DNA from: Pseudomonadota bacterium
GTDB lineage: Bacteria; Pseudomonadota; Gammaproteobacteria; Pseudomonadales; Pseudohongiellaceae
DNA: 64,000 nucleotides
NCBI GenBank assembly: GCA_027592275.1
Contig: JAQCKF010000018.1
Span: 1-64,000 of the forward strand
Reading direction: 5' to 3'
This document shows, piece after piece, positions 1 through 64,000 of this stretch. A program made the position numbers and the translations under genes. Position 1 is the stretch's first letter. Each line of letters starts with the position of its first letter. The notes under the pieces were generated by a model that saw only the letters and a list, made by a program, of their open reading frames with translations, was not told the DNA's origin and ran no database searches.

Positions 1-106
1 TGTAACTGTAAAGAAAATCTTCAGCAAAATCAATGACTGATTGAGTCGTGTGAAACTTTTGTGTAAGTACAAAATTCAATAAAATCAATTACTTAAGTTT
101 GAAAAG

Positions 107-1687
107 CTACTCCCACTCAATAGTTGCCGGCGGCTTGCTGGAAATATCGTATGCTACCCTCGATACATCTTCGATCTCATTCATAATTCGGTTAGAGAGG
201 CACTCCAATAACTCTGGATCGAGTCGTGCCCAACGCGCGGTCATAAAGTCGACTGTCTCAACAGCACGCAAGGTGATGACATAGGAGTAGCGTCTCGCAT
301 CACCAACAACACCGACGGACTTGACTGGCAAGAACACGGCAAAGGCCTGACTAACCTTGTTATACATATCCCAGCGATGCAATTCTTCCATGAAGATGGC
401 ATCTGCCTGGCGCAAGATGTCACAGTACTCTTTCCTCACTTCCCCTAGAACGCGAACACCTAGCCCAGGGCCTGGGAATGGATGACGGTAAACCATGTCA
501 TACGGCAGGCCGAGCTCTAAGCCGAGTTTACGTACTTCGTCTTTAAACAATTCTCGTAGCGGCTCGACCAGCTCCATCTTCATATCATCTGGCAGCCCAC
601 CTACGTTGTGATGAGACTTGATCACATGGGCCTTGCCGGTTTTCGATCCGGCCGATTCGATTACATCGGGATAGATCGTCCCCTGCGCTAGCCAGTTTAC
701 ACCTTCCAGTTTAGTAGCTTCTTCATCGAAGACATCGATGAAGGTATTGCCGATAATTTTTCGCTTCTGCTCTGGATCATCGACACCTGCGAGCCTACTT
801 AGAAAACGCTCTTCTGCATCGACCCGAATCACGCGAACACCCATGTTCTTAGCGAACATAGACATTACTTGATCGCCCTCGTCTAATCTGAGCAAACCGT
901 TATCAACGAACACACAAGTAAGTTGATCGCCAATCGCCTTCTGTAGAAGCGCAGCCACAACAGAAGAATCGACACCGCCGGATAGGCCTAACAACACCTT
1001 GTCAGTACCAACCTTCGCGCGCACCGTCGCGATTGCATCCTCAATAATATTCGCGGAAGTCCATAGCGACTCACAACCGCAGATATCGTGACAAAAACGT
1101 TCGAGAATGCGCTGCCCCTGAATGGTATGTGTTACTTCGGGGTGAAACTGGATGCCGTACAAGTCTCGAGACTCATCACACATCGCAGCGATCGGGGCGC
1201 TTTCAGTTGCCGCTATCAGCGAAAAGCCCGGCGGCAATTTAGTGACCTTATCACCGTGGCTCATCCATACATCTAACTGAGAGGCACCGCTGGTAGTAAG
1301 ACGATCTTCGATTCCCTCGAACAGTTTGTTCGGCGCGATCACATCGACCTGCGCGAAACCAAACTCAGACTTGCTCGATGCTTCAACCTTGCCCGAGAAA
1401 TGCTCTGCCATAGTTTGCATGCCATAACAGATACCAAGTATAGGTTTACCAAGCTCGTAAATAAACTCAGGTGGACGCGGCGACTCATCGTGGTTAGCCG
1501 ACTCGGGACCTCCAGAAAAAATAATTCCCTGAGGATCAAATTCGCGAAACAATTCCTCATCTACCGCGTAGTCCCAAATCTCACAATACACGCCCAACTC
1601 ACGAACACGCCGCGCGATAAGCTGGGTGTACTGAGAACCGAAATCCAGAATAAGAATTTTCTGGCTATGAATATTAGCTGTTGTCAT
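107..1687 (-). CDS. guaA: GMP synthase (glutamine-hydrolysing)
   Basis: Cytosolic enzyme that makes GMP from XMP, ATP and glutamine, the last step of guanine nucleotide synthesis. The 526 residues are normal length. The N-terminal class I glutamine amidotransferase domain has its nucleophile Cys87 in GICYGMQ and the His-Glu pair in QFHPEV. The ATP-pyrophosphatase domain has the P-loop [10 protein letters not shown] near residue 235. The C-terminal dimerisation domain ends in the conserved KPPATIEWE. It lies 220 bp downstream of guaB on the same strand, the usual guaBA order, but the spacer is long and holds a large hairpin. Nothing is missing. Confidence 0.98.
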
Positions 1688-1766
1688 TTATCGATTACTT
1701 CTAGGTTGAAATTATTCTCTGGACCTACGATCTCGAGAAGAGTTCTATAGGGGTAGAAGACGAGGC

Positions 1767-1825
1767 AAAGATCGCTACAAAAGCGGAGCGTACACGTAGT
1801 ACGTGAGCATTTTGTAGCGATCTTT
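1767..1825. repeat. Long hairpin in the guaB-guaA spacer
   Basis: A perfect 16-bp inverted repeat (arms 1767-1782 and 1810-1825) encloses a second 5-bp stem (1789-1793 with 1799-1803). Outer 7-bp arms near 1745 and 1847 (CTATAGG and CCTATAG) can extend the fold to about 105 bases. The arms carry A and T runs at both ends. It could be a bidirectional terminator, an mRNA processing or stabilising element between guaB and guaA, or a dispersed extragenic palindrome. I cannot decide from one copy. Confidence 0.75.
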
Positions 1826-1907
1826 AACGAAGGATTATGCTCCTATAGGGCTCTTTTTAAATGCGGGCCTTTTAACGAAGTAACTGCAGGTCAAGGGTTT
1901 ATCCATC

Positions 1908-3377
1908 CTAACTAACCCTATAGTTAGGAGCCTCTTTGGTAATACTTACGTCGTGGACATGGGATTCGTTCATTCCGGATGCCGTGATTTTTACGAACTG
2001 AGTCTTAGTACGCATCTCCTCAATATTCGCAGAACCGGTATAACCCATGCTAGAACGCAGTCCACCCATCAACTGATGAACAATAGCCGACATCGTGCCT
2101 TTATAAGGCACGCGTCCTTCGATGCCCTCGGGAACCAGCTTTTCAGTACCCGAATCCACATCTTGAAAATACCGATCGCTCGATCCTTGTGAGTGAGACA
2201 TGGCGCCCATCGAGCCCATGCCACGATAGGCCTTGTAGCTTCTGCCTTGATAGAGTTCAACCTCGCCTGGCGCCTCTTCCGAGCCAGCAAGCAGACTACC
2301 AACCATCACGACGTGCGCGCCTGCGGCTATCACCTTGGCGATATCGCCAGAATATCGAATGCCACCATCAGATATCACACAGACATCGGTGCCCTTCAAC
2401 GCCTCAACAACATTAGCTACTGCAGAAATCTGTGGAACGCCTACACCGGTAACGATACGCGTGGTGCAGATGGAACCGGGGCCGATACCGACTTTAACCG
2501 CGTCGGCGCCTGCCTTTGCTAAATCTCTAGCGGCATCCGCCGTGGCAATATTGCCACCAATCACAGAAATTTCTGGGTATTTGCCCTTTACATATTTCAC
2601 CTGATCCAACACAAATTGCGAGTGACCGTGAGCAGTATCGACAACGACAACATCGACACCCGCTTCGATTATCGCATCGATACGATCGGGAGAATCTGGG
2701 CCGGTGCCTATGGCTGCTGCTACGCGCAGTCTGCCTAGCTCATCTTTACAAGCATTGGGGTAGTCTTCGGACTTACGGATATCTTTCAGTGTAATAAGGC
2801 CCTTGAGAACGAAGCCTTGATCGACAACCAAAATCTTTTCGATGCGGTGCCGATGCAGCAGCTCCTTTACATCGTCTAGCTCAAAGTCTTCATTGACTGT
2901 TACCAATGAATCTTTGGCCGTCATAATAGCCGAGACCTTAGCATCGAGATTAGCCTCGAAGCGCACATCGCGACTGGTAACGATGCCGGCTAGACCCGAG
3001 GAATCCAATACCGGCATACCAGAGATATTGTGCTCTTTCATTAGAGCAACAAGGTCTCTGATACTGGCCTCGCTTGAGATCGTAATGGGATCCTTCACTA
3101 CACCGCTTTCATATTTCTTTACGAGACGAACTTCTCTCGCCTGATTCTCTACACTCATGCTCTTATGTAACACACCCAAACCACCCTCTTGAGCCATAGC
3201 AATCGCTAGACGGGACTCGGTAACCGTGTCCATCGCAGATGATATGAGAGGAATATTGAGCGCGATCGAACGCGTCAACTGGGTAGTTAGTGCTACAGTT
3301 TTGGGAAGAACAATGGAGTGCGCAGGCAGGAGTAGAACATCATCAAATGTTAAAGCCTCTTCAGCAATACGTAACAT
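1908..3377 (-). CDS. guaB: Inosine-5'-monophosphate dehydrogenase
   Basis: Oxidises IMP to XMP with NAD+, the committed step to guanine nucleotides; cytosolic. The 489 residues are the usual bacterial length. The (beta/alpha)8 barrel begins with [11 protein letters not shown] and is interrupted by two CBS domains (about residues 95-205). The catalytic loop [15 protein letters not shown] holds the nucleophilic Cys near residue 305. The flap has [10 protein letters not shown] and the potassium-site region is intact. It is transcribed towards guaA. A TATAAT -10 element lies 28 bases upstream of the start. Confidence 0.98.
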
Positions 3378-3404
3378 GAGATTACCACCTTCTACAAAAC
3401 GGAG

Positions 3405-3410
3405 ATTATA
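3405..3410 (-). promoter_or_regulatory. Probable guaB -10 element
   Basis: On the minus strand the sequence reads TATAAT, a perfect sigma-70 -10 box, 28-33 bases before the guaB start codon. No good -35 is seen at 16-18 bp; the best is a weak TATACA. The assignment rests on the -10 and its position. Confidence 0.5.
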
Positions 3411-3561
3411 CAGAGAGTGTGGCCGCTTGTATAGATTCTAACCGAGGCTTTACTTAGATTTAGCTGGCGTGCCGTAGATCATCTACGTTGAATCTTTCCT
3501 GATACAGATGACGCCCGAGCGGTATTGTTACCCAGAGTGAGAAGTACACTAAGCCCGACCA

Positions 3562-4200
3562 TTATATGGAGCTTCCCAGTACTGGGGCCGCCAAACAAGA
3601 GACCAGAGCTGTCACCGCCACTACCGTCCACGATAGGCAGGCGAGTTTGCAGAAAGCGACTTCGTATTCGCTCAACACCAGCTGCTCGCGCTGCCTGAGC
3701 GAATTCTGATATAGCGCGATGAGGATAAAGCAGAGCGCCATAAGTCCCAAGCCAAAATAGACCATGAGATTTATGACCTCGGATAGCTCCATTATCTGTA
3801 AATTTTGCTCCAGAACCCCCCCCCCGGATAACCAAGCGATACTGAGCTGCACCATTAGCTTTATTGGATAGACGAATATCAGCACCAACATAACCAAACC
3901 GAGACTCAAGTAGAGAGTGGCCCGATCTTGCAAACCGAAAGTCCTACTCCAGACTGTGTGAGCTACCCAGATAAAGCCGATTATTGTCGCGCTAATTAGA
4001 AAGGCGGGAATATCCTGAGAGAGATCGAGCAACTGGGGCACTGTGTTAGGTATTTCATCGATGCTAATAACCAGCATAGTAAAGGCAAATGCAAAGGCCG
4101 CATCCACGAACGTCTCGATACGCGTCATATTCTCGCCACGCAGGATACGTCCATCTTCGCGGCGGCAGGAATTAAGAAATTCATCTGACAGTTGTTGCAT
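3562..4200 (-). CDS. TMEM175-family (DUF1211) potassium-channel-like membrane protein
   Basis: The first membrane segment carries RIETFVDAAFAFAFTMLVI, which matches the TMEM175/DUF1211 signature of an Arg followed by an F-x-D-A-x-F-A motif. That motif lines the selectivity filter in the family. The protein has 212 residues and about six hydrophobic segments, like bacterial TMEM175 homologues. The first 24 residues are polar and may not all be translated. It lies 7 bp downstream of the secreted propeller gene, so the two are probably cotranscribed. A run of ten C on the plus strand (3816-3825) encodes a Gly-Gly-Gly loop and makes the frame prone to slippage. Function is inferred from family only. 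Confidence 0.8.
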   Translation of the reverse strand: MQQLSDEFLNSCRREDGRILRGENMTRIETFVDAAFAFAFTMLVISIDEIPNTVPQLLDLSQDIPAFLISATIIGFIWVAHTVWSRTFGLQDRATLYLSLGLVMLVLIFVYPIKLMVQLSIAWLSGGGVLEQNLQIMELSEVINLMVYFGLGLMALCFILIALYQNSLRQREQLVLSEYEVAFCKLACLSWTVVAVTALVSCLAAPVLGSSI

Positions 4201-4207
4201 GTGGATC

Positions 4208-5200
4208 CTATTCGAAAAGTAGCTCTGCTATTGCCAGCCCATGCTCGCCTGCAATTGAGTAGAGCAGGTAGACCTTACCGTCTTCCTCGAAGATCGCAGG
4301 GTCTCGGAGCTGATTGACTCGTTCATCGATATGCCCACGCCTGGAAGGCGCAACCTCAAGTTCTGCCCCCTCCCATTCAGTCTCCGGCCTGAGTACCTCT
4401 ACTGGTTCTGATTCGGACCACTGCATCCAGTCACCGGACATGTCGATGGTTGAGAGAAAAATCCTTTCGGGCGCATGGCCTGCCTGTGTCCAGAATACGT
4501 GCAGTGTATTATCGCGAATTAATAATGCATTGTGCCTCATATTGTCATTGAAGAACCGCGGCCCTTCTTGAAATTCACTCAGGCCATCTTTCGATCGATA
4601 CATAGTTCCAGGCATGGACAGTGCATAGTGATATTCGCCATGCTCGATGACGCGAAAATAGGGCCTCCCCAACACCTCGGGCTCACCCTCAAAATTTAAC
4701 CCGTCGCGAGACAAGGCCAATCGAGTCAGCTGCTGCCCAGCTCCACGTCCGTGGATATACATCACGATCTGCTGCTTCTCGTCATCTACATGGGCGTCCG
4801 GCGAGGCGATGTGTGCATACAAAGAGCCGCCGGCGCCGGGCGCCAATGAACAGGGTGGGCAGGTTGTGGGAAAGAACGAGTCCTCCAGCTTCAGAGATCC
4901 AGCCTCGTGCATACGCCAAGGGCCGGTAATATCATCCGCATAGGCCAGTCTAATGTAGGTGCCGCGGTGATCGGCGAAATAGAGATAATACTTGCCCAGC
5001 GGATTGTCTATCCAATCCGGCACTCGGATCAGCGAAGGGCCTTGGATATTGCTACCCATGCGCGCGTCCATATTAGGATTGATAATTGGCCCGTCCGCCA
5101 AGCGCACAACGGTAGGTGCTTGCCCAGCTGCTGCCTGGGCAAGAAACGCGGCAGTGAGTAGGCATAGTGTCAGCAGTGCAGGTAGCAATCGCTTTTCCAT
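4208..5200 (-). CDS. Secreted beta-propeller protein, GH43-like fold
   Basis: 330 residues with a clear signal peptide (about 1-26, ending AQAAAGQ). The body has blade-like repeats typical of five-bladed propellers related to glycoside hydrolase families 43/32/68: SLIRVPDWI followed by YYLYFADHRG, a GPW turn, and near the C-terminus LRDPAIFEEDGKVYLLYSIAGE. The closing blade resembles the D-P motif of these families. Substrate and activity cannot be deduced; it could be a non-catalytic homologue. It heads a two-gene operon with the TMEM175-like gene. The upstream spacer (5201-5447) is shared with the divergent PpiC-like gene. Confidence 0.65.
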   Translation of the reverse strand: MEKRLLPALLTLCLLTAAFLAQAAAGQAPTVVRLADGPIINPNMDARMGSNIQGPSLIRVPDWIDNPLGKYYLYFADHRGTYIRLAYADDITGPWRMHEAGSLKLEDSFFPTTCPPCSLAPGAGGSLYAHIASPDAHVDDEKQQIVMYIHGRGAGQQLTRLALSRDGLNFEGEPEVLGRPYFRVIEHGEYHYALSMPGTMYRSKDGLSEFQEGPRFFNDNMRHNALLIRDNTLHVFWTQAGHAPERIFLSTIDMSGDWMQWSESEPVEVLRPETEWEGAELEVAPSRRGHIDERVNQLRDPAIFEEDGKVYLLYSIAGEHGLAIAELLFE

Positions 5201-5447
5201 AGATTCGATCTCATTCAGTTAGTATCAGCTACTACTATTTTTTTTTACAAGAACGCCATGGAACCTTAAGTGTGCATTATTTGCAAGATTGTATAGCCCC
5301 GCGGGCACCCGGCCCTTTTACAAAGACTTGCATCCATGGAAGACTAAAATTACTCTCTTGTGCGTATGACATCCCGTATAAGACGAATCTGAATCCACAG
5401 CGATCAGATAGACTCGATTAAGGCCCAAGCCAAAAGATACCCAGCCC

Positions 5448-6290
5448 ATGACTATTGAAAATGAATCAATACCGATAAACACGCCTCTCCACCAAAAACT
5501 GATGAGAGAGCCCTCGGTACATTTCTTTATAATCGCCCTGTTTATTTTTGCCCTGTATGCAATCACTCAATCAGGAAACGAGAATTTATTGGAGATCGAC
5601 CAACGAGAAATTGATGCGCGCATCTTCATGCAGGAATTATCTCGCGGTGAGGAGCTTAGCCTAGAGCAACGAGAACTAGTCACTGCCTTCTATATAGAAG
5701 AACAAATCTTAGTGCGTGAAGCTCTGTCCATGGAGTTGGATAACGACGAGCGCATACACGACATCCTCGCTCAGAAAATGCGCCATGTTCTTAGTGGCAG
5801 TATTATTCAGCCGACCGATGATGAGCTGCAAAAATACTATGAGGAAAACAGTGCCCGCTTCGAGACACCCGCCTCGCTGACTCTCGATGAGTTGGTTTTC
5901 GATTCTAGAGCCCCCCTAGCAGATTCGATAGTCGTCGCCCTACAACAGGGTGCCGACTCAGATACCTTGCTGCCGATGTCAGAAGGCACGGTCGCTCCGC
6001 TGCCGAATGTTAATAGTGTCGATCTCGTTAACATCTTCGACCAGGAGTTTGCCGACCAGGTTCTGGCCGCCGACCTCGACCAATGGCAAGGCCCGTATGT
6101 TAGCAACCGCGGACAGCATTGGCTGCGCGTAATCGAACGCAGTCCTGCAGGTATTCCGGCGCTGGAAGAGATTGCCGATCTCGTGCGGCTCGAATGGATC
6201 AGTGCAGAGGAAGAGACTCGCCTACAGCAGGAGGTGGACAAGCTTTGGAACGAATACACCATCGTGATTAGCAATAATGAGCCCGACTAA
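5448..6290 (+). CDS. Membrane-anchored PpiC/SurA-like peptidyl-prolyl isomerase-related protein
   Basis: 280 residues. A short cytosolic N-terminus is followed by one membrane segment (about residues 25-42, FFIIALFIFALYAI), then a periplasmic chaperone-like part. The segment QPTDDELQKYYEENSARF is the hallmark start of the linker before a parvulin domain. A reduced parvulin-like region follows (about 140-240, including SNRGQHWLRVIERSPA). The domain looks shorter than canonical parvulin, so it may act as a chaperone without isomerase activity. The stop codon directly abuts the HupE-like gene, implying translational coupling. Inferred role: folding of the partner or another exported protein. Confidence 0.7.
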   Translation: MTIENESIPINTPLHQKLMREPSVHFFIIALFIFALYAITQSGNENLLEIDQREIDARIFMQELSRGEELSLEQRELVTAFYIEEQILVREALSMELDNDERIHDILAQKMRHVLSGSIIQPTDDELQKYYEENSARFETPASLTLDELVFDSRAPLADSIVVALQQGADSDTLLPMSEGTVAPLPNVNSVDLVNIFDQEFADQVLAADLDQWQGPYVSNRGQHWLRVIERSPAGIPALEEIADLVRLEWISAEEETRLQQEVDKLWNEYTIVISNNEPD

Positions 6291-6296
6291 TTGACC

Positions 6297-7316
6297 ATGC
6301 GCGGACTCATTCTAAAACTAACTCGCCCTTGCTTAGCCACCTGCTGCGCGCTACTCCTCTCGAGCATACTATTGCCCCCAACTGCGATGGCTCACGATAT
6401 TGATGTGACCGGCGTCGCCCGCGTGTTTCTGGACGAGCTCGAAAATAATCAATACCAGCTATCTATCGTCGACCAACAAGTTCCTCCTCTATTTAATATA
6501 GAACGCATCCTCCCCGAACGCTGTAGCGGACTGCCACCAGGCAGGTTCAGCTATCGCTTTCAATGCGAGCCGGAGCTAAACCTTGATGACTCGCTGGTTT
6601 TCCCTTGGTCGCTAGAAGGACTAGTCCTAATTACCCGTTGGAGCGATGGCAGTGATGTGTCCGGATACTTCCCAGGCGATGGCAACATTATCGAGGTAGA
6701 GATGGCACAGATGAAAGCGGGAGCGTCCTCACTAGGCAACTTGGCGAGTCGTTATCTAGAGCTAGGTGGCGAGCACATATTGTTCGGAGTCGATCACCTG
6801 CTCTTCGTTCTCGGCTTATTGCTACTACTGCAAGGCTTCTGGAAATTATTAAAAACCATCACTGCATTTACGATTGCGCACAGCATCACCCTCGCCTGCG
6901 CCGTACTAGGAATCTTCCCCGTACCTGGCGCGCCCATAGAAGTTTTGATAGCACTGTCTATCGTATTTCTCGCCCGAGAGATTCTGATGGCCCAGCAGGG
7001 AAAGCTCACGTTAGTGCATCAGAAGCCATGGATAGTCGCCTTCGCATTTGGCCTGATACACGGATTTGGTTTCGCGGGCGCGCTCGGTGAACTCGGGCTC
7101 AGCGATGCCGACATTCCATTGGCGTTGCTATTTTTCAATCTCGGCGTGGAAGCGGGTCAGGTGGCATTTATTTCTACGCTGCTTGCCTTACACTTCGTCT
7201 TCACGAAATACTTCAAGCATCTCTGGCCAAGCCTACAGCGTGGCCTAGCCTATGGCCTGGGTGGAATTGCCAGCTACTGGTTCATTGAGCGAATCCCCAG
7301 CCTATTCATAGTCTAA
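6297..7316 (+). CDS. HupE/UreJ-family membrane protein
   Basis: About 340 residues. The start is most likely the ATG at 6297; an in-frame TTG at 6291 directly follows the preceding stop. Residues 1-32 form a signal-like segment ending MAHD. A periplasmic domain of about 130 residues follows, then about six membrane segments with GGEHILFGVDHLLFVLGLL, TAFTIAHSITLA and IHGFGFAGAL. These His- and Asp-containing segments are the hallmark of the HupE/UreJ_2 family, proposed to move nickel or cobalt. The large N-terminal periplasmic domain sets it apart from short HupE. Metal specificity is unknown. It forms an operon with the PpiC-like gene. Confidence 0.75.
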   Translation: MRGLILKLTRPCLATCCALLLSSILLPPTAMAHDIDVTGVARVFLDELENNQYQLSIVDQQVPPLFNIERILPERCSGLPPGRFSYRFQCEPELNLDDSLVFPWSLEGLVLITRWSDGSDVSGYFPGDGNIIEVEMAQMKAGASSLGNLASRYLELGGEHILFGVDHLLFVLGLLLLLQGFWKLLKTITAFTIAHSITLACAVLGIFPVPGAPIEVLIALSIVFLAREILMAQQGKLTLVHQKPWIVAFAFGLIHGFGFAGALGELGLSDADIPLALLFFNLGVEAGQVAFISTLLALHFVFTKYFKHLWPSLQRGLAYGLGGIASYWFIERIPSLFIV

Positions 7317-7330
7317 CTAGTAGACTAGTT
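7315..7330 (+). terminator. Possible weak terminator between convergent genes
   Basis: A 6-bp stem AACTAG/CTAGTT with a TAGA loop overlaps the hupE-like stop codon and is followed by AAGTTTTAG. It lies in the 57-bp spacer between two convergent genes. The stem is short, so the call is weak. Confidence 0.3.
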
Positions 7331-7373
7331 AAGTTTTAGTCGTAGCCTACTAACGAGAATGGAATACATCTGC

Positions 7374-7808
7374 TCATCTCGCCTGGTATTGCTGGTGACA
7401 GGACTCGCATGGCGGATATAGCGCATCGTTACCTGCGGCGGACAATGCCTCTTCATCTTTATTATCTGCTGCTAGCATTACGAGCCGCGCCGCCTCTATC
7501 ATCTGCTGGTTGTAGGTTTTCCAATCTGCCTCGACTGCTGCCGCGGCTTCTCCCTCGCCCGCTCCGCCAAACTGCAGCAAGTTTCCTGCAGCGATAACAG
7601 AGAGCGCGGCATTCTTAACTTCCTGCCACTGTGCATCCGTCTCTAACTGGTAGGCACCCCATATGATCGTCGTGGTCGGAGTTATCAATCCATTCATGAT
7701 TTCTTTCACACTTAATAAAGACCGGCGCTCATCCGTCTGTGCGAGGCTCACACTCAAACAGAGCAGGCTAAAAAGACTGACTGCAATAATCATAATTTTT
7801 TTCTTCAT
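7374..7808 (-). CDS. Cytochrome c'-like monoheme protein, exported
   Basis: 144 residues with a signal peptide (about 1-23, ending SLAQ). A single C-terminal heme motif, CESCHQQY, lies about ten residues from the end. That is the cytochrome c' arrangement: a four-helix bundle with the CXXCH in the last helix. The region VKEIMNGLITPTTTIIWGAY resembles the first helix of this fold. Predicted location is the periplasm, with roles in NO handling or electron transfer. It is convergent with the hupE-like gene. A tiny 25-codon hydrophobic ORF lies about 85 bp upstream on the same strand. Confidence 0.72.
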   Translation of the reverse strand: MKKKIMIIAVSLFSLLCLSVSLAQTDERRSLLSVKEIMNGLITPTTTIIWGAYQLETDAQWQEVKNAALSVIAAGNLLQFGGAGEGEAAAAVEADWKTYNQQMIEAARLVMLAADNKDEEALSAAGNDALYPPCESCHQQYQAR

Positions 7809-8261
7809 CTCTCATCACTCCAATAGATATTTCGACCGAGTCAGTGTCAGCTCATCATGACATTAGTAGGAAATTACGTTAACGCGCTGTATCAATGACC
7901 CACGATACAAAAAGCATGAGTTGCTACCGCGATTCCCAGTATTGCACCCGCTAGTTCCGACTTAATCATGTCCTCTATTCTCTACCTCACTTATACAGAC
8001 CGCGATTTACTGCCTATTCAATTTTGCGCGAATTCTAACATTCACGCACATTTACAAATACAGAACACAGGGATAGGAGGGAGTTAGATCAGCTAAGACG
8101 AAATTACTAGCGCGCCAAAGAGCCGTATTAGCAGGAATATCCATCAACTTTTTGTCAGTTATCTGTTCTAATCATCCAATATCATTCCATCAGATACGAA
8201 AAGTAGTTTGGCGGACACCAGAGTACCCGTGCATCAAATGACACAACACTAGGAGCAACCC
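7809..8261. other. 453-bp intergenic region between divergent genes
   Basis: This spacer should hold the promoters of the cytochrome c'-like gene (minus) and the secreted hydrolase gene (plus). I found no convincing pair of -35/-10 boxes. The only coding-like content is a 25-codon ORF on the minus strand at 7892-7969. Its predicted peptide is hydrophobic (MIKSELAGAILGIAVATHAF and five more residues), with an AGAGG-like sequence only two bases from the ATG. It may be a small membrane protein or chance. Confidence 0.4.
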
Positions 8262-9203
8262 ATGCAATTCCTAAAACACCCCAGCCTCGTCAAGAAGGTC
8301 GCCGCTCTAGCGCTCTTAGCCTCGTTTTTCACTAACGCCCAGGCCGATATCCTAGACGAGGTGGAACACGGTTACGCTGACAATAACGGCGTGAAAATCC
8401 ACTACGCGACCGTCGGTGAAGGGCCGCTGGTAGTCATGATTCATGGCTTTCCTGACTTTTGGTATAGCTGGCGCCATCAGATGGAAGGACTAAAGGACAA
8501 TTTCAAGGTGGTGGCGATAGACCAGCGCGGCTACAACCTCAGCGATCAGCCCCAAGATGAGTCTAGCTACGCGATGCGCAATCTGATTGGCGATGTCGCT
8601 GCCGTTATTAGACACTTCGGCGAAGAAAAAGCCAACATCGTAGGACATGACTGGGGCGGTAGCGTTTCGTGGCAATTCGCCTTTGCCCTGCCCCAGATGG
8701 TGGAGAATCTAGTTATACTGAACCTTCCTCATCCCAATGGTATGGCCAGAGAGTTTGCGATCAATCAGGAGCAACGGGAGAATAGCGGCTATGCCAGCAC
8801 CTTCATTGCCGGCAAGCCGACTGACCCCGATATCTTCTTTGGCCAGCCCATGAACCCACAGACCCTTTCTGGCTGGGTGGTAGATCCGGCAGCAAGGGAA
8901 AAGTATGTAGAGGCATTCGGGCGCTCCAGCTTCGATGGCATGCTCGCTTACTACAAGCAGAATTATCCGCGCGGCGATAGCTCGAATGCCGCGCCCAGTG
9001 CTCCAATACTAAATATGCCCGTGCTGGTGTTTCATGGCTTAGAGGACACTGCGCTGCATTCCGATGGTCTGAACAACACGTGGGACTGGATAGACGCCGA
9101 CACAACCATCGTTACTGCCCCTGGAGCTAGCCATTTCGTCCAACAAGACGCTGCAGAACTGGTAACTAACACCCTAAAGTGGTGGCTGATGGCACGCCAA
9201 TAG
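8262..9203 (+). CDS. Secreted alpha/beta hydrolase, epoxide hydrolase/dehalogenase-like
   Basis: 313 residues with a signal peptide (about 1-28, ending NAQA). The fold is the epoxide hydrolase/haloalkane dehalogenase branch. It has the oxyanion motif HGFPDFWYSW at 61-70, and DQRGYNLSD follows. The nucleophile is Asp130 in GHDWGG, rather than Ser. The acid candidates are Glu261/Asp262 in HGLED, and the base is His291 in GASHF. The lid has YKQNYP, where epoxide hydrolases carry a proton-donating Tyr. A secreted epoxide hydrolase-like enzyme is plausible; fluoroacetate or haloalkane dehalogenase activity cannot be excluded. It is a single gene with AGGAG seven bases before the ATG. Confidence 0.82.
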   Translation: MQFLKHPSLVKKVAALALLASFFTNAQADILDEVEHGYADNNGVKIHYATVGEGPLVVMIHGFPDFWYSWRHQMEGLKDNFKVVAIDQRGYNLSDQPQDESSYAMRNLIGDVAAVIRHFGEEKANIVGHDWGGSVSWQFAFALPQMVENLVILNLPHPNGMAREFAINQEQRENSGYASTFIAGKPTDPDIFFGQPMNPQTLSGWVVDPAAREKYVEAFGRSSFDGMLAYYKQNYPRGDSSNAAPSAPILNMPVLVFHGLEDTALHSDGLNNTWDWIDADTTIVTAPGASHFVQQDAAELVTNTLKWWLMARQ

Positions 9204-9283
9204 CGCTCAAAAAGCAGATTTGATCGATAGCGGCGAACAAAACGCTATATTTTCACCATGAGATACTATTTTTTTTTGGCTGA

Positions 9284-9805
9284 TATAAGCAAAAAATTGG
9301 GCCTAATGAGAGACAAAAACTGCAGTTCTTAACCTCACTGAGCCAGAAAGCAGCCAAACTCCCACTATCGAAGGTGGCCCTGGACAGCGGTAAAACCTCC
9401 TCAAAAATCCTAAGCGTAGGCGGCCTTGATGCGCTCGAAAGCCGGGCACTGGATTGGCGATGACTGCTGAGAATTTTGAATCCTGCCGGTTCAATTATTA
9501 AAAATATGTTATATAACAAATAGTTACAGTTATTTGAAAAAGCTCTGCGGGATGATGTTCGCAGAGATGGTGTCGAACATGCGGATTATCTGTTTCTGCC
9601 AGGAGCATCACTACAGTGCTTTCAATAGCTCAATGGAGTTTTCGCTGAAGGGACGCTAGAGGTGAAGACAGCAGGCTCTAGCCAACTGCAGCGGGTGATA
9701 TTCACGAAATCGGGTAAAGTGACCTAACGCTTTAGTCGCTGGCGTGAAGGTCAACACCTCTATGAATTTAGCTTAGAAGACTTTACACTGTCGCCTCAGG
9801 TCTGA
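9284..9805 (+). pseudogene. Eroded ORF of unknown family
   Basis: Two stretches look like protein but are broken. Block 1 (9284-9463) is open for 59 codons without a good start and reads QKLQFLTSLSQKAAKLPLSK and onward. Block 2 (9524-9805) is one frame of 93 codons interrupted only by TAG at 9626 and TAA at 9725, each one change from a Gln codon. It includes ALRDDVRRDGVEHADYLFLP and FSRWREGQHLYEFSLEDF. The rest of the 779-bp gap (to 9982) holds the leader of the cold-shock gene. I do not recognise the family. Coding origin is inference from composition and the pattern of stops. Confidence 0.4.
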
Positions 9806-9982
9806 AATGGTGAAATGGGCCTGAGTCACTCTATCGAGTCATTGTATGAAAATGCTTCGTCTAGATAGAGAGATAGCAGAGAACGAAGTTTCGCCACAGA
9901 GCAGAAGAAGAATCGTAAACAGGTTCCTATTTCGCAATTATGCACGTTAAAGAGCAATATATTTTTATATATCGAGGGTTAC

Positions 9983-10189
9983 ATGAGTAAAGGTACAGTT
10001 AAGTGGTTTAATGCAGATAAAGGTTTCGGTTTCATCACTCCAGCGGAAGGTGGTAACGATCTATTCGTTCACTACTCAGAAATTAAAAGTGACGGCGGTT
10101 TCGCCACGCTAAATGATGGCCAAGAAGTAGAGTACGAAGTTGGGCAAGGTCAGAAAGGACCTTGTGCAAACAAAGTAGTCCCTCTCTAA
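9983..10189 (+). CDS. Cold-shock protein, CspA family
   Basis: 68 residues forming one cold-shock OB-fold. It has the RNA-binding motifs KGFGFI (RNP1) and LFVHY (RNP2), begins [14 protein letters not shown] and ends near [10 protein letters not shown]. It binds single-stranded RNA or DNA as an RNA chaperone. GAGG lies six bases before the ATG, and a strong terminator follows 25 bp after the stop. It is one of two csp genes in the window. Whether it is cold-induced or constitutive cannot be told. Confidence 0.95.
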
Positions 10190-10214
10190 GTACTGCCAGA
10201 TAAGCTTTAAATAA

Positions 10215-10248
10215 GCTCCCGACCCTTCGCGGTCGGGAGCCTAGTTTT
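10215..10248 (+). terminator. Rho-independent terminator of the first csp gene
   Basis: A perfect 10-bp GC-rich stem GCTCCCGACC/GGTCGGGAGC (10215-10224 with 10231-10240) closes on a CTTCGC loop. It is followed by CTAGTTTTT. Confidence 0.92.
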
Positions 10249-10443
10249 TGCCCTTCCCCAATCTCCTATCCTCTTATTGCTTCCGGCAATAGGTGTATAT
10301 TGTTCTGCTGTGCCCAACATTTCTCAATCTGAAACTAGTTCCAAGCTAGGCTGTCAAATTCCTAGACTGCGACTCACTCTGCCTGCCACAAAAGCGCAGG
10401 CGATAAGCGGCAACCCCCTCTTACTCTTTGATAGAAGCTAGCA

Positions 10444-10963
10444 ATGAAAAAAATTCCTCTATACCTGTTTGTATTACTCTTTTCCGGTAGCGTATTCGCT
10501 CATGCGACCATCGGCATAGCCATTTCAATGAGGCCCTGTTTACTACCGAAGCGTGGAAGCAGCAGGCAGAACAATTGGAATCAGTGCTCGGCGACGATCA
10601 ATCCGCCGCGGATTCGCTGAGACAAGAAGTGCTGGACCTGCAAGAGAAGCTTCAGGTGAATATGCCAACTCTTACAAGCACCGAGATGCAGCGCATCCAA
10701 GAAGAGGCCCAGTTCAAGCAATTGAAATTTCAACAAATCGGTGAGCGCGTACAAAGCAAGCTCAGAGCAGCCAGAATCAGTTCTTAGAACGTTATCGCAG
10801 TCTACTAGGCGAAGCTCTCAATGAAGTCTATACCGAGGGTGGCTACGATTCTATACTTCGATCTGACAGTATTGCGACATCCGATTTAAACTATAATGTG
10901 ACCTCCGAAGTCACCGCGAAGCTCAATGAGCTAATAGCTGACCTGAGTGCAGCAGCACAATAG
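10444..10963 (+). pseudogene. OmpH/Skp-family periplasmic chaperone-like gene, frameshifted twice
   Basis: Three reading frames must be joined to give one OmpH-like protein. Part 1 starts at ATG 10444 with a signal peptide (MKKIPLYLFVLLFSGSVFAH). Part 2 reads FNEALFTTEAWKQQAEQLES and a coiled-coil helix. Part 3 reads QNQFLERYRSLLGEALNEVY, EGGYDSILRS and finally VTSEVTAKLNELIADL. This is the order expected in Skp/OmpH: signal, helical arm, return arm with the conserved EGGYD. The shifts lie near 10520 and near 10765. A true Skp usually sits beside bamA; this is a paralogue. The frame breaks suggest decay, though sequence error is possible for either one. Confidence 0.7.
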
Positions 10964-10993
10964 AACAATAGAACAATAGAACAATAGAACAAT
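10959..10993 (+). repeat. 8-bp tandem repeat, 4.4 copies
   Basis: The unit AATAGAAC is repeated four times plus AAT, beginning in the last codon of the broken OmpH-like gene and ending five bases before the cupin gene start. All copies are identical. Each unit contains an in-frame TAG, TAG or similar stop in turn. The repeat sits where the cupin gene's ribosome-binding site should be and contains no Shine-Dalgarno match. Confidence 0.9.
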
Positions 10994-10998
10994 CCACT

Positions 10999-11358
10999 AT
11001 GATTAAGAAACACGATTCCAACGATGAGTATTATTTCGAGGAAGGTTGCCACATTATCGAAACTTCTAACTCCGCAGATGACGAAGATGTCTCGATAGCT
11101 CAGGCAAGAGTTGAAAAGGGTCAACGAACGAAGTGGCATTACTTGGAGAACACTACTGAGCGCTACGTGATCTTGTCCGGTTGCGGCTCAGTCGAGGTAG
11201 GGACGGAAGAACCTTGCGATATCACAACAGGTGACGTGGTAATAGTCCCAGCGAATACCCGCCAGCGAATCAAGAATACCGGCGAGAATGATTTACTGTT
11301 TCTAGCGATCTGCTCTCCCCGGTTTCAGAAAAAGAACTACCGCAAGGGTTCAATTTAA
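10999..11358 (+). CDS. Small cupin-domain protein
   Basis: 119 residues forming a single cupin barrel. It has the first cupin motif region around GQRTKWHYLENTTERYVILS, where H and E match metal ligands, and the second motif as GDVVIVPANTRQRIKNTG. In motif 2 the usual metal-binding His is replaced (PANTRQRI in place of P-x-x-x-x-H). Related proteins include mannose-6-phosphate isomerase-like cupins. The substrate is unknown. No clear ribosome-binding site is seen, because an 8-bp tandem repeat occupies that position. Confidence 0.75.
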   Translation: MIKKHDSNDEYYFEEGCHIIETSNSADDEDVSIAQARVEKGQRTKWHYLENTTERYVILSGCGSVEVGTEEPCDITTGDVVIVPANTRQRIKNTGENDLLFLAICSPRFQKKNYRKGSI

Positions 11359-11369
11359 GCGCCTATTTT

Positions 11370-11390
11370 GGCGCTAATTAGCGCCCTTTA
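11370..11390 (+). terminator. Possible terminator of the cupin gene
   Basis: A perfect 16-bp palindrome GGCGCTAATTAGCGCC (11370-11385) lies 12 bp after the stop and is followed by CTTTA. An overlapping alternative stem AGCGCC/GGCGCT also exists. The T-run is poor. Confidence 0.4.
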
Positions 11391-11417
11391 GTGCACCGCT
11401 GTATGACCGAAAAACCC

Positions 11418-11445
11418 TTGACAGCCAAAGGTTTACCTGTAAAAT
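11418..11445 (+). promoter_or_regulatory. Sigma-70 promoter of the second csp gene
   Basis: TTGACA (11418-11423), a 16-bp spacer and TAAAAT (11440-11445) form a near-consensus promoter. It implies a leader of about 140 nt before the csp start codon, as is typical for cspA-type mRNAs whose leader controls cold-induced translation. Confidence 0.75.
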
Positions 11446-11593
11446 GCGCCTAGCTTGAAAGTAAGCAACTATTTATTCTCCCCATTTCGAAGTCTTCTCA
11501 GTAACACCTCGTCATTAAGTTTATAAGTACGCCGAATTTCTAGCACGACCCCTGCTATGCAGGATTACTACATTTAAAATTTAGGTAACAAAA

Positions 11594-11803
11594 ATGTCTG
11601 AGAAAATTACTGGTACAGTGAAATGGTTTAACGAGAATAAGGGTTTCGGCTTCATCGAACGTGAAGGCGGCCCTGACGTATTTGCACATTTCAGTGCAAT
11701 TCAAAGCGCTGGTTACAAGACTCTTGCTGAAGGTCAGCGCGTTGAGTTCATAGTAACTGATGGTCAGAAAGGACCACAGGCTGAAGAAATCGTCGCTGTT
11801 TAA
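11594..11803 (+). CDS. Cold-shock protein, CspA family
   Basis: 69 residues with one cold-shock domain: [16 protein letters not shown] (RNP1 included), VFAHF (RNP2), and a C-terminus [10 protein letters not shown]. It is clearly a paralogue of the csp gene at 9983 but diverged in the second half. It has its own near-consensus promoter, a leader of about 140 nt, and a terminator after the stop. Long leaders in this family often fold to regulate translation with temperature; that role here is inference. Confidence 0.95.
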
Positions 11804-11863
11804 ATCTAAAATCGCCCCAGCTAGCGCGCGCCGCTAGCAACGCGAATTAGATTTGAGAAGTAG

Positions 11864-11896
11864 AAAGGGCAATTCCGCGAGGATTTGCCTTTTTTA
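11864..11896 (+). terminator. Rho-independent terminator of the second csp gene
   Basis: Stem GGCAA/TTGCC, a T-T mismatch, then TCC/GGA closes on a GCGA tetraloop. It is flanked by AAA and followed by a run of T from 11890. A second hairpin without a T-run (GCTAGCG/CGCTAGC) lies just upstream near 11821. Confidence 0.8.
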
Positions 11897-11977
11897 GTTT
11901 AAGATGACCTAGAAAACTAAACTACCTGATACAACGTAGTAGACTGAAATAGCTTTGAGAGAACTAAAGAGCGCCCA

Positions 11978-12541
11978 ATGACACTATTCGAATTTCTAAT
12001 GGCACTGGCATCGGTAGTAATCGCTATAGCCCTGACGGAGATCTTCGCAGGCTGGGGACGGTTGTTGCGCACACACATCGTGCCGAGAATAGATTGGCTA
12101 CACTTGGGATGGTCACTCGTTATCGTACTGTATGCGATTCAGTATTGGGTCGGAATCTGGCCCTATCGCGAGATAGAATTCACGCTTATTTACCAAGTGT
12201 GGTTCTTGATATTCCCTACTCTGTTTATTGTTCTCGTCTCCTACGCAATTACTCCAGACGTTGATCCGGACACGAGCCTCGATCTCCGTGACTACTATAT
12301 GTCGCGCCGCGCTCCAGTGTTCATTGGCCTTGCCGTATTTTTAACAACTGCGCAACTGGCGGATGTCATTATTCTAGATATAAGCCTCGGCTGGGAAAGC
12401 CTCTCATTAGTAATCATAGCTTTGCTTCCAGCCTTCACTCAGCGAATTAGCATTCATACCACCGTAATGGTTTTCAATCTGTATTTCATACTTGCAAATG
12501 GTTTCGGACTCAATCCAGCAGGTAACGGACTAATTAACTAA
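11978..12541 (+). CDS. Multi-pass membrane protein of unknown function
   Basis: 187 residues with about six hydrophobic segments and no signal peptide. It begins MTLFEFLMALASVVIAIALT, with a short loop GWGRLLRTHIVPRIDW after the first segment. A Trp-rich second region (QYWVGIWPYREIEF) follows. I do not recognise a family by motif. The arrangement resembles small uncharacterised integral membrane proteins with an EIFAGWGR-like motif after the first helix. It is followed after 88 bp by the YtkA-like/MauG-like pair on the same strand, so linked expression is possible. Confidence 0.6.
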   Translation: MTLFEFLMALASVVIAIALTEIFAGWGRLLRTHIVPRIDWLHLGWSLVIVLYAIQYWVGIWPYREIEFTLIYQVWFLIFPTLFIVLVSYAITPDVDPDTSLDLRDYYMSRRAPVFIGLAVFLTTAQLADVIILDISLGWESLSLVIIALLPAFTQRISIHTTVMVFNLYFILANGFGLNPAGNGLIN

Positions 12542-12629
12542 TGTGAAAAGCTAGGCTACTCCGCCTACTCTACTCGTGCAGTTTCCCGTATTATTGTCAC
12601 CACTAAGCAAGGCTTTATACCGATACACT

Positions 12630-13031
12630 ATGAAAATACTTTTTGCCCTATCACTTGTGCTTACCCTTTGTTCTGTTAACGCGGCCGATGTCCGCCTGCC
12701 CGATCTAAGCGGCGTTACGGATCAAGGCTTCAAGATTGAAATCTATAGCGAACTTTCGCCCCTTCGCATCAACACAATTCACAGTTGGCATATACGCGTA
12801 TTGGATCGCGATGGCGAAATCCTAGAGCTAGAGGAGTTAAACGTATTCGGTGGTATGCCTGAGCACGATCATGGCCTACCTACCCAGCCTGAAGTAACAA
12901 TGCGACTCGACAATGGCGACTACTTGCTCGAGGGCGTGCGATTTCACATGCAGGGGCACTGGGAACTGCAGATTGAGTTTCAATATGCCGGCGTTGACGA
13001 CACTGCTATTATCGATTTCGGCCTACAATGA
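12630..13031 (+). CDS. Exported YtkA/FixH-like protein
   Basis: The start at 12630 gives 133 residues with a clean signal peptide (MKILFALSLVLTLCSVNAAD); an upstream in-frame ATG at 12576 would bury it. The body is an immunoglobulin-like YtkA/FixH domain. It has HSWHIRVLDRDG, then GGMPEHDHGLPTQPEV and DGDYLLEGVRFHMQGHWELQ-type features. The His-rich GGMPEHDHGLP loop suggests copper or other metal binding, as proposed for relatives. Its stop overlaps the start of the di-heme peroxidase-like gene by four bases (ATGA), so the two are translationally coupled. Inferred role: periplasmic partner or metal chaperone for that enzyme. Confidence 0.75.
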   Translation: MKILFALSLVLTLCSVNAADVRLPDLSGVTDQGFKIEIYSELSPLRINTIHSWHIRVLDRDGEILELEELNVFGGMPEHDHGLPTQPEVTMRLDNGDYLLEGVRFHMQGHWELQIEFQYAGVDDTAIIDFGLQ

Positions 13032-14290
13032 AGAAAGATCTGCTGCTGCCACTACTCGCTAGTATTGCCCTGATAGTTGCCGTTGGCTGGAACTACCTGT
13101 CTATTCCTGGGGTACCGGATTGGAGCGAGGAAGAGCTCAGATTAATCGCTTCATTATCTCTGGATTCCCTTCCACCGCTGCCGCTTGATCCTAGCAACCT
13201 AGTAGCTGACGATCCTGCAGCAGCGGAATTTGGTCATCGCCTCTTCTTCGACACTCGGCTAAGCAGCAATGCGCAAGTTGCCTGCGCGACCTGCCACAAA
13301 CCTGAGCTAATGTTTACTGATGGACTAGCCCTCGCTGTTGGCGTTGGTATCGGCACGATGCATACGCCCAGTCTAGTTGGGCTCGCCTATAGCCCTTGGT
13401 TTTATTGGGACGGAAGGAAAGATAGCCAGTGGGCACAGGCTCTCGCACCTTTGGAAGCGAAGCATGAGCACGCAACAGATAGAGCGCAGTTAGTGCATCT
13501 TGTCTCCAGCGATGCCATCTACCGCGACATGTATGAGAATGTATTCGGGCCGCTAAGCTTGCCCGCGATGCTGCCAGAGTCTGGCACACCAGACGGCGAT
13601 GCGCAGCAGCAGACAAGCTGGAATGCGCTCGACACCAAAACGCAGGCCGACATTTCTCAATTCTTTGCAAACCTAGGCAAGGCAATTGCAGCCTACGAGC
13701 GCAAAATACTACCAGGGAGCACTCGCTTCGATGACTACGCCGCACAAGTAGTTGCGGGTTCAGATGAAGACGATGCACTAAAGAATTCGGAGAAATCTGG
13801 CCTAAAGTTATTCATCGGAAAAGGCCAATGTGTAACTTGCCACAATGGCCCGCTATTCACCAACCATGAGTTTCATAACACGGGTGTGCTGGCAGTGGCC
13901 GGACGCATGCCGTCCATGGGTCGGTACGATGGTGTTCGAATTTCTCAAGAGGATCCTTTTAATTGCCTAGGCGAGTTCAGCGATGCCTCACCAGCGCAAT
14001 GCACTGAGTTACGATTTGCACGCGATGCCAACGACTTAGTCGGCGCACTAAAGACGCCTACACTTAGAAATATCTCTGAAACAGCGCCCTATATGCACGG
14101 CGGACAGATGACAACTCTTACCCAGGTGGTAAATCACTATAACGACGCACCAAGCTCCATGCTTAGTCACAATGAAGCGAAGCCTCTTGGCTTGCGTACA
14201 GTAGAGAGAATTCAGTTGGAGGATTTTCTACTAACGCTTAGTGCACCCTTGGCCACCGAGCAGAAATGGCTAGTGGCCCCAGACTACTAG
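13028..14290 (+). CDS. Di-heme cytochrome c peroxidase/MauG-family protein
   Basis: 420 residues with an N-terminal membrane anchor (about 4-22). Two c-type heme motifs occur: CATCH at 86-90 and CVTCH at 268-272. Family landmarks follow: LFFDTRLSSN before the first heme, a TPSLVGLAYSPWFYWDGR segment, and late TPTLRNISETAPYMHGG with the Met/Tyr ligand region. The gap between the hemes is somewhat longer than in classical CcpA. The enzyme acts in the periplasm, reducing peroxide or oxidising a protein or small substrate as MauG does. It is coupled to the upstream YtkA-like gene. Confidence 0.85.
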   Translation: MKKDLLLPLLASIALIVAVGWNYLSIPGVPDWSEEELRLIASLSLDSLPPLPLDPSNLVADDPAAAEFGHRLFFDTRLSSNAQVACATCHKPELMFTDGLALAVGVGIGTMHTPSLVGLAYSPWFYWDGRKDSQWAQALAPLEAKHEHATDRAQLVHLVSSDAIYRDMYENVFGPLSLPAMLPESGTPDGDAQQQTSWNALDTKTQADISQFFANLGKAIAAYERKILPGSTRFDDYAAQVVAGSDEDDALKNSEKSGLKLFIGKGQCVTCHNGPLFTNHEFHNTGVLAVAGRMPSMGRYDGVRISQEDPFNCLGEFSDASPAQCTELRFARDANDLVGALKTPTLRNISETAPYMHGGQMTTLTQVVNHYNDAPSSMLSHNEAKPLGLRTVERIQLEDFLLTLSAPLATEQKWLVAPDY

Positions 14291-14311
14291 CGTCTTGGCT
14301 TAGAATCCGCG

Positions 14312-14824
14312 CTATCCCAAATAGCCGTGTTGCGCTAACTGGACTCGAATGCCATCCGGATCGCTAAAATACAGCTGATCACCACCACTGGTTCGGTTCG
14401 CGGCATCGCGATTAACATCCGCATCTATACCGTGATCCAGTAATTTCTCCGCAAGGGCATCGGGATTGTAGTCATCTACTCCGATACACATGTGATGCAT
14501 GCCTCCTGGATTAGGAAGGTTGTACAGACCCAGAAAACTCTCGCCGCCTAGGCCCATATTCAAACCACCGTTCGCAGGACGCGAGATAATTTCCATACCT
14601 AGCACGCGGTTGTAGAAATCCGCCGAACGGTTCACATCAATTACTGAGAGCGAGACGTGATTCATCGATCTGCCGATGGCCACAGGTGCCGCCGTCTGTG
14701 CTGAGACAGAAGGCACTACTGAGGCAGCGGTAGCAACAAGTAGGGAAGCCACCAACTCTCTTCGCGTCATCTTCTTCTGCTCGAATTTTTCGACTAGATG
14801 TTCTATTGCGCTTATGTTGTTCAT
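14312..14824 (-). CDS. Exported VOC (glyoxalase-like) protein
   Basis: The start at 14824 is preferred: AAGGAT lies upstream and it leaves the preceding gene. It gives 170 residues. The N-terminus has TRRELVASLLVATAASVVPS, a Tat-like signal (twin Arg, then hydrophobic stretch, then SVSAQ). One VOC module follows, with MNHVSLSVIDVNRSADFYNR, FLGLYNLPNPGGMHHMCIGV and YFSDPDGIRVQLAQHG. The metal-ligand positions (H in MNHVSL, H in MHHMCIG, late E replaced by Q in VQLAQ) are partly altered. It ends the operon Rieske-PQQ dehydrogenase-VOC. Function is unknown; it may process a product of the dehydrogenase. Confidence 0.75.
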   Translation of the reverse strand: MNNISAIEHLVEKFEQKKMTRRELVASLLVATAASVVPSVSAQTAAPVAIGRSMNHVSLSVIDVNRSADFYNRVLGMEIISRPANGGLNMGLGGESFLGLYNLPNPGGMHHMCIGVDDYNPDALAEKLLDHGIDADVNRDAANRTSGGDQLYFSDPDGIRVQLAQHGYLG

Positions 14825-14906
14825 CTTCTTTATCCTTAATCTTGTGCTAGGTAGATTACTTTGTAACAACCGCACTGTTTGCAGCGCAGCGCTGTATTTC
14901 TCAGTC

Positions 14907-16616
14907 TTAATCAGGTAACGCAAACACCCAAATTACACCACCCTGAGGCACATAGTGGCTTTCACCCTTCGCCATATTGAGCAAGTTCTGTTCGCGCTGC
15001 GCATCAACGCCCCATCCGGACTGAACGGCGACATATTGCTTGCCATCTAAGGTGTAGGTAACCGGCACTCCGGTGATGCCGGAATTCGTGCGTTGCTTCC
15101 AGAGAATCTCACCCGTCCTCGAATCGAAGGCACGAAAGTAGCGATCGTTGGTGCCACCCATGAACACGAGATCGCCCGCAGTAGCCAACACTGGGCCCCA
15201 GTTTTGACTTTCGAATGTCGTGGTCCATGCTCGCTCACCGGTATCTACGTTCCAGGCTTGTAGCTCACCGATGTGATCGGTGCCAGGTCGCACAAAAAAG
15301 CCACCATTCTCGGAAGTGCCACGCCCCATATAAGATCGGCCGGGGCTATATTGAATCTCTTCTCCGACCATGGTGGAGCAGACATTGTCGTTCGCAGGAA
15401 TGAACATCAATCGCGACTTTGGATCGAAGGCCGCCGGAGGCCAATCCTTGCCACCCCAAAGTGATGGGCAGAAACTTGCCTCATAGCCCGTGCCTGGCTT
15501 CTTGGTCATATCGTACTCGGGCCGCCCGGTAACCGGATCGATGCTAGTAAAGACGTCTTGATAGACATAGGGGTTCGCATCGACGAAATTAATCGCATCC
15601 GCTTCACGCTCGAGATACCACAGATAACCATTGCGGCCCGCATGAACCATGCCGTTTATGCTACGACCATCGCGCTCAAAATCGATTAGTATTGGCGCGG
15701 AAACCTCATCCCAGTCCCATGAGTCGTTCCAGTGGTATTGATGGTGATTCTTGAGCTCGCCCGTCGTTACGTCCAAGGCTATAACAGAGGAAGAATAGAG
15801 GTTGTCGCCCGGTCGCGTATCGCCCATCCAGGGGCCTCCGTTGCCGGTACCCCAGTAGGCGAGGTTTAATTCGGGATCGTAGGAACCAGTTAGCCACACT
15901 GGCACGCCGCCAGTCTGCCAGGTATCTCCCGGCCAAGATTCTGAGCCTGGCTCGCCAGGAGCGGGAATCGTATACGTCTTCCACGCCTCTTCGCCAGTCA
16001 TTACATCGTAGGCAGCAATAAAACCACGAATGCCGAGTTCTCCGCCTGACACTCCCACCATAACTTTGCCATCGGCTATGAGCGGAGCCATGGTCATATA
16101 ATAGCCGTTATAGTAATCCGCGACGGCAACCTCCCAGATTAGCTCTCCGGTCAATGCGTCCAGCGAAACTAAAAATGAATCTACCGTTGCCATGTAGACA
16201 CGATCGCCAAAGAGGGCCACGCCACGATTCGTCGGGTGGAACTGTTGCAAATCATCAGGCAGGTAACGGACATAGCGCCAAATTAGATCCCCCGTGCGCG
16301 CGTTGATAGCAAGAATATGATTCTGTGGCGTAGTCACGTACATGTAACCGTCGTTCACGATAGGCGGCGCCTGATGCCCTTCTCTTAGCCCGGTGGAAAA
16401 ACTCCATATTGGGACAAGGCCATCGACATTCTCGGTATTGATTTGGTCGAGATTACTGAAGCCATGAGAATCGTAACTGCCACGATACATCAGCCAATTG
16501 CTCTCCTCAGGGTTGAGAAGGCGCTCTGCAGTGACGGGATTGTAGGGCGGCAGATCCTGAGCAAAAAGGAGACTGGATACTAGTGAACAACACAGAAAAA
16601 TACTGGAGCGAATCAT
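14907..16616 (-). CDS. PQQ-dependent alcohol dehydrogenase, methanol/ethanol type
   Basis: 569 residues with a signal peptide (about 1-19). It is an eight-bladed quinoprotein propeller with repeated blade motifs such as AINARTGDLIWRY and AYDVMTGEEAWKTY, and late LVFMGGTNDRYFRAFD. The active-site motif WDWDEVSAP places the catalytic Asp at 301 and a second Asp at 303. In this family an Asp two residues after the catalytic Asp marks lanthanide-dependent (XoxF/ExaF-like) enzymes. The vicinal Cys-Cys found in many MDHs is absent. It lies between a Rieske gene (upstream) and a VOC gene. The substrate is probably an alcohol, unspecified. Confidence 0.85.
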   Translation of the reverse strand: MIRSSIFLCCSLVSSLLFAQDLPPYNPVTAERLLNPEESNWLMYRGSYDSHGFSNLDQINTENVDGLVPIWSFSTGLREGHQAPPIVNDGYMYVTTPQNHILAINARTGDLIWRYVRYLPDDLQQFHPTNRGVALFGDRVYMATVDSFLVSLDALTGELIWEVAVADYYNGYYMTMAPLIADGKVMVGVSGGELGIRGFIAAYDVMTGEEAWKTYTIPAPGEPGSESWPGDTWQTGGVPVWLTGSYDPELNLAYWGTGNGGPWMGDTRPGDNLYSSSVIALDVTTGELKNHHQYHWNDSWDWDEVSAPILIDFERDGRSINGMVHAGRNGYLWYLEREADAINFVDANPYVYQDVFTSIDPVTGRPEYDMTKKPGTGYEASFCPSLWGGKDWPPAAFDPKSRLMFIPANDNVCSTMVGEEIQYSPGRSYMGRGTSENGGFFVRPGTDHIGELQAWNVDTGERAWTTTFESQNWGPVLATAGDLVFMGGTNDRYFRAFDSRTGEILWKQRTNSGITGVPVTYTLDGKQYVAVQSGWGVDAQREQNLLNMAKGESHYVPQGGVIWVFALPD

Positions 16617-16637
16617 TATGCTTAAACCTCTTATTTT

Positions 16638-16676
16638 TTCTTCTAACTGTTTCTTCTAACTGTTTCTTCTAACTAC
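16638..16676. repeat. 13-bp tandem repeat upstream of the PQQ gene
   Basis: TTCTTCTAACTGT occurs three times end to end, the third copy ending AC in place of GT. The block lies in the 93-bp spacer between the Rieske gene and the PQQ dehydrogenase, 22 bases before the latter's start on the minus strand. Confidence 0.9.
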
Positions 16677-16709
16677 AGCGTGCCAGGATTGGCATAAAAC
16701 TAGTACGGA

Positions 16710-17318
16710 TTAAAATTGCTGAGTAAATCCAACCCGGCCTCGAAAGCCGGCGGCAACCAATACGATGCCATCAACCACCTCGAGCGGCAACATGGCGAGA
16801 GGCCTAGGCGCTGGACCACCTACCACTTTAGCACCATCGTAAATATCGAATTGAGATTCGTGACAGGGGCAGGCCATGCGTAACTGCCCTTCATCCCAGT
16901 TAGTCACATCGCAGCCGGTGTGTGTACACACGGCGGAATAAGCTATCACACCCTCAGCAGCATTCGCCTGATAGGGCGCACTCATCAATTCAGGGTTGAT
17001 ACGTGTGATCATCAGACGATTCAGCCTTGAACCGTCTCGCAGCACCTGCGTAGCTGGGTCACGAGCCAGCGCGGACAAGGGTCTGGCTTCCAACTCAAGC
17101 AGTTCTGGGCGCACCAAAGCATCCTGATTTGGTCCTTCCTCAAACACCAGTTGATCCCCAGGTTGCGGCCTAAGGCGATTGGGTGACTGCCCTAAGGCCG
17201 ACATAGGCACCGCGATTCCAGTGGCTAAGCCCATTTTAAACACGGTACGCCGACTAATCGGTTTTGCCACCCGACGTTTTTTGTTGTTACTACTACCCTT
17301 GTCGGTATTCTTGCTCAT
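16710..17318 (-). CDS. Tat-exported Rieske [2Fe-2S] protein
   Basis: 202 residues. The N-terminus carries a textbook twin-arginine signal, [20 protein letters not shown], after a basic stretch. The Rieske cluster motifs are CTHTGC and CPCHES, giving two Cys and two His ligands. The spacing is like cytochrome bc1/arsenite oxidase-type Rieske domains, and the usual disulfide Cys pair is present. It is upstream of and same-strand with a PQQ dehydrogenase, so it may carry electrons from that enzyme; no cytochrome b gene is adjacent. Electron transfer partnership is inference. Confidence 0.88.
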
Positions 17319-17524
17319 GTTCTATCCTGAGTGCGTCGGCTATTCACGGGAATAGCTCATCTTGGCAATAGAAGGTATCAAAGTGCCCGAACCGCTGCAA
17401 TCAAAGCGCTTCGCTGAAAATTGCTTAGCCTCAAGTCGAATGCTATGTTGTTTATTGCACGTGTACACAACGCCGTGCTATGCATGACTCTAACGGAAGC
17501 ATCGATGACAGAAGAGAAACAGCC

Positions 17525-18745
17525 ATGAGCTCCTCCGCCCGCATACTCCTTGGACTCGCGTTTGGTCTATTGGGTGGTATTGGTTTTTCAATTCTCGATG
17601 CTAGCTCGGCATCAAAATTACCATCGATGATAGAGCCCATAGGAACGCTGTGGATAAATGCCATACGCATGACTGTGATACCGCTGTTAATGGCACTTAT
17701 GATTACCGCCATCGCCGGACAAGGAAATACTGGCATAGTCGCACAGCTCGGCGGCAAGACCATGGCCTTGTTCATATCCATGATAGTTGCTTCCAGCCTA
17801 TTCGCCTTCCTAGTCGCCCCGCCGCTAATAGCAATGCTGAGTATCGACCCCGAAGCAAGTCGTAGTCTGCTAGATAGCACGACAACCGAAAGTGTCGGCA
17901 GCAGTGAATTGCCTCCCTTTCGCGACTGGTTAGTTGCACTCATACCGATCAATCCCATTCGGGCAGCTGCCAACAATGCGGTGCTGCCACTGATGATCTT
18001 TACCGGTTTATTTTCTATGGCATTGCTGCAGATTGGAAACGAGCATCGAGAACATGTCGTGGGCTTCTTCTCCGCCATCAAAGAAACGATGTTCGTGTTA
18101 ATCGCCTGGATCATGACGCTCGCACCCATAGGTATTTTCGCACTGGTGTTTCCACTGGCTGCGACACTGGGCGTTTCTGCAATTAGCGTGCTGGGCTCAT
18201 TCATTGTCATAGTGTGCGCATTAATCACAATCTTCACCCTGGCGCTGTATCCACTCGCCAGCTATGTAGGCGGAATTAAGATACGTGACTTTGCTCGCGC
18301 GTTAGCGCCGGCGCAGATTATCGGTTTCAGCACGCGCTCTTCGCTTGCCGCCCTTCCTGCTTGCTTCACGGCGACCGAAACCTTAGGCATCTCCAGCAAG
18401 GTGTCAGGCGTAGTCTTGCCAATCTCGGTAACACTTTTTAAATTCGCTTCACCGATCGGCAGAACCGCCGGCACTTATTTTGTCGCAAGCCTGTATGGAA
18501 TTGACCTGACAATCTATGAGCTATTTATTATCGCTGCGGCCATAGGTCTTTTCAGCTTCTACTCCCCGGCAATTCCCAGCGGCGGATTGCTCATTATGGC
18601 GCCGGTCTACATCTCTCTCGGATTGCCAGTGCAGGGAATTGGCATCCTCATCGCCATCGACTTAATTGTGGATATGTTTATTACAGCATCGAATGTCAGC
18701 GCTAACGTGACTGTAGCGGCGATACTTTCCAAAAAGGCTGCTTGA
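17525..18745 (+). CDS. Dicarboxylate/amino acid:cation symporter (DAACS family)
   Basis: From ATG 17525 the protein has about 406 residues and eight or more membrane segments. An earlier ATG at 17480 would add a polar, unlikely extension. Family landmarks include LWINAIRMTVIPLLMALMIT and the RSSLAALPACF segment, a Ser-rich re-entrant loop like the SSAATLP of GltP/DctA. SGVVLPISVTLFKFASPIGR follows, then VDMFITASNVSAN with the conserved N-V-x-x-N-like end. It should import dicarboxylates or acidic amino acids with Na+ or H+. The RSSLAALP variant deviates from canonical glutamate carriers, so the substrate is uncertain. Confidence 0.85.
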   Translation: MSSSARILLGLAFGLLGGIGFSILDASSASKLPSMIEPIGTLWINAIRMTVIPLLMALMITAIAGQGNTGIVAQLGGKTMALFISMIVASSLFAFLVAPPLIAMLSIDPEASRSLLDSTTTESVGSSELPPFRDWLVALIPINPIRAAANNAVLPLMIFTGLFSMALLQIGNEHREHVVGFFSAIKETMFVLIAWIMTLAPIGIFALVFPLAATLGVSAISVLGSFIVIVCALITIFTLALYPLASYVGGIKIRDFARALAPAQIIGFSTRSSLAALPACFTATETLGISSKVSGVVLPISVTLFKFASPIGRTAGTYFVASLYGIDLTIYELFIIAAAIGLFSFYSPAIPSGGLLIMAPVYISLGLPVQGIGILIAIDLIVDMFITASNVSANVTVAAILSKKAA

Positions 18746-19028
18746 TTCGACATGGCAGCCGCCTCCGGCGGTCCTTCGATCATCAAGGACAAATCTTGCG
18801 AAGGAGTGCTCAAAGTGAAAGTCAAAAAGCTACAACACTCTTGCTCGAGAACTATGAACTCTTCCACCAAGGAGCGAAGCCCCTCGGCCGAGTTGAATTC
18901 AAGACGCAAACCGTCAGCTATTGAGTTTAAGCGGCAACTTGGGAAACAACAGTGGCTCGCACCAAAGAGCGGCGAGCTCGCAGTTCTTCGGGTGTAAGTA
19001 TGCAGAAAAGCGCAGTTGAATCAGGCAT
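18746..19028 (-). pseudogene. Small double-Cys protein gene with a frameshift, MerR-linked family
   Basis: Starting at ATG 19028 (AAAGGAG seven or more bases upstream), one frame gives STALFCILTPEELRARRSLV and 11 more codons, then stops. The next frame gives IADGLRLEFNSAEGLRSLVE, then FIVLEQECCSFLTFTLSTPS and MIEGPPEAAAM. Together they match a small uncharacterised family with an N-terminal LTPxELRxRR motif and an ExxCCxFLxF motif, often found beside heavy-metal MerR genes. The frame break is near 18935. Beyond 18746 the second frame runs on, antisense to the transporter, to 18607. Decay or a sequence error would both explain it. Confidence 0.55.
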
Positions 19029-19058
19029 AACATAATTACTCCTTTGTCGAAGCTCCAT

Positions 19059-19089
19059 ACACTACGACTTAAACCATGGTTTAAGTAAA
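19059..19089 (-). promoter_or_regulatory. MerR-type promoter/operator with 20-bp palindrome
   Basis: A perfect 20-bp palindrome, ACTTAAACCATGGTTTAAGT (19067-19086), lies in a minus-strand promoter. -35 is TTTACT (19084-19089), -10 is TAGTGT (19059-19064), and the spacer is 19 bp. The overlong spacer filled by a palindrome is the hallmark of MerR-family activated promoters. It drives the small double-Cys gene that starts 31 bp downstream. No merR gene is nearby. Confidence 0.55.
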
Positions 19090-19273
19090 GAAATCATAGG
19101 GGATTTCAAGAATAACTAATAAGAGGCACGTTTAGAGGAAGGCAAACCTTTCGGTTAGTAATGAAGGGGCTGGTCTGCAAAAGAGGAAATGAAGGGACAC
19201 AATTGAATGGTCAGGGGTAACGAAGCAGAAACCCTAGATGAATTCTAGCCTAATCCCTCAGACCCACTATTGT

Positions 19274-20199
19274 TCATTTATTCGCTGATTTCCTTAGCGC
19301 CGCAGGTGTGCATTCGTAGCGTCTTTGAAAGGCCCTAGTAAGCGTGCGGGATGAAGCGAAGCCCAAGGAATCCGCTATCTTCTCTAGCGGAGCGATCGTG
19401 TATTTCACTAAATTATAGGCTTTCATGATGCGCCAATCGCTAATATAACTCATGGGAGCCACACCAACGACCTCTTGAAACCGACGAACTAAGGTAGCTT
19501 TGGACATACCTGATCTTTCGCCTAAGAGATTCAACGTCCAATCAAACTCAGGTTCTTTATGAATCAGAGAGAGCGCCTTATAAACCCGCTTATCACTAAG
19601 CGCCGCTAAAAAACCCGTCGCATCTTCACCACTGCTTATATAGTGATTATGAATAAAACTTCTGTAAGACGGTCTACTACTCCCCCATTTCTGTTCTCCT
19701 CTTGATCCATCTGAGTTTCAATCAAATTAATCACTGACCAAATCGGTCCGGATAGTTCGAGAGCTGGGAAATGCATCACAGCCGGTAAAGCATCAAATAT
19801 CGGATGTGACATCCCCTGGTCGAATTGAATTACTCCGCATATTAGGCGATTGGTAATTACCCCCTCTTGAAACAGCGGTGTATTTAACGCACAGGCATCG
19901 GCCGCCCTGGAACTTGGGACCAATTTTCGACCTAGCTGATCGGATATCCAATGTGAATTTCCTTTGGGCAGCATAATGACGTCCTGTGCCTTGACCTTCA
20001 CTGCATCATCCGTATCTGAACCCACATAGCACTCACCTGATAAAGCGATGTGAAATCGAGAGCAAGAGTTCTTTTCCAAAGACATGCCCCAAGGAGCCGC
20101 AAGATCTGAGCGGAAGAAAATTGATCCACGAAAATGCAGGGTCTCGAGCACATCTCGCAGTACGTCGAAGGCTTTTTGCTGACTGAGTCTTTCAGGCAC
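19274..20199 (-). pseudogene. AraC-family transcription regulator split by a frameshift
   Basis: The N-terminal part (start 20199) is an AraC-type cupin domain: SGECYVGSDTDDAVKVKAQD, then VIMLPKGNSHWIS. It runs into a stop at about 19636. Continuing in another frame gives HNHYISSGEDATGFLAALSD, the KRVYKALSLIHKEP helix, and a full two-HTH domain (SKATLVRRFQEVVGVAPMSY and ADSLGFASSRTLTRAFQRRY). One missing T in a run of T near 19660 restores the frame, giving about 308 residues. It is divergent from the cytochrome P460 genes, suggesting it once controlled them. It may still be active if the shift is a sequence error. Confidence 0.8.
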
Positions 20200-20297
20200 T
20201 TTATTGATTCTCCTGGAAACCTTGTTTTTGAACTAGGTCTTCTATTATGCGGTTTCTAAAAAATTGTCTCTCACATAAGGCCAACAGGAACTACCCC

Positions 20298-20921
20298 ATG
20301 CAAAAGTCTCTGATTAATATACCCATGATTAAAAAAGTTCTGCCAGCTCTATTTTTGATGGCCGCAGCGTCAACAGCCAGCGCTGCTGAATATTTCACTA
20401 TTGAAGACGGAGAATTACAGCGACCCACGGGTTATCGAGAATGGATATACGTTGGAACACCGGTTACACCGAATGAATTAAATAATGGAAAAGCCGCTTT
20501 CCCGGAGTTTCACAATGTTTACATCGACCCGGAAAGCTGGAGCCACTGGAAGGTAACCGGCGAGTTTCGCGAGGGAACAATTCTTATAAAAGAACTCGTA
20601 GCAGTAGGTTCTAAAGCCGCAGTGAGTGGCAACGGTTATTTTCAAGGCGATTTTGTCGGATTGGAAGCGACCATTAAGAGCGCAGCGCACTTTCCAAATG
20701 AACCTGGCAACTGGGCATACTACAGTTTTTCTACACCAGAGGGTGAAACCGTAACCACTACGGCAACAGCGATGCCTACTGCGTCTTGTAATAGTTGTCA
20801 TGATGCTTCAGCGGCGGATGACTTTGTATTTACACAATACTATCCCGTATTAACCGCTGGCAAAGGAACTGGTCCTGCTGCAACTGGCGGCGTGCTCTCT
20901 TCATTAATTATGGGAAGGTAA
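20298..20921 (+). CDS. Cytochrome P460-family protein
   Basis: From ATG 20298 (AGGA eight bases upstream) it has 207 residues, with a signal peptide ending STASAAE. An in-frame ATG at 20247 gives a poor N-terminus. The family pattern is clear: GYREWIYVGTPVTPNE, then FHNVYIDPESW, F-x-EGTILIKEL, and a C-terminal CNSCH heme motif (164-168). Cytochromes P460 oxidise hydroxylamine or NO in ammonia oxidisers, and related cytochrome c'-beta proteins bind NO. The IKEL motif retains a Lys (about 98) where P460 forms its Lys-heme crosslink. It is one base from the second paralogue. Confidence 0.85.
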   Translation: MQKSLINIPMIKKVLPALFLMAAASTASAAEYFTIEDGELQRPTGYREWIYVGTPVTPNELNNGKAAFPEFHNVYIDPESWSHWKVTGEFREGTILIKELVAVGSKAAVSGNGYFQGDFVGLEATIKSAAHFPNEPGNWAYYSFSTPEGETVTTTATAMPTASCNSCHDASAADDFVFTQYYPVLTAGKGTGPAATGGVLSSLIMGR

Positions 20922-20922
20922 T

Positions 20923-21489
20923 ATGAAAAAAGTCAACATCCTCGCCCTACTGGGTACCACACTAGTTATAGCGACTGGGGTCAATATGATTTCAGTCGCT
21001 GCGCAGGGAAGCTTTTCTTCTCATGTGAATAGTAATGGAGATATAAGCTTCCCCGAAGGTTTTCGAGATTCAATGGTTCACCTCGGTTCCTGGTTTGTTC
21101 CAGAAGGTGGCGCGAGTGGATTTCATGATGTGTATACACAACTTGCATCTGTAGAAGCGTATCGAGAAACGGGGTTATTTCCAGATGGGGCCACGCTGGT
21201 AAAAGAACTTCGCGTTTCATCGACCGATGACTACACCACCGGTGCGGGCGTAAGTTACGCCACGGAAGATATTAAGCAGTGGTTTGTCATGATCAAAGAC
21301 AGCCGAGGACGCTTCAGTAGTAATCCAGTATGGGGAGATGGTTGGGGCTGGGCACTGTTCACAGCTGACGATACAACTCAAAATGCGGCGACGAATTATG
21401 AAAATGATTGCTTAGCCTGCCATGTGCCAGCACGCGACAATGACTGGATTTACACTGAGGCATATCCGACTCTCTCTAGGGGGAACTAG
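20923..21489 (+). CDS. Cytochrome P460-family protein, second copy
   Basis: 188 residues with a signal peptide (about 1-27, ending VAAQG). It repeats the pattern of the upstream gene: FPEGFRDSMVHLGSWFVPEG, FHDVYTQLASVEAY, F-PDGATLVKEL and a C-terminal CLACH heme motif. The IKEL/VKEL Lys is kept. It starts one base after the stop of its paralogue, so they are an operon, probably from tandem duplication followed by strong divergence. Predicted periplasmic. Activity on hydroxylamine, NO or another nitrogen compound is inference from the family. Confidence 0.85.
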   Translation: MKKVNILALLGTTLVIATGVNMISVAAQGSFSSHVNSNGDISFPEGFRDSMVHLGSWFVPEGGASGFHDVYTQLASVEAYRETGLFPDGATLVKELRVSSTDDYTTGAGVSYATEDIKQWFVMIKDSRGRFSSNPVWGDGWGWALFTADDTTQNAATNYENDCLACHVPARDNDWIYTEAYPTLSRGN

Positions 21490-21649
21490 TTAGAAAGGCA
21501 TTCCCTTGTCGGACACTTAGGTGGGCAAACCATCAAATGTCCGACATTAAAAGGGACAGAGCTAGAAACCAAAGTAATCCACTGCCCTAATTGCCAGTTA
21601 CCCCTCTATGACAGTGCCGATCCGTTCAGCCTGCGCACTGCTATCGAAT

Positions 21650-21673
21650 CCAATACCGCTAGGGTAGTATTGG
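21650..21673 (+). promoter_or_regulatory. Hairpin abutting the xseA start codon
   Basis: CCAATAC/GTATTGG form a 7-bp stem with a 10-base loop ending three bases before the xseA ATG, where a ribosome-binding site would be expected. No Shine-Dalgarno sequence is visible there. The stem could limit xseA translation. Confidence 0.35.
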
Positions 21674-21676
21674 CTT

Positions 21677-23062
21677 ATGCCTTACTCACAACGCGACAAA
21701 AATCCCTACGACAAAAACCACGCTGAAAATATACTCTCTGTGAGCGGCCTGAATAGTATGGCGCGCTCGCTGCTGGAAAGTAATTTCCCCGCTGTCATCG
21801 TAGAGGGTGAAATCTCAAATCTCTCCGTGCCATCCTCTGGGCATTGGTATCTAACACTTAAAGACAAGTCCTCACAGATTCGTTGCGCGATGTTTGTAAA
21901 TCGCAATCGCATGGTTCGATTCAAGCCGGAGAACGGCAAACAGATCATCGTGCGTGGCCGCCTTAGCATCTATGAAGGCCGCGGCGACTATCAGCTCATC
22001 CTCGATGGCATGGAGGAAGCTGGCGATGGCGCTTTGCAGCGCACCTTCGAGCAACTGAAGCGCAAGCTGCACGACGAAGGTCTTTTCGCTGACGAGAACA
22101 AGCAGGAGATGCATAGTCGCTATCAACACATTGGCGTAATCACCTCCGCAACAGGCGCAGCGGTGCAAGACATACTTAGTGTTTTCGCAAGACGATTCCC
22201 GGCAACTAGGATCACCCTACTGCCTGTTATCGTTCAAGGTGCGGGTGCCGCCGATGAAATCGTGCGCGCCATCGAACGGGCCAACAATCTCGCTGAAAAA
22301 TTAGGACTACAGGCATTGATCGTCGGTCGTGGCGGCGGCTCCTTAGAAGACTTACAGGCGTTCAACGAGGAGCGCGTGGCTAGAGCGATTTTCGCAAGTG
22401 AGCTGCCAATCTGCAGCGCCGTCGGTCACGAAGTAGATTTCACCATTGCAGACTTTGTAGCGGACCTAAGAGCCCCCACGCCTTCCGCCGCTGCCGAATT
22501 ACTAAGCCCCAATCAAGAGGATTATTTCGAGCTGCTGTTTTCCACTAGCGCGCAATTCAAAAATGCTGTCAGCTTAGCGATCAAACAGGGCCGGCAACAG
22601 TTAACTTGGATAGCGAAGCAGCTAAAGCATCCCGATCGTCGCTTGCAGGAACAAGCGCAGAATCTGGACCGACTGGATATCCGCCTACGCAGAGCGATGA
22701 GCAGCAATATCGCATCGCAAAGAACTGAACTCACGCAGATCCAACGCACTCTTTCGGCCAATTCACCGAAGCAGTTACTTGAACGTAATCAGATACGCCT
22801 TGCTGCGGGTCGCGGCAGGCTGGATCAGTCGCTGCGTTCAGTATTAGCCTCGCGCCGATCTAGCCTACAAACACTGAGCCGCAGTTTGAATTCTGTAAGC
22901 CCACTGAGCACCCTCGCCAGGGGGTATAGCATTACTTTAGACAGTTCCGCCAATGTAATTCGATCCGCTGAAGATGTAAAAGTTGGAGCAACTATCACTT
23001 CAAGACTCGGCGAAGGGGAGATAGTTTCTACGATTAGTGCGATAGCGAAAAAAGGACCCTGA
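21677..23062 (+). CDS. xseA: Exodeoxyribonuclease VII large subunit
   Basis: 461 residues, the usual length. With XseB it degrades single-stranded DNA in both directions in the cytosol. The N-terminal OB-fold (about 20-120) has VIVEGEISNLSVPSSGHWYL and TLKDKSSQIRCAMF. The catalytic domain has GVITSATGAAVQDIL, VGRGGGSLEDLQAFNEE and SAVGHEVDFTIADFVADLRA, all canonical. A coiled-coil C-terminal arm ends in STLARGYSI. xseB is not adjacent. No Shine-Dalgarno sequence is visible; a 7-bp hairpin abuts the start. Confidence 0.97.
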   Translation: MPYSQRDKNPYDKNHAENILSVSGLNSMARSLLESNFPAVIVEGEISNLSVPSSGHWYLTLKDKSSQIRCAMFVNRNRMVRFKPENGKQIIVRGRLSIYEGRGDYQLILDGMEEAGDGALQRTFEQLKRKLHDEGLFADENKQEMHSRYQHIGVITSATGAAVQDILSVFARRFPATRITLLPVIVQGAGAADEIVRAIERANNLAEKLGLQALIVGRGGGSLEDLQAFNEERVARAIFASELPICSAVGHEVDFTIADFVADLRAPTPSAAAELLSPNQEDYFELLFSTSAQFKNAVSLAIKQGRQQLTWIAKQLKHPDRRLQEQAQNLDRLDIRLRRAMSSNIASQRTELTQIQRTLSANSPKQLLERNQIRLAAGRGRLDQSLRSVLASRRSSLQTLSRSLNSVSPLSTLARGYSITLDSSANVIRSAEDVKVGATITSRLGEGEIVSTISAIAKKGP

Positions 23063-23466
23063 AGAGTAAGGGGACACAACCGCGTCCCTCGAATTTGCAA
23101 TACCTGCTTTATGAACCCTACCCGCCCCGCTGTTTGCTTGGCTTTCATAGCTTCTAGCTATGCCAAGACTGGCTTTTCCAGCCTCCCAAGGTGCCGAAAT
23201 TGGTCCACTTTATGCACTTTAGGGCATTTAGTTCCGTTGTGTGCAGTGTAGGCTTTTTTTACAAACTTATTTAATTTCAAAGCCTTAGGAAAGAAACGGG
23301 ATCTCGTGGGGAAATTTAGGGGCTACATCGAAGTAATAGTGTGAAACAGCTAACACATTGGCCATGAATAAGTTTGCTTGGCACCGAAACTGCTTATGAT
23401 CAGGTATAGCTAATTTGAGCAGCTTGCTTAATTGCTTATCCATAAGTTTGTATATCGAGGTAGTAA
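23063..23466. other. 404-bp region, possible transposase-end relic
   Basis: No gene is supported. Just after xseA is AAGGGGACAC (23068-23077), a motif common at the ends of REP-associated or IS200-type transposase genes. Similar GGGACA motifs occur near 19194 and 21553. The minus strand here reads RGTRLCPL, the kind of peptide tail such remnants give. A 7-bp hairpin CATAGCT/AGCTATG lies at 23146-23162. The rest is featureless. Confidence 0.35.
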
Positions 23467-23802
23467 ATGCTGTTCTTTGAAAATATTTTCATGTTGATTT
23501 TTGGCCATGCACTTGCAGACTTTGTATTGCAACCCGAGGCCATGGGGTACGGAAAAAATCGAAATGATAAAATTCACAGTAAAGAACACAGCCTATTTCC
23601 AGTCTGGTACTACTGGTTAACGGCTCATGCGCTGGTTCATGGCGGCATCGTCTATATTATCACCGGCAATATCTGGCTTGGCGTGCTCGAGACCGTCGTG
23701 CACTGGATTACCGACTTCGCCAAAAATGAAGGTTGGATTGGCATGCATCAGGATCAAGGCATCCACATTGGTTGCAAGATTGGTTACGCCTTTCTACTCT
23801 AA
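23467..23802 (+). CDS. DUF3307-family membrane protein
   Basis: 111 residues with three or more hydrophobic segments. It has the DUF3307 pattern: an H-x-x-x-D-F-x-L-Q motif (FGHALADFVLQPEAMGYGKN), a His in WLTAHALVHGG, and VVHWITDFAKNEGW. A C-terminal IHIGCKIGYAFLL ends it. The conserved His/Asp within membrane segments are typical of the family, whose function is unknown. It stands alone, with 120 bp before the next gene. Confidence 0.75.
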   Translation: MLFFENIFMLIFGHALADFVLQPEAMGYGKNRNDKIHSKEHSLFPVWYYWLTAHALVHGGIVYIITGNIWLGVLETVVHWITDFAKNEGWIGMHQDQGIHIGCKIGYAFLL

Positions 23803-23925
23803 TTACTTGAATCCACGGCTGTGTCACCCTCCCCCCCACTAGTGTCTAATCTTGTTTAACTCACTTCGTCTAGACGTTATAGTAGGGGCGTGAACACCCC
23901 ATTCCAGACAAGGTAGCATTGATAG

Positions 23926-24630
23926 ATGAACAAAAGAGAAGAACAGAAAAAACGCAAAGAAGCGAAAGAACATGCCGCTATGGGCAGAGATCAAACCCGC
24001 AAACTAATGATGAAAGTTGCCATGTACGTAGTGGCCCCGGTTCTTGTACTTCTAACTCTCTACACGCTCCTAAGTCAGGGTCCAACCTACTCTACTGTCG
24101 AAATCGCCGACAACGATCACGTTAGAGGAACAGCCGCCACACCGGTAAGCATTGTTGTCTATGCAGACTTTCAGTGTCCGGCCTGTGCCACTGAAAACGA
24201 TACGATGACCCGCATCTGGCCCGATTTACGTAATAAGGCACACCTAGTCTTTAGGCATTTCCCCATTACTGCCGCACATCCCAATTCCTGGATGGCTTCT
24301 CTGTATGCTGAAGCCGCTGGAAACCAGGGACGATTCTGGGAAATGCATGACTACCTGTTCGCCACGCAAGCCATTTGGTCCGGCCTTTCTAACGTAGAAA
24401 GTGAGTTCGATAGCTATGCGCTGGAGTTAAACCTAGATTTGGATCGTCTGCATGCCGATGTCGACTCCGACCAAGTAGTGCAGAAGATTCGCAATGATCA
24501 ACGTGGCGGCAACTCGTCTGGCGTGCTTTCAACACCTGCCGTATTTGTGAATGGCAGGCTACTTAGGCAGCCCACGGCAGAACGAATCACTGAAGTCGTG
24601 AATGAAGAATTTGCGGAGTCTGCGGACTAA
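23926..24630 (+). CDS. Membrane-anchored DsbA-like thiol:disulfide oxidoreductase
   Basis: 234 residues. A basic cytosolic N-terminus (1-28) precedes one membrane helix (about 30-50). A periplasmic thioredoxin fold of the DSBA-like thioredoxin_4 type follows. The active site is CPAC (Cys84, Cys87) in YADFQCPAC. The cis-Pro loop is STPAVFVNGR. VFRHFPITAAHPNSW is typical of the DsbA/BdbD subgroup in which the enzyme is tethered to the membrane. It probably oxidises or isomerises exported protein disulfides; no DsbB-like partner is adjacent. Confidence 0.85.
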   Translation: MNKREEQKKRKEAKEHAAMGRDQTRKLMMKVAMYVVAPVLVLLTLYTLLSQGPTYSTVEIADNDHVRGTAATPVSIVVYADFQCPACATENDTMTRIWPDLRNKAHLVFRHFPITAAHPNSWMASLYAEAAGNQGRFWEMHDYLFATQAIWSGLSNVESEFDSYALELNLDLDRLHADVDSDQVVQKIRNDQRGGNSSGVLSTPAVFVNGRLLRQPTAERITEVVNEEFAESAD

Positions 24631-24654
24631 CGTCCGCGCGCTTCCCGCATTTTG

Positions 24655-25379
24655 TTACTGCTCATTTATGAGTAACGCAGAAAATTGCTGCAGCAAACTC
24701 GCAGATACTGGCGTAGCATCCACTCTAGCCAACAACTCCTCCACATTGAGACCTTCCCTGGCGATATCATTCCTGCTCTCGCAAATATAGGTACTCATTA
24801 CCTGTGCGCTAAATTCAGGATGGAACTGCACCCCCCAAGTCGATGAACCCAAGCGGAATGCATGGTGTGCATCAAAGCTATTCTTTGCGAGAAGCACCGC
24901 CTCATCCGGCAAGGATAAGACAGCCTGCTGATGTGAGCCTGCGCGCTGAATTGCCTCGGCATTTTGGCAAACAGCACATCACTCGCAGCCTCCAGAGTAA
25001 GTTCCACGTCGATGGCTCCAATCTCTCTACCGTTGGGATGAAATCCGACTACACCGCCAAAAGCCCACGCCAGTAATTGGTGCCCATAACAAACGCCCAA
25101 GATAGGTTTTTGCTGTTCGTGAAGAAGTCACAAATAGACGGCCGCAATTTCATTCCAGGGAGCAAGATCGGTGACATAGGCACACGAACCAGTAACGATT
25201 GCGGCGACGACATCATCTATCGCTGGCAAGGACTCACCTTTGTCGACAGCGCAGCAAGCAAAACGGTTTTAGTCCAAACCCGTTCCGCGGATAAACCAAT
25301 CCTCGAAGTCTTCATTCTCGTCCAGCAAACTAGGTAGTAGGGTATTTCCTATCTTGATTATCAGTATCTTGCCGCTCAT
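24655..25379 (-). pseudogene. Class I glutamine amidotransferase-like gene, broken
   Basis: Parts of one protein lie in different frames. The start (25379) reads MSGKILIIKIGNTLLPSLLD and stops at about 25270. Another frame reads DDVVAAIVTGSCAYVTDLAP, is cut by a TGA near 25130, then gives KPILGVCYGHQLLAWAFGG with the nucleophile Cys. A further shift near 24932 leads to SSTWGVQFHPEFSAQVM with the catalytic His-Glu. The parts fit a stand-alone GATase1 related to the GuaA amidotransferase domain and to YfeJ-like proteins. One nonsense codon and two frame breaks make real decay likely. Confidence 0.8.
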
Positions 25380-25557
25380 CGTCTGTGCCTAAACCCTTAC
25401 CTAGTCCTGCCTCAAACCTTCCGCGCAAAATGGCGATTTAATCTCCCGCTATCGTACGCACTGTAGATGAAGGTTATTGCAATTTATCAACGCTTGAAAC
25501 AAGATTCGAACACGAAAGCTTTTAACGAACACACAGATAATGAAAGAGGCTGCGCCT

Positions 25558-26058
25558 ATGCTTGGCAAGATCAACTCACTCTTCGAGGGTGTCGCACAAA
25601 ACTCCCAAGAATGGACATGGACCCTGTTCCGGGTGCTTAGCGCCGCCATGTTTATGACCCATGGCTACGGCAAACTGTTCGGTGAAAACCCACAACCCAC
25701 TATGGGCGGTGGTATGACATCGATCAATATCGCAGATCTTGTTTCCTGGCCGATGCCAATGGAGATTAATGCCCTGTTTATAGCCGGCGTTGTGGAATTC
25801 TTTGGTGGCCTGCTTATATTAATCGGCTTATGGACCCATCTCGCCGCTCTTCTCGCTACCTTCATCATGCTTATGGCCTATCTAACAGCCCACTACGCGT
25901 GGTTTCCGACGCTAAAAAACGGCGAACTGGCCGCCATGTACTTTACTGCCTTTCTAGTGGTTTTTGCCTTCGGCCCAGGACCCCATAGCGTAGATTCATG
26001 GCTCGCTATACGGCGGCAAGAGAAGAGAAAGGACAAAATGGACAAGAATAAGCTCTGA
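25558..26058 (+). CDS. DoxX-family membrane protein
   Basis: The start at 25558 is preferred because AAGAGG lies eight bases upstream; an in-frame ATG at 25540 has no ribosome-binding site. The 166 residues have four membrane segments in DoxX order: LFRVLSAAMFMTHGYGKLFG, INALFIAGVVEFFGGLLILI, a third with LAALLATFIMLMAY, and a fourth ending FGPGPHSVDSWLA. The GHGxxKL-like and VE(F)FGG motifs are family landmarks. Relatives affect redox stress or terminal oxidation, but no general function is proven. Confidence 0.85.
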   Translation: MLGKINSLFEGVAQNSQEWTWTLFRVLSAAMFMTHGYGKLFGENPQPTMGGGMTSINIADLVSWPMPMEINALFIAGVVEFFGGLLILIGLWTHLAALLATFIMLMAYLTAHYAWFPTLKNGELAAMYFTAFLVVFAFGPGPHSVDSWLAIRRQEKRKDKMDKNKL

Positions 26059-26225
26059 GTTTACGCCGAAGGCCATTTCTTCGACCTGCGGCCTTTGCTA
26101 TATTCATTCTTCAGACTCGAGAACCTGCCGGTGCATGAGGGCTCGAGAATCACAGATTTTAGACTATCGAAGCCCAGAAGCCTGATCATTTAAAAATGCC
26201 CTTCAGAACGGCAAGGAAAATAACA

Positions 26226-27161
26226 ATGAAATCTTTTAAGCTGACAAGCAAGCTGATACTCACCCTTTTAACTGCCACCTCTTTCGCTTTCGCCGCTATC
26301 TCGCCGGCAATCGCTCAGGATACAGATGAGCCAGGACGCTACCGTCCGCAGGGTCGAGAGATCGCCCGAGCGATCGGCAACGAGTTTGACACGGCTTTGT
26401 ATGAGGTCAGGACTTACGAACCCACCGTCAACGTTGATGAATTCGCCTCAGCAACTATCTTTTACCCATTAACACTCAGCTTTGCAGCGCCTTCTAGCGC
26501 CGTTGTGCTAGTTCCGGGCTATACAGCTACTAAAGATATCTATGACTGGTGGGGCCCCGCCCTCGCCTCGCTAGGCATTGTAGTGATGATTATCGATACC
26601 AACGATCCCCGCGATACATTCCAGCCAAGAAAGGAAGCGCATATCGCCGCCGTCGCATTCTTAAAGGGTGAGATCAACAACAGCGAAAGCCCAATAAGCG
26701 GCAAAGTCGACGCGACTAAGCTCGCAATCATGGGGCACTCCCTAGGTGGCGGCGCAGCATTAGCCGCCGCGCTGGAACTAGGCAGCGAGATAAAAGCGGT
26801 AATACCTCTAATGCCATACTGCTGTGAACTTGGCGCGTCATTCGACGGTGACTACAGCGGATTAACCGTTCCAACTCTAATCTTCACCAGCAGTGAAGAC
26901 ACCGTAGCACCTCCAGCTGGTCATGCCCGTGCTCTGTATGATTCAATCGCAGACAGCACCAACAAAGCCTACGTAGAATTCGCCGAAGGAACTCACAATC
27001 TGCCGACGAATGGTGGCACTGAATTAGCGAATCAGGCGCGCTTTACCTTTGCTTGGTTGAAATTGCAGATGGACGGTAATACAGCTTATGCAGCAAGTTT
27101 TAGCGGCGATTTAAGCGAAGAGCTAGACGCAAAGTTAGCGGCCCTTGAGACCAATCAGTAA
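26226..27161 (+). CDS. Secreted PETase/cutinase-like polyester hydrolase
   Basis: From ATG 26226 (AAGGAA upstream) it has 311 residues with a signal peptide ending AIAQ. The pattern closely follows the bacterial cutinase/PET hydrolase family: ATIFYPLT, LVPGYTATKDIYDWWGPALA, VVMIIDTND, GKVDATKLAIMGHSLGGG and LTVPTLIFTSSEDTVAP. The catalytic triad by position is Ser172 (GHSLGG), Asp225 and His257 (GTHNLP). The substrate-clamp Tyr in VPGYTA is kept. Where Ideonella PETase has Trp in A-P-W, this has Tyr (MPYCC). The two Cys of the C-terminal disulfide are absent. Activity on polyesters is inference. Confidence 0.85.
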   Translation: MKSFKLTSKLILTLLTATSFAFAAISPAIAQDTDEPGRYRPQGREIARAIGNEFDTALYEVRTYEPTVNVDEFASATIFYPLTLSFAAPSSAVVLVPGYTATKDIYDWWGPALASLGIVVMIIDTNDPRDTFQPRKEAHIAAVAFLKGEINNSESPISGKVDATKLAIMGHSLGGGAALAAALELGSEIKAVIPLMPYCCELGASFDGDYSGLTVPTLIFTSSEDTVAPPAGHARALYDSIADSTNKAYVEFAEGTHNLPTNGGTELANQARFTFAWLKLQMDGNTAYAASFSGDLSEELDAKLAALETNQ

Positions 27162-27187
27162 CGCGACAACTCTCTACCAGCAACTGC

Positions 27188-27222
27188 AAAGGGGCAGCAC
27201 TAAATTCAGTTCTGCCCTTTTT
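27188..27222 (+). terminator. Rho-independent terminator of the polyester hydrolase gene
   Basis: Stem GGGCAG/CTGCCC (27192-27197 with 27212-27217), extendable by A-T pairs, is followed by TTTTTATT. Confidence 0.85.
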
Positions 27223-27331
27223 ATTGTTTGAATAAAAGTAAGTCATCTATCCAACCATAATTCGCGTATTACTTATCCTAGGAGACTATTGGTAAGGCGC
27301 ATTTCGCCCAAGCTGCTGAAAGGAGCGAAAC

Positions 27332-27832
27332 ATCGAATCATTCATACTAGATTGGCTAGATAGCAATCGCGACTACGCTATCGCTCTCGTGCCCCTGCTC
27401 GCGTTTGCGGAATCGTGCGTTGGCATAGGCCTAGTCGTATCCGGTGTTCTACTATTATTGGTGAGTGCCACTCTCTATAATAATGGCATTGCTGGACTCG
27501 AGATGTTGTTACCACTCGCTTTTTTTGGGGCGCTGTTAGGCGATCATTCAGGTTACTATTTTGGGCGTACATTAGGCACGAAGTTTCATGAGATCAGCGT
27601 AATCAAAAAATACCAGGCCAATGTGGCGAAGGCGGAAGGCCTCATCCGTCATTACGGCAGCGCCGCCATCTTCATCGGGCGTTTCATTCCTGCAATCCGT
27701 AGCATTATTCCAGCACTGGTAGGCGTCAGCGGATTACAGCGACTACGCTATAGTGTCATCGATGCCCTCGCCTGCCTCTGCTGGGTATTAGCGTTGGCTG
27801 CAATACTGATAGGCATCGTCGAGTTTCTATAA
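27332..27832 (+). CDS. DedA-family membrane protein with a probable ATC start
   Basis: The sequence is a DedA (SNARE-associated) protein: LLAFAESCVGIGLVVSGVLL, GALLGDHSGYYFGRTLG, and GRFIPAIRSIIPALVGVSGL. All are family signatures of undecaprenyl-phosphate or phospholipid flippase-like proteins. The first ATG-like codon in frame is GTG at 27389, which would cut into the first helix. Upstream, in frame, is AAAGGAG (27319-27325), six bases, then ATC GAA TCA TTC giving ESFILDWLDSNRDYAIALVP, exactly the usual DedA N-terminus. The start therefore appears to be ATC, an ATG changed by mutation or error. From there it is 166 residues. Confidence 0.7.
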   Translation: MESFILDWLDSNRDYAIALVPLLAFAESCVGIGLVVSGVLLLLVSATLYNNGIAGLEMLLPLAFFGALLGDHSGYYFGRTLGTKFHEISVIKKYQANVAKAEGLIRHYGSAAIFIGRFIPAIRSIIPALVGVSGLQRLRYSVIDALACLCWVLALAAILIGIVEFL

Positions 27833-27855
27833 GTGAATTGCAAAAAGCAGAACCA

Positions 27856-28263
27856 CTAACTAATACCAGTCTCGTATTGCTTCATTCCTTCAGGAATTTC
27901 AACCTCCGCCTTCTTATCACTCACATAGACATGACATGCAGGATGGGATTCAAAGGGTGGCTGCAACTGCCCTGCCATTACGCCGAGCAAATGTGGAAAT
28001 CCTTCGGAGCGATCAAACATAACCGTTTCGCACTGAACACAATATTGCCTGCAGGTTTCATTACCTGATGTTGCAAGATAGATTCTTTCCGCTAGCTCGC
28101 CCTCGACTAAAGTCTCATCTATTTTGAAGAAGGCAATATTCGCGAAATCGGCCTGCAATGCATCTTGGCAATCCCTACAGTGACAGATTAGTTCCAGTAC
28201 AGGCTCCGACTTTGCTTCAAACTTGAGTTGACCACACTGACAACTCCCTGCAACTTTAATCAT
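27856..28263 (-). CDS. GFA/CENP-V-family zinc protein
   Basis: About 135 residues; the second Met (28263) is the better start. Signatures of the glutathione-dependent formaldehyde-activating (GFA) family are present: GSCQCGQLKFEA with two Cys, ICHCRDCQ with three Cys, and CVQCETVMF with two more, ligands for two zinc ions. Most members have no proven activity; formaldehyde-glutathione adduct formation is known for only one. It is convergent with the DedA gene, 23 bp away. Confidence 0.85.
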   Translation of the reverse strand: MIKVAGSCQCGQLKFEAKSEPVLELICHCRDCQDALQADFANIAFFKIDETLVEGELAERIYLATSGNETCRQYCVQCETVMFDRSEGFPHLLGVMAGQLQPPFESHPACHVYVSDKKAEVEIPEGMKQYETGIS

Positions 28264-28308
28264 AACTTTCTCCAACGATTGATTTTGGAATCAAATAGAT
28301 TCCGGCAC

Positions 28309-28341
28309 AAAAAAGCCGGAATGAGTTTATCAATCCGGCTT
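28309..28341 (-). terminator. Rho-independent terminator of the 685-aa quinoprotein gene
   Basis: On the minus strand a perfect 8-bp stem AAGCCGGA/TCCGGCTT (28334-28341 with 28313-28320) is followed by TTTTTT. It lies 55 bases after the stop. Confidence 0.88.
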
Positions 28342-28395
28342 CTGTGTTTCTTTATCTTTTTACTTCTTTTCTCTAAGCGATTTATTATTGAGCGC

Positions 28396-30453
28396 TTAGT
28401 GAGCGCCGCCAGCTTCGTCCGCTGCGCCTGGCAGAGTCATTGCCGTCAGTGAAGAACTAGTTTGCAACAAGATGTACTGATGGCCATCGTGTACCCAAGA
28501 ACTCATGCCATAGCTGCTTCCCCCTGGTGCTACCATCTGAGCCATGATATCACCACTATCCTTGTCGATCGCGTAGAGCATTGGCGTGCCATCGCCGGCC
28601 TGGTCTGAATAAACCAACATGTTCTTGGTTACGACCATTGGCACCAACGCGCCTGTTCCCGTATTACCTACATCTACGCCCGCAAGCGCAGGATGGTTGG
28701 CGATACGATCAGGTGTTTCACCGGTAGGAATCATCCACGCGTGATCGCCGGTGTTCATATCGATAGCTGTAATTCGGCTATACGGTGGCTTCACGATAGG
28801 GATACCTGAACTTAGGCGTGGAGGTCTTGCTGTCGCGCCGCGCACACCGTTTGCGTAACGAGCAGTGTTGATACCCGTGGAGTTCGGGAACAGCAGATCG
28901 GACTCTTCGCCCGGTATCAGCCGTAGAGCAAAACAAGCCTTGTGCGAAGAAATATACATCTTACCTGTCTCGGGATCTGCTACAGCCGGTGCGGTGATAT
29001 TTGCACCGCCGGCGCCGCCAGGACAGTTCATCGCGGCATATTTGCCCATTGGGTTGTCAGCATGAATGGGGGGATTGAACAAAGGCCCCATTACATATTC
29101 TTCCATTACCTCCAAGGCCTCAGCTCGCAGTGCTGGAGTGAAGTCGATCAGATCGTCCTCGGTAATTCCCTGCATATCGTAGGCTGCTGGACGTGTTACA
29201 TGAGGCTGAGTAGGCGAAAGCATTTCGCCTGGCACGATCGAAGCAGGCACGGGACGATCTACGATAGGCCAGATTGGCTCACCGGTTATTCGATTGAAGG
29301 CATAGACCCATGACTGCTTCGTTGCCTGCATAACTGCCGGCACTAGTCCCTGACCTGGCACATTTAGATCAAGAAGAACCGGTGCAGTTGGATTGTCGAA
29401 GTTCCAAATTTCATGCTTTACCATCTGGAAATGCCAAGCACGTTCGCCAGTTCGCGTATCCAACGCTATGAGAGAAGCACCGTAAAGATTGTCACCCGGA
29501 CGAAAACCGCCGTAGTAATCAATAGTCGCGCTGTTGGTTGGGATGTAGACCAGATTGTTAATTGGGTCAGCAGAAAGCGGAGCCCAAGAAGAGACATCAC
29601 CTGTCCACTCCCATGCATCGTTTTCCCAAGTTTCGTGGCCGTACTCGCCCGGCTTGGGAATGACGTTGAATTTCCATTTAAAGTCACCTGTGCGTGCATC
29701 GTAGGCGAGGATATCGCCCGGTACATTTTCGATACGCGCCTGGTGATAGCCCTGCTCTGCAGAGTTACCAACAATGATAGTCCCATTAACCACGATCGGT
29801 GGTGAAGAGGACGTAATATAGCCTGTCTCTAGGGGAATACCTTCATAGGGGTCATAGGGATGACCTAAGTCAGCCAACAGATCGACGATTCCAGTCTGCG
29901 GGAACCCATCGATGGGTACTGGATTTCCGAAACCCTCAAGTGGAATACCTGTATCAGCATCCAGCGCCGTCAAGAAAAAACCTGGAGAGACAATATAGAC
30001 AATGTCTTTGCCATCTATATTCGCGTAGCCCACACCCTTGCCATAGTCGCCACGCATTGAGTAAGCCGCGCGCGGTGTGTCCGGCTCGCGATATGACCAA
30101 AGGGTTTCACCACTCTTAGCATCGATAGCCACAACGTAGCGTTTGTTGCCTGCTACGGTTATCAGCTTACCGTTGATCAGCGACGGGGTTGAGCGCCCGC
30201 TGATAGCACCGAAGCTAGCACCATCCCATTCCCAAGCCACTTCTAGGTCTGTGAAATTCTCGGCAGTGATCTCAGCGGCAGGCGTATAGCGCGTATGCCC
30301 AAAGTCGCCACCCAGTGTGTACCACTCACTCGGGTCCTCATTGAACAAAGGAATATCCTGAGCGCTTAGAAAACTTGAAGAACACAGCAATAGACCCGCG
30401 GCTGCACAAGTGCGCCAGGTAAGATTGGATCTCTTCAAAGTTGGAGCTTGCAT
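28396..30453 (-). CDS. PQQ-binding propeller protein with altered active site
   Basis: 685 residues with a signal peptide (about 1-32, ending LSAQ). The propeller resembles glucose dehydrogenase-like quinoproteins: WYTLGGDFGHTRYTPAAEIT at the start, PSLINGKLITVAGNKRYVVA, and RPGDNLYGASLIALDTRTGE. At the catalytic motif the sequence is HEIWNFDNPTAP, so the usual Asp after Trp is Asn351, with Asp353 kept. The motif is W-D-M-D in E. coli Gcd. There is no membrane domain. The gene stands alone and ends with a strong terminator. If PQQ is bound, a different base must serve, or the protein is non-oxidising. Confidence 0.78.
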   Translation of the reverse strand: MQAPTLKRSNLTWRTCAAAGLLLCSSSFLSAQDIPLFNEDPSEWYTLGGDFGHTRYTPAAEITAENFTDLEVAWEWDGASFGAISGRSTPSLINGKLITVAGNKRYVVAIDAKSGETLWSYREPDTPRAAYSMRGDYGKGVGYANIDGKDIVYIVSPGFFLTALDADTGIPLEGFGNPVPIDGFPQTGIVDLLADLGHPYDPYEGIPLETGYITSSSPPIVVNGTIIVGNSAEQGYHQARIENVPGDILAYDARTGDFKWKFNVIPKPGEYGHETWENDAWEWTGDVSSWAPLSADPINNLVYIPTNSATIDYYGGFRPGDNLYGASLIALDTRTGERAWHFQMVKHEIWNFDNPTAPVLLDLNVPGQGLVPAVMQATKQSWVYAFNRITGEPIWPIVDRPVPASIVPGEMLSPTQPHVTRPAAYDMQGITEDDLIDFTPALRAEALEVMEEYVMGPLFNPPIHADNPMGKYAAMNCPGGAGGANITAPAVADPETGKMYISSHKACFALRLIPGEESDLLFPNSTGINTARYANGVRGATARPPRLSSGIPIVKPPYSRITAIDMNTGDHAWMIPTGETPDRIANHPALAGVDVGNTGTGALVPMVVTKNMLVYSDQAGDGTPMLYAIDKDSGDIMAQMVAPGGSSYGMSSWVHDGHQYILLQTSSSLTAMTLPGAADEAGGAH

Positions 30454-30657
30454 AGTTATCTCTCTATTTATGTAGCCCTTAGCACCAAACCATTCGACCC
30501 GCTTTTAACAGCGGCTAGGCCAGCACCAAGATCGATAAAATTGAATTTAACCGGCTAAATCTATCAAGAAATCAGCTCCCGAACCACGATTTTTTAGCAG
30601 TTCACGCCGAATCTAAAGGGCTTTGCGATCAATCGTAGAAGAATTGTTTGCGAGCGC

Positions 30658-30685
30658 TTGACATTTTCTAAAATTGTATCAAAAT
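30658..30685 (+). promoter_or_regulatory. Sigma-70 promoter of the GntR-ABC operon
   Basis: TTGACA (30658-30663), 16 bp and CAAAAT (30680-30685), 37 bp before the gene start. The region TGTATCAAAATACCAGTACA overlaps the -10 and is a weak inverted repeat, a candidate operator for the regulator it precedes. Confidence 0.6.
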
Positions 30686-30721
30686 ACCAGTACAGTTTAA
30701 GAGGGAGTGCATCGCTGAATC

Positions 30722-31144
30722 ATGAATATAACGATCAATACCAAAGATGGCGTCCCGATCTATAGGCAGATAGCGAATCAGATTCGCTACATGGTGGCAT
30801 CAAACCTACTGCAGGCTGGCGAGGAGATTTCGCCGGTACGGACACTCGCGCTGGCATTGAATGTGACGCCAAACACCGTCGTTAAGGCCTATGACGAGTT
30901 ACAAGCAGCCGGCGTGATATTCAAACGCCGCGGCGCAGGCACTTATATTTCCGATGAGCAATCTCCTCTTGCTGACCGCGAGCGCAAGCGCATCATTGAA
31001 GCCAGAATCGATGCTCTTCTAGCAGAGGCTCACCAACTCGATTTCAACGCGCATGACCTGCTTGAATTAGTAAGAGACCGACAAACGCAACTAGGCGAGA
31101 AAAAACAGGCAAAGAACGCCGGATCGGAGAAAAATGATGAGTGA
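30722..31144 (+). CDS. GntR-family regulator, YtrA subfamily
   Basis: 140 residues. The N-terminal GntR winged helix reads GVPIYRQIANQIRYMVASNL, then PVRTLALALNVTPNTVVKAY and FKRRGAGTYIS. There is no large effector domain, only a short helical C-terminus, as in the YtrA subfamily that controls ABC transporter operons. It is followed by an ABC ATPase overlapping it by 11 bp and a permease, matching the ytr operon layout. Autorepression of the operon, relieved by envelope or peptide antibiotic stress, is inferred from that subfamily. Confidence 0.88.
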   Translation: MNITINTKDGVPIYRQIANQIRYMVASNLLQAGEEISPVRTLALALNVTPNTVVKAYDELQAAGVIFKRRGAGTYISDEQSPLADRERKRIIEARIDALLAEAHQLDFNAHDLLELVRDRQTQLGEKKQAKNAGSEKNDE

Positions 31145-32060
31145 ACTAGTAGTCGAAGTGAATAATTTATCGCGCAGCTTTGGCAAGACTAATGCCCTGG
31201 ACTGCGTCGACTTTAAGGCGAGCAGAGGCAAGATCTATGGACTAGTTGGTGCTAACGGTGCTGGCAAGACCACTCTCATCAAACACTTGTTAGGACTGTT
31301 ACGTGCGAAATCGGGGTCTGTGAGAATATTTGGCGAAGATCCGGTACGCAATTCCCAGGGAGTACTAAAGCGAATCGGCTATTTGTCTGAAGACCGCGAT
31401 ATTCCTGATTGGATGTCTATCGATGAGTTAATGCGCTACACCAGCGCTTACCACTCTGGCTGGGATCAGAGCTATGCCGCTGAACTGCTAAATACCTTTT
31501 CATTAGATTCAGCCAAAAAAATTAAGACACTTTCCCGAGGGATGCGAGCACAAGTTGCGCTTATAAGCGCAGTTGCACACCGCCCCGACTTACTGATCCT
31601 CGATGAACCTTCCAGTGGACTGGATGCTGTAGTTAGAAAAGATATTCTCAATGCAGTAGTACGCACCATTTCCGAAGAAGGTCGCACTGTGATCTTTTCC
31701 TCCCATCTATTGGAGGAAGTGGAAAGGCTTTCTGACCATGTAACAATGATTCATCAGGGAAAAATAACCCTAGATAGTTCTTTAGAACTTATTAATAACA
31801 ATCACCATTGCTCCTCAATTCGTTTTGCAGACCCGCAAAATCCCCTGCCGTTACTAGAAGGTGTGGTGGCAATCTCGGGTGAGGGTAGATCCTGGAGCGC
31901 TGTCCATGAAGGCTCTATTAGTGCTTTTCAAGATGCAGTTAAAAAAATAGGCGGTGAAGTTCTCGAATCACGTCACGCAACTTTGGAGGAAGTCTTTGTC
32001 TCACGGGTGGGCCGCCCAGATATTCGTGAGTTGAGCCAGCTTAAGGAAAACACAAAATGA
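31134..32060 (+). CDS. ABC transporter ATP-binding protein
   Basis: 308 residues. Walker A is GANGAGKTT at 39-47, the signature is LSRGMRAQVALISA, Walker B is DLLILDEPSSGLD, and the switch His is in SSHLLEEVE. The C-terminal region (about 220-300) resembles those of drug- or peptide-export ATPases of the CcmA/YtrB type. It overlaps the regulator by 11 bp upstream and the permease by four bases (ATGA-like overlap) downstream, so the three are translated together. Confidence 0.93.
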   Translation: MMSELVVEVNNLSRSFGKTNALDCVDFKASRGKIYGLVGANGAGKTTLIKHLLGLLRAKSGSVRIFGEDPVRNSQGVLKRIGYLSEDRDIPDWMSIDELMRYTSAYHSGWDQSYAAELLNTFSLDSAKKIKTLSRGMRAQVALISAVAHRPDLLILDEPSSGLDAVVRKDILNAVVRTISEEGRTVIFSSHLLEEVERLSDHVTMIHQGKITLDSSLELINNNHHCSSIRFADPQNPLPLLEGVVAISGEGRSWSAVHEGSISAFQDAVKKIGGEVLESRHATLEEVFVSRVGRPDIRELSQLKENTK

Positions 32061-33772
32061 GAAGCCCTAGCCAAGCACTCGCATGGAGCGCATTTAGTCT
32101 GAGCTGGCCTGCACTGTTAACTCAGATTGCTGGCGTGGTTAGCATTATTTTCTTAATTGACCTTGCAATGGATTCAGGCGAAGACACGCTTGGTCTATTT
32201 AGAGCCGCTGATTTTGTTCTTCTAGTCGGTTTAGTGTTTATTTACTCAGTAACTCTACACAAGAGCCACAACGTCGCTCGCACTCAATCCTCACTCGGCT
32301 TTCCTTATCGAACTGAGTTCTCGCTACCTGTTTCGACGCACACACTTTTGCTAGCGCCTCTATTGTTCTTCTGCGTGCTGACACAGCTAGCAATATTCGT
32401 CCCCGGTATTATCGTCAACCTTCTCTATTTCAATACAGATATTTCCATCATTCCCATCAGCTTCATAGTCTTTCAATTCACTATTCTGACTCTGATGTCG
32501 ACCTGGTGGACGGAAAATGGAGTCGCTTGCATAATAGGTTGGCTACTCGTGTTTACTCTGTACCTAAACGGGCTACTCATGCCAGAGTTTAGTAGAGTCG
32601 AAGATAGCTGGGCCTTCATCGTCGCAAATCCTTCTGAGTATTTCGTCGCTCTGATTTTTACCGCCGCTCTTTTGCTAATAACTTATTTTGGCGTCAAGCA
32701 GCAGCGCAGCGGTGAGACTTTCATTGAATTTGGTAATAGCGTGTTCAACACCGCAGAGCAAGGCGCCATAAGAGAGCGCTTGCCTCTACCCATAGCTAAC
32801 TGCCCAACACATTCCTCCCTAGCGGCAGAGTTTTGGAAGGAACGTCAACTTCACGGTGGATATAGCGCGCTGTTCGGCGGACTGACAGGTACTGCCATTA
32901 CGATAGCAGTCTTGGCCATTATTGAATTCACCCAGCCCGAGGGAGCCAACCCTGAACTTGAGAACGCTTGGGGTCTAGCTGTCATTCTTTACGGAGCTAC
33001 GTGTATTGGCCTAACGATTTACATGTATGGAGTGCGCTACAAAAACGGCACATCCAATGTGAGCCTACACGATCGGACCACCCCACTTAGCACCGCCAGG
33101 CTGACGCTCATACGTACAGGAGTCTCTCTTTGCAGCGCGCTTCTCGCTGGCGTGGTTATGCTTATCGCCATTCGAATACTCGGTCCCTTTCTTATCAGTG
33201 ACTTCCAAAGCATGCAAAACAACTTCTTGGAGACAGTCAATATTTTTGCCGGCCTTGGCATCCTCGCCACACTGTTCAGGATTTGCATGTTACTTGTCAC
33301 CTTTCTTACAGCTTTGCTTCTGCTTGCCACATTCCTCACCTGGATCATGTTAAAGAATAGACCCTCAGCGATTCTCTCGGTGATAATTCCAGCCTATATA
33401 TTCCTATGGTCTATCTTACTTATGGTGATCTACGGTGACGGAGATGCAGCTGCGCATAGCCATGCTATCAGCCGGGTATTAGCCAATCATCTTTGGATAC
33501 TTGTCTTGTTAATTCCAGTCTCTCTAGTAATCATGATGAAGCACCTACTGCGCGACTGCGTACTTACGCAAACACAGATGGTCTACTTATCGGGAATAGG
33601 AGCCGTGTTCGTTGGATTGAACCTCGTGTGGCTGTTTGCTGCGAACAATTATGACTTGCTGGCTCGCGACATCTGGATAGTACAACTGAGCTACTTGGTC
33701 ATGCAGGGGCTACTACCGCTTCTCGCTGCAGTGCTCGCTCTGTGGACTAGCAATAGGATTCGACACGGCTAG
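32057..33772 (+). CDS. ABC transporter permease-like membrane protein
   Basis: 571 residues with about twelve hydrophobic segments in two groups, separated by a polar loop near residues 215-260. This is the expected partner of the ATPase just upstream, with which it overlaps by four bases. No family motif is recognised by eye; ABC-2-like permeases have none. Together with the GntR regulator it forms a three-gene YtrA-type unit. Substrate is unknown; export or sensing of membrane-active agents is inference. Confidence 0.75.
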   Translation: MRSPSQALAWSAFSLSWPALLTQIAGVVSIIFLIDLAMDSGEDTLGLFRAADFVLLVGLVFIYSVTLHKSHNVARTQSSLGFPYRTEFSLPVSTHTLLLAPLLFFCVLTQLAIFVPGIIVNLLYFNTDISIIPISFIVFQFTILTLMSTWWTENGVACIIGWLLVFTLYLNGLLMPEFSRVEDSWAFIVANPSEYFVALIFTAALLLITYFGVKQQRSGETFIEFGNSVFNTAEQGAIRERLPLPIANCPTHSSLAAEFWKERQLHGGYSALFGGLTGTAITIAVLAIIEFTQPEGANPELENAWGLAVILYGATCIGLTIYMYGVRYKNGTSNVSLHDRTTPLSTARLTLIRTGVSLCSALLAGVVMLIAIRILGPFLISDFQSMQNNFLETVNIFAGLGILATLFRICMLLVTFLTALLLLATFLTWIMLKNRPSAILSVIIPAYIFLWSILLMVIYGDGDAAAHSHAISRVLANHLWILVLLIPVSLVIMMKHLLRDCVLTQTQMVYLSGIGAVFVGLNLVWLFAANNYDLLARDIWIVQLSYLVMQGLLPLLAAVLALWTSNRIRHG

Positions 33773-33930
33773 TCGCTTAACTTCGACCAGTAGTATTTTT
33801 CACCGCAACTCTGACAGCCCGATTAGTCTCAGAAAAATAGAACGGCCTGCCAAATTTCTTTACCGATCGCGTATCAGCATCCGTAAAGGGGTGAGGAAGG
33901 TATCCAGTTAAACGCTTCTGGACAACGAAG

Positions 33931-34860
33931 CTAGTAGGCTAGCCACTCAATAAAATCGACCGTCGATTTGATTAATTTCGCCCTAGGCGTCTCTAAGAGT
34001 GCGGCGTGATCGCCACCGGGCAATATCACCCATTGTTTATTGGGATTCGATATCTTCGCAAAAAAGCGCGCGTGAGCATCGGTATCTGCCAAAGGATCAA
34101 ACTCTGCCTGAAGCAATAGTGTTGGCAGCGCAAGCGCTTCGCCATCGAGCGCATTCCACTGATGCTGCTGATTCCAATCCGCTCTAATAGGATCCGCCTT
34201 AAGGGCAGCAGCTACATAGGTGTCTATTGCATGCTGGGAAATTGAACCGGGCACTATGAAGTCAGATGCCGCTGCCGCCCTAGTAGTCGGCCGAGCTGAG
34301 GGTTCGCTCTGGCTATTGCTCTGAGGAATTTGGGCATCGGGATCAGTTGGATAACCAAATAAAGTGACACTCGCAATGGCCTGGGGATATCTTTGAGCGG
34401 TGAGCTGCGCGACCATAGAGCCGTAGGACCAGCCCCAGACGTGAGTAGTTTCACCGTTTCTTGCGCGCAACCAATCCAGCACTATCGCTAGATCCTGCGC
34501 GGCTCGGTCTGGCGTATTCCAACCGCTGCTATCTCTGGGAGTCTCACCATAGCCCCTAGCATCGAGTGCCCAAACGCTGTAGCCCATGTCATTAAAGCCA
34601 TCCATAAGAGAAAGGTCTTCTCCTAATACCTGTAGATCGAAGTCTGGAATAGAGCTCCAAGTTCGACCGTGATGTAAAAGAATGTGCCCCTTCGGCTGTG
34701 CAACCGATTTCTCCCATAGCGCCATCGGGTGACCATCTGCCTCGACTGTGTGTTGAATCGCGGCAGTTTGCGCTCCAGTCGCTGACATCAACAGCGACAA
34801 AGCAAGGATGATCGCGATTTTAGAAAGCAGACTCTTAACAGGGCTGACAATTAATTCCAT
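33931..34860 (-). CDS. Exported alpha/beta hydrolase with Ser nucleophile
   Basis: 309 residues with a signal peptide (about 1-31). The hydrolase fold has HILLHHGRTWSSIPDFD (oxyanion region), LDARGYGETPRDSSGW, and the nucleophile elbow GWSYGS with Ser145. The base is His285 in PGGDHAALLE, and the acid is likely Asp in EFDPLADTDAH. It resembles the secreted S33/lysophospholipase-like esterases. It lies nine bases downstream of a PQQ dehydrogenase, so it is in that operon; it may release alcohol substrates from esters. That link is inference. Confidence 0.8.
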   Translation of the reverse strand: MELIVSPVKSLLSKIAIILALSLLMSATGAQTAAIQHTVEADGHPMALWEKSVAQPKGHILLHHGRTWSSIPDFDLQVLGEDLSLMDGFNDMGYSVWALDARGYGETPRDSSGWNTPDRAAQDLAIVLDWLRARNGETTHVWGWSYGSMVAQLTAQRYPQAIASVTLFGYPTDPDAQIPQSNSQSEPSARPTTRAAAASDFIVPGSISQHAIDTYVAAALKADPIRADWNQQHQWNALDGEALALPTLLLQAEFDPLADTDAHARFFAKISNPNKQWVILPGGDHAALLETPRAKLIKSTVDFIEWLAY

Positions 34861-34869
34861 ACGAGATTC

Positions 34870-36528
34870 CTAGTTGGGCAATGCAAATGTAGATAGTGCA
34901 TGTCCCGAAATCACAGAGACATACTGAACGCCATCGACACTAAAAGTCACCGGTGCCATAACGATCTGACCACCCAGGCTGACGTTCCACAGCAAATCGC
35001 CGTTACGTGCATCAATCGCATGAAAATAGCCTTCGCGCCCGCCAGTAAACAATATATCTGACGCCGTCGTTAGCATGCCACTGTCACTCACATCGAACTG
35101 GTCATAGGACCAGACCTCTTCACCGGTCTGCGGATCCATCGCCTTCAAGGAGGCGAAGCCAACTTCGTTGGTCCAGTTGTTAATAGGATTGGTTCTACCT
35201 ATGCCGATAGTAGGTGCGTCAGGCGCAGGTGCCAACACTGAGAATCCTCCGCCAAGAAATGCTCTGCCGGGTTCGTAGTCGGACTCCTCCGCGCGGTAGA
35301 TCGTTGCATAGTCCTGCCACGCACTAAAATAGAAGAGTTCTGTTCTGGGACTGAATGACGGTGGATACCAATTCGTACCGCCCTGATTTCCAGGGAAGGT
35401 AGGCATGCCTTCCGGTTGCGGTGTTGGTATCGGCCGCCCGTTCTCGTCAAGCCCGCTAGACCAGTTCACCGTTAAATAGGGTTTGCCTTCGAGAAATTCC
35501 CCCGTCACTCTATCTAACACATAGAAATAACCGTTTCGATTTGCCCACATCATGATCTTGCGTGGTGTGCCGCGCCAGACAATATCAGCCAGTACCGGCA
35601 CCTGCACCGAGTCGTAGTCGTAGGCGTCGTTCGGTGTGAATTGGAAATACCATTTCAATTCGCCGCTATCGGCGTCCAGGGCAATCACCGAGTCGGAGTA
35701 GAGATTGTCACCTGGGCGCTGACCTGCATTCCAGTCTGGGCCGGGATTACCTACACCCCAATAGGTTAAATTTAAATCCGGATCGAAAGAGCCAGTGATC
35801 CACACGGGAGCGCCACCGTGCTCCCAGTCGTCTCCTTGCCAGCTGTCATGGTTCGGCTCACCAGGGCCAGGAATCGTGTAGGTCTTCCAGGCTTCTTCGC
35901 CGGTATCAGCGTCATAGGCTGCAACGTATCCGCGAATACCAAACTCGCCACCGCCTACGCCGACAATGACTTTGTCTTTGACTACCAGCGGCGCCATTGT
36001 CACCGAGTAGGCTAGGTCAACATCACCCACTTCTACATCCCATAAGGCGTTGCCAGTTATTCTGTCTAGAGCGACGAGACGAGCATCTAGCGTTCCCATA
36101 AATACCTTGTCGTCCAATACAGCAACGCCGCGGTTATTTGCTCCGCAACATATCAAGGCATTCTCTGCAGGAACGTGCCGGTACTTCCAAAACACTCTTC
36201 CTGTTATTGCGTCGACCGCCATGACACTGTTCGGTCGCTCGGTGACATACATGATGCCATCCACAACTATCGGATTCGATTGCCATGCACCGAAAACTTG
36301 ATTCTGCAACGTCCACTGCAATTTCAACTCGGATACATTCTCTGGTGTAATTTGGTCGAGCTGACTATACCGCTGACTCTTATAACCACCATTATAGGTA
36401 AGCCAGTTCTCTGGCTCGTCTTCTGAATTTAATATTCGTTCATACGGTGCTTGCGCGAATGCATTAGTCACCGCTAAACAGAGAACGAGACTAATGCTAA
36501 GGATTCTAATTGGACTGACTAATTTCAT
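34870..36528 (-). CDS. PQQ-dependent alcohol dehydrogenase with vicinal Cys and Asp-Tyr-Asp
   Basis: 552 residues with a signal peptide (about 1-25, ending AFAQ). It is a quinoprotein propeller of the methanol/ethanol dehydrogenase group. The adjacent cysteines Cys127-Cys128 in LICCGANNRG form the disulfide ring over PQQ in such enzymes. The active site is AYDYDSVQVP: catalytic Asp304 and Asp306, the second Asp being the lanthanide-type signature. Blade motifs such as AYDADTGEEAWKTYTIPGPG occur. It overlaps a di-heme cytochrome gene by four bases, and an esterase-like gene follows. The cytochrome is its likely electron acceptor. Confidence 0.87.
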   Translation of the reverse strand: MKLVSPIRILSISLVLCLAVTNAFAQAPYERILNSEDEPENWLTYNGGYKSQRYSQLDQITPENVSELKLQWTLQNQVFGAWQSNPIVVDGIMYVTERPNSVMAVDAITGRVFWKYRHVPAENALICCGANNRGVAVLDDKVFMGTLDARLVALDRITGNALWDVEVGDVDLAYSVTMAPLVVKDKVIVGVGGGEFGIRGYVAAYDADTGEEAWKTYTIPGPGEPNHDSWQGDDWEHGGAPVWITGSFDPDLNLTYWGVGNPGPDWNAGQRPGDNLYSDSVIALDADSGELKWYFQFTPNDAYDYDSVQVPVLADIVWRGTPRKIMMWANRNGYFYVLDRVTGEFLEGKPYLTVNWSSGLDENGRPIPTPQPEGMPTFPGNQGGTNWYPPSFSPRTELFYFSAWQDYATIYRAEESDYEPGRAFLGGGFSVLAPAPDAPTIGIGRTNPINNWTNEVGFASLKAMDPQTGEEVWSYDQFDVSDSGMLTTASDILFTGGREGYFHAIDARNGDLLWNVSLGGQIVMAPVTFSVDGVQYVSVISGHALSTFALPN

Positions 36529-37316
36529 TCTAAACCTCGCAAGGTAAGCAGGTAGCCAATAACGTCTGCTACTTCATCACTGGAAAGTGTCGTTGGTTGT
36601 TTGCTTGGTTCGTCGCTGATCTCGTAAGAAACCAAGTCAATTTTCTTCAACGACCGTAGTCGTTCCTGCGAATCGATCACCTGAACGGTATAGGTATCCT
36701 CGTTGAGTCGTCTGCCAACGATAGTCTCCTCAAATCGAGTAACGAGCCGAACTGGGCGATTGATCGGCAGCAGCGCAGTCGCGGGATCAAGTAGGTTTCT
36801 CTGTAGTGAGGCTGGAGTCCGAATAGAGCCAATGTTACTCAAGTCAGGTGCAGTACGCGGCCCAACTCCTCTAACTCGGTGACAGTCTGCACATTGCCCT
36901 TCACCTTCGAACAACGCTTGACCACGAATTGGGTCGCCGATTTTTACTGCCTCTCCCTCTGGATCAAAGCCGGCGCGTATATAGGCAATCACTCCATTCA
37001 TCTCATCTGCGCGTAAACTAAAGGACGGCATACGGCCCTGTGCGGCGCCTTCACTAATCACCTGCCGAAGATCAGCATCGGACTGCACGGTGCGGAATTG
37101 TCCAATACGGAGGTTAATGCCATCCACGAGCGCACCTTGTGGTCCATGGCAGAGGGCGCACTGCTGCGTATAAACCTGAAGGCCCGCCTCTATCGCCTCA
37201 CTCGTGTATTGATGATCGTCCACCTCCTGCGCCTGAGCTTGATGCGCAGACACCGCGATCAAAGCAGAGAATACTAGAGCAGGAAGACGAGCAATTCTCG
37301 AATTTCGAATTTTCAT
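36525..37316 (-). CDS. Di-heme cytochrome c, partner of the PQQ dehydrogenase
   Basis: The start at 37316 gives 263 residues with a signal peptide ending QAQAQ; an upstream ATG at 37403 adds a polar tail. Two heme motifs occur: CALCH at 53-57 and CADCH at 142-146. A Met ligand is likely in GRMPSFSLRADEMNG for the first. The second domain, with AYIRAGFDPEG upstream and SLKKIDLVSYEISDEPSKQP later, resembles the heme-binding domains of planctomycete-type cytochromes. It overlaps the PQQ dehydrogenase gene by four bases, so they are coupled; electron transfer between them is strongly suggested. Confidence 0.85.
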   Translation of the reverse strand: MKIRNSRIARLPALVFSALIAVSAHQAQAQEVDDHQYTSEAIEAGLQVYTQQCALCHGPQGALVDGINLRIGQFRTVQSDADLRQVISEGAAQGRMPSFSLRADEMNGVIAYIRAGFDPEGEAVKIGDPIRGQALFEGEGQCADCHRVRGVGPRTAPDLSNIGSIRTPASLQRNLLDPATALLPINRPVRLVTRFEETIVGRRLNEDTYTVQVIDSQERLRSLKKIDLVSYEISDEPSKQPTTLSSDEVADVIGYLLTLRGLE

Positions 37317-37485
37317 AGTAGCTTCATCATTATTTTTGTCAGAAAGTAGAGAATAATCTGAATTGCGCGGGAGGTCTATGCGCGACCCTTTGGCCTTCGG
37401 CACCGCTTATATCAGCGCCGAAGTTCTGGAAATATTTCCAGGCGGCAGGATCACTATTTAGCTGCAAGCCTACCCTTATGCAATA

Positions 37486-38949
37486 CTAGTCGTTATAGGA
37501 ATAGAACGCCAGGGCTGCCTTATAGAGGCTGTATACATCCACCTTGGAACTAACCGCGTAAGGCGTATGAATCGAGAGCAGAGGAACACCGAAATCGATA
37601 ACTTCGATGTTCTGTGCGGAAAACTCTCCACCGATAGTGCCACCACCACCGACCCCGACCTTATAAGTCACTGTCTGCCATGGCACATCATTGCTATCAA
37701 GAAGCTGTCTAGTCCAAGCAATAAACTCGCTATTAGCGGTATTACCCTGCCCATAAAGTTTGAGGTTCACTCCATAGCCTAGCTTGGGAGCATTGCCAGC
37801 CTCCCATACACCTGGGTCCATTGGATTGATGCCTGGATTTACGTCTATAGATATAAATTTAGTCTGACGCAGCGCACTGCGAAATAGGGGTTCACGATAG
37901 TCCCCTTCTAGTTGTGCATACAAAAGTCTGGAAAGTAGATCGGCAAAATAATCGGAATGTGCGCCAGTATTATTTCTATTGCCTACTTCCTCGTTATCAA
38001 CCAGGAAGGCCATAGTAGTCTTCTGCGGATGGTCGATCTCAGCCACCGCGCGCAGTGCTGCGTAGGACGCAAGCCGATCATCCTGACCGTAGGCGGCGAT
38101 TAGCCCTCTATCGAATCCCATGTCTCGTGGCGCCCCGGCCGGCACTAAGGAGAGTTCTGCCGAGACTAAATCGGCTCGAGTAACGCCGTACTCCTGACTA
38201 AGGTAGGCTAGAACCTGATCTGCTACATCGCCACCGTCTTCATCTGGAATATGCCCTATGACCGGATCGAGGTCTTCTGGGGTAATGAAGTCAGCGAGGG
38301 TCTTTGAGTTTCTGCTGCGATCAACATGCGGGGACAACTCAGGAATCATAAAAATGGGATCGTCGGCATCCAGGCCTACTGATATCTGAACGCTGGTTCC
38401 ATCCTTTTTATCGATGCGACCCATCAAAGCTAGCGGCAAGTTGGTCCATTGATGGTACTTGATGCCACCGTGATAATTAGTCTGGAACAGTGCAAATTCA
38501 CTGTCTTCGTACAGCGGTCTACCTTTTAGCTCTAGACGCGGTGAATCAATATGCGAACCGATGATATGGAAGCCCTCTTGAATCGCATCTTCACCAATAA
38601 CCAACAGACTTATTGTGCGGTCTCGATTGACTTCATAGATTTTTTTCCCCGGAAGGATATCAGTTGAATCCGTTAACTCTTCGAAGCCATTCTGCTGAGC
38701 GAAGGCGACTGCCTCGACAACGAAACTGAGCTCTGTACGCGCCAGATGAATGAACGCTTTGTAATCTTCGGCGAACGCAAAGACAGTATCGCGCTCGCTG
38801 TCTGACATGCCTATCCAGGAAGATTCACACTGCAAGGAGTCAATACAATCATCTGTAGATTGCGCGCTCGAAGTTGTAATCGAGAACGACACTGTTGTTA
38901 ATAGTAGTCCTGCAACCCAGCCGCCTAAATTCGATATAGAGATTTTCAT
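37486..38949 (-). CDS. Exported M18-family aminopeptidase
   Basis: From ATG 38949 the protein has 487 residues with a signal peptide ending TSSAQ. The M18 zinc ligands are all visible: His in GSHIDSPRLEL, Asp in YGQDDRLAS, Glu-Glu in DNEEVGN, Asp in SIDVNPGINP and His in LLSIHTPYA. The M18 signature LVDNEEVG is present. Family members are normally cytosolic aspartyl aminopeptidases; export is unusual. The first ATG at 39000 would place 17 polar residues ahead of the signal, so 38949 is preferred. The 169-bp spacer downstream holds a hairpin (CTTCGGC/GCCGAAG) without a T-run. Confidence 0.85.
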   Translation of the reverse strand: MKISISNLGGWVAGLLLTTVSFSITTSSAQSTDDCIDSLQCESSWIGMSDSERDTVFAFAEDYKAFIHLARTELSFVVEAVAFAQQNGFEELTDSTDILPGKKIYEVNRDRTISLLVIGEDAIQEGFHIIGSHIDSPRLELKGRPLYEDSEFALFQTNYHGGIKYHQWTNLPLALMGRIDKKDGTSVQISVGLDADDPIFMIPELSPHVDRSRNSKTLADFITPEDLDPVIGHIPDEDGGDVADQVLAYLSQEYGVTRADLVSAELSLVPAGAPRDMGFDRGLIAAYGQDDRLASYAALRAVAEIDHPQKTTMAFLVDNEEVGNRNNTGAHSDYFADLLSRLLYAQLEGDYREPLFRSALRQTKFISIDVNPGINPMDPGVWEAGNAPKLGYGVNLKLYGQGNTANSEFIAWTRQLLDSNDVPWQTVTYKVGVGGGGTIGGEFSAQNIEVIDFGVPLLSIHTPYAVSSKVDVYSLYKAALAFYSYND

Positions 38950-39011
38950 AGTTCTTCCTCTAGATTTTTTGCTAGTTTGATGCCGGTTTTTTATCTGCAA
39001 ACACCCCTGAC

Positions 39012-39995
39012 TTAGGGCGAGGGATATTTCTGCAAACAGCTCGCGAATGTCTCACTGTCAATATTACCACCAGAAAGGACTAGCGCGGCAGAGCCACCAC
39101 TAATATCCAATTTATTGTGCAGCAAGGCTGCTAAGGCGACTGCACCACCAGGCTCAACCACAAGCTTGAGGTAGCGGAACGCAAAACTAATCGCGTGAGC
39201 AACCTCATCCTCACTAACCACCAGAAAATCATCCACTGTTTTACTATTGATCGACCAAGTAATCTCGCCCGGCTGTGTAGCCATGAGTGCATCGCAGCTA
39301 GTGCTGAGCTGTGGAGAAATTTTGGTGCGCACGCCTGCAGCCTTCGAAATACTGTGATCGTCGTAGTTCGCCGGCTCTACACCGTAGACTCTTGTCGCAC
39401 TATTCGTTTCTTTGACCGCCGTGGAAAGGCCAGCCAATAGTCCACCCCCTCCGCAGGGGCTCAACACGGCATCGGGCACACAGTCCCTTGCCGCCAACTG
39501 CTGCATTATCTCGAGGCCACAAGTGCCCTGGCCTGCAATCACATCAACATCATCAAATGCAGGCACAAGAGTCGCACCACTGGACGCCGCAATTTCTGCA
39601 GCGATATCTTCGCGGGACTCAGTAGCGCGGTCATACAGGCGGATACTTGCTCCGAGTCGCTGCGTGCCTTCTTTTTTGATCGATGGGGCATCCGACGGCA
39701 TGACAATAGTCGCGTGCATTCCCAGTAACTTGGCTGCGTAGGCCATTCCCTGCGCGTGGTTTCCTGAGGAAAATGCAACGGCGCCCTTCGCCCGCTGGTC
39801 TTCACTCATTTGGCATAGTCGATTATAGGCACCACGGAACTTGAACGCGCCGATATGCTGCAGACATTCTGGTTTGATAAAGACTCTAGCGTTTACTCTT
39901 TCATTGAGTACTGCGGATGTATGAATTGGCGTCTCGATTGCAATGCCTCGAAGTCGATCTGCGGCTTTTTTAATATCTTCGAGGTGCACTGTCAT
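39012..39995 (-). CDS. Threonine/serine dehydratase-like PLP enzyme
   Basis: 327 residues, fold type II PLP enzyme. The Schiff-base Lys52 lies in [11 protein letters not shown]. The Ser/Gly-rich phosphate loop is [11 protein letters not shown], and an Asn-containing loop [17 protein letters not shown] fits. There is no C-terminal ACT domain, so it belongs to the catabolic threonine dehydratase/serine racemase/hydroxyaspartate dehydratase group and not biosynthetic IlvA. It overlaps der by four bases, an unusual partner. The exact substrate is not decidable by eye. Confidence 0.85.
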
Positions 39996-41428
39996 ACTCT
40001 TTTCTTACCTAGTTTCTTACCCAAATCTTTATTTTTCTTGATACGCCTCTTCTGCGAAATCTGTTGTTGCGTCAGGCCTTCCTCTCCCTTAACGAAAGGA
40101 TTTTCGCCACTGCGCAGTTCTATTCTCACCGGGGTACCCTCGAGATTCAGCACCTTTCGAAAGGTTTTCTCCAGATAACGACTGTAGTTGCCAGGCAGCT
40201 TATCAGTCTGCTTACCATGTATAACTATTATTGGCGGGTTCTGTCCGCCGGCGTGAGCGTAGCGCAGTTTGATGCGTCGGCCATTCACCATAGGTGGCGC
40301 GTGATCGATGACTGCATCTTGAAGTAGTTCGGTGAGTCGATGGGTGGTCAGAGTCTTAGTCGCCGATTCGTATGCAGTATGTATGGATTTGTAGAGATCA
40401 CCCACACCGGTGCCATAGAGCGCCGATATAAAATGAATCTTAGCGAAATCCACGAAGACAAAACGGCGGCGAATATCATCTTTAACCTGATCCTTGTCTT
40501 CAGAGTGCATGCCATCCCATTTGTTGATGGCGATGACGAGCGCACGCCCCGTCTCAACAACGTAGCCAAGCAGATGTAAATCTTGCTCTACAATTCCTGT
40601 GCGAGCATCGATGATCAATACCACCACATGCGCGTCTTGAATGGCCTGTAACGACTTAACCACCGAAAATTTTTCAATCGTTTGTTTAGTCTGGCCTCTC
40701 TTCTTTATCCCCGCTGTATCGATAAGCGTATACCGCCTTCCGCGCCTCTCATAGGGTATATAAATACTATCTCTAGTGGTGCCGGGTTCGTCGAACACGA
40801 CCACTCTCTCTTCACCTAACATTCTATTGACCAACGTCGACTTACCGACATTGGGTCTACCTGCGATCGCAATCTTTATACCTGTTGCTGCAACATCCTG
40901 AGAAACTGCCTCACCCTCACCCGCATCGATTGCCGCCTGCTCGAAGTCGGTTAACACCTTAACCAGCATGCTCTTCACGCCACGACCCTGAGTCGCAGTG
41001 ATGGGGAAGATTTCCGACAGGCCTAAGCTATAAAAATCCGCTAACGCCGCATCGGGGTCACGACCATCGATCTTGTTTACGACTAGACAGGTATTCTTGC
41101 TGCGCTTACGTAGATGATCGAGGATTCGGTTGTCATCGGGCAGGAGACCATCTTTAGCATCTACCATAAACAGGCAGATGTTGGCTTCTTCGATAGCTTG
41201 AAGTGATTGTGAGGCCATCTCCAGATCGATGCCCTCTTCATCGCCACTAATACCACCGGTATCGATAACAATGAATGAATGACCTTCTATCTCTCCGTCA
41301 CCATATTTCCTATCCCGAGTGAGACCGGGGATATTTGCGACCAGCGCTTCGCGCGATCGCGTGAGCCGATTGAAGAGAGTGGATTTTCCTACGTTGGGAC
41401 GGCCAACAAGGGCTATAACTGGCCTCAT
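39992..41428 (-). CDS. der: Ribosome-assembly GTPase Der (EngA)
   Basis: 478 residues. Two tandem GTPase domains show [14 protein letters not shown] near residue 8 and [14 protein letters not shown] near 190. Both have DTAG/DTGG and NKxD motifs ([13 protein letters not shown]). A KH-like C-terminal domain and a basic tail rich in Lys follow. It is needed for 50S ribosomal subunit maturation. It follows bamB in the core gene block, as in E. coli. Confidence 0.97.
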
Positions 41429-41470
41429 GGTAGTAACCTAAATAAATGTGCAAACGGTTTGTTGCGAATG

Positions 41471-42700
41471 CTATTGCAGTTGATAAGCAGTCAGCCGACC
41501 GCTATTGCCGAAAACATAAAGACGGCCATTGTTGGCTAAAAGATTAGCCCTCACCCCATCATTGTCAGCCTGGATGCGACCTACTATGCGCCCATCAATC
41601 TGCGATAGTAAGTGAACATAACCATCATAGTCAGCTACTGCGATATAGTTGCCGACTGCGGTGGGTGCCGTAATTTGTCTATTAAGTAGATCGGAGTTCT
41701 CCCAAACGATATCTTCGCTATTGTCTCTAATCGCAAATATCTGACTTTTGTCATCACAGTAGTAAATGTTGCCGAAACCCTGCTCCATTCCATGATAGCT
41801 GGAAGCCTCCATGCCCCAGACGATTCGCCCAGAAGTGACTTCGAACGCCATCAAGTTGCCCTGATAGCTTGTGGCTAGAATTCGGCCACCGTCTAACAAT
41901 AAATCGCCATCCACATCGATGACACGGTCGATATCGTACTCGCCTTCCGGGACGGCCACCCGCTCCTCCCAAAGATAAACTCCATCTTCCGCCGCAACTG
42001 CGACGAGCGTGCCATTGCTAAACCCTGCAATCACTGTATCTGCGGCAATAACAGGCTTGCTACTGCCGCGCAGTGTGAGTGCTGGCTGTGTAGTCTCATA
42101 AGTCCAGCGCTGCTCACCGTCGTCGACATCCAGGGCTACCAGTTTATCGTCTACAGTCTGCGCTACAACGACATCGCCATTTGTTTGTGGTGCAGACAAA
42201 ACTTCACTGGAAACTGCGTGTTGCCATTTAATAGTTCCATCCGCTTGATTGAGGACTACGAGTTCAGCGTTCTCTGTGGCAACCATGACCAAGCCGTCGC
42301 CAGATCCAACCCCGCCAGTGATTACTCCCTCGACTCGAGTTCTCCACAGCGTGTTTCCTGTGCTAATTTCTATTGCGGCCACAGCACCATTCTCGCTAGC
42401 GGCGTAGATAACGCCGCCGTCTATGGAGGGGGTTATCTCAGTGTAATTTTTGCCCTGTCCATTTCCAACACTAACGCTCCACTGACGAGTCAGTGTTGCC
42501 TCAACAGGAATATTGACTAGAGGTGTAGGAGGATTGACTTCATCATCGGAAAACCAATTCAATGGATTTAGGCTGGGAGCGCTAAACCCTGCACAGGCCG
42601 TTAGCACAGAAGCTAATGCAAGCAGCACTAGCAGACGAATCCCAGAGGTCGCGCAATTTTGTCTTGGTCCGGTGCTCGTAGGATTCATCTTGGAACTCAT
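41471..42700 (-). CDS. bamB: Outer-membrane assembly lipoprotein BamB
   Basis: 409 residues. A signal peptide ends in a lipobox (LTAC; Cys36 is the lipidated residue). The rest is an eight-bladed PQQ-like propeller with blade motifs such as AIEISTGNTLWRT and VALDVDDGEQRWTYE. It is a BAM complex scaffold at the inner face of the outer membrane and does not bind PQQ. It sits between yfgM and der in the conserved order. Confidence 0.95.
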   Translation of the reverse strand: MSSKMNPTSTGPRQNCATSGIRLLVLLALASVLTACAGFSAPSLNPLNWFSDDEVNPPTPLVNIPVEATLTRQWSVSVGNGQGKNYTEITPSIDGGVIYAASENGAVAAIEISTGNTLWRTRVEGVITGGVGSGDGLVMVATENAELVVLNQADGTIKWQHAVSSEVLSAPQTNGDVVVAQTVDDKLVALDVDDGEQRWTYETTQPALTLRGSSKPVIAADTVIAGFSNGTLVAVAAEDGVYLWEERVAVPEGEYDIDRVIDVDGDLLLDGGRILATSYQGNLMAFEVTSGRIVWGMEASSYHGMEQGFGNIYYCDDKSQIFAIRDNSEDIVWENSDLLNRQITAPTAVGNYIAVADYDGYVHLLSQIDGRIVGRIQADNDGVRANLLANNGRLYVFGNSGRLTAYQLQ

Positions 42701-42727
42701 CTGGCTATCTGTTAACTAGCAGTAGGG

Positions 42728-43405
42728 CTAGCTTTCGTTGGACAACTCGTCCAGTTTCATACGCAGACCATCGCTATTCGATCCTGCCTGCTGAGCGGCA
42801 TTGTACGCATCACGCGCGTCCACTTCCCGGCCCATTGCTAGGTAAATATCACCCCGTAATTCCGAATAGCCAGCTTCAAAAGTTTTGGGGTCTAGATTGT
42901 TCACGAGTGCGAGCGCACGTTCCGCGTCGCCCTTCGCCAAGATAATACGACCGAGTCGCAAGTTCGTGGTCAGCAGCAGGCCTTCATCGGCATCACTCAA
43001 TAGCCCGCCCTGCTCGTTATCTAGAATCCACTGCAGAGAGATTTCCGCCGCATCCAAGTCATCGTTGCGAACAGATTGTTGCGCAGCAAATAGGGAGCCT
43101 AATTTGGCGTAAGTAGAATCGCCATGCTCACTGCGCAGCTGCGCACCTAGCTCGACTATTCGTTCTGAATCTCGCGATATAAGTAGTGTTCCCGGCTGTC
43201 CGGCGTCAGTTATCGCCAATGCTAGGATCTCCTCATACATATCGGAGGCGCTATCTAGGCTAGCGTTTTGGGAATTAGTCCAAACCAACCATGACGTGAA
43301 GGCTGCAAAACCTACAACAACGAGGATGATTAGCTGTTTGCCGTTTTCTTCCCACCACTGCTTAAGTGATTCTACTGTTTCTTCTTCTGCCGCGTTAATC
43401 GCCAC
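42728..43405 (-). CDS. yfgM: YfgM-like TPR protein of the Sec translocon
   Basis: 225 residues. A short cytosolic N-terminus with EETVESLKQWWEENGK precedes one membrane helix (about 22-41). A periplasmic TPR-like helical domain follows. The TPR-like pattern TNLRLGRIILAKGDAERALA is clear. YfgM in E. coli associates with SecYEG and PpiD and helps fold exported proteins. Position between hisS and bamB is the conserved one. Confidence 0.9.
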   Translation of the reverse strand: MAINAAEEETVESLKQWWEENGKQLIILVVVGFAAFTSWLVWTNSQNASLDSASDMYEEILALAITDAGQPGTLLISRDSERIVELGAQLRSEHGDSTYAKLGSLFAAQQSVRNDDLDAAEISLQWILDNEQGGLLSDADEGLLLTTNLRLGRIILAKGDAERALALVNNLDPKTFEAGYSELRGDIYLAMGREVDARDAYNAAQQAGSNSDGLRMKLDELSNES

Positions 43406-43545
43406 GACTTACTCCTTAATTCATTTAATTATTCGAACAGTTTCGACCTGCCCGGATTATCAGACCACCACATTCGGCAAACTATCCCTGACCAACCGCT
43501 AATTCTACTTGTTTAAGGCACTGCTGACACGAATCAATGCTGCTA

Positions 43546-44835
43546 TCACTCTGAAATACTAAGAAATTCAGCAAGTTTATCGCCGCAATTTGCTATCTCG
43601 ACGCTGACCGAGTCAGCGGAATCATTTAAAGGGCGAATTTTGACTGTTTCCAGAGGCTGTCCCGATTCAGTTTCCAATACAATAGCCAGCCGCGCCCCGC
43701 TGTTGAATGCGCGTTTCATTTGATTACTGGATTTTCCCCCACCGCAGTGACTGATAAGGCCTAGTTCAGGAAATTGCTGCCGCAGCTGCTTGGCTAACAA
43801 CTGGGCCGGGCCGGCCAACTCGCTACCGACAACCACCATATACACATCGATTACCTGCGAGGTGGCTTCGGGAATCTTGCCAAGAGAATCGAGCATCAAG
43901 ACAAGCCTTTCGACACCCATCGCAAAACCAGCCGCAACCGTAGGTTTGCCCCCGAGCTGCTCAACGAGGCCATCGTAGCGACCTCCTCCGCAGACTGTAC
44001 CCTGTGCGCCCAAAGAATCGGTAGTCCACTCAAACACACAGTTATTGTAGTAATCCAAACCCCTTACCAGGCGGGGGCTCTCGACGAACTCAATTCCAAC
44101 CTGGCTAAGCAGGCTCTTCAGCTCACTATAGTGAGCGATACTCTCATCGCTGACGTAATCAACCAGAGCAGGCGCATTCTTCAGAGCTTCCTGAACGGCG
44201 GGGTTCTTACTATCGAGTACCCGCATTGGGTTACTGTGCATTCGATTGCGCGCATCATCATCGAGTTCGTCTGCATGGAAAGCTAGAAATGCTGATAAGG
44301 CGGCGGCATAGCGTTTTCTATCTTCCGCGGAGCCGATGTTGTTAATCTCTAGGGTGAGGAATTTTTCTAAGCCTAGGTCTAACCACAGAGAAGCGCTGAC
44401 CTGAATCACCTCTGCATCGATGTCCGGTCCAGCCATGCCAAAGGCCTCTACACCGAACTGTTGAAACTGTCGGTAGCGGCCCTTCTGCGGCCTTTCATGG
44501 CGAAACATTGGGCCCTGGTACCACAGTCGTTGCTGCTGATTGAATAGTAAACCGTGCTGATCGGCAGCACGAACGCAACCGGCCGTGCCTTCTGGACGCA
44601 AACTCAAGTTATCGCCATTGCGATCGTCGAAACTGTACATCTCCTTCTCGACGATGTCAGTGACCTCCCCAATTGAACGCTTAAACAGTTGTGTCTGCTC
44701 GAGAATAGGGAAACGAATTTCCCGATAGCCATAACGATGCACTACCTGCTGAAAACACTTTTCAACATATTGCCAGTTTGGAGTTTGATCAGGAAGTATG
44801 TCATTCATACCTCGAATTGCTTGTAATTTCGCCAT
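43546..44835 (-). CDS. hisS: Histidyl-tRNA synthetase
   Basis: 429 residues, class II synthetase. Motif 1 region begins [10 protein letters not shown], motif 2 is [23 protein letters not shown], shown here only in part as [15 protein letters not shown], and the HisA-like motif [12 protein letters not shown] is present. The C-terminal anticodon-binding domain (about 330-429) includes [16 protein letters not shown]. It charges tRNA-His in the cytosol. It is 17 bp downstream of ispG in the core block. Confidence 0.98.
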
Positions 44836-44852
44836 AGATTTGTGACTGATCG

Positions 44853-45965
44853 CTAGCTTGAGGCGATTAGGTTTTCTTCCATTTTCTTCTTTTCGGCAAC
44901 GCGCTGACGCACCATCGCCTCCAATTCATCCACAAGATTTTCATTATTTATCTTGTGATCGGGAACGCCTTCTCTGTAGACGAGATTACTTGGACTCGCA
45001 CCAGTCAACCCAATCTCAGCAACCTTCGCCTCGCCCGGGCCATTCACGATACAGCCAATGACTGCCACATCAATCGGTGTAGTTATGTCTTCTAATCGGG
45101 ACTCTAATTCATTAACCACGGAGATCACGTCGAAATTCTGCCTGCTACAACTAGGGCAAGCTACTAAATTGACACCCTTATGACGAAGGCCAAGGCTCTT
45201 TAGTATATCGAATCCAACTTTAACCTCTTCGACCGGGTCAGCTGCGAGGGAGACACGGATTGTATCGCCAATCCCATCCATCAACATAGCTCCCAGGCCG
45301 ATAGCCGATTTAACTGTGCCGGAACGAAGGCCGCCTGCCTCAGTGATGCCGAGATGGAAAGGCTGATCTATCTGTGTCGCTAAACTCCGATAGGCCGCCA
45401 GGGTCATAAATATCTCGGAGGCTTTCAGGCTAATTTTAAAATTTTGAAAATCGAGCTTGTCGAGTATATCTATCTGCGTCAGCGCAGACTCAACCATTGC
45501 CTCGGAATTGGGCTCCTTGTATTTTCGCAACAAGTTCTTCCCAAGAGAACCTGCATTTACGCCGATTCGAAGCGGTATATTCTTGTCTTTGGCACTATCT
45601 ACAACGGCGCGAATGCGCTCCTCGCTACCGATATTACCCGGATTGATGCGCAGACAATCAACCCCATTCTCAAGCACTTTCAAGGCAATGCGATAGTCGA
45701 AATGTATGTCGGCGACTAGGGGCACTTCCACTTGCGAGCGAATCTTCTTAAAGGCTTCTGCCGCATCCATGCTGGGTACGGAGACGCGAACGATATCCAC
45801 TCCCGCATTTACCATGCGATTAATCTGGCCTAGTGTCGCCTCAACATCGCAAGTCTCGGTGTTGGTCATGCTCTGCACGGAAATTGGTGCATCGCCGCCC
45901 ACAGGAACATTGCCGACCATAATCTGGCGAGTCTTACGACGAATAATTGATGAGTTAGTCTTCAT
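44853..45965 (-). CDS. ispG: 4-hydroxy-3-methylbut-2-enyl diphosphate synthase
   Basis: 370 residues. It catalyses the penultimate step of the MEP isoprenoid pathway with a [4Fe-4S] cluster. The N-terminal TIM-barrel begins with [13 protein letters not shown] and [10 protein letters not shown]. The cluster ligands are CPSC in [12 protein letters not shown] and the Cys of CIVNGPGEA. It needs Fe-S supply, of interest because the isc operon in this window is incomplete. It lies three bases downstream of rodZ. Confidence 0.98.
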
Positions 45966-45968
45966 GGG

Positions 45969-47063
45969 TTACAAGCCTACAGTGAGGCGTGCCGAGTTGT
46001 CGATTCGAATATCAGCAGAGAGGTCAATTTCATCGCCGTTGAGGCTCATACTAATAAAGGGAGCATCGCCTAACAAGACATTGAATGGCGCACTGCCAGT
46101 AATTTCAAGCACATCGCCTCCTTCACGGATATCGCGATAGATCTGCTGAGATTCGCTGTCATTAACTTCAACCCAACTCTCTCCGGTGAAACTGATTCGT
46201 AGAATATCGTCCCCTACCTCTCCTACGCTGATCACTTGAAGCTGCTCGATATCGGCAATTAGCTCTGCGTTCGCTGCTTGCTCTACTCTCAAAGCTTCTA
46301 GCGTAACAACTAATTCTTCTATGCTAGGCCCTCCTTCGGACCCTCTATTCTCATCGCTTTCAACAACCTCCCCGCCTTGAGCATCCACAATGGATCCCGA
46401 ATCTGCTTCGAGCAACTGCTCAGGAGCAACCACTGCCTCTGTTACCGAAGGCGGGATTATCATCGGCTGGCGGGCTGGGACCGAGGTTTCCTCTGTCTCA
46501 ACTTCCAGAGTAAGTTGCGGCTGCGTCGTTAGCTGTTGCTCAACAACCTGAGACAAAGCCGGCCTAAGATTCTCGGCAGCACCAACAGATTCAGCGGCAC
46601 TAGGCACATCAGAAACAGACTCCTCACCAAAGTAGCTATTCGCAAGCCACAACCCCAAAAAGCCGACGACAAATACCATTAAGGAAACAATTACCAAAGG
46701 CTTGTTACGGTTTTTTTTCTTGCGCACTCTTAACAGTCGTCTCTCTTCCGCGCTGTCGGCATTCTGCTGATGTGTAAATTCATCATAGCGGGACGTTAGG
46801 TCTTCAACATCCAAACCCAACAATAAGGCGTAGTTCTTCAGATATCCCTTGGCGAAAACAGAGCTAGGTAGCTTTTCATAGCTATTGGATTCCAAAGCCT
46901 TAACGTAGTGCCTGGTGATATGCAGTTTATCGGCGACTTCTTTCTCATTCAGACCCAGACGCTGCCGCTCCTGCTGGAGAATATCTCCTGCTGTCAGGGC
47001 GTCAACCGATTGCTCTGTGGCCTCAAGCTCGGCGGCCGGCTCAATCAGCGGCTCAATTGTCAT
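45969..47063 (-). CDS. rodZ: RodZ-like cytoskeletal membrane protein
   Basis: 364 residues. The N-terminal HTH (about 28-95) includes RQRLGLNEKEVADKLHITRH. A basic linker RVRKKKNRNKPL leads to a membrane helix (about 124-145). A long acidic, proline- and glutamate-rich periplasmic segment follows, then the C-terminal RodZ/DUF4115 domain (about 275-360, ESWVEVNDSESQQIYRDIR-like). RodZ links MreB to the cell wall machinery. It overlaps pilW by 11 bp. Confidence 0.9.
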   Translation of the reverse strand: MTIEPLIEPAAELEATEQSVDALTAGDILQQERQRLGLNEKEVADKLHITRHYVKALESNSYEKLPSSVFAKGYLKNYALLLGLDVEDLTSRYDEFTHQQNADSAEERRLLRVRKKKNRNKPLVIVSLMVFVVGFLGLWLANSYFGEESVSDVPSAAESVGAAENLRPALSQVVEQQLTTQPQLTLEVETEETSVPARQPMIIPPSVTEAVVAPEQLLEADSGSIVDAQGGEVVESDENRGSEGGPSIEELVVTLEALRVEQAANAELIADIEQLQVISVGEVGDDILRISFTGESWVEVNDSESQQIYRDIREGGDVLEITGSAPFNVLLGDAPFISMSLNGDEIDLSADIRIDNSARLTVGL

Positions 47064-47874
47064 CGCTTAGCCTTTGAAACGTCTGAAATTCCGGTGAAGT
47101 CGGGTAAAGAGTCGTAAGAACCAAAGAAAAATTCTCGACAAGCTCTGCGTTCTGGAAGTAACCTTCAATTTGAATACCAGCCAATAGCGCTCGCGGCGTA
47201 TACGGTAATTGCAGAAACGCAATAGTGGTCAAATAGGTTTGATAATATTGACGAGCGAGTGGGTAGTCTTCCTGATCGAAATAGACCAAAGCTAATTCAA
47301 GTGGCGCTATAAAAAGATTCTCATTGAGCTGCAGCGCGCGTTGAAATGCAGCCTTTGCGTCCTCCTGCCTGCCCAATCGCAAAGCACTTCTGCCCAGACC
47401 TTCGAAGACAAGCGATCGCCCTTCATAGCTGGTATCACTCGCTACTCTTTCCAATTGCTCATAGGATTCGCGAAAGCGCTCTTGCGAGAACAGCATCGCC
47501 GCGTAATTATTTCGCGCACGGGAATTGTCCTGGTCAAGACTGATCGCTCGTAGAAAATTCGAATCGGCCAAATCTAAATCACCTTCACGCTGAAAAACCA
47601 TCGCCAACACCATATAGCCATCAGAGATTCGATTATCGATATCGAGAGCATTATTCACGTGGCGCCGAGCACCGGGCATGTCGTTATTGTCCAAATAAGC
47701 TAACGCAAGTTGGATATAGTCACTAGCAGCTCGCTCTTTGGAAGCATCCACCATGAAGCCCCCAGTCGTTGAAGTCACGCAGGAAGACAGCATGCTTGAT
47801 ATCAGTAGTACGGCGAGCACTGAGGCTAGCTTTTTGCTGAGTAATTTTCCAAATCCTAATTCGAGAAATAACAT
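47053..47874 (-). CDS. pilW: Type IV pilus assembly lipoprotein PilW/PilF
   Basis: 273 residues. The signal ends in a lipobox with Cys32 (LSSC). TPR repeats follow: AYLDNNDMPGARRHVNNALD, VFQREGDLDLADSNFLRAIS and onwards. PilW/PilF pilotins help the PilQ secretin form in the outer membrane. It lies between rlmN and rodZ, the normal place of pilF. No other pilus genes are in the window. Confidence 0.9.
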   Translation of the reverse strand: MLFLELGFGKLLSKKLASVLAVLLISSMLSSCVTSTTGGFMVDASKERAASDYIQLALAYLDNNDMPGARRHVNNALDIDNRISDGYMVLAMVFQREGDLDLADSNFLRAISLDQDNSRARNNYAAMLFSQERFRESYEQLERVASDTSYEGRSLVFEGLGRSALRLGRQEDAKAAFQRALQLNENLFIAPLELALVYFDQEDYPLARQYYQTYLTTIAFLQLPYTPRALLAGIQIEGYFQNAELVENFSLVLTTLYPTSPEFQTFQRLSDDN

Positions 47875-47925
47875 GATTTGTAACCAATACCTAGTTGCAC
47901 AGGACGATCTGGTTTATTCAGGGCT

Positions 47926-49113
47926 TTACAGTCTGTCGGCAGTTACAGCTAGATTATCAGTACTGCCGAACACTTTAGCGCCATCTTTTTTGGCTAATTC
48001 GCTCTCAGCGTGGCGGCGCTTGTGCCTCTCGCTGCGACGGGTCTGATCCTCTACATCACCTACTAGCTGGCCGCAAGCCGCCCCAATATCATCCCCACGA
48101 GTAGTACGCACAGTCACCGTGTATCCAGCTTTTTGCAATATCTGCCTAAAATTGGTAACCGAAGATGAGCTAGGACGACGGTAATCGCTGAGTGAGAATG
48201 GGTTGAAAGGTATTATATTTATCTTGCAGGGAAGCTGTTCCAACAGTACCGCGAGCTCACGAGCATGCTGACGATGATCGTTCACACCTGCGATCATCGT
48301 ATACTCGATAACTGGAACTCGCTTATCTGACAAGCTATCCATATAGCCCTGCACAGACCGAAGCACTTCCTTGATAGGGTATTTGTTGTTGATCGGCATG
48401 ATCTGACTGCGCAGCTCATCATTAGGCGCATGCAAGGAGATAGCCAGCGATGCGTCCGTGTAGTCCTTCAATCTATCGATCGCGGGAACAACACCCGATG
48501 TGCTAATTGTCACCTTGCGTTTCGACAAGCCGTAGGCGCAATCGTCCATCATGATACTTAGCGCGTCCATGACGTGATCGAAGTTCAGCAGTGGCTCGCC
48601 CATCCCCATCATCACTACGTTGCTGACTCGCTGTTCCGCTTTATCTTCGAAAACACCTAGGTGATAATTTGCCCACCACAGCTGACCGGCAATTTCCGCC
48701 ACTGTCAGATTGCTATTGAAGCCTTGCTTACCCGTCGCGCAGAACGAACAATCCAGTGAACATCCTGCCTGGGAGGATATGCAGAGAGTGCCACGCCTCG
48801 CTTCAGGAATAAAAACCATTTCGACATGACTGCCGCTGGTGACTTCCACAATCCACTTACGAGTGCCGTCTTCAGATTTGAAGTCTTCCAGAATTTTAGG
48901 GAGAGATATTTCTGCAGTTTGCTTGAGCTTCTCGCGAAGGTCCTTGCTGATATCTGTCATGACATCGATATCGAGCACTCCGCGCTGATGAATCCATTTC
49001 AGAATTTGCTCGGCGCGAAAGGGCTTCTCGCCCATGTCAGCAAACAACGCCCGCAGCTTTGCCCTACTTAGGCCAGCCAAATTGGGTTTGTGTGTCGCCG
49101 TCATGTTCAACAT
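47926..49113 (-). CDS. rlmN: Dual-specificity rRNA/tRNA m2A methyltransferase RlmN
   Basis: 395 residues, radical SAM enzyme that methylates A2503 of 23S rRNA and A37 of certain tRNAs. The cluster motif is C118-x3-C122-x2-C125 in AGCSLDCSFCATGKQG. The catalytic Cys of the C-terminal part is in GDDIGAACGQL. NVVMMGMGEPLLNFDHV is a family signature. A later in-frame ATG at 49104 is also possible. It is 33 bp downstream of ndk. Confidence 0.97.
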   Translation of the reverse strand: MLNMTATHKPNLAGLSRAKLRALFADMGEKPFRAEQILKWIHQRGVLDIDVMTDISKDLREKLKQTAEISLPKILEDFKSEDGTRKWIVEVTSGSHVEMVFIPEARRGTLCISSQAGCSLDCSFCATGKQGFNSNLTVAEIAGQLWWANYHLGVFEDKAEQRVSNVVMMGMGEPLLNFDHVMDALSIMMDDCAYGLSKRKVTISTSGVVPAIDRLKDYTDASLAISLHAPNDELRSQIMPINNKYPIKEVLRSVQGYMDSLSDKRVPVIEYTMIAGVNDHRQHARELAVLLEQLPCKINIIPFNPFSLSDYRRPSSSSVTNFRQILQKAGYTVTVRTTRGDDIGAACGQLVGDVEDQTRRSERHKRRHAESELAKKDGAKVFGSTDNLAVTADRL

Positions 49114-49146
49114 ATCCTCTTCAGGAGCTTTGCTTTAGGATTAAAC

Positions 49147-49557
49147 TTAGTTGTCGCTGAAGAAATAACCGACTTCGCGTGCTGCCGACGTTGTTGAATC
49201 GGACCCGTGGACTGCGTTGGCATCTATAGAGACTGCGAAATCGGCGCGAATCGTGCCTGCCGCTGCATCTGCCGGATTCGTGGCTCCCATCAGGTCGCGG
49301 TTCATCATAACGGCGCCCTCGCCTTCCAGAACCGTTACCATGACCGGTCCGGACGTCATAAATTCGATAAGGTCTTTGTAGAAGGGCCTTTCCTTGTGTT
49401 CAGCATAAAAGCCGCCGGCGGATTCGTCGTCTAATTGCAGCATTTTTGCAGCAACAATCTTCAACCCAGCTTTCTCGAAGCGGGTATAAATTTCGCCAAT
49501 AACGTTCTTCGCTACTGCATCAGGCTTGATTATGGATAAAGTACGTTCAATCGCCAT
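49147..49557 (-). CDS. ndk: Nucleoside diphosphate kinase
   Basis: 136 residues, slightly shorter than E. coli Ndk. It balances nucleotide triphosphates by phosphate transfer through His117 in the signature [23 protein letters not shown] begins it. It heads the rlmN-pilW-rodZ-ispG-hisS run and has its own -10 element. In many gammaproteobacteria it follows iscX; here it follows an eroded iscX. Confidence 0.98.
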
Positions 49558-49595
49558 TTTAACTCCAAATGTAGGGTGAATTCTTGAGAGCGCGC

Positions 49596-49601
49596 ATTAT
49601 A
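49596..49601 (-). promoter_or_regulatory. Probable ndk -10 element
   Basis: On the minus strand TATAAT lies 39-44 bases before the ndk ATG, with GC-rich flanks. The -35 is weak. Its presence would let ndk be expressed independently of the iscRS genes upstream. Confidence 0.5.
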
Positions 49602-49679
49602 CGCGGTATATCTGGGATTAATACGCTTTTAATGAATAAAAACGCTATTTTTCAGTAGCTTAATCAGCCGCTCCTTCAT

Positions 49680-49845
49680 CTAGGCAGCCTGTATTACTTC
49701 TAGGATTTTCTCGCGAGCGCGCCCGAGATCAGCGTCGAACTCATCCAGGGCTAGCACCGACTGTCTCAGATCAGAGAAACAGACTTATTGGGGGTCGATG
49801 TCGAGAATTGACTACTGCATTCTATGACTAGGACGAGTCGCTCAA
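49680..49845 (-). pseudogene. iscX: Eroded iscX
   Basis: In one frame the sequence reads DIDPQ, stop, V-C-FSDLRQSVLALDEFDADLG, then RAREKILEVIQAA and stop. The E. coli IscX equivalent is DLDP..VRFTDMH..., ending NEKILEAI. The conserved F-x-D-L, F-D-x-D and EKILE-x-I positions line up without gaps. Upstream, TR is kept but the first helix is lost, with another stop at TAG. An in-frame TAA (49785-49787) splits the conserved part. No start codon remains. The rest of the 328-bp ndk-iscS spacer is non-coding; iscU, iscA, hscB, hscA and fdx are absent. Confidence 0.72.
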
Positions 49846-49885
49846 GTCAGATGTTTAAGCTCTCTCACATCGAGACTCGCTAGGT

Positions 49886-51100
49886 TTAGCGAGCGGCCCG
49901 TTTAACTTGATTTAAGGCGACACTTTCTTTGTAGATATCCCACTGCGGGGAGGATTCTCTTAGCTTGCCTACGGCTTCGCGTATCTTTCCTATCGAGTAG
50001 TCAACTTCTTCAACCGTAGTGAAACGACCAATAGAAATTCTAAGTGAACTGTGTGCCATTTCGTCATTTAGTCCAATGGCACGCAGCACATAGGACGGCT
50101 CGAGGCTCGCAGAGGTGCAGGCAGACCCCGAAGAGACTGCCAGGTCTCGTAGCGCCATCATCAGCGATTCACCCTCAACGAATTTGAAACTAACATTTAG
50201 GTTATTGACAACGCGATGCTCGATATCCCCGTTGACGAACACTTCTTCCATGTCATCGAAGCAATTTAGCAGACGAGCGCGCAGGGCCAACAAGCGTGTA
50301 TTTTCATCAACCATCTCTTCTTTGGCGAGACGGTAAGCCTCACCCATTCCTACAATCTGATGTGTAGCCAAGGTGCCGGAGCGCATGCCCTGCTCATGAC
50401 CGCCGCCATGGATCTGCGGCTCGATGCGAACGCGCGGCTTACGGCAAACATACAAGGCGCCAATGCCTTTGGGGCCATACACCTTATGGGCCGTTAAAGA
50501 CATTAGGTCTACCTGCATCGATTCCATATCTATATCGATTTTTCCTGTGCTCTGAGCCGCATCCACATGAAAAATAATCTCTTTCTCGCGAGTTACTTTG
50601 CCAATAGCGGCGATGTCGTTAATTACCCCGATCTCATTGTTCACGTGCATCAATGAAACGAGTGTAGTATTAGGGCGAATTGCGGCAGCGACCGCTTCTG
50701 GTGTGATTATCCCTGCTTCTGTCGGCTCCAAGTAGGTCACTTCGAAGCCTTCGCACTCCAACTGGCCGCAGCTGTCTAGCACCGCTTTATGTTCGATCTT
50801 GGAGGTGATTATATGCTTGCCCTTCTTTACATAAAAATGGGCAGCACCCTTGATAGCCAGATTGTCGGCCTCGGTTGCGCCCGAAGTCCACACTATCTCG
50901 CGAGGATCACAGTTGATCAGGTCAGCCACTTGGCGGCGTGCCGTTTCTACAGCTTCCTCCGCCTTCCAGCCGAACATATGCGACCGTGAAGCTGGGTTGC
51001 CGAAGTTTGTATCTAGAGTTAGGCACTCTGCCATTTTTGCCGCTACGCGCGGATCTACCGGGGTAGTTGCGGAATAATCTAGATAAATTGGAAGTTGCAT
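49886..51100 (-). CDS. iscS: Cysteine desulfurase IscS
   Basis: 404 residues from ATG 51100 ([18 protein letters not shown]), the E. coli IscS length; longer starts upstream overlap iscR. The PLP Lys206 is in [12 protein letters not shown] and the sulfur-transfer Cys328 in [12 protein letters not shown], both at the same numbers as in E. coli. The C-terminal [13 protein letters not shown] is complete, so the IscU-docking tail appears present. It is 22 bp downstream of iscR. The genes that normally follow (iscU, iscA, hscB, hscA, fdx) are missing here. IscS may still serve tRNA thiolation. Confidence 0.98.
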
Positions 51101-51122
51101 TAATTGCTCCACTACTACCGGT

Positions 51123-51614
51123 CTATATGCTTGACGCCAAAATCCGGCTGTCTTCTGCATGCTCGCTAACAATTAGGTGTTTCCGATCCTGCTTCTCGGA
51201 AATCCGTTTTACCTCACTCTTCGCCACCAGATCGGCAAGGCTGATACCCTCTAGAAAGGTATGAATCTGTTCACTGAGATCTTCCCACAGATAGTGCGTA
51301 AGACAGGTTTCGCCACCCTGGCAATCACCTGCTCCCTTGCACTTCGTCGAATCGAGGGACTCATTCACGGCATCCACGATCTGAGCGATGAAGATCGACT
51401 CGGAACCACCTTGCAGCTCATAGCCTCCACCTGGGCCACGCACACTGCTCACTAATGAGCCGCGGCGTAACTTAGCAAACAACTGCTCTAGATAAGATAG
51501 AGAAATTGCCTGCCGCTGAGATATATCAGCAAGACTCACCGGCCCTTGATCCTTATGCAGAGCCAAGTCCAGCATTGCCGTTACCGCGTACCTACCCTTT
51601 GTCGTCAAGCGCAT
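51123..51614 (-). CDS. iscR: Fe-S cluster-sensing regulator IscR
   Basis: 163 residues, Rrf2 family. The winged-helix DNA-binding part starts [20 protein letters not shown]. The cluster ligands Cys92, Cys98 and Cys104 in [20 protein letters not shown] are at E. coli positions. It binds type 1 sites as [2Fe-2S] form and represses its own operon. A near-consensus type 1 IscR site overlaps the -35 of its promoter, so autoregulation appears kept. Confidence 0.97.
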
Positions 51615-51648
51615 GGGAAGCCCTTTAGATGCCTAATAAATACTGAGA

Positions 51649-51681
51649 AGTATCGAATACCTAAGTAAATTAGTCAACTAT
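51649..51681 (-). promoter_or_regulatory. iscR promoter with a type 1 IscR-binding site
   Basis: On the minus strand -35 TTGACT (51672-51677), a 17-bp spacer and -10 GATACT (51649-51654) precede iscR by 35 bases. A 25-bp stretch (51657-51681) agrees by eye with the type 1 IscR consensus at 23 of 25 positions: it starts ATAGTTGACT and ends AGGTAT. The site covers the -35, as in E. coli. Confidence 0.75.
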
Positions 51682-51803
51682 ATGGCCAGGCTTCTAATCT
51701 AGCGGAATAGCCGGTGCTAGCACTCCATCCACCTATAACTAGCGGGATCAATGCTATCGTGACGCTCGCCAATTAATGCTGTATAGGGTGCTAAGAGGGA
51801 ATA

Positions 51804-52358
51804 CTAGGCTCGTTCGTAGGCGATCGTGGACGGTGCCTTGCCGAAATCGCTGTCCATTTGATAACCGAAAGACTTCGCGAGCAGGGCAATTATGGCGAGA
51901 TGATGAATGCTGTGGGTGATAAGCCCCATTAATTCTCGTTCTAGGGTGCTATTGATTTCAACAGCGGGACTGGAGGACAGCACGGATTCCTTGACGCCGA
52001 TGAGCTCGCTGCAAAATGGCAACGAGCGTAGCTGCTCAATTCGCCGAGCAACAGACTCCAACGCGAACATTGCCGCCTCCACGTTCTGCTCAATCTCTGG
52101 ATCGCGCTTACGCGCATCGTAATCGATTGAAGCGCCTGCAAGTCCTGCAAAGAAGCAATGAAATCTGTCGAGGATATGTCGAACATGCGCACCAATCGAA
52201 GAGCTACCTTTGGAGTCATCGGTGAAATTCTCTTGGAGTATGATGCTTAGAATTTGATCGCATTGTGCGATGCAGTTAGCACATCCACCGATCAAGAGTG
52301 ACTTAGAATCTTCATCTTCGAGTCCTGCGAATCGCTGCTCTATTTCGGTGTGCGTCAT
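51804..52358 (-). CDS. DinB-like four-helix protein
   Basis: From ATG 52358 (184 residues) it begins MTHTEIEQRFAGLEDEDSKS. The DinB/YfiT-type metal-binding His are suggested by IGAHVRHILDRFHCFF and, late, GLITHSIHHLAIIALLAKS. A longer ATG at 52454 would add 32 residues, including a hydrophobic stretch not typical of the family. Members are often metal-dependent thiol transferases; no function is known here. It is a single gene near the 267-bp inverted-repeat element. Confidence 0.7.
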   Translation of the reverse strand: MTHTEIEQRFAGLEDEDSKSLLIGGCANCIAQCDQILSIILQENFTDDSKGSSSIGAHVRHILDRFHCFFAGLAGASIDYDARKRDPEIEQNVEAAMFALESVARRIEQLRSLPFCSELIGVKESVLSSSPAVEINSTLERELMGLITHSIHHLAIIALLAKSFGYQMDSDFGKAPSTIAYERA

Positions 52359-52645
52359 TGGTTTACTATTACCACCTATTGAGAAGCCGCTGACCAACAC
52401 ATCGAAACAAACAGGCAGTCTCGAGCAGCTTTGTGAATATAGCATAGCAGCCAATTAGCTACTATGGAGTAGACGGAGATGCCGACTTGAGTGAATCCAT
52501 CGACCACAACCCTTAAGACCATGTTGGGTGCTTTTTTATTGCATTACCGTGATCTCTTTATCGGTATTCCTATAGAATACCCTAGCCTGCTTCGAATAGA
52601 CTGAGCAGCCCCTTGCCGATGTGTTCCACCAAATCATAGTAATCT

Positions 52646-52912
52646 AAGGAGCCTCTTATTAACTATATGACTACTCTGGCCGACACCCGGCTTCGCTATC
52701 GAGGCGCAAGTTTGCAGACATGCGTCGGCCTGTCAAAAAATTGCAACGAAGAGAGCGAAGTCGGGTGTCGGCCCCTTCGGGCGGGGCCTGACGCGCGCCG
52801 CCGCTTCGTTGTCCTGCTTGCCAAGGGCGCTGACCATTGCCTGCGCATAACGCCTCGCAGCAGCGCGCGACAGACTCCCGCAGAGTAGCCATATAATTAA
52901 TAAGAGGCTCCT
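52646..52912. mobile_element. 267-bp MITE-like element with 31-bp terminal inverted repeats
   Basis: Left arm 52646-52676 and right arm 52882-52912 are inverted copies matching at 29 of 31 bases. Inside is a second 20-bp inverted repeat (52677-52696 with 52754-52773, one mismatch) and a GGCCCC/GGGGCC stem at 52770-52788. The interior is much richer in GC than the flanks, unlike the neighbouring genes. No transposase is coded. Open frames on both strands reflect the symmetry only. The right arm carries AAGAGG, eight bases before the rnm start codon, so it may supply that gene's ribosome-binding site. No target duplication is clear. The rest of the 52359-52915 gap holds nothing else I can name. 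Confidence 0.75.
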
Positions 52913-52915
52913 AAA

Positions 52916-53749
52916 ATGAAAGTCGATTTACACTGCCATAGCCATTTCTCAGACGGTACGCAATCACCCTCTTTTCTATTGCAACGTGCAACAGAAAATA
53001 AGCTTACCCATCTCGCGCTTACCGATCACGACTGTATCGATGGATTAGAATCTTTGCAGCGTGATGCGGGCGACATAACCATCATCAATGGTGTAGAGCT
53101 CTCCTGCCTATGGGGCACCATGGAGATTCACATCGTCGGGCTGTTCATCGACCCCACGAGTGATCACATAGAAAAACTGTTAGCGGCACAGCAGGCCCAG
53201 AGGGAAAATCGTGCGCAAGCCATCGATAGAAATTTACAAAAAATTGGCATACATGGACTCATGTCTTATTTACAATCGCTGCCTTGCACCGCCTATACTC
53301 GGAGTCACATTGCAGACTTTCTTGTGCAAGAAAAAATCTGTAAGAATAAACAGAAGGCCTTTAAGACGCATCTCGGAAAGCGCGGCAGAGTCTATGCCGC
53401 GGCAAACTGTTGCACCCTAAACGAGGGGGTAGCTGCGATTCTTGATGCCTCAGGCATAGCCGTAGTCGCTCACCCTGGCCGTTATTCGCTAAGCAAGACC
53501 AAGCTAAGCTCGCTACTCGACGATTTCAAAGCATGTGGCGGAGAAGCTATCGAGGGAAGCTATTCGAATATAGACCCAACTACGAAAGCCTATCTGAGCA
53601 GGCTGGCTGAAGAAAAATCACTTTATTTATCAGTAGGTTCCGACTTCCATGACGCCGCAGCTACTTGGACGGACATCGGGAAGTTTCCTGCCCTTGATCA
53701 GCAGGCAATAAAAAATGCCATTTGGTTGCACCCCAAATGGCATTCTTAA
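52916..53749 (+). CDS. rnm: PHP-domain phosphoesterase, RNase AM (YciV/TrpH)
   Basis: 277 residues. The PHP metal motifs are DLHCHSHFSDGTQSP, LTDHDCIDG, and VAHPGRYSLS, with a late SVGSDFHDAAATW. The pattern fits the YciV/TrpH family: E. coli RNase AM trims 5' ends of rRNA precursors with 5'-3' exonuclease activity; some relatives hydrolyse pAp. Its start lies four bases beyond the inverted-repeat element, whose right arm has the AAGAGG ribosome-binding site. The 3' end folds into a terminator-like hairpin. Confidence 0.85.
   Translation: MKVDLHCHSHFSDGTQSPSFLLQRATENKLTHLALTDHDCIDGLESLQRDAGDITIINGVELSCLWGTMEIHIVGLFIDPTSDHIEKLLAAQQAQRENRAQAIDRNLQKIGIHGLMSYLQSLPCTAYTRSHIADFLVQEKICKNKQKAFKTHLGKRGRVYAAANCCTLNEGVAAILDASGIAVVAHPGRYSLSKTKLSSLLDDFKACGGEAIEGSYSNIDPTTKAYLSRLAEEKSLYLSVGSDFHDAAATWTDIGKFPALDQQAIKNAIWLHPKWHS
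53714..53744. terminator. Bidirectional terminator inside the 3' end of rnm
   Basis: A perfect 12-bp stem AATGCCATTTGG/CCAAATGGCATT has a 7-base loop and ends three bases before the rnm stop. On the minus strand it is followed by TTTTATT, so it is a good terminator for the convergent zinc-ribbon gene. On the plus strand it is followed by CTTAATT. Confidence 0.8.
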
Positions 53750-53831
53750 TTATCTTAACTTTTACGTGCGATTGAGCGGGAGTAACTTACTCGCCTACCT
53801 AGCAACCTACCCAGCCACTATTTGGCTTGAA

Positions 53832-54224
53832 CTACTTTTGCCTTCGCGTAATTTTTGCCACCACATCACGAAAAACATCCATCAAAGTTTCATGCTTGAA
53901 ATCGGTGAATTCACCAGCGTCCATGAACACACCGTGCTCCTCACAGGCCTCGTACTCTAAGTGCGTTTGCTTAGGGTCATTTAGTTTAACCATCGTCTTG
54001 CCGCAGCGAGGGCAGTCAATATCCCGCACGGTATTGTAGGTCTTACCTACTTCTCGATCACCACTGTCGGCAAAGTCCGCCATCCAGTAACCCTTCAGCT
54101 GCTCTGCCTCGCCGTTGTCAAACCACAGGCCCTGACAGCTATTGCATTTATCTATCACTACTTTGCCATGCAGCGTCTCAATCTTGAGCTCTTGCATCTC
54201 GGAGTTACATTTCGGGCAGTCCAT
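53832..54224 (-). CDS. Zinc-ribbon protein (zf-TFIIB family)
   Basis: 130 residues with two zinc-ribbon-like modules. The first is Cys3, Cys6, Cys27 and Cys30 in MDCPKCNSEM and KCNSCQGLWFDNGEAEQL, the typical zf-TFIIB pattern with the LWFDNGEAEQL tail. The second is Cys71, Cys74, Cys94 and His97, a variant Cys3His. No catalytic part is seen. Function is unknown; roles in nucleic acid binding are guessed for the family. It is convergent with rnm and ends at the bidirectional terminator. Confidence 0.8.
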   Translation of the reverse strand: MDCPKCNSEMQELKIETLHGKVVIDKCNSCQGLWFDNGEAEQLKGYWMADFADSGDREVGKTYNTVRDIDCPRCGKTMVKLNDPKQTHLEYEACEEHGVFMDAGEFTDFKHETLMDVFRDVVAKITRRQK

Positions 54225-54504
54225 CTGGTTCTCCTCAGATACAGCTTCTTATTTTTAGGGCCACTCTTTTTCAGAACCTAGCTCACTAGGTCATTTTGGC
54301 GTGCAGCAAACAACACCTTTGGTCAGAGCCCATATTATAAGGAATTTTCAGCTCAGAGAAAGCCGAAATTCCCTTTTGCCCAGAATCTGCGCGGCATATC
54401 GAGTATTAAGTCAGCGTTCACATTAGAGGCAGTACTATTTGAGAACTTTCGAAACAGTTAGCTTCACAAGAGCAGTACACAAGAACCGAAATAGGAGATA
54501 TACC

Positions 54505-55314
54505 ATGAGACATGCTCGAATTTTAGCCCTATCGCTATTGCTGAGCTTTTCTCCTGCAGCATTAGCGTCAGAAGGCTCCGCAAACGTGAGTAGTGCCTGT
54601 GCAACCCTGGAGTTTATGGGCAAGATGCTGGCGTTGAATACCATGCTACCAGCTGATTGCGACGATGTCGGGGAGATGAACGTCATGGGTGACGCGCTCG
54701 CCGAGCTGAATCAGCTGGCCTGCCAACCGGTAATCTTAACGGGTTACCGCCGCGGTAATAGCTACTATGCAAATGGCTCGTTAATCTCCAATGACCTCTA
54801 CCATCAAGCCTGGTATTTCCCAAATGGGCAGCTGTTTATGGCGGAACCGGGTCTGGATACGACGATTTACTACCCGAACGGCCGGATAATGGCCTATCAC
54901 TGGATGCACGGTGATCAAGCGCTTTTCTGGCCGAATGGAAGCCTGGCCACAAATTATTTCCGTGCCTTCGATGAGACCTGGTACTACCCCGACGGCAATA
55001 TTATTACCTATGAAGCGGGCTATACCGGAGGACGCTGGTTCTATCCTTTCCAACGCCTGGATGGTGGTATTGGCCAAGAGATAATATCCAGCAATTGGGG
55101 GGTCGAAGACGAGGATTTCACCTTCTTAAATTTCACGGCCAGTGGAAGTCTATTCACAGCCAGCGAGAGAATTCGTCGAAAGCTGATATTCGACGACATC
55201 GATCTATTAGATGTACCCGGCGTGCTCTTGTTAATTACGCGCCTGTATCAGGCGTCGGATTCAGCGAAGCAGTTCGCGCCGGCGGATGTGAACATCACTG
55301 GCGCGCCATTTTAG
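54505..55314 (+). CDS. Exported protein with YPNG (YwqK-like) repeats
   Basis: From ATG 54505 (AGGAG upstream) the protein has 269 residues with a signal peptide ending PAALAS; an ATG at 54439 lacks one. The middle (about 80-180) has regularly spaced repeats of an aromatic pair followed by PNG or PDG: YYANGSLISN, WYFPNGQLFM, IYYPNGRIMAYHW, LFWPNGSLATN and WYYPDGNIITYE. Such repeats resemble MORN/YwqK-type antitoxin-like beta repeats. No enzyme motif is seen. It is upstream of and convergent with the coiled-coil gene. Confidence 0.6.
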   Translation: MRHARILALSLLLSFSPAALASEGSANVSSACATLEFMGKMLALNTMLPADCDDVGEMNVMGDALAELNQLACQPVILTGYRRGNSYYANGSLISNDLYHQAWYFPNGQLFMAEPGLDTTIYYPNGRIMAYHWMHGDQALFWPNGSLATNYFRAFDETWYYPDGNIITYEAGYTGGRWFYPFQRLDGGIGQEIISSNWGVEDEDFTFLNFTASGSLFTASERIRRKLIFDDIDLLDVPGVLLLITRLYQASDSAKQFAPADVNITGAPF

Positions 55315-55340
55315 GTGCCAGGCATGACTCAAGGCACAGA

Positions 55341-56408
55341 CTAGTAGCTGTAGTGATCGGATCGTTCTCGCAAAGTCGTGACTGAAATGCTATCTGATTG
55401 GCATTCCTGTAAGTCTGCTTTATTAAAGACATGAATCTTATCGGTACGGCGCTGGTCTTCGCCCTGCTCACCAAGCCCGGTTAGAATTATTGAGACGCGC
55501 TCATCGCTTGGCAGTTCACGCAACGTCGATCCGTAGTCACACATCGCCTGATAGAGCTTGTCTTCAAACACCACTACATCTTGCTGCCACTGCTGGGTGT
55601 AGGCTTGCTCAGCTAGCTCACTGCGTAGCCTAAGTTCCGTAGCCTTAGCAACAGCCTGCTCACGCAGTGGCTCTATCTGCGCTATAACGGTATCGAGCTT
55701 GAGGCGCATCTCTTCCTCGATGTTCGAATCTGCGATCGCCTGAACCGTCGATTCTCTGATCTGTGCCTCTAGTTCTCGCAGGCCCTGCATCTTTTCTCCC
55801 ATTTCTGCGCGCAGACCCTCTATGTCAGCACGCAATTCTTCATAGTCGCCATCATCGACAGAGCCAAGTGAACGCAGAGATCTTGCTGACTCAGTGGCCT
55901 GTTGAATGGCATTGTTTACAGCGAGCGAATAGTCTACATTCGCGACCCGCTCCATCATCTGGGTGTAGAGGCTGGTGGAGTCTGCAGACTGATTCCTCAG
56001 GGCCATCACAGGAGATGCCGGTGCCGATATAGATGCAGATGAAGATGAAGACAGGGATTGAGTCCGAGATTGAGATAGCGCGAGTGTTTCGAATGGATTC
56101 CCGCGCACCTGTAGTGTCTGCATTGCAGAATTCAAGGACGCCAGACTTAATCGATTACGGCTATTGGCTAGAGGTGTTCTCACTTCCAGAACCACACCCT
56201 GGCCTATTAGGTAAGTACTCGCTATACCTCCAAGACTTAGCCCGAACAAGCCCTTTGACTCCTCGAAATCCAGAGCATCTTCCAGCACACCAGAAAATAT
56301 ATCGATGTTCCTTTGCAGGTCTTTTAGTTGAGGACCTTGCGCAGTCGCCGACACCGCGCTGAGTACTGCTATGGCACATACTAAGGTTTGTCTTATAACT
56401 TTTCGCAT
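55341..56408 (-). CDS. Exported coiled-coil protein in the ECF sigma locus
   Basis: 355 residues with a signal peptide (about 1-24, ending ATAQG). Residues 25-150 form a mixed domain, with a Ser-rich linker (SLSSSSSASISAPAS) near 120. A long helical region (about 165-300) is predicted to form coiled coil: EELRADIEGLRAEMGEKMQG and LREQAVAKATELRLRSELAE. The C-terminal domain (about 300-355) contains ILTGLGEQGEDQR, RTDKIHVFNKADLQECQ. It lies 12 bp downstream of the anti-sigma gene, so it is probably in that operon and may act in envelope sensing. The family is unknown to me. Confidence 0.6.
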   Translation of the reverse strand: MRKVIRQTLVCAIAVLSAVSATAQGPQLKDLQRNIDIFSGVLEDALDFEESKGLFGLSLGGIASTYLIGQGVVLEVRTPLANSRNRLSLASLNSAMQTLQVRGNPFETLALSQSRTQSLSSSSSASISAPASPVMALRNQSADSTSLYTQMMERVANVDYSLAVNNAIQQATESARSLRSLGSVDDGDYEELRADIEGLRAEMGEKMQGLRELEAQIRESTVQAIADSNIEEEMRLKLDTVIAQIEPLREQAVAKATELRLRSELAEQAYTQQWQQDVVVFEDKLYQAMCDYGSTLRELPSDERVSIILTGLGEQGEDQRRTDKIHVFNKADLQECQSDSISVTTLRERSDHYSY

Positions 56409-56420
56409 AGCCTAACCCTC

Positions 56421-57101
56421 CTATCGAATGTCGCTCTGATAGCCCACATAATTTACCAATTGTTGCAAAGACCTAATCGTTTCATAGTCACTGTCAACCA
56501 ATTGTTCATAACCTGTTCGCATATCTTGTAGATCCAAGAGTCGCTGCTGCTCGAAATAGGCATACATCTGATCGAAGCTATCTACTGTCGATTGCTGAGT
56601 CTGCTCCATGACCGCCTGCAGCAATTGCACATTATTACTATCCTGCCTGCTTTCCACTCTTGACACGAGCTGCTGCATTTCCAAACGCTGGGATTGCTCA
56701 AAATCGGCCTGTTGCGCATGTAGATTCGTGTTTGAGGCGGAAGGTCCGGCAAAGGAAATTGAGAAGCCAGAATCATTACTAACCACACTCACGTTGAGTA
56801 GAAGCACACACAACATGGCAAGCGATGCAGCCGTTGGCAGCCACTGCCAACTCAACCAGAATCGCGAAACGGGGCGATCTATACGATGCTCCTGCCGGAA
56901 TAACTCAAGATGCCGATCCCAATGCGGAACCCTTTGTTCCTGCCATTGCTGCAGATCTTGCTGAGCAAGCAACACCGACTCGAGCTCGGCGTTACAGTAC
57001 GCACAATCAGTTAGATGTCTGTCAAACTCGTTGCGGGCGATTGCCGACAAGTCTTCAGAAAAATATTCTTGCAGTAAATAGTGTGTCTTAGGACAGGACA
57101 T
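56421..57101 (-). CDS. Anti-sigma factor with zinc-finger and membrane segment
   Basis: 226 residues. The N-terminal anti-sigma zinc motif has His29, Cys33 and Cys36 in RHLTDCAYCNAELE. One membrane helix is predicted (about 86-108, WLPTAASLAMLCVLLLNVS). The outer part (about 115-226) is helical and Gln-rich, with QQADFEQSQRLEMQQLVSRV and FEQQRLLDLQDMRTGYEQLV, so it may form a coiled coil. The start overlaps the sigma gene by 14 bp. The outer coiled coil could contact the exported coiled-coil protein encoded downstream. That partnership is inference. Confidence 0.82.
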   Translation of the reverse strand: MSCPKTHYLLQEYFSEDLSAIARNEFDRHLTDCAYCNAELESVLLAQQDLQQWQEQRVPHWDRHLELFRQEHRIDRPVSRFWLSWQWLPTAASLAMLCVLLLNVSVVSNDSGFSISFAGPSASNTNLHAQQADFEQSQRLEMQQLVSRVESRQDSNNVQLLQAVMEQTQQSTVDSFDQMYAYFEQQRLLDLQDMRTGYEQLVDSDYETIRSLQQLVNYVGYQSDIR

Positions 57102-57669
57102 TTTGTTCCTCCGATACTACTTTCAATTTCTTCAGGGCACTGTAGAAACGTGTCTTGGCTGTATTTGCCGAAATATCTTGAAGCTCAGCGATCTCATCAA
57201 AAGTTAACGATTGAAAAATCTTTAACTCCACTATCGATCGCTGGTCCGAGCTTAGCTCGCTTAGCATTTTGAGAACGCTATCGTTCTGCTCGGTGTTGCC
57301 TAATCTATTCTCTGGTTCTAAATCCGTCTTGCCGGGAAATTTTTCGAATTCATCTCCCTCATCTTCTGTGGAGAATTTAGGCGACGAGGTCATCAATCGT
57401 TTACGGCGATTCATATCTACCGCTTTGTTGTGCGCTATACGGAATATCCAACTACTGAACTTCGCATCACCCCTGAATCGGTGCAGGTTTCTGTATACAC
57501 CCAGAAAGACTTCCTGCATCAGGTCCATCGCATCACTCGAATTTCCCGTAAGACGTAAGCCATGGTTGTAGATTTTCGATTCATAGCGCTTAACCAATTT
57601 TTCCCATGCATAGGCCGACCCTTTAAGAGCCGCTGCTATTAGCGCTTGGTCTTCGTCTATCAGACTCAT
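57088..57669 (-). CDS. ECF sigma factor (RNA polymerase sigma-70 family)
   Basis: 193 residues. Region 2 (about 25-100) reads LMQEVFLGVYRNLHRFRGDA and SSWIFRIAHNKAVDMNRR. Region 4 (about 130-190) reads SSDQRSIVELKIFQSLTFDE and ISANTAKTRFYSALKKLK. The region 4 HTH is canonical. It overlaps its anti-sigma gene by 14 bp, and the signal-sensing operon continues to the coiled-coil gene. A promoter recognised by the sigma itself may lie upstream of 57669, but no motif is called. Confidence 0.92.
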   Translation of the reverse strand: MSLIDEDQALIAAALKGSAYAWEKLVKRYESKIYNHGLRLTGNSSDAMDLMQEVFLGVYRNLHRFRGDAKFSSWIFRIAHNKAVDMNRRKRLMTSSPKFSTEDEGDEFEKFPGKTDLEPENRLGNTEQNDSVLKMLSELSSDQRSIVELKIFQSLTFDEIAELQDISANTAKTRFYSALKKLKVVSEEQNVLS

Positions 57670-57788
57670 GAAATCCCCATCGATCGCTGCACCACAAATT
57701 CTTGCATCGCTTCTTGTATCAAAAGCAGGATACTGGGTTTAGAGAGTAAGTCGCAAGCTATGGAAGAATAGTTTGCGCGAGGTTGAAA

Positions 57789-58319
57789 TTACTTATCGGG
57801 GTAGGCATGCAGGGAATCGTCAACCAGAACGCTCCACGCCTTGTTGAAGGGATGAACTTTGTCGGTGCTGCCACTCTCACTCTCACTGGTCATTGGATAA
57901 CCCTTGTTGGCCCATTCGAACAATGAATGTTCTAAGTTGAGCACCTTGGTGAAGCCACGCGCCTGAAGATCGGCAGCGACAGAGGCCGATCGGTAGCCTA
58001 CCGAACAGTAGACGATGATCTCAGTGTCTTTGCCTAGCCCTCTTTCGGCTATCACGCTGGATATAGCCTCAGCGCTTTCCAAATGAAGTGCATCATCTAA
58101 ATGGCTGACGCGGAACTCACCATCTTCGCGCACGTCTATAATAATGGGTAGCTTAGCGTCTGATGCTTCATACCGCGCAAACAACACATCAGTAGAAACC
58201 GACTGCACACCGGGAAACTCACTCTGAATCTTTTCGTCCACAGACTCCCAACTGACCCCGAAGAGACCGAAGAAGAACGAAGAGACTGAGGCTGCCGCAA
58301 TAAGCTTGAGCATGAGCAT
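57789..58319 (-). CDS. Exported rhodanese-domain protein
   Basis: 176 residues. An N-terminal hydrophobic segment (about 5-23) is a signal or anchor. One rhodanese domain follows: IIDVREDGEFRVSHLDDALH and VYCSVGYRSASVAADLQARG. The active-site Cys105 begins the six-residue loop CSVGYR. Such single-domain rhodaneses transfer sulfur or act in periplasmic redox. It lies 119 bp upstream of the ECF sigma gene on the same strand, so its inclusion in the regulon is possible but unproven. Confidence 0.8.
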   Translation of the reverse strand: MLMLKLIAAASVSSFFFGLFGVSWESVDEKIQSEFPGVQSVSTDVLFARYEASDAKLPIIIDVREDGEFRVSHLDDALHLESAEAISSVIAERGLGKDTEIIVYCSVGYRSASVAADLQARGFTKVLNLEHSLFEWANKGYPMTSESESGSTDKVHPFNKAWSVLVDDSLHAYPDK

Positions 58320-58595
58320 GAACTAATTCCGCTTGGATGATGCTGTGATTTACAATCGGTTCTACCCACTAAGACCTGCGACAAAGGCAGTTTCATACAC
58401 TAGCGCAAAATGAGGCTAGTGTGCAGAGCGAGAATACGCAGGCAGCCAGTTTATCTAACCCTGCCTCTCCCAGGGAGGTAGCGCCTTGATAGCGGGTTCG
58501 ACTGAATGCCAGAGTGGTTATAGACTTACTCAGGGGCTCCTACTAGAAAAACCGGCTGCTTGTTCTGCGTTTGAGTTGGCCTCAGATAGAGACCC

Positions 58596-60260
58596 TTAAG
58601 CGGCGACGCGCTGCTCGCTGAGCAACTGGCTGGCCGCGCCCATCAAGGCGTTGAGTGAAGAGGCTATGATGTCCTTGCTAATCGCGACGCCGCTATAACG
58701 CCGACCATCACACTTCAATTGAATGTAAGTCACTGCCTCGGCATCGGCACCTTGACCGAGTGCGTGCTCACCGTATTCCATGATTTCAAAATCGATATTG
58801 ATGGCTTCTTTCAGCCCGGTCACGAAGGCATTCAGTACGCCATCGCCTTCGCCACTAATCGACAGTTCCTTGCCGAAGTAATCGATCTTGGCATTGAACG
58901 TCTCGCGCCCTTGAGCTTTCTTGATACTAAAGTCTTCAAGGCTAAGCACCTTGTCGCTATTCAAATAGTGCTGATTGAACAGCTCCCAGATTTCATCTGG
59001 CTTTATCTCCTGCCCGCTTACCTCAGTAACCTGCTGCACCGCGCGGCTGAACTCTATCTGCAACCAACGCGGCAGTTCGAAACCAAACTTATTAGCAAGT
59101 ACGTAGGCGATACCTCCCTTCCCAGACTGACTGTTCACGCGAATTACATCTTGATAGGTCCGACCCAAATCGCGCGGATCAATTGGCAGGTAGGCAATTT
59201 CCCAGGTCTCGCCTTCTTGATAGATATCGAGACATTTCTTAATCGCATCCTGATGCGACCCTGAGAAGGCGGTAAACACTAAGTCACCGGAATAGGGTTG
59301 GCGTGGATGTACATCGATCTGTGTGCACTCGCGTACAACGGAAACAATTCTGTCCATGTCATGCAGATCCAACCCCGGATCCACACCTTGGCTGTATAGA
59401 TTCATCGCCATCACAACGATGTCCATGTTACCGGTGCGCTCGCCGTTTCCAAGTAGAGTTCCCTCCACTCTCTGCGCGCCACCCATAACGGCCAACTCGG
59501 CAGAGGCAACAGCACAACCGCGATCATTATGCGTGTGCAGACTAACGACAATCGCATCTCTGTTTTGGATATTACGGCAGAACCATTCGATCTGATCTGC
59601 ATATACATTCGGTGTAGATACTTCAACAGTGGAAGGAAGATTGAAGATAATTGGTCTCTCGATAGTCGGTTTCCACACACTGGAGACGGCATCACAAACC
59701 TCTACGGAAAAGTCGATCTCGGTGCCGGTAAAACTCTCTGGAGAATATTGGAAGGTCCATTCAGTTTCTGGAGCTAGCTGTGCACAGCGTTTAACTTCCT
59801 GCGCACCAGCCACGGCGATCTCTACGATACCTGCCTTGTCTGTCTTGAAGACCTTCTCTCGTTGCACTACGGAGGTGGAATTATAGACGTGTAGAATCGC
59901 CTTCTTTGCGCCTTTCAAAGACTCAAAAGTTCGCTGTATTAGAGCGGGCCTCGCCTGTGTAAGCACTTGGATCGTGACGTCGTCAGGTACCTTGCCCTCT
60001 TCAATGAGGCTACGAACAAAATCGAAGTCAGGCTGCGAGGCAGCTGGAAAACCCACTTCGATCTCCTTGAATCCTACTGAAACCAAGAGTTCGAACATTT
60101 TCTTTTTTTGCACGACTGACATCGGCTCGATTAGCGCCTGATTTCCATCACGCAGATCAACGCTACACCACCTAGGTGCTTCGGAGATGACCTGATCCGG
60201 CCAGGTCCTATCCTTAATATCAATAGTCTGGAAAGGCTGGTACTTCTTATGATCGAACAC
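58596..60260 (-). CDS. leuA: 2-isopropylmalate synthase, long (LeuA2) form
   Basis: 554 residues with GTG start at 60260 and GAGG seven bases upstream. It condenses 2-oxoisovalerate and acetyl-CoA, the first step of leucine synthesis. The catalytic barrel has RWCSVDLRDGNQALIEPM and SLHTHNDRGCAVASAELAVM. The C-terminal leucine-binding regulatory domain (about 420-550) is present. The KYQPFQTIDIKDRTWPDQ start is that of the yeast/actinobacterial-type enzyme and not the short E. coli LeuA. No leuBCD are adjacent. Confidence 0.95.
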   Translation of the reverse strand: MFDHKKYQPFQTIDIKDRTWPDQVISEAPRWCSVDLRDGNQALIEPMSVVQKKKMFELLVSVGFKEIEVGFPAASQPDFDFVRSLIEEGKVPDDVTIQVLTQARPALIQRTFESLKGAKKAILHVYNSTSVVQREKVFKTDKAGIVEIAVAGAQEVKRCAQLAPETEWTFQYSPESFTGTEIDFSVEVCDAVSSVWKPTIERPIIFNLPSTVEVSTPNVYADQIEWFCRNIQNRDAIVVSLHTHNDRGCAVASAELAVMGGAQRVEGTLLGNGERTGNMDIVVMAMNLYSQGVDPGLDLHDMDRIVSVVRECTQIDVHPRQPYSGDLVFTAFSGSHQDAIKKCLDIYQEGETWEIAYLPIDPRDLGRTYQDVIRVNSQSGKGGIAYVLANKFGFELPRWLQIEFSRAVQQVTEVSGQEIKPDEIWELFNQHYLNSDKVLSLEDFSIKKAQGRETFNAKIDYFGKELSISGEGDGVLNAFVTGLKEAINIDFEIMEYGEHALGQGADAEAVTYIQLKCDGRRYSGVAISKDIIASSLNALMGAASQLLSEQRVAA

Positions 60261-60453
60261 GTGTATTCCTCACTTAATTTACATTTGCCAACACCTGATT
60301 CGGCGTTTCTCTCTAACTCGGCTCTGTTTGTCCTTTTGAGACTTGGAATCCCAGTGTTCAGTCTGTTTAACTAATCACTCTTAGCTCGAGATAGCCTAGG
60401 ATAGTGAAAGAGCCGTAGCATTTCTACGTCTAATTTTCCTCTAATTCACTAAA

Positions 60454-60483
60454 TATTAGTGTTTTATACTAAAAATACTAATA
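60454..60483. promoter_or_regulatory. AT-rich inverted repeat between leuA and the Lrp gene
   Basis: TATTAGT (60454-60460) and ACTAATA (60477-60483) form a 7-bp inverted repeat in a very AT-rich 30 bp. It lies between the divergent leuA and Lrp-family genes, so it is a candidate operator for that regulator. Confidence 0.35.
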
Positions 60484-60556
60484 AATTCATAGTTTAATGC
60501 CAATATATGGAATAACATCACAATCTTCACTCAAAACAGCAATACGGTGTGCCACC

Positions 60557-61033
60557 ATGCGGATGGACAAGTTAGACAAGAGAATTTTACAGGAACTACA
60601 AAACAATGGAGCAATCACCAATCTGGAACTCTCTGAAAAGATCGGCCTCTCGCCGTCGCCTTGCGCGCGGCGGGTAAAGCAGCTGGAGCAGAGCGGGATA
60701 ATCAAAGGGCAAGTCACCCTGCTCGACGCCTCGAAGTTGGAGCTTAAGCTCATCGCGCTTATTCAGATCAGCATGGACCGCCACACTCCCGACCGCTTCG
60801 AAATCTTCGAGGAGAAGGTGCGCACCTTTCCCGAAGTTATAGAGTGTCTATTGATTACTGGCCAGTCTGCTGATTATCAACTGAAGGTGGTGATACCCGA
60901 CATGGAGTACTACCAAGAGCTCTTACTCAACAAAATCACGAAGATAGAAGGAGTCGCAGATGTACACTCGAGCTTCATACTAAGAGAGGTACACAGCACC
61001 ACCGTACTCCCACTCAACCATATTACGAGCTAA
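60557..61033 (+). CDS. Lrp/AsnC-family transcription regulator
   Basis: From ATG 60557 the protein has 158 residues: MRMDKLDKRILQELQNNGAI leads to the HTH with SEKIGLSPSPCARRVKQLEQ and SGIIKGQVTLL. The C-terminal RAM (effector) domain has TFPEVIECLLITGQSADYQLK, then VVIPDMEYYQELLLNKITKI and VADVHSSFILREVHSTT. It is divergent from leuA, suggesting control of branched-chain amino acid genes. A longer ATG at 60497 lies inside the AT-rich spacer and is less likely. Confidence 0.9.
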   Translation: MRMDKLDKRILQELQNNGAITNLELSEKIGLSPSPCARRVKQLEQSGIIKGQVTLLDASKLELKLIALIQISMDRHTPDRFEIFEEKVRTFPEVIECLLITGQSADYQLKVVIPDMEYYQELLLNKITKIEGVADVHSSFILREVHSTTVLPLNHITS

Positions 61034-61071
61034 TACCAGCTACTAAGATCGAAATTAAAGGAGATGCCCTC

Positions 61072-61677
61072 TTGAAAAAATCTATCGACTATTACCTTTC
61101 ACTAGTCTCGCCTTGGTCTTACTTAGGACATGAGCGGCTAGTGAAAATGGCGAAACAATTTGATACTACAATCACTATATGGCCCGTGGATCTCTCAGTC
61201 ATCTTCCCCAGCACTGGCGGCATACCGCTTCCGAAAAGGTCTGAGCAGAGAAAGGCGTATCGAATGCAGGAACTGCATCGCTGGCGCGACCACACGCAGG
61301 TAGATCTGAATTTTGAGCCCCTTCACTTTCCCGTGAGCGACAAACTAGCCGCTACGATGGTTGTCAATCTTCGAAAGCAAGATGCACAGAAGGCAATTCA
61401 ACTCGCCGGTGCCTGCCTTAGAGCATGCTGGCTGGAAGAACGCGACATAAGCGATGCAGATACACTTCTAGCAATTGCCGCAGAAAATAATCTGGATGGT
61501 GGTGTATTGCTTGCCAATAGCGCTGAAGCCATTGAGGAAAGAACACAAGACAGCATCAAGGCTGTAGAGCTCGGCGTGTTTGGGGCGCCCAGCTATCGCT
61601 TCGATGAACAACTTTTTTGGGGACAAGACCGGCTAGACTTCCTGAAAAAAGAGCTACAAAAAGCGCCAGCAGAATAA
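61072..61677 (+). CDS. HCCA isomerase-like DsbA-fold protein
   Basis: 201 residues. The start is TTG at 61072, with AAAGGAG nine bases upstream; the ATG inside that stretch is out of frame. The thioredoxin/DsbA-like fold of 2-hydroxychromene-2-carboxylate isomerase (kappa GST-like) is shown by DYYLSLVSPWSYLGHERLVK, the Ser in SPWSYLG replacing the CXXC. A late AVELGVFGAPSYRFDEQLFWG is typical. Known members isomerise an aromatic degradation intermediate with glutathione; no other aromatic genes are near. It is 38 bp after the Lrp gene. Confidence 0.85.
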   Translation: MKKSIDYYLSLVSPWSYLGHERLVKMAKQFDTTITIWPVDLSVIFPSTGGIPLPKRSEQRKAYRMQELHRWRDHTQVDLNFEPLHFPVSDKLAATMVVNLRKQDAQKAIQLAGACLRACWLEERDISDADTLLAIAAENNLDGGVLLANSAEAIEERTQDSIKAVELGVFGAPSYRFDEQLFWGQDRLDFLKKELQKAPAE

Positions 61678-61692
61678 GCATTAAACTGCGCG

Positions 61693-62511
61693 CTAGAAGA
61701 AGTGTTTGACCTTCTCCTTGTAAGAACGGCTCATCTTCAACGAGGAACCACAGCTCAAGGTTAGATGAAATTCTCCGTTTATATGTGATGACACTTTCTC
61801 AACCCTGCGCAGATTAACAATTGTCGACCTATGTACTCTCTGAAATATTGAAGGATCGAGCTTGGACTCCAATTCCTTCATTGTCGTGCGCATGATATGC
61901 GTCGCGCCATCGACGTGAACGCACATGTAATCACCCGCCGCATCTACCCAGTCAATATCCTTGATTGGCACGAAGGTTATGGAAGAGCCATCCTTGATAG
62001 CTAGACGGTCGGCGTGTTCTGTCGACTGATCTTCGGCGTCTAACAATTCGCCGATAGCGATCGGCGACTTACCCGTAAGACTTACCAACAAGTTCAAGAG
62101 TCGCTGCTTCTCGCTCGCGGCGCCGACCTGAGATTTATGCTGCCAAGCCTTTTCTATCGACTCTGCTAATCGCTCATTTTCCACCGGCTTTAAGAGATAA
62201 TCGATAGCGTGCATCTCGAAGGCATCGACCGCAAACGAATCGTAGGCGGTTACAAAAATGATCATCGGCAAGATATCGGACTGAATTTCTCGAATCATTT
62301 CAACCCCAGTCTTGCCGGGCATCTGAATGTCGAGAAACACCAAATCTGGTTCTAGCTCGGCGATCGCCTGCAGCGCTTCCTTTGCGTTCGCGCAACACTT
62401 AACGATCTCTACGTTATCGAATGCGCTAAGACGCATCTCCAAACCCTGCCTAGCTAGCTCTTCGTCATCGACGATAATCGCCTTCATTTTATTCGAATCA
62501 TTGTCTGTCAT
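61693..62511 (-). CDS. LytTR-family response regulator
   Basis: About 272 residues. The receiver domain (about 9-125) has the acidic pair in AIIVDDEELA and phospho-acceptor Asp61 in LVFLDIQMPGKTG. The output is a LytTR DNA-binding domain (about 180-272) with WVDAAGDYMCVHVDGATHIM, MKELESKLDPSIFQRVHRST and IVNLRRVEKV. The kinase gene overlaps it upstream. Such pairs control virulence, exopolysaccharide or peptidase-related genes in other bacteria. No target is known here. Confidence 0.93.
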   Translation of the reverse strand: MTDNDSNKMKAIIVDDEELARQGLEMRLSAFDNVEIVKCCANAKEALQAIAELEPDLVFLDIQMPGKTGVEMIREIQSDILPMIIFVTAYDSFAVDAFEMHAIDYLLKPVENERLAESIEKAWQHKSQVGAASEKQRLLNLLVSLTGKSPIAIGELLDAEDQSTEHADRLAIKDGSSITFVPIKDIDWVDAAGDYMCVHVDGATHIMRTTMKELESKLDPSIFQRVHRSTIVNLRRVEKVSSHINGEFHLTLSCGSSLKMSRSYKEKVKHFF

Positions 62512-63598
62512 AGGGAATCTCAACCGTTACGATTAGGCCGCCAGAATCGGCATTACTGAATATCAATTTGTGCTTGTCGGAATAAATCTCTTGAAGACGA
62601 TTTCGAATATTGCTAATTCCTACGCCCGCAGAGAAGGCCAAGCCATCACTTTCGTCATCGAGCATCGGCAAGCCAGGCCCATCGTCTGCAACCTGCAACA
62701 CTAGAGTCACCTCCCTCACCTGAGCACTAATTCGAATTATCCCTCCGCTTTCCGACTGCGAGATTGCATACTTGATTGAATTCTCGATCAGCGGTTGCAG
62801 CAACATGGTTGGCACCATCGCTAGCTCCGCCTTCGTTTCAATATCTATATCGAGAACCAGGCGCTCGGCAAAACGCACTTTCTCAATATCCAGATACAAC
62901 TTAGATGTCTCCAGCTCATGCGCAAGACTCACCCTATCCAACGGCGAGTGATCAAGGGAATATCGCAGGAACTTGCTTAACTTCGTTAGCATCTCATTCG
63001 CCCGATCATTTGCAGACGACAAAACCAAGGTGGAGATGGCATTGAGAGTATTAAAAAGAAAATGAGGGTTGAGCTGATAACGCAGCATCAACAACTGCGC
63101 TTCATGCGCTAGAGACTCAGATCGCAAGCTCTTCTCTTTCTCCGCTTGAAATAGTTGGTAGTACTTAAAAATGAAATACAGCCCACTCCACAGAAGAATC
63201 ATCGGAAAGGAACTGACTGTCAGATTGTCGAATAAAACTGCGGCACTGGCATCGCGTAGGCTAAGCACTTCGCCGAAAGGTATGAAGGATATATAGTTTC
63301 GAATCGGCTGCCAAATCAATGCGACCCCGAAGGAACCAAACCATGTCACTAGAACACGCACGATAAACCCGCGCTCCCAGACTAGTTTGTAGATGGTTCG
63401 CAGGCCTGCCGTCAGCAGCATTGCCGGTACGGCGCTGACACTCGCAACAAGTGCTCTAGAGAAGATATATTCGGGTGGCACGAAGATGATATCTCGCAGC
63501 ACCAGCATCAACACCCAGGTAGACCAGCCTAACAGCTGGAAAACCCAGAACTGTTTGCTGCGAATAAGGTCTAGAGTATTGCTGCTCATTACAAACAC
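62498..63598 (-). CDS. LytS/AlgZ-like sensor histidine kinase
   Basis: 366 residues. The N-terminus has about four or five membrane segments. The kinase motif LNPHFLFNTLNAISTLVLSS holds the phospho-accepting His, as in the LytS/YehU group. The ATP-binding part has PLIENSIKYAISQSESGG and DDGPGLP, then VGISNIRNRLQEIY. There is no extra sensor domain besides the membrane part. It overlaps the response-regulator gene by about 14 bp, so the two form one system. Confidence 0.92.
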   Translation of the reverse strand: MFVMSSNTLDLIRSKQFWVFQLLGWSTWVLMLVLRDIIFVPPEYIFSRALVASVSAVPAMLLTAGLRTIYKLVWERGFIVRVLVTWFGSFGVALIWQPIRNYISFIPFGEVLSLRDASAAVLFDNLTVSSFPMILLWSGLYFIFKYYQLFQAEKEKSLRSESLAHEAQLLMLRYQLNPHFLFNTLNAISTLVLSSANDRANEMLTKLSKFLRYSLDHSPLDRVSLAHELETSKLYLDIEKVRFAERLVLDIDIETKAELAMVPTMLLQPLIENSIKYAISQSESGGIIRISAQVREVTLVLQVADDGPGLPMLDDESDGLAFSAGVGISNIRNRLQEIYSDKHKLIFSNADSGGLIVTVEIPYDRQ

Positions 63599-63636
63599 CC
63601 GAGATAGTGAGGAATTCCGGCTTTAAGAAAGACAGT

Positions 63637-63679
63637 GCGAAAACAACGCTCGCCCGATACGAGTCTACGTTGTTTTCGC
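63637..63679 (-). terminator. Hairpin downstream of mdh
   Basis: A perfect 12-bp stem GCGAAAACAACG/CGTTGTTTTCGC (63637-63648 with 63668-63679) is extended inside by CTCG/CGAG. It lies 77 bases after the mdh stop in the spacer before the kinase gene. The T-run on the minus strand is weak (CACTGTCTTTCTT). Confidence 0.55.
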
Positions 63680-63755
63680 CGAATCAAATTGCTCGGACTA
63701 GATTCGCAAAGAGTACCATCCACAAACTGGCGAATCGTCGTGCAGTGAAGCTCGC

Positions 63756-64000
63756 TTAAGGTAGCAAGCTCGCTACGGCGTCGCGCTCTTCCTTTAACTC
63801 TGCCTCTGATTTGTCCATCAGAGTCTGGCTCACTTCACTAACCTCCAACCCCTGAACGATTTCGTAATTACCGCCTTCACAGATTACCGGGAAGGAGTAG
63901 ATAAGACCTTCTTCAACGCCATAGCTGCCGTCGCTATGAATACCCATGCTAACAATCTTGCCAGAAGTACCCAGCGCCCAATCACGTATATGCTCGATTG
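63756..64000 (-). CDS. mdh: Malate dehydrogenase, 3' end only
   Basis: The window cuts the gene; about 81 C-terminal residues are seen. They read [20 protein letters not shown], then [29 protein letters not shown] and a final [10 protein letters not shown]. The GxYGxxEGLxxSFPV pattern and LGT start fit the 325-residue NAD-dependent malate dehydrogenase of many gammaproteobacteria. The active-site His lies outside the window. It reduces oxaloacetate or oxidises malate in the TCA cycle. Confidence 0.9.

Follow-up and report, generated by a model that had tools for sequence, protein, structure and literature searches.

Loss of the ISC core genes beside a retained iscS in a Pseudohongiellaceae genome that carries SUF, with a decaying iscX and eroded partner surfaces on IscS

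The isc locus in the window, by which we mean the whole stretch of 64,000 nucleotides analysed here (the first 64 kb of contig C37 of genome G000; 3.2 Mb, 43 contigs, 95.47% complete), consists on the minus strand of iscR, iscS, a 328-bp spacer and ndk. The genes between iscS and iscX are missing, iscX itself is a pseudogene, and a suf operon lies on another contig of the same genome. We consider it very probable that ISC has been lost here with SUF in place, that iscX is decaying, and that the retained IscS is shedding the surfaces that served its former partners.

Both genes at the head of the operon are intact (Table 1). IscR has 163 residues, including Cys92, Cys98, Cys104 and His107, and scores above the cut-off of TIGR02010 (213.5 bits, cut-off 207.55) and below that of a second IscR model (212.1 bits, cut-off 275). 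In IscS (404 residues), K206 and C328 are in place, as expected of an ISC-system desulfurase. A preliminary description of the window had reported intact iscR and iscS with C92/C98/C104, K206 and C328 and a spacer of 328 bp before ndk (49558-49885), and all of this was confirmed. RlmN and IspG, encoded in the same window, each require a 4Fe-4S cluster. A DinB-like gene (51804-52454; PF05163, E 1.5e-5) adjoins iscR; only pieces of it were matched in G002, G013 and G023. An Rfam scan of positions 44000-55000 of the window gave no matches.

Table 1 Features of the isc locus in the window and of the broken iscU loci in another family
Feature	Position	Strand	Remarks
ispG	44859..45965	-	TIGR00612 above cut-off
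rlmN	47926..49113	-	TIGR00048 above cut-off
ndk	49147..49557	-	next gene of the ancestral order; NCBIfam NF001908 above cut-off
iscX pseudogene	49659..49825	-	lacks its 5' part; stops TAA and TAG in frame; in the DNA alignment to G017, the TAG is followed by a 1-base gap
iscA scrap	49828..49880	-	aligns with the iscA 3' end and the bases behind it
iscS	49886..51100	-	intact cysteine desulfurase; TIGR02006 695.4 bits, cut-off 643.2
iscS codons 376-404	49889..49975	-	eroded IscU-docking tail
iscR	51123..51614	-	intact regulator with [2Fe-2S] ligands; PF02082 E 2.1e-37
IscR type-1-like site upstream of iscR	51657..51681	.	23 of 25 consensus positions
Broken iscU and iscX piece	L259 (G233) 6447-10950; L261 (G281) 7771-12266		G092 loci: L263, L264

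The spacer holds traces of two isc genes. With each stop codon read as X, a minus-strand frame matches IscX (PF04384) at 42.1 bits (cut-off 25, E 1.5e-10) over profile positions 18-62 of 64, and a genome-wide search recovered the remnant at the same place with one TAG and one TAA. The earlier reading of this frame as an IscX without a start and with two in-frame stops was therefore upheld; no intact open frame remains. At the DNA level, the spacer aligns with the iscX-ndk stretch of congener G017 with a score of 320, far above chance (30 shuffles, none above 34). The window iscX differs from that of G017 at 11, 16 and 21 of 59, 60 and 60 sites by codon position, compared with 6, 4 and 21 of 66 each for the intact iscX of G020; the bias towards the third position is lost and the gene is decaying. 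The TAG falls on the identical Trp codon in the window, L192, L193 and L240, and the TAA is common to the window and L193. In G008 and G013 the remnant is stop-free and its N-terminal part is missing.

The second trace is a scrap of iscA between iscS and the iscX remnant. Against the iscA 3' end of G017 it scored 40, which none of 300 shuffles reached; with G020, G011 and G003, which are more distant, the match lies mostly within chance (G020: 34 of 300 shuffles). It begins at the identical G017 base in 6 of 6 clade members tested, where 0 (window), 0 (G008), 2 (G013), 9 (L192), 0 (L193) and 0 (L209) of 300 shuffles reached its score. A protein search of the spacer (locus L149, E 1e-3) found no piece of iscU, iscA, hscB, hscA or fdx. 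Because the scrap survives in this position, at least two deletions must have occurred, and a single clean deletion without other trace is ruled out. The preliminary description had proposed a deletion of about 4.5 kb that removed scaffold, carriers and chaperones, and had named a decaying iscX as what is kept. The loss and the decay stand, whereas the missing DNA, measured against the intact operons of G020 and G011, amounts to about 3.7 kb in total and iscX is not the sole remnant.

A search of the whole genome for the IscU family (PF01592) returned no match, the same search being positive in 12 of 14 control genomes. No IscA was found in the isc locus beyond the scrap; the three A-type matches of the genome lie elsewhere, on C27, in the suf operon on C38 and in a 199-aa frame on C6. 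A joined HscB-HscA-Fdx query gave no HscB match in G000, its best HscA match being a 41% identical chaperone and its best Fdx match 34% identical. Contig C38 carries a seven-gene suf operon in the order sufBCDS-A-T-E. SufB (TIGR01980), SufC (TIGR01978), SufD (TIGR01981) and SufS (TIGR01979) exceed their cut-offs, as does SufT for its NCBIfam model; the SufE-like protein is named by its best match (121.9 bits, below the cut-off of 160), and the A-type protein of the operon matches SufA best, at 120.1 bits and below the cut-off of 136.2. The core ISC genes are thus absent both at the locus and by search, and SUF, suspected from the outset as the substitute supplier, is present. SufS itself (L041 6943-8193) has its top NCBIfam score against the model of family 2A encapsulin cargo desulfurases (604 bits, cut-off 800), scores lower against the SufS subfamily model, and lacks the N-terminal 216 positions of the encapsulin cargo model.

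Upstream of sufB, we observed a palindrome that agrees with the type-1 IscR consensus at 24 of 25 positions in G000 and G013 and at 25 of 25 in G007. As a background, 300 stretches of 270 bp were drawn at random from the window, and one of them reached 20 positions; the best matches near suf in G233, G281 and G092 reached 21-22. No iscR was found beside the suf operons of G000, G013 and G007. The site in front of sufB may explain why iscR was retained, in that IscR probably controls suf in trans.

Comparison of the gap between iscS and ndk in relatives, whose gene names are labels carried over by homology, revealed the full operon at the same site in congeners and the window's junction in related assemblies. 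Congener G011 has iscRSUA-hscBA-fdx-iscX-ndk-rlmN-pilW-rodZ-ispG-hisS, and other congeners likewise. In 4 of the 38 genomes of the relatives set (G000, G007, G008 and G013), iscRS, an iscX remnant and ndk are kept. Another four (G002, G010, G014 and G023) keep iscR, iscS and ndk without a detected iscX, and in each of them a second iscR precedes suf. In G010, the iscR beside iscS (L122 10170-10382) is badly diverged (43% over residues 1-67) and the copy preceding suf is intact. In G142, an integrase-like frame (L174 5640-7071, about 300 codons) separates iscS from ndk; it occupies the former place of the isc genes and, from its look, is presumably a tyrosine recombinase.

In a second collection of 51 loci, which includes one OM182 and one Pseudohongiella record, iscU lies behind iscS in 43 and is lacking there in 7 (L192, L193, L199, L209, L237, L238 and L240), L242 being cut. 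Of the iscU-less loci, all retain an iscX match except L193, which has none at E 1e-3; L199, L237 and L238 were taken as contigs of G008, G007 and G013. G008 has the iscX remnant and no SUF match in an assembly that is 65% complete. iscS was not found in G005 and G006, both of which carry suf. The iscS genes of two clade members are frame-shifted at different places, in G013 (L043 about 7330) and in L240 (after codon 249), by assembly error or by real decay.

Three genomes needed a decision on class. G002 combines an IscU match with an eroded IscS tail; it was counted as IscU-less because its IscU frame (L050 4068-4463; 131 aa, 73% to the IscU of G011) lies outside the isc operon, on contig C104 among phage-like proteins. 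The replication genes there are, from the look of the neighbours, presumably T4-like, and something similar to this frame occurs in 17 of 50,697 phage records. In G041, which has IscU and no full-length IscS, iscS is cut by the contig start and its tail is normal. G004 was kept as ISC-bearing despite the lack of an IscU match, because hscB-hscA-fdx-iscX-ndk stands at a contig edge.

In a genus tree of 30 genomes built from ndk, rlmN, ispG, hisS and pilW, and not from iscS, G000, G008 and G013 nest with the ISC-bearing G017 (support 100) and then with G020 (100). G007 falls outside this group, clade B (G002, G005, G010, G014 and G023) forms one group (100), and G142 stands apart; the split of G000, G008 and G013 from G017 has a support of only 51, and deeper nodes within the genus are weakly supported. 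From this placement of the IscU-less genomes it follows that at least four lineages of one genus have lost ISC. Across 292 genomes of the order (at least 95% complete, a sample drawn from a larger group), 122 have IscU without SUF, 4 have both, and 165 have SUF without a typical IscU, among them 12 with a long NifU and 10 with weak or broken matches; in the remaining one (G062) IscU is split over contigs. In another family, G233 (a single contig) and its congener G281 carry iscR, iscS, a broken iscU and an iscX piece together with suf. The broken iscU comprises the first 69 of 128 residues, with a stop in both genomes and a frame shift in G281, and the iscX piece (residues 40-62) lies close behind it. 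Their congener G092 has full ISC and full SUF.

Between G007 and G000, the suf products are 94% (SufB), 91% (SufC), 86% (SufD and SufS) and 81% (SufA and SufE) identical, compared with 77% for HisS, 75% for RlmN and 86% for IspG and Ndk. For G013 and G000, the suf proteins are 89-99% identical and HisS, RlmN, IspG and Ndk 94-96%. SufD is 89% identical to that of G000 in G013, 86% in G007 and 35-39% in the other genomes compared. These values suggest, without proving it, that suf moved laterally. Compared with HisS and RlmN, the suf blocks of G007 and G000 (L045 and L041) resemble each other more closely, which does not hold for every gene in comparison with IspG and Ndk; both blocks adjoin the same ydiU neighbour.

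The retained IscS carries its own record of the loss. IscU contacts the C-terminal helix 379-391 of IscS, and for IscS lacking residues 376-404 the available text of the same study gives no IscU binding and its table "Low" (PMC2854127). In IscU-bearing congeners IscS usually ends in LSPLWDMYKDGVDL..V.WAAH, and the end in the window differs. Among 14 IscU-bearing congeners, 19 columns within 376-404 are invariant; 11 of these 19 are changed in at least two of four IscU-less lineages, against 17 of 243 before residue 376 (p 1.2e-7), and the result persists whichever one of the four lineages is omitted. From residue 383 on, a limit chosen, like the tail pattern below, after inspection of the alignment (376-404 being the published limit), 8 of 14 genus-invariant columns are changed in the window, which lacks the typical tail. 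Counted over the same stretch, 69 of 112 cells are changed in 8 IscU-less congeners, compared with 9 of 154 in 11 IscU-bearing genomes outside the genus; in the core, the latter differ at 12-31 of 248 columns and the former at 5-22.

The tail pattern was then counted in 119 distinct IscS proteins: it is present in 91 of 92 from IscU-bearing loci, which were ranked by their match to a tailed query so that tailed proteins are favoured, in 0 of 25 without IscU (including G002 and two genomes with a long NifU), and in 0 of 2 with a broken iscU. In the single IscU-bearing exception, L227, the final residues of the pattern are missing from the frame as read. The count left out L240 and L238 (IscU-less, iscS frame-shifted), L242 (cut), L149 (the window's own gene) and L212, an IscU-bearing locus whose frame-shifted iscS makes the tail unreadable and which is a potential counter-case. 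Among the best 150 IscS matches listed by score, 130 reach residue 403-404 and 20 stop at 381-384. The tailed proteins belong to 125 IscU genomes, to G062, G281 and G233 (split or broken iscU) and to G000 and G142; 18 of the short ones come from genomes without IscU and 2 from genomes with a long NifU. The IscS proteins of G233 and G281 both carry L386R, that of G233 also H404R, and their basic patch is intact. Given that the single mutants L386R and M389R still bind IscU (PMC2854127, Table 3), altered letters in the tail do not prove lost binding. The erosion of the tail is consistent with an IscU-docking surface that is worn down after the loss of IscU.

A second surface, the basic patch, has changed as well. 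Binding of IscX or CyaY is weakened by changes at R112, R116, R220, R223, R225, G234, R237, A327 and R340 and R39 belongs to the CyaY site, some of these effects having been seen in double mutants (PMC2854127). In the available text of PMC3750173, ferredoxin does not bind IscS R220E/R223E/R225E, binds R112E/R116E more weakly and still binds E334S/R340S; the accessible part of PMC13343975 reports no interaction of ACP with E. coli IscS R112E or R116E. The contacts of TusA include W45, E49, D52 and R55, with R220 and R237 at the edge (PMC2854127). Mutants at R116, R220, R223, R237 and R340 in the literature also lower ThiI binding, and R340E lowers TusA binding.

Five of the ten CyaY/IscX sites (R112, R116, R220, R237 and R340) are changed in at least two IscU-less lineages, compared with 12 of the 238 remaining core columns (p 1.7e-4), the patch residues having first been noticed in an unsupervised list before the published set was fixed. 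R223 is changed in one lineage, and R39, R225, G234 and A327 are unchanged in all four. R220 and R237, which are also TusA contacts, are each changed in two lineages, and the window itself has R220 and Q237. Changes at R220, R237 and R340 may also reflect a loss of ThiI. None of W45, E49, E52, R55 and D65 is changed in the four lineages; outside the genus, E49 varies in the IscU-bearing and IscU-less classes alike. Eight genomes of other families (six IscU-less, two with a long NifU) all have R112 and R116 changed, compared with 0 and 2, respectively, of 37 IscU-bearing or broken-iscU loci in the same table, the window's L149 excluded. The residues that appear to have been freed largely agree with the E. 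coli mutagenesis map of IscS partners. As to why iscS itself was kept, tRNA thiolation through TusA is a candidate reason. Two observations support it: all 38 genomes of the relatives set have a TusA-family match (37 of them over the cut-off), and W45, E52 and R55 are conserved. The changes at R220 and R237 in some lineages weaken it.

Considering that the genome is in 43 contigs and 95.47% complete, an unseen iscU on a missing contig is conceivable, and the gap might then reflect an operon broken by assembly or binning. The relatives do have a complete operon, but the junction lies inside one contig, and iscU is missing at the same place in L192, L193, L209 and L240 and in the assemblies of G008, G013 and G007. 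Moreover, the stops and the iscA scrap are common by descent and the IscS tail is eroded, which makes an artefact extremely improbable. It could also be argued that iscX lives on in a truncated form and has taken up another function, at any rate in G008 and G013: there, the match contains no stop and an open frame of 81 codons keeps the C-terminal half. In these remnants, however, the N-terminal part is replaced, a one-base insertion and a one-base deletion alter the middle, and the codon-position bias is weak (13, 11 and 20 of 62, 63 and 62); stops or shifts occur in the window, L192, L193, L240 and G007. A living short iscX is accordingly improbable, and decay of iscX remains the preferred reading.

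For IscS, the altered tail might stem from replacement of iscS by a laterally acquired tailless copy instead of lost constraint. The IscU-less genomes read outside the genus carry IscS of 379-387 residues, 58-69% identical, which could be old xenologues. In the window's clade, by contrast, iscS sits between its old neighbours and its product is 87% identical to the IscS of the closest congeners that bear ISC, G017 and G020; against G017, the core has 105 synonymous and 37 non-synonymous codon differences and the tail 7 and 10. Replacement is therefore very unlikely, and erosion in place is favoured. IscS might also have a role other than TusA-dependent tRNA thiolation, for example as a helper of SUF or in other sulfur cofactors. 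Mycobacterium tuberculosis keeps iscS alone beside SUF, its removal having broad effects (PMC10848736), and the TusA contacts R220 and R237 are changed in some lineages. On the other hand, the suf operon has its own SufS and SufE-like protein, none of the four lineages has a change at W45, E49, E52, R55 or D65, and TusA matches are present. We regard such another role as possible, if rather doubtful, and thiolation through TusA as the preferred reason.

Together, these data lead us to propose the following course. The lineage would have acquired, probably laterally, a suf operon preceded by an IscR-type site. Once SUF supplied the clusters, two or more deletions (about 3.7 kb together) would have taken away iscU, hscB, hscA, fdx, all but a scrap of iscA, and the 5' end of iscX. 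iscR would have stayed, probably now controlling suf in trans, and iscS would have stayed, probably feeding sulfur to tRNA thiolation through TusA. The iscX remnant is decaying. The IscS surfaces of the lost partners would have been freed from selection, namely the tail at the C terminus, which served IscU, and the basic patch R112/R116/R220/R223/R237/R340, which served ferredoxin, ACP, CyaY and IscX and in part also ThiI and TusA, with the catalytic core and W45/E52/R55 retained. We think it somewhat probable that this course is repeatable, in that an IscR-controlled SUF arrives laterally, the isc middle is deleted, iscX lingers and IscS sheds its partner surfaces but keeps the heart of its TusA face.

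Exchanges of this kind are known (PMC10631705, PMC11559095, PMC10848736), and ISC and SUF as a rule exclude each other in bacteria and in Pseudomonadales (PMC10631705, PMC11559095). Compared with the gammaproteobacterial iscRSUA-hscBA-fdx-iscX-ndk operon, the window has the same flanks and order and homologues of iscR, iscS and iscX; iscU, hscB, hscA and fdx are gone, and a scrap of iscA and a pseudogene of iscX are left. M. tuberculosis, in which ISC is cut to iscS beside a complete SUF (PMC10848736), likewise has a lone IscS with SUF, although in the present case remnants, the former neighbours and iscR are still there and some congeners bear ISC. The same one-system rule emerges from surveys in which a few species of the Pseudomonas group carry SUF alone (PMC10631705, PMC11559095). 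As far as their available text goes, these surveys treat presence and absence, whereas here swaps occur within a genus, with remnants and erosion of IscS interfaces. Pseudomonas aeruginosa in which E. coli SUF replaces ISC demonstrates that SUF is able to assume the essential role of ISC; that swap was engineered and brought defects under H2O2 and paraquat (PMC11559095), whereas the present one is natural and fixed. In the open-licence literature searched, we found no graded series from ISC to SUF with matching erosion of IscS interfaces.

The interest lies in a swap caught in progress, in which the loss of partners can be read from IscS. Relatives display ISC only, both systems (G092), broken iscU and iscX with a barely touched IscS tail (G233 and G281), an eroded tail together with no more than scraps of iscA and iscX (the window), and IscS without a tail. 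With several stages of the exchange visible among relatives, the order of events becomes testable. Fe-S assembly is essential, yet entire machineries have been exchanged. The partners of the IscS hub were mapped by mutagenesis in E. coli, and nature has removed sets of them several times; the apparently freed residues include R112 and R116, whose E. coli mutants no longer bound ACP (PMC13343975). If the proposed course is true, genomes of this kind would be natural mutants that map the IscS hub, and the IscS tail would offer a test for a working ISC system from sequence alone, which could give annotators a quick sign of it.
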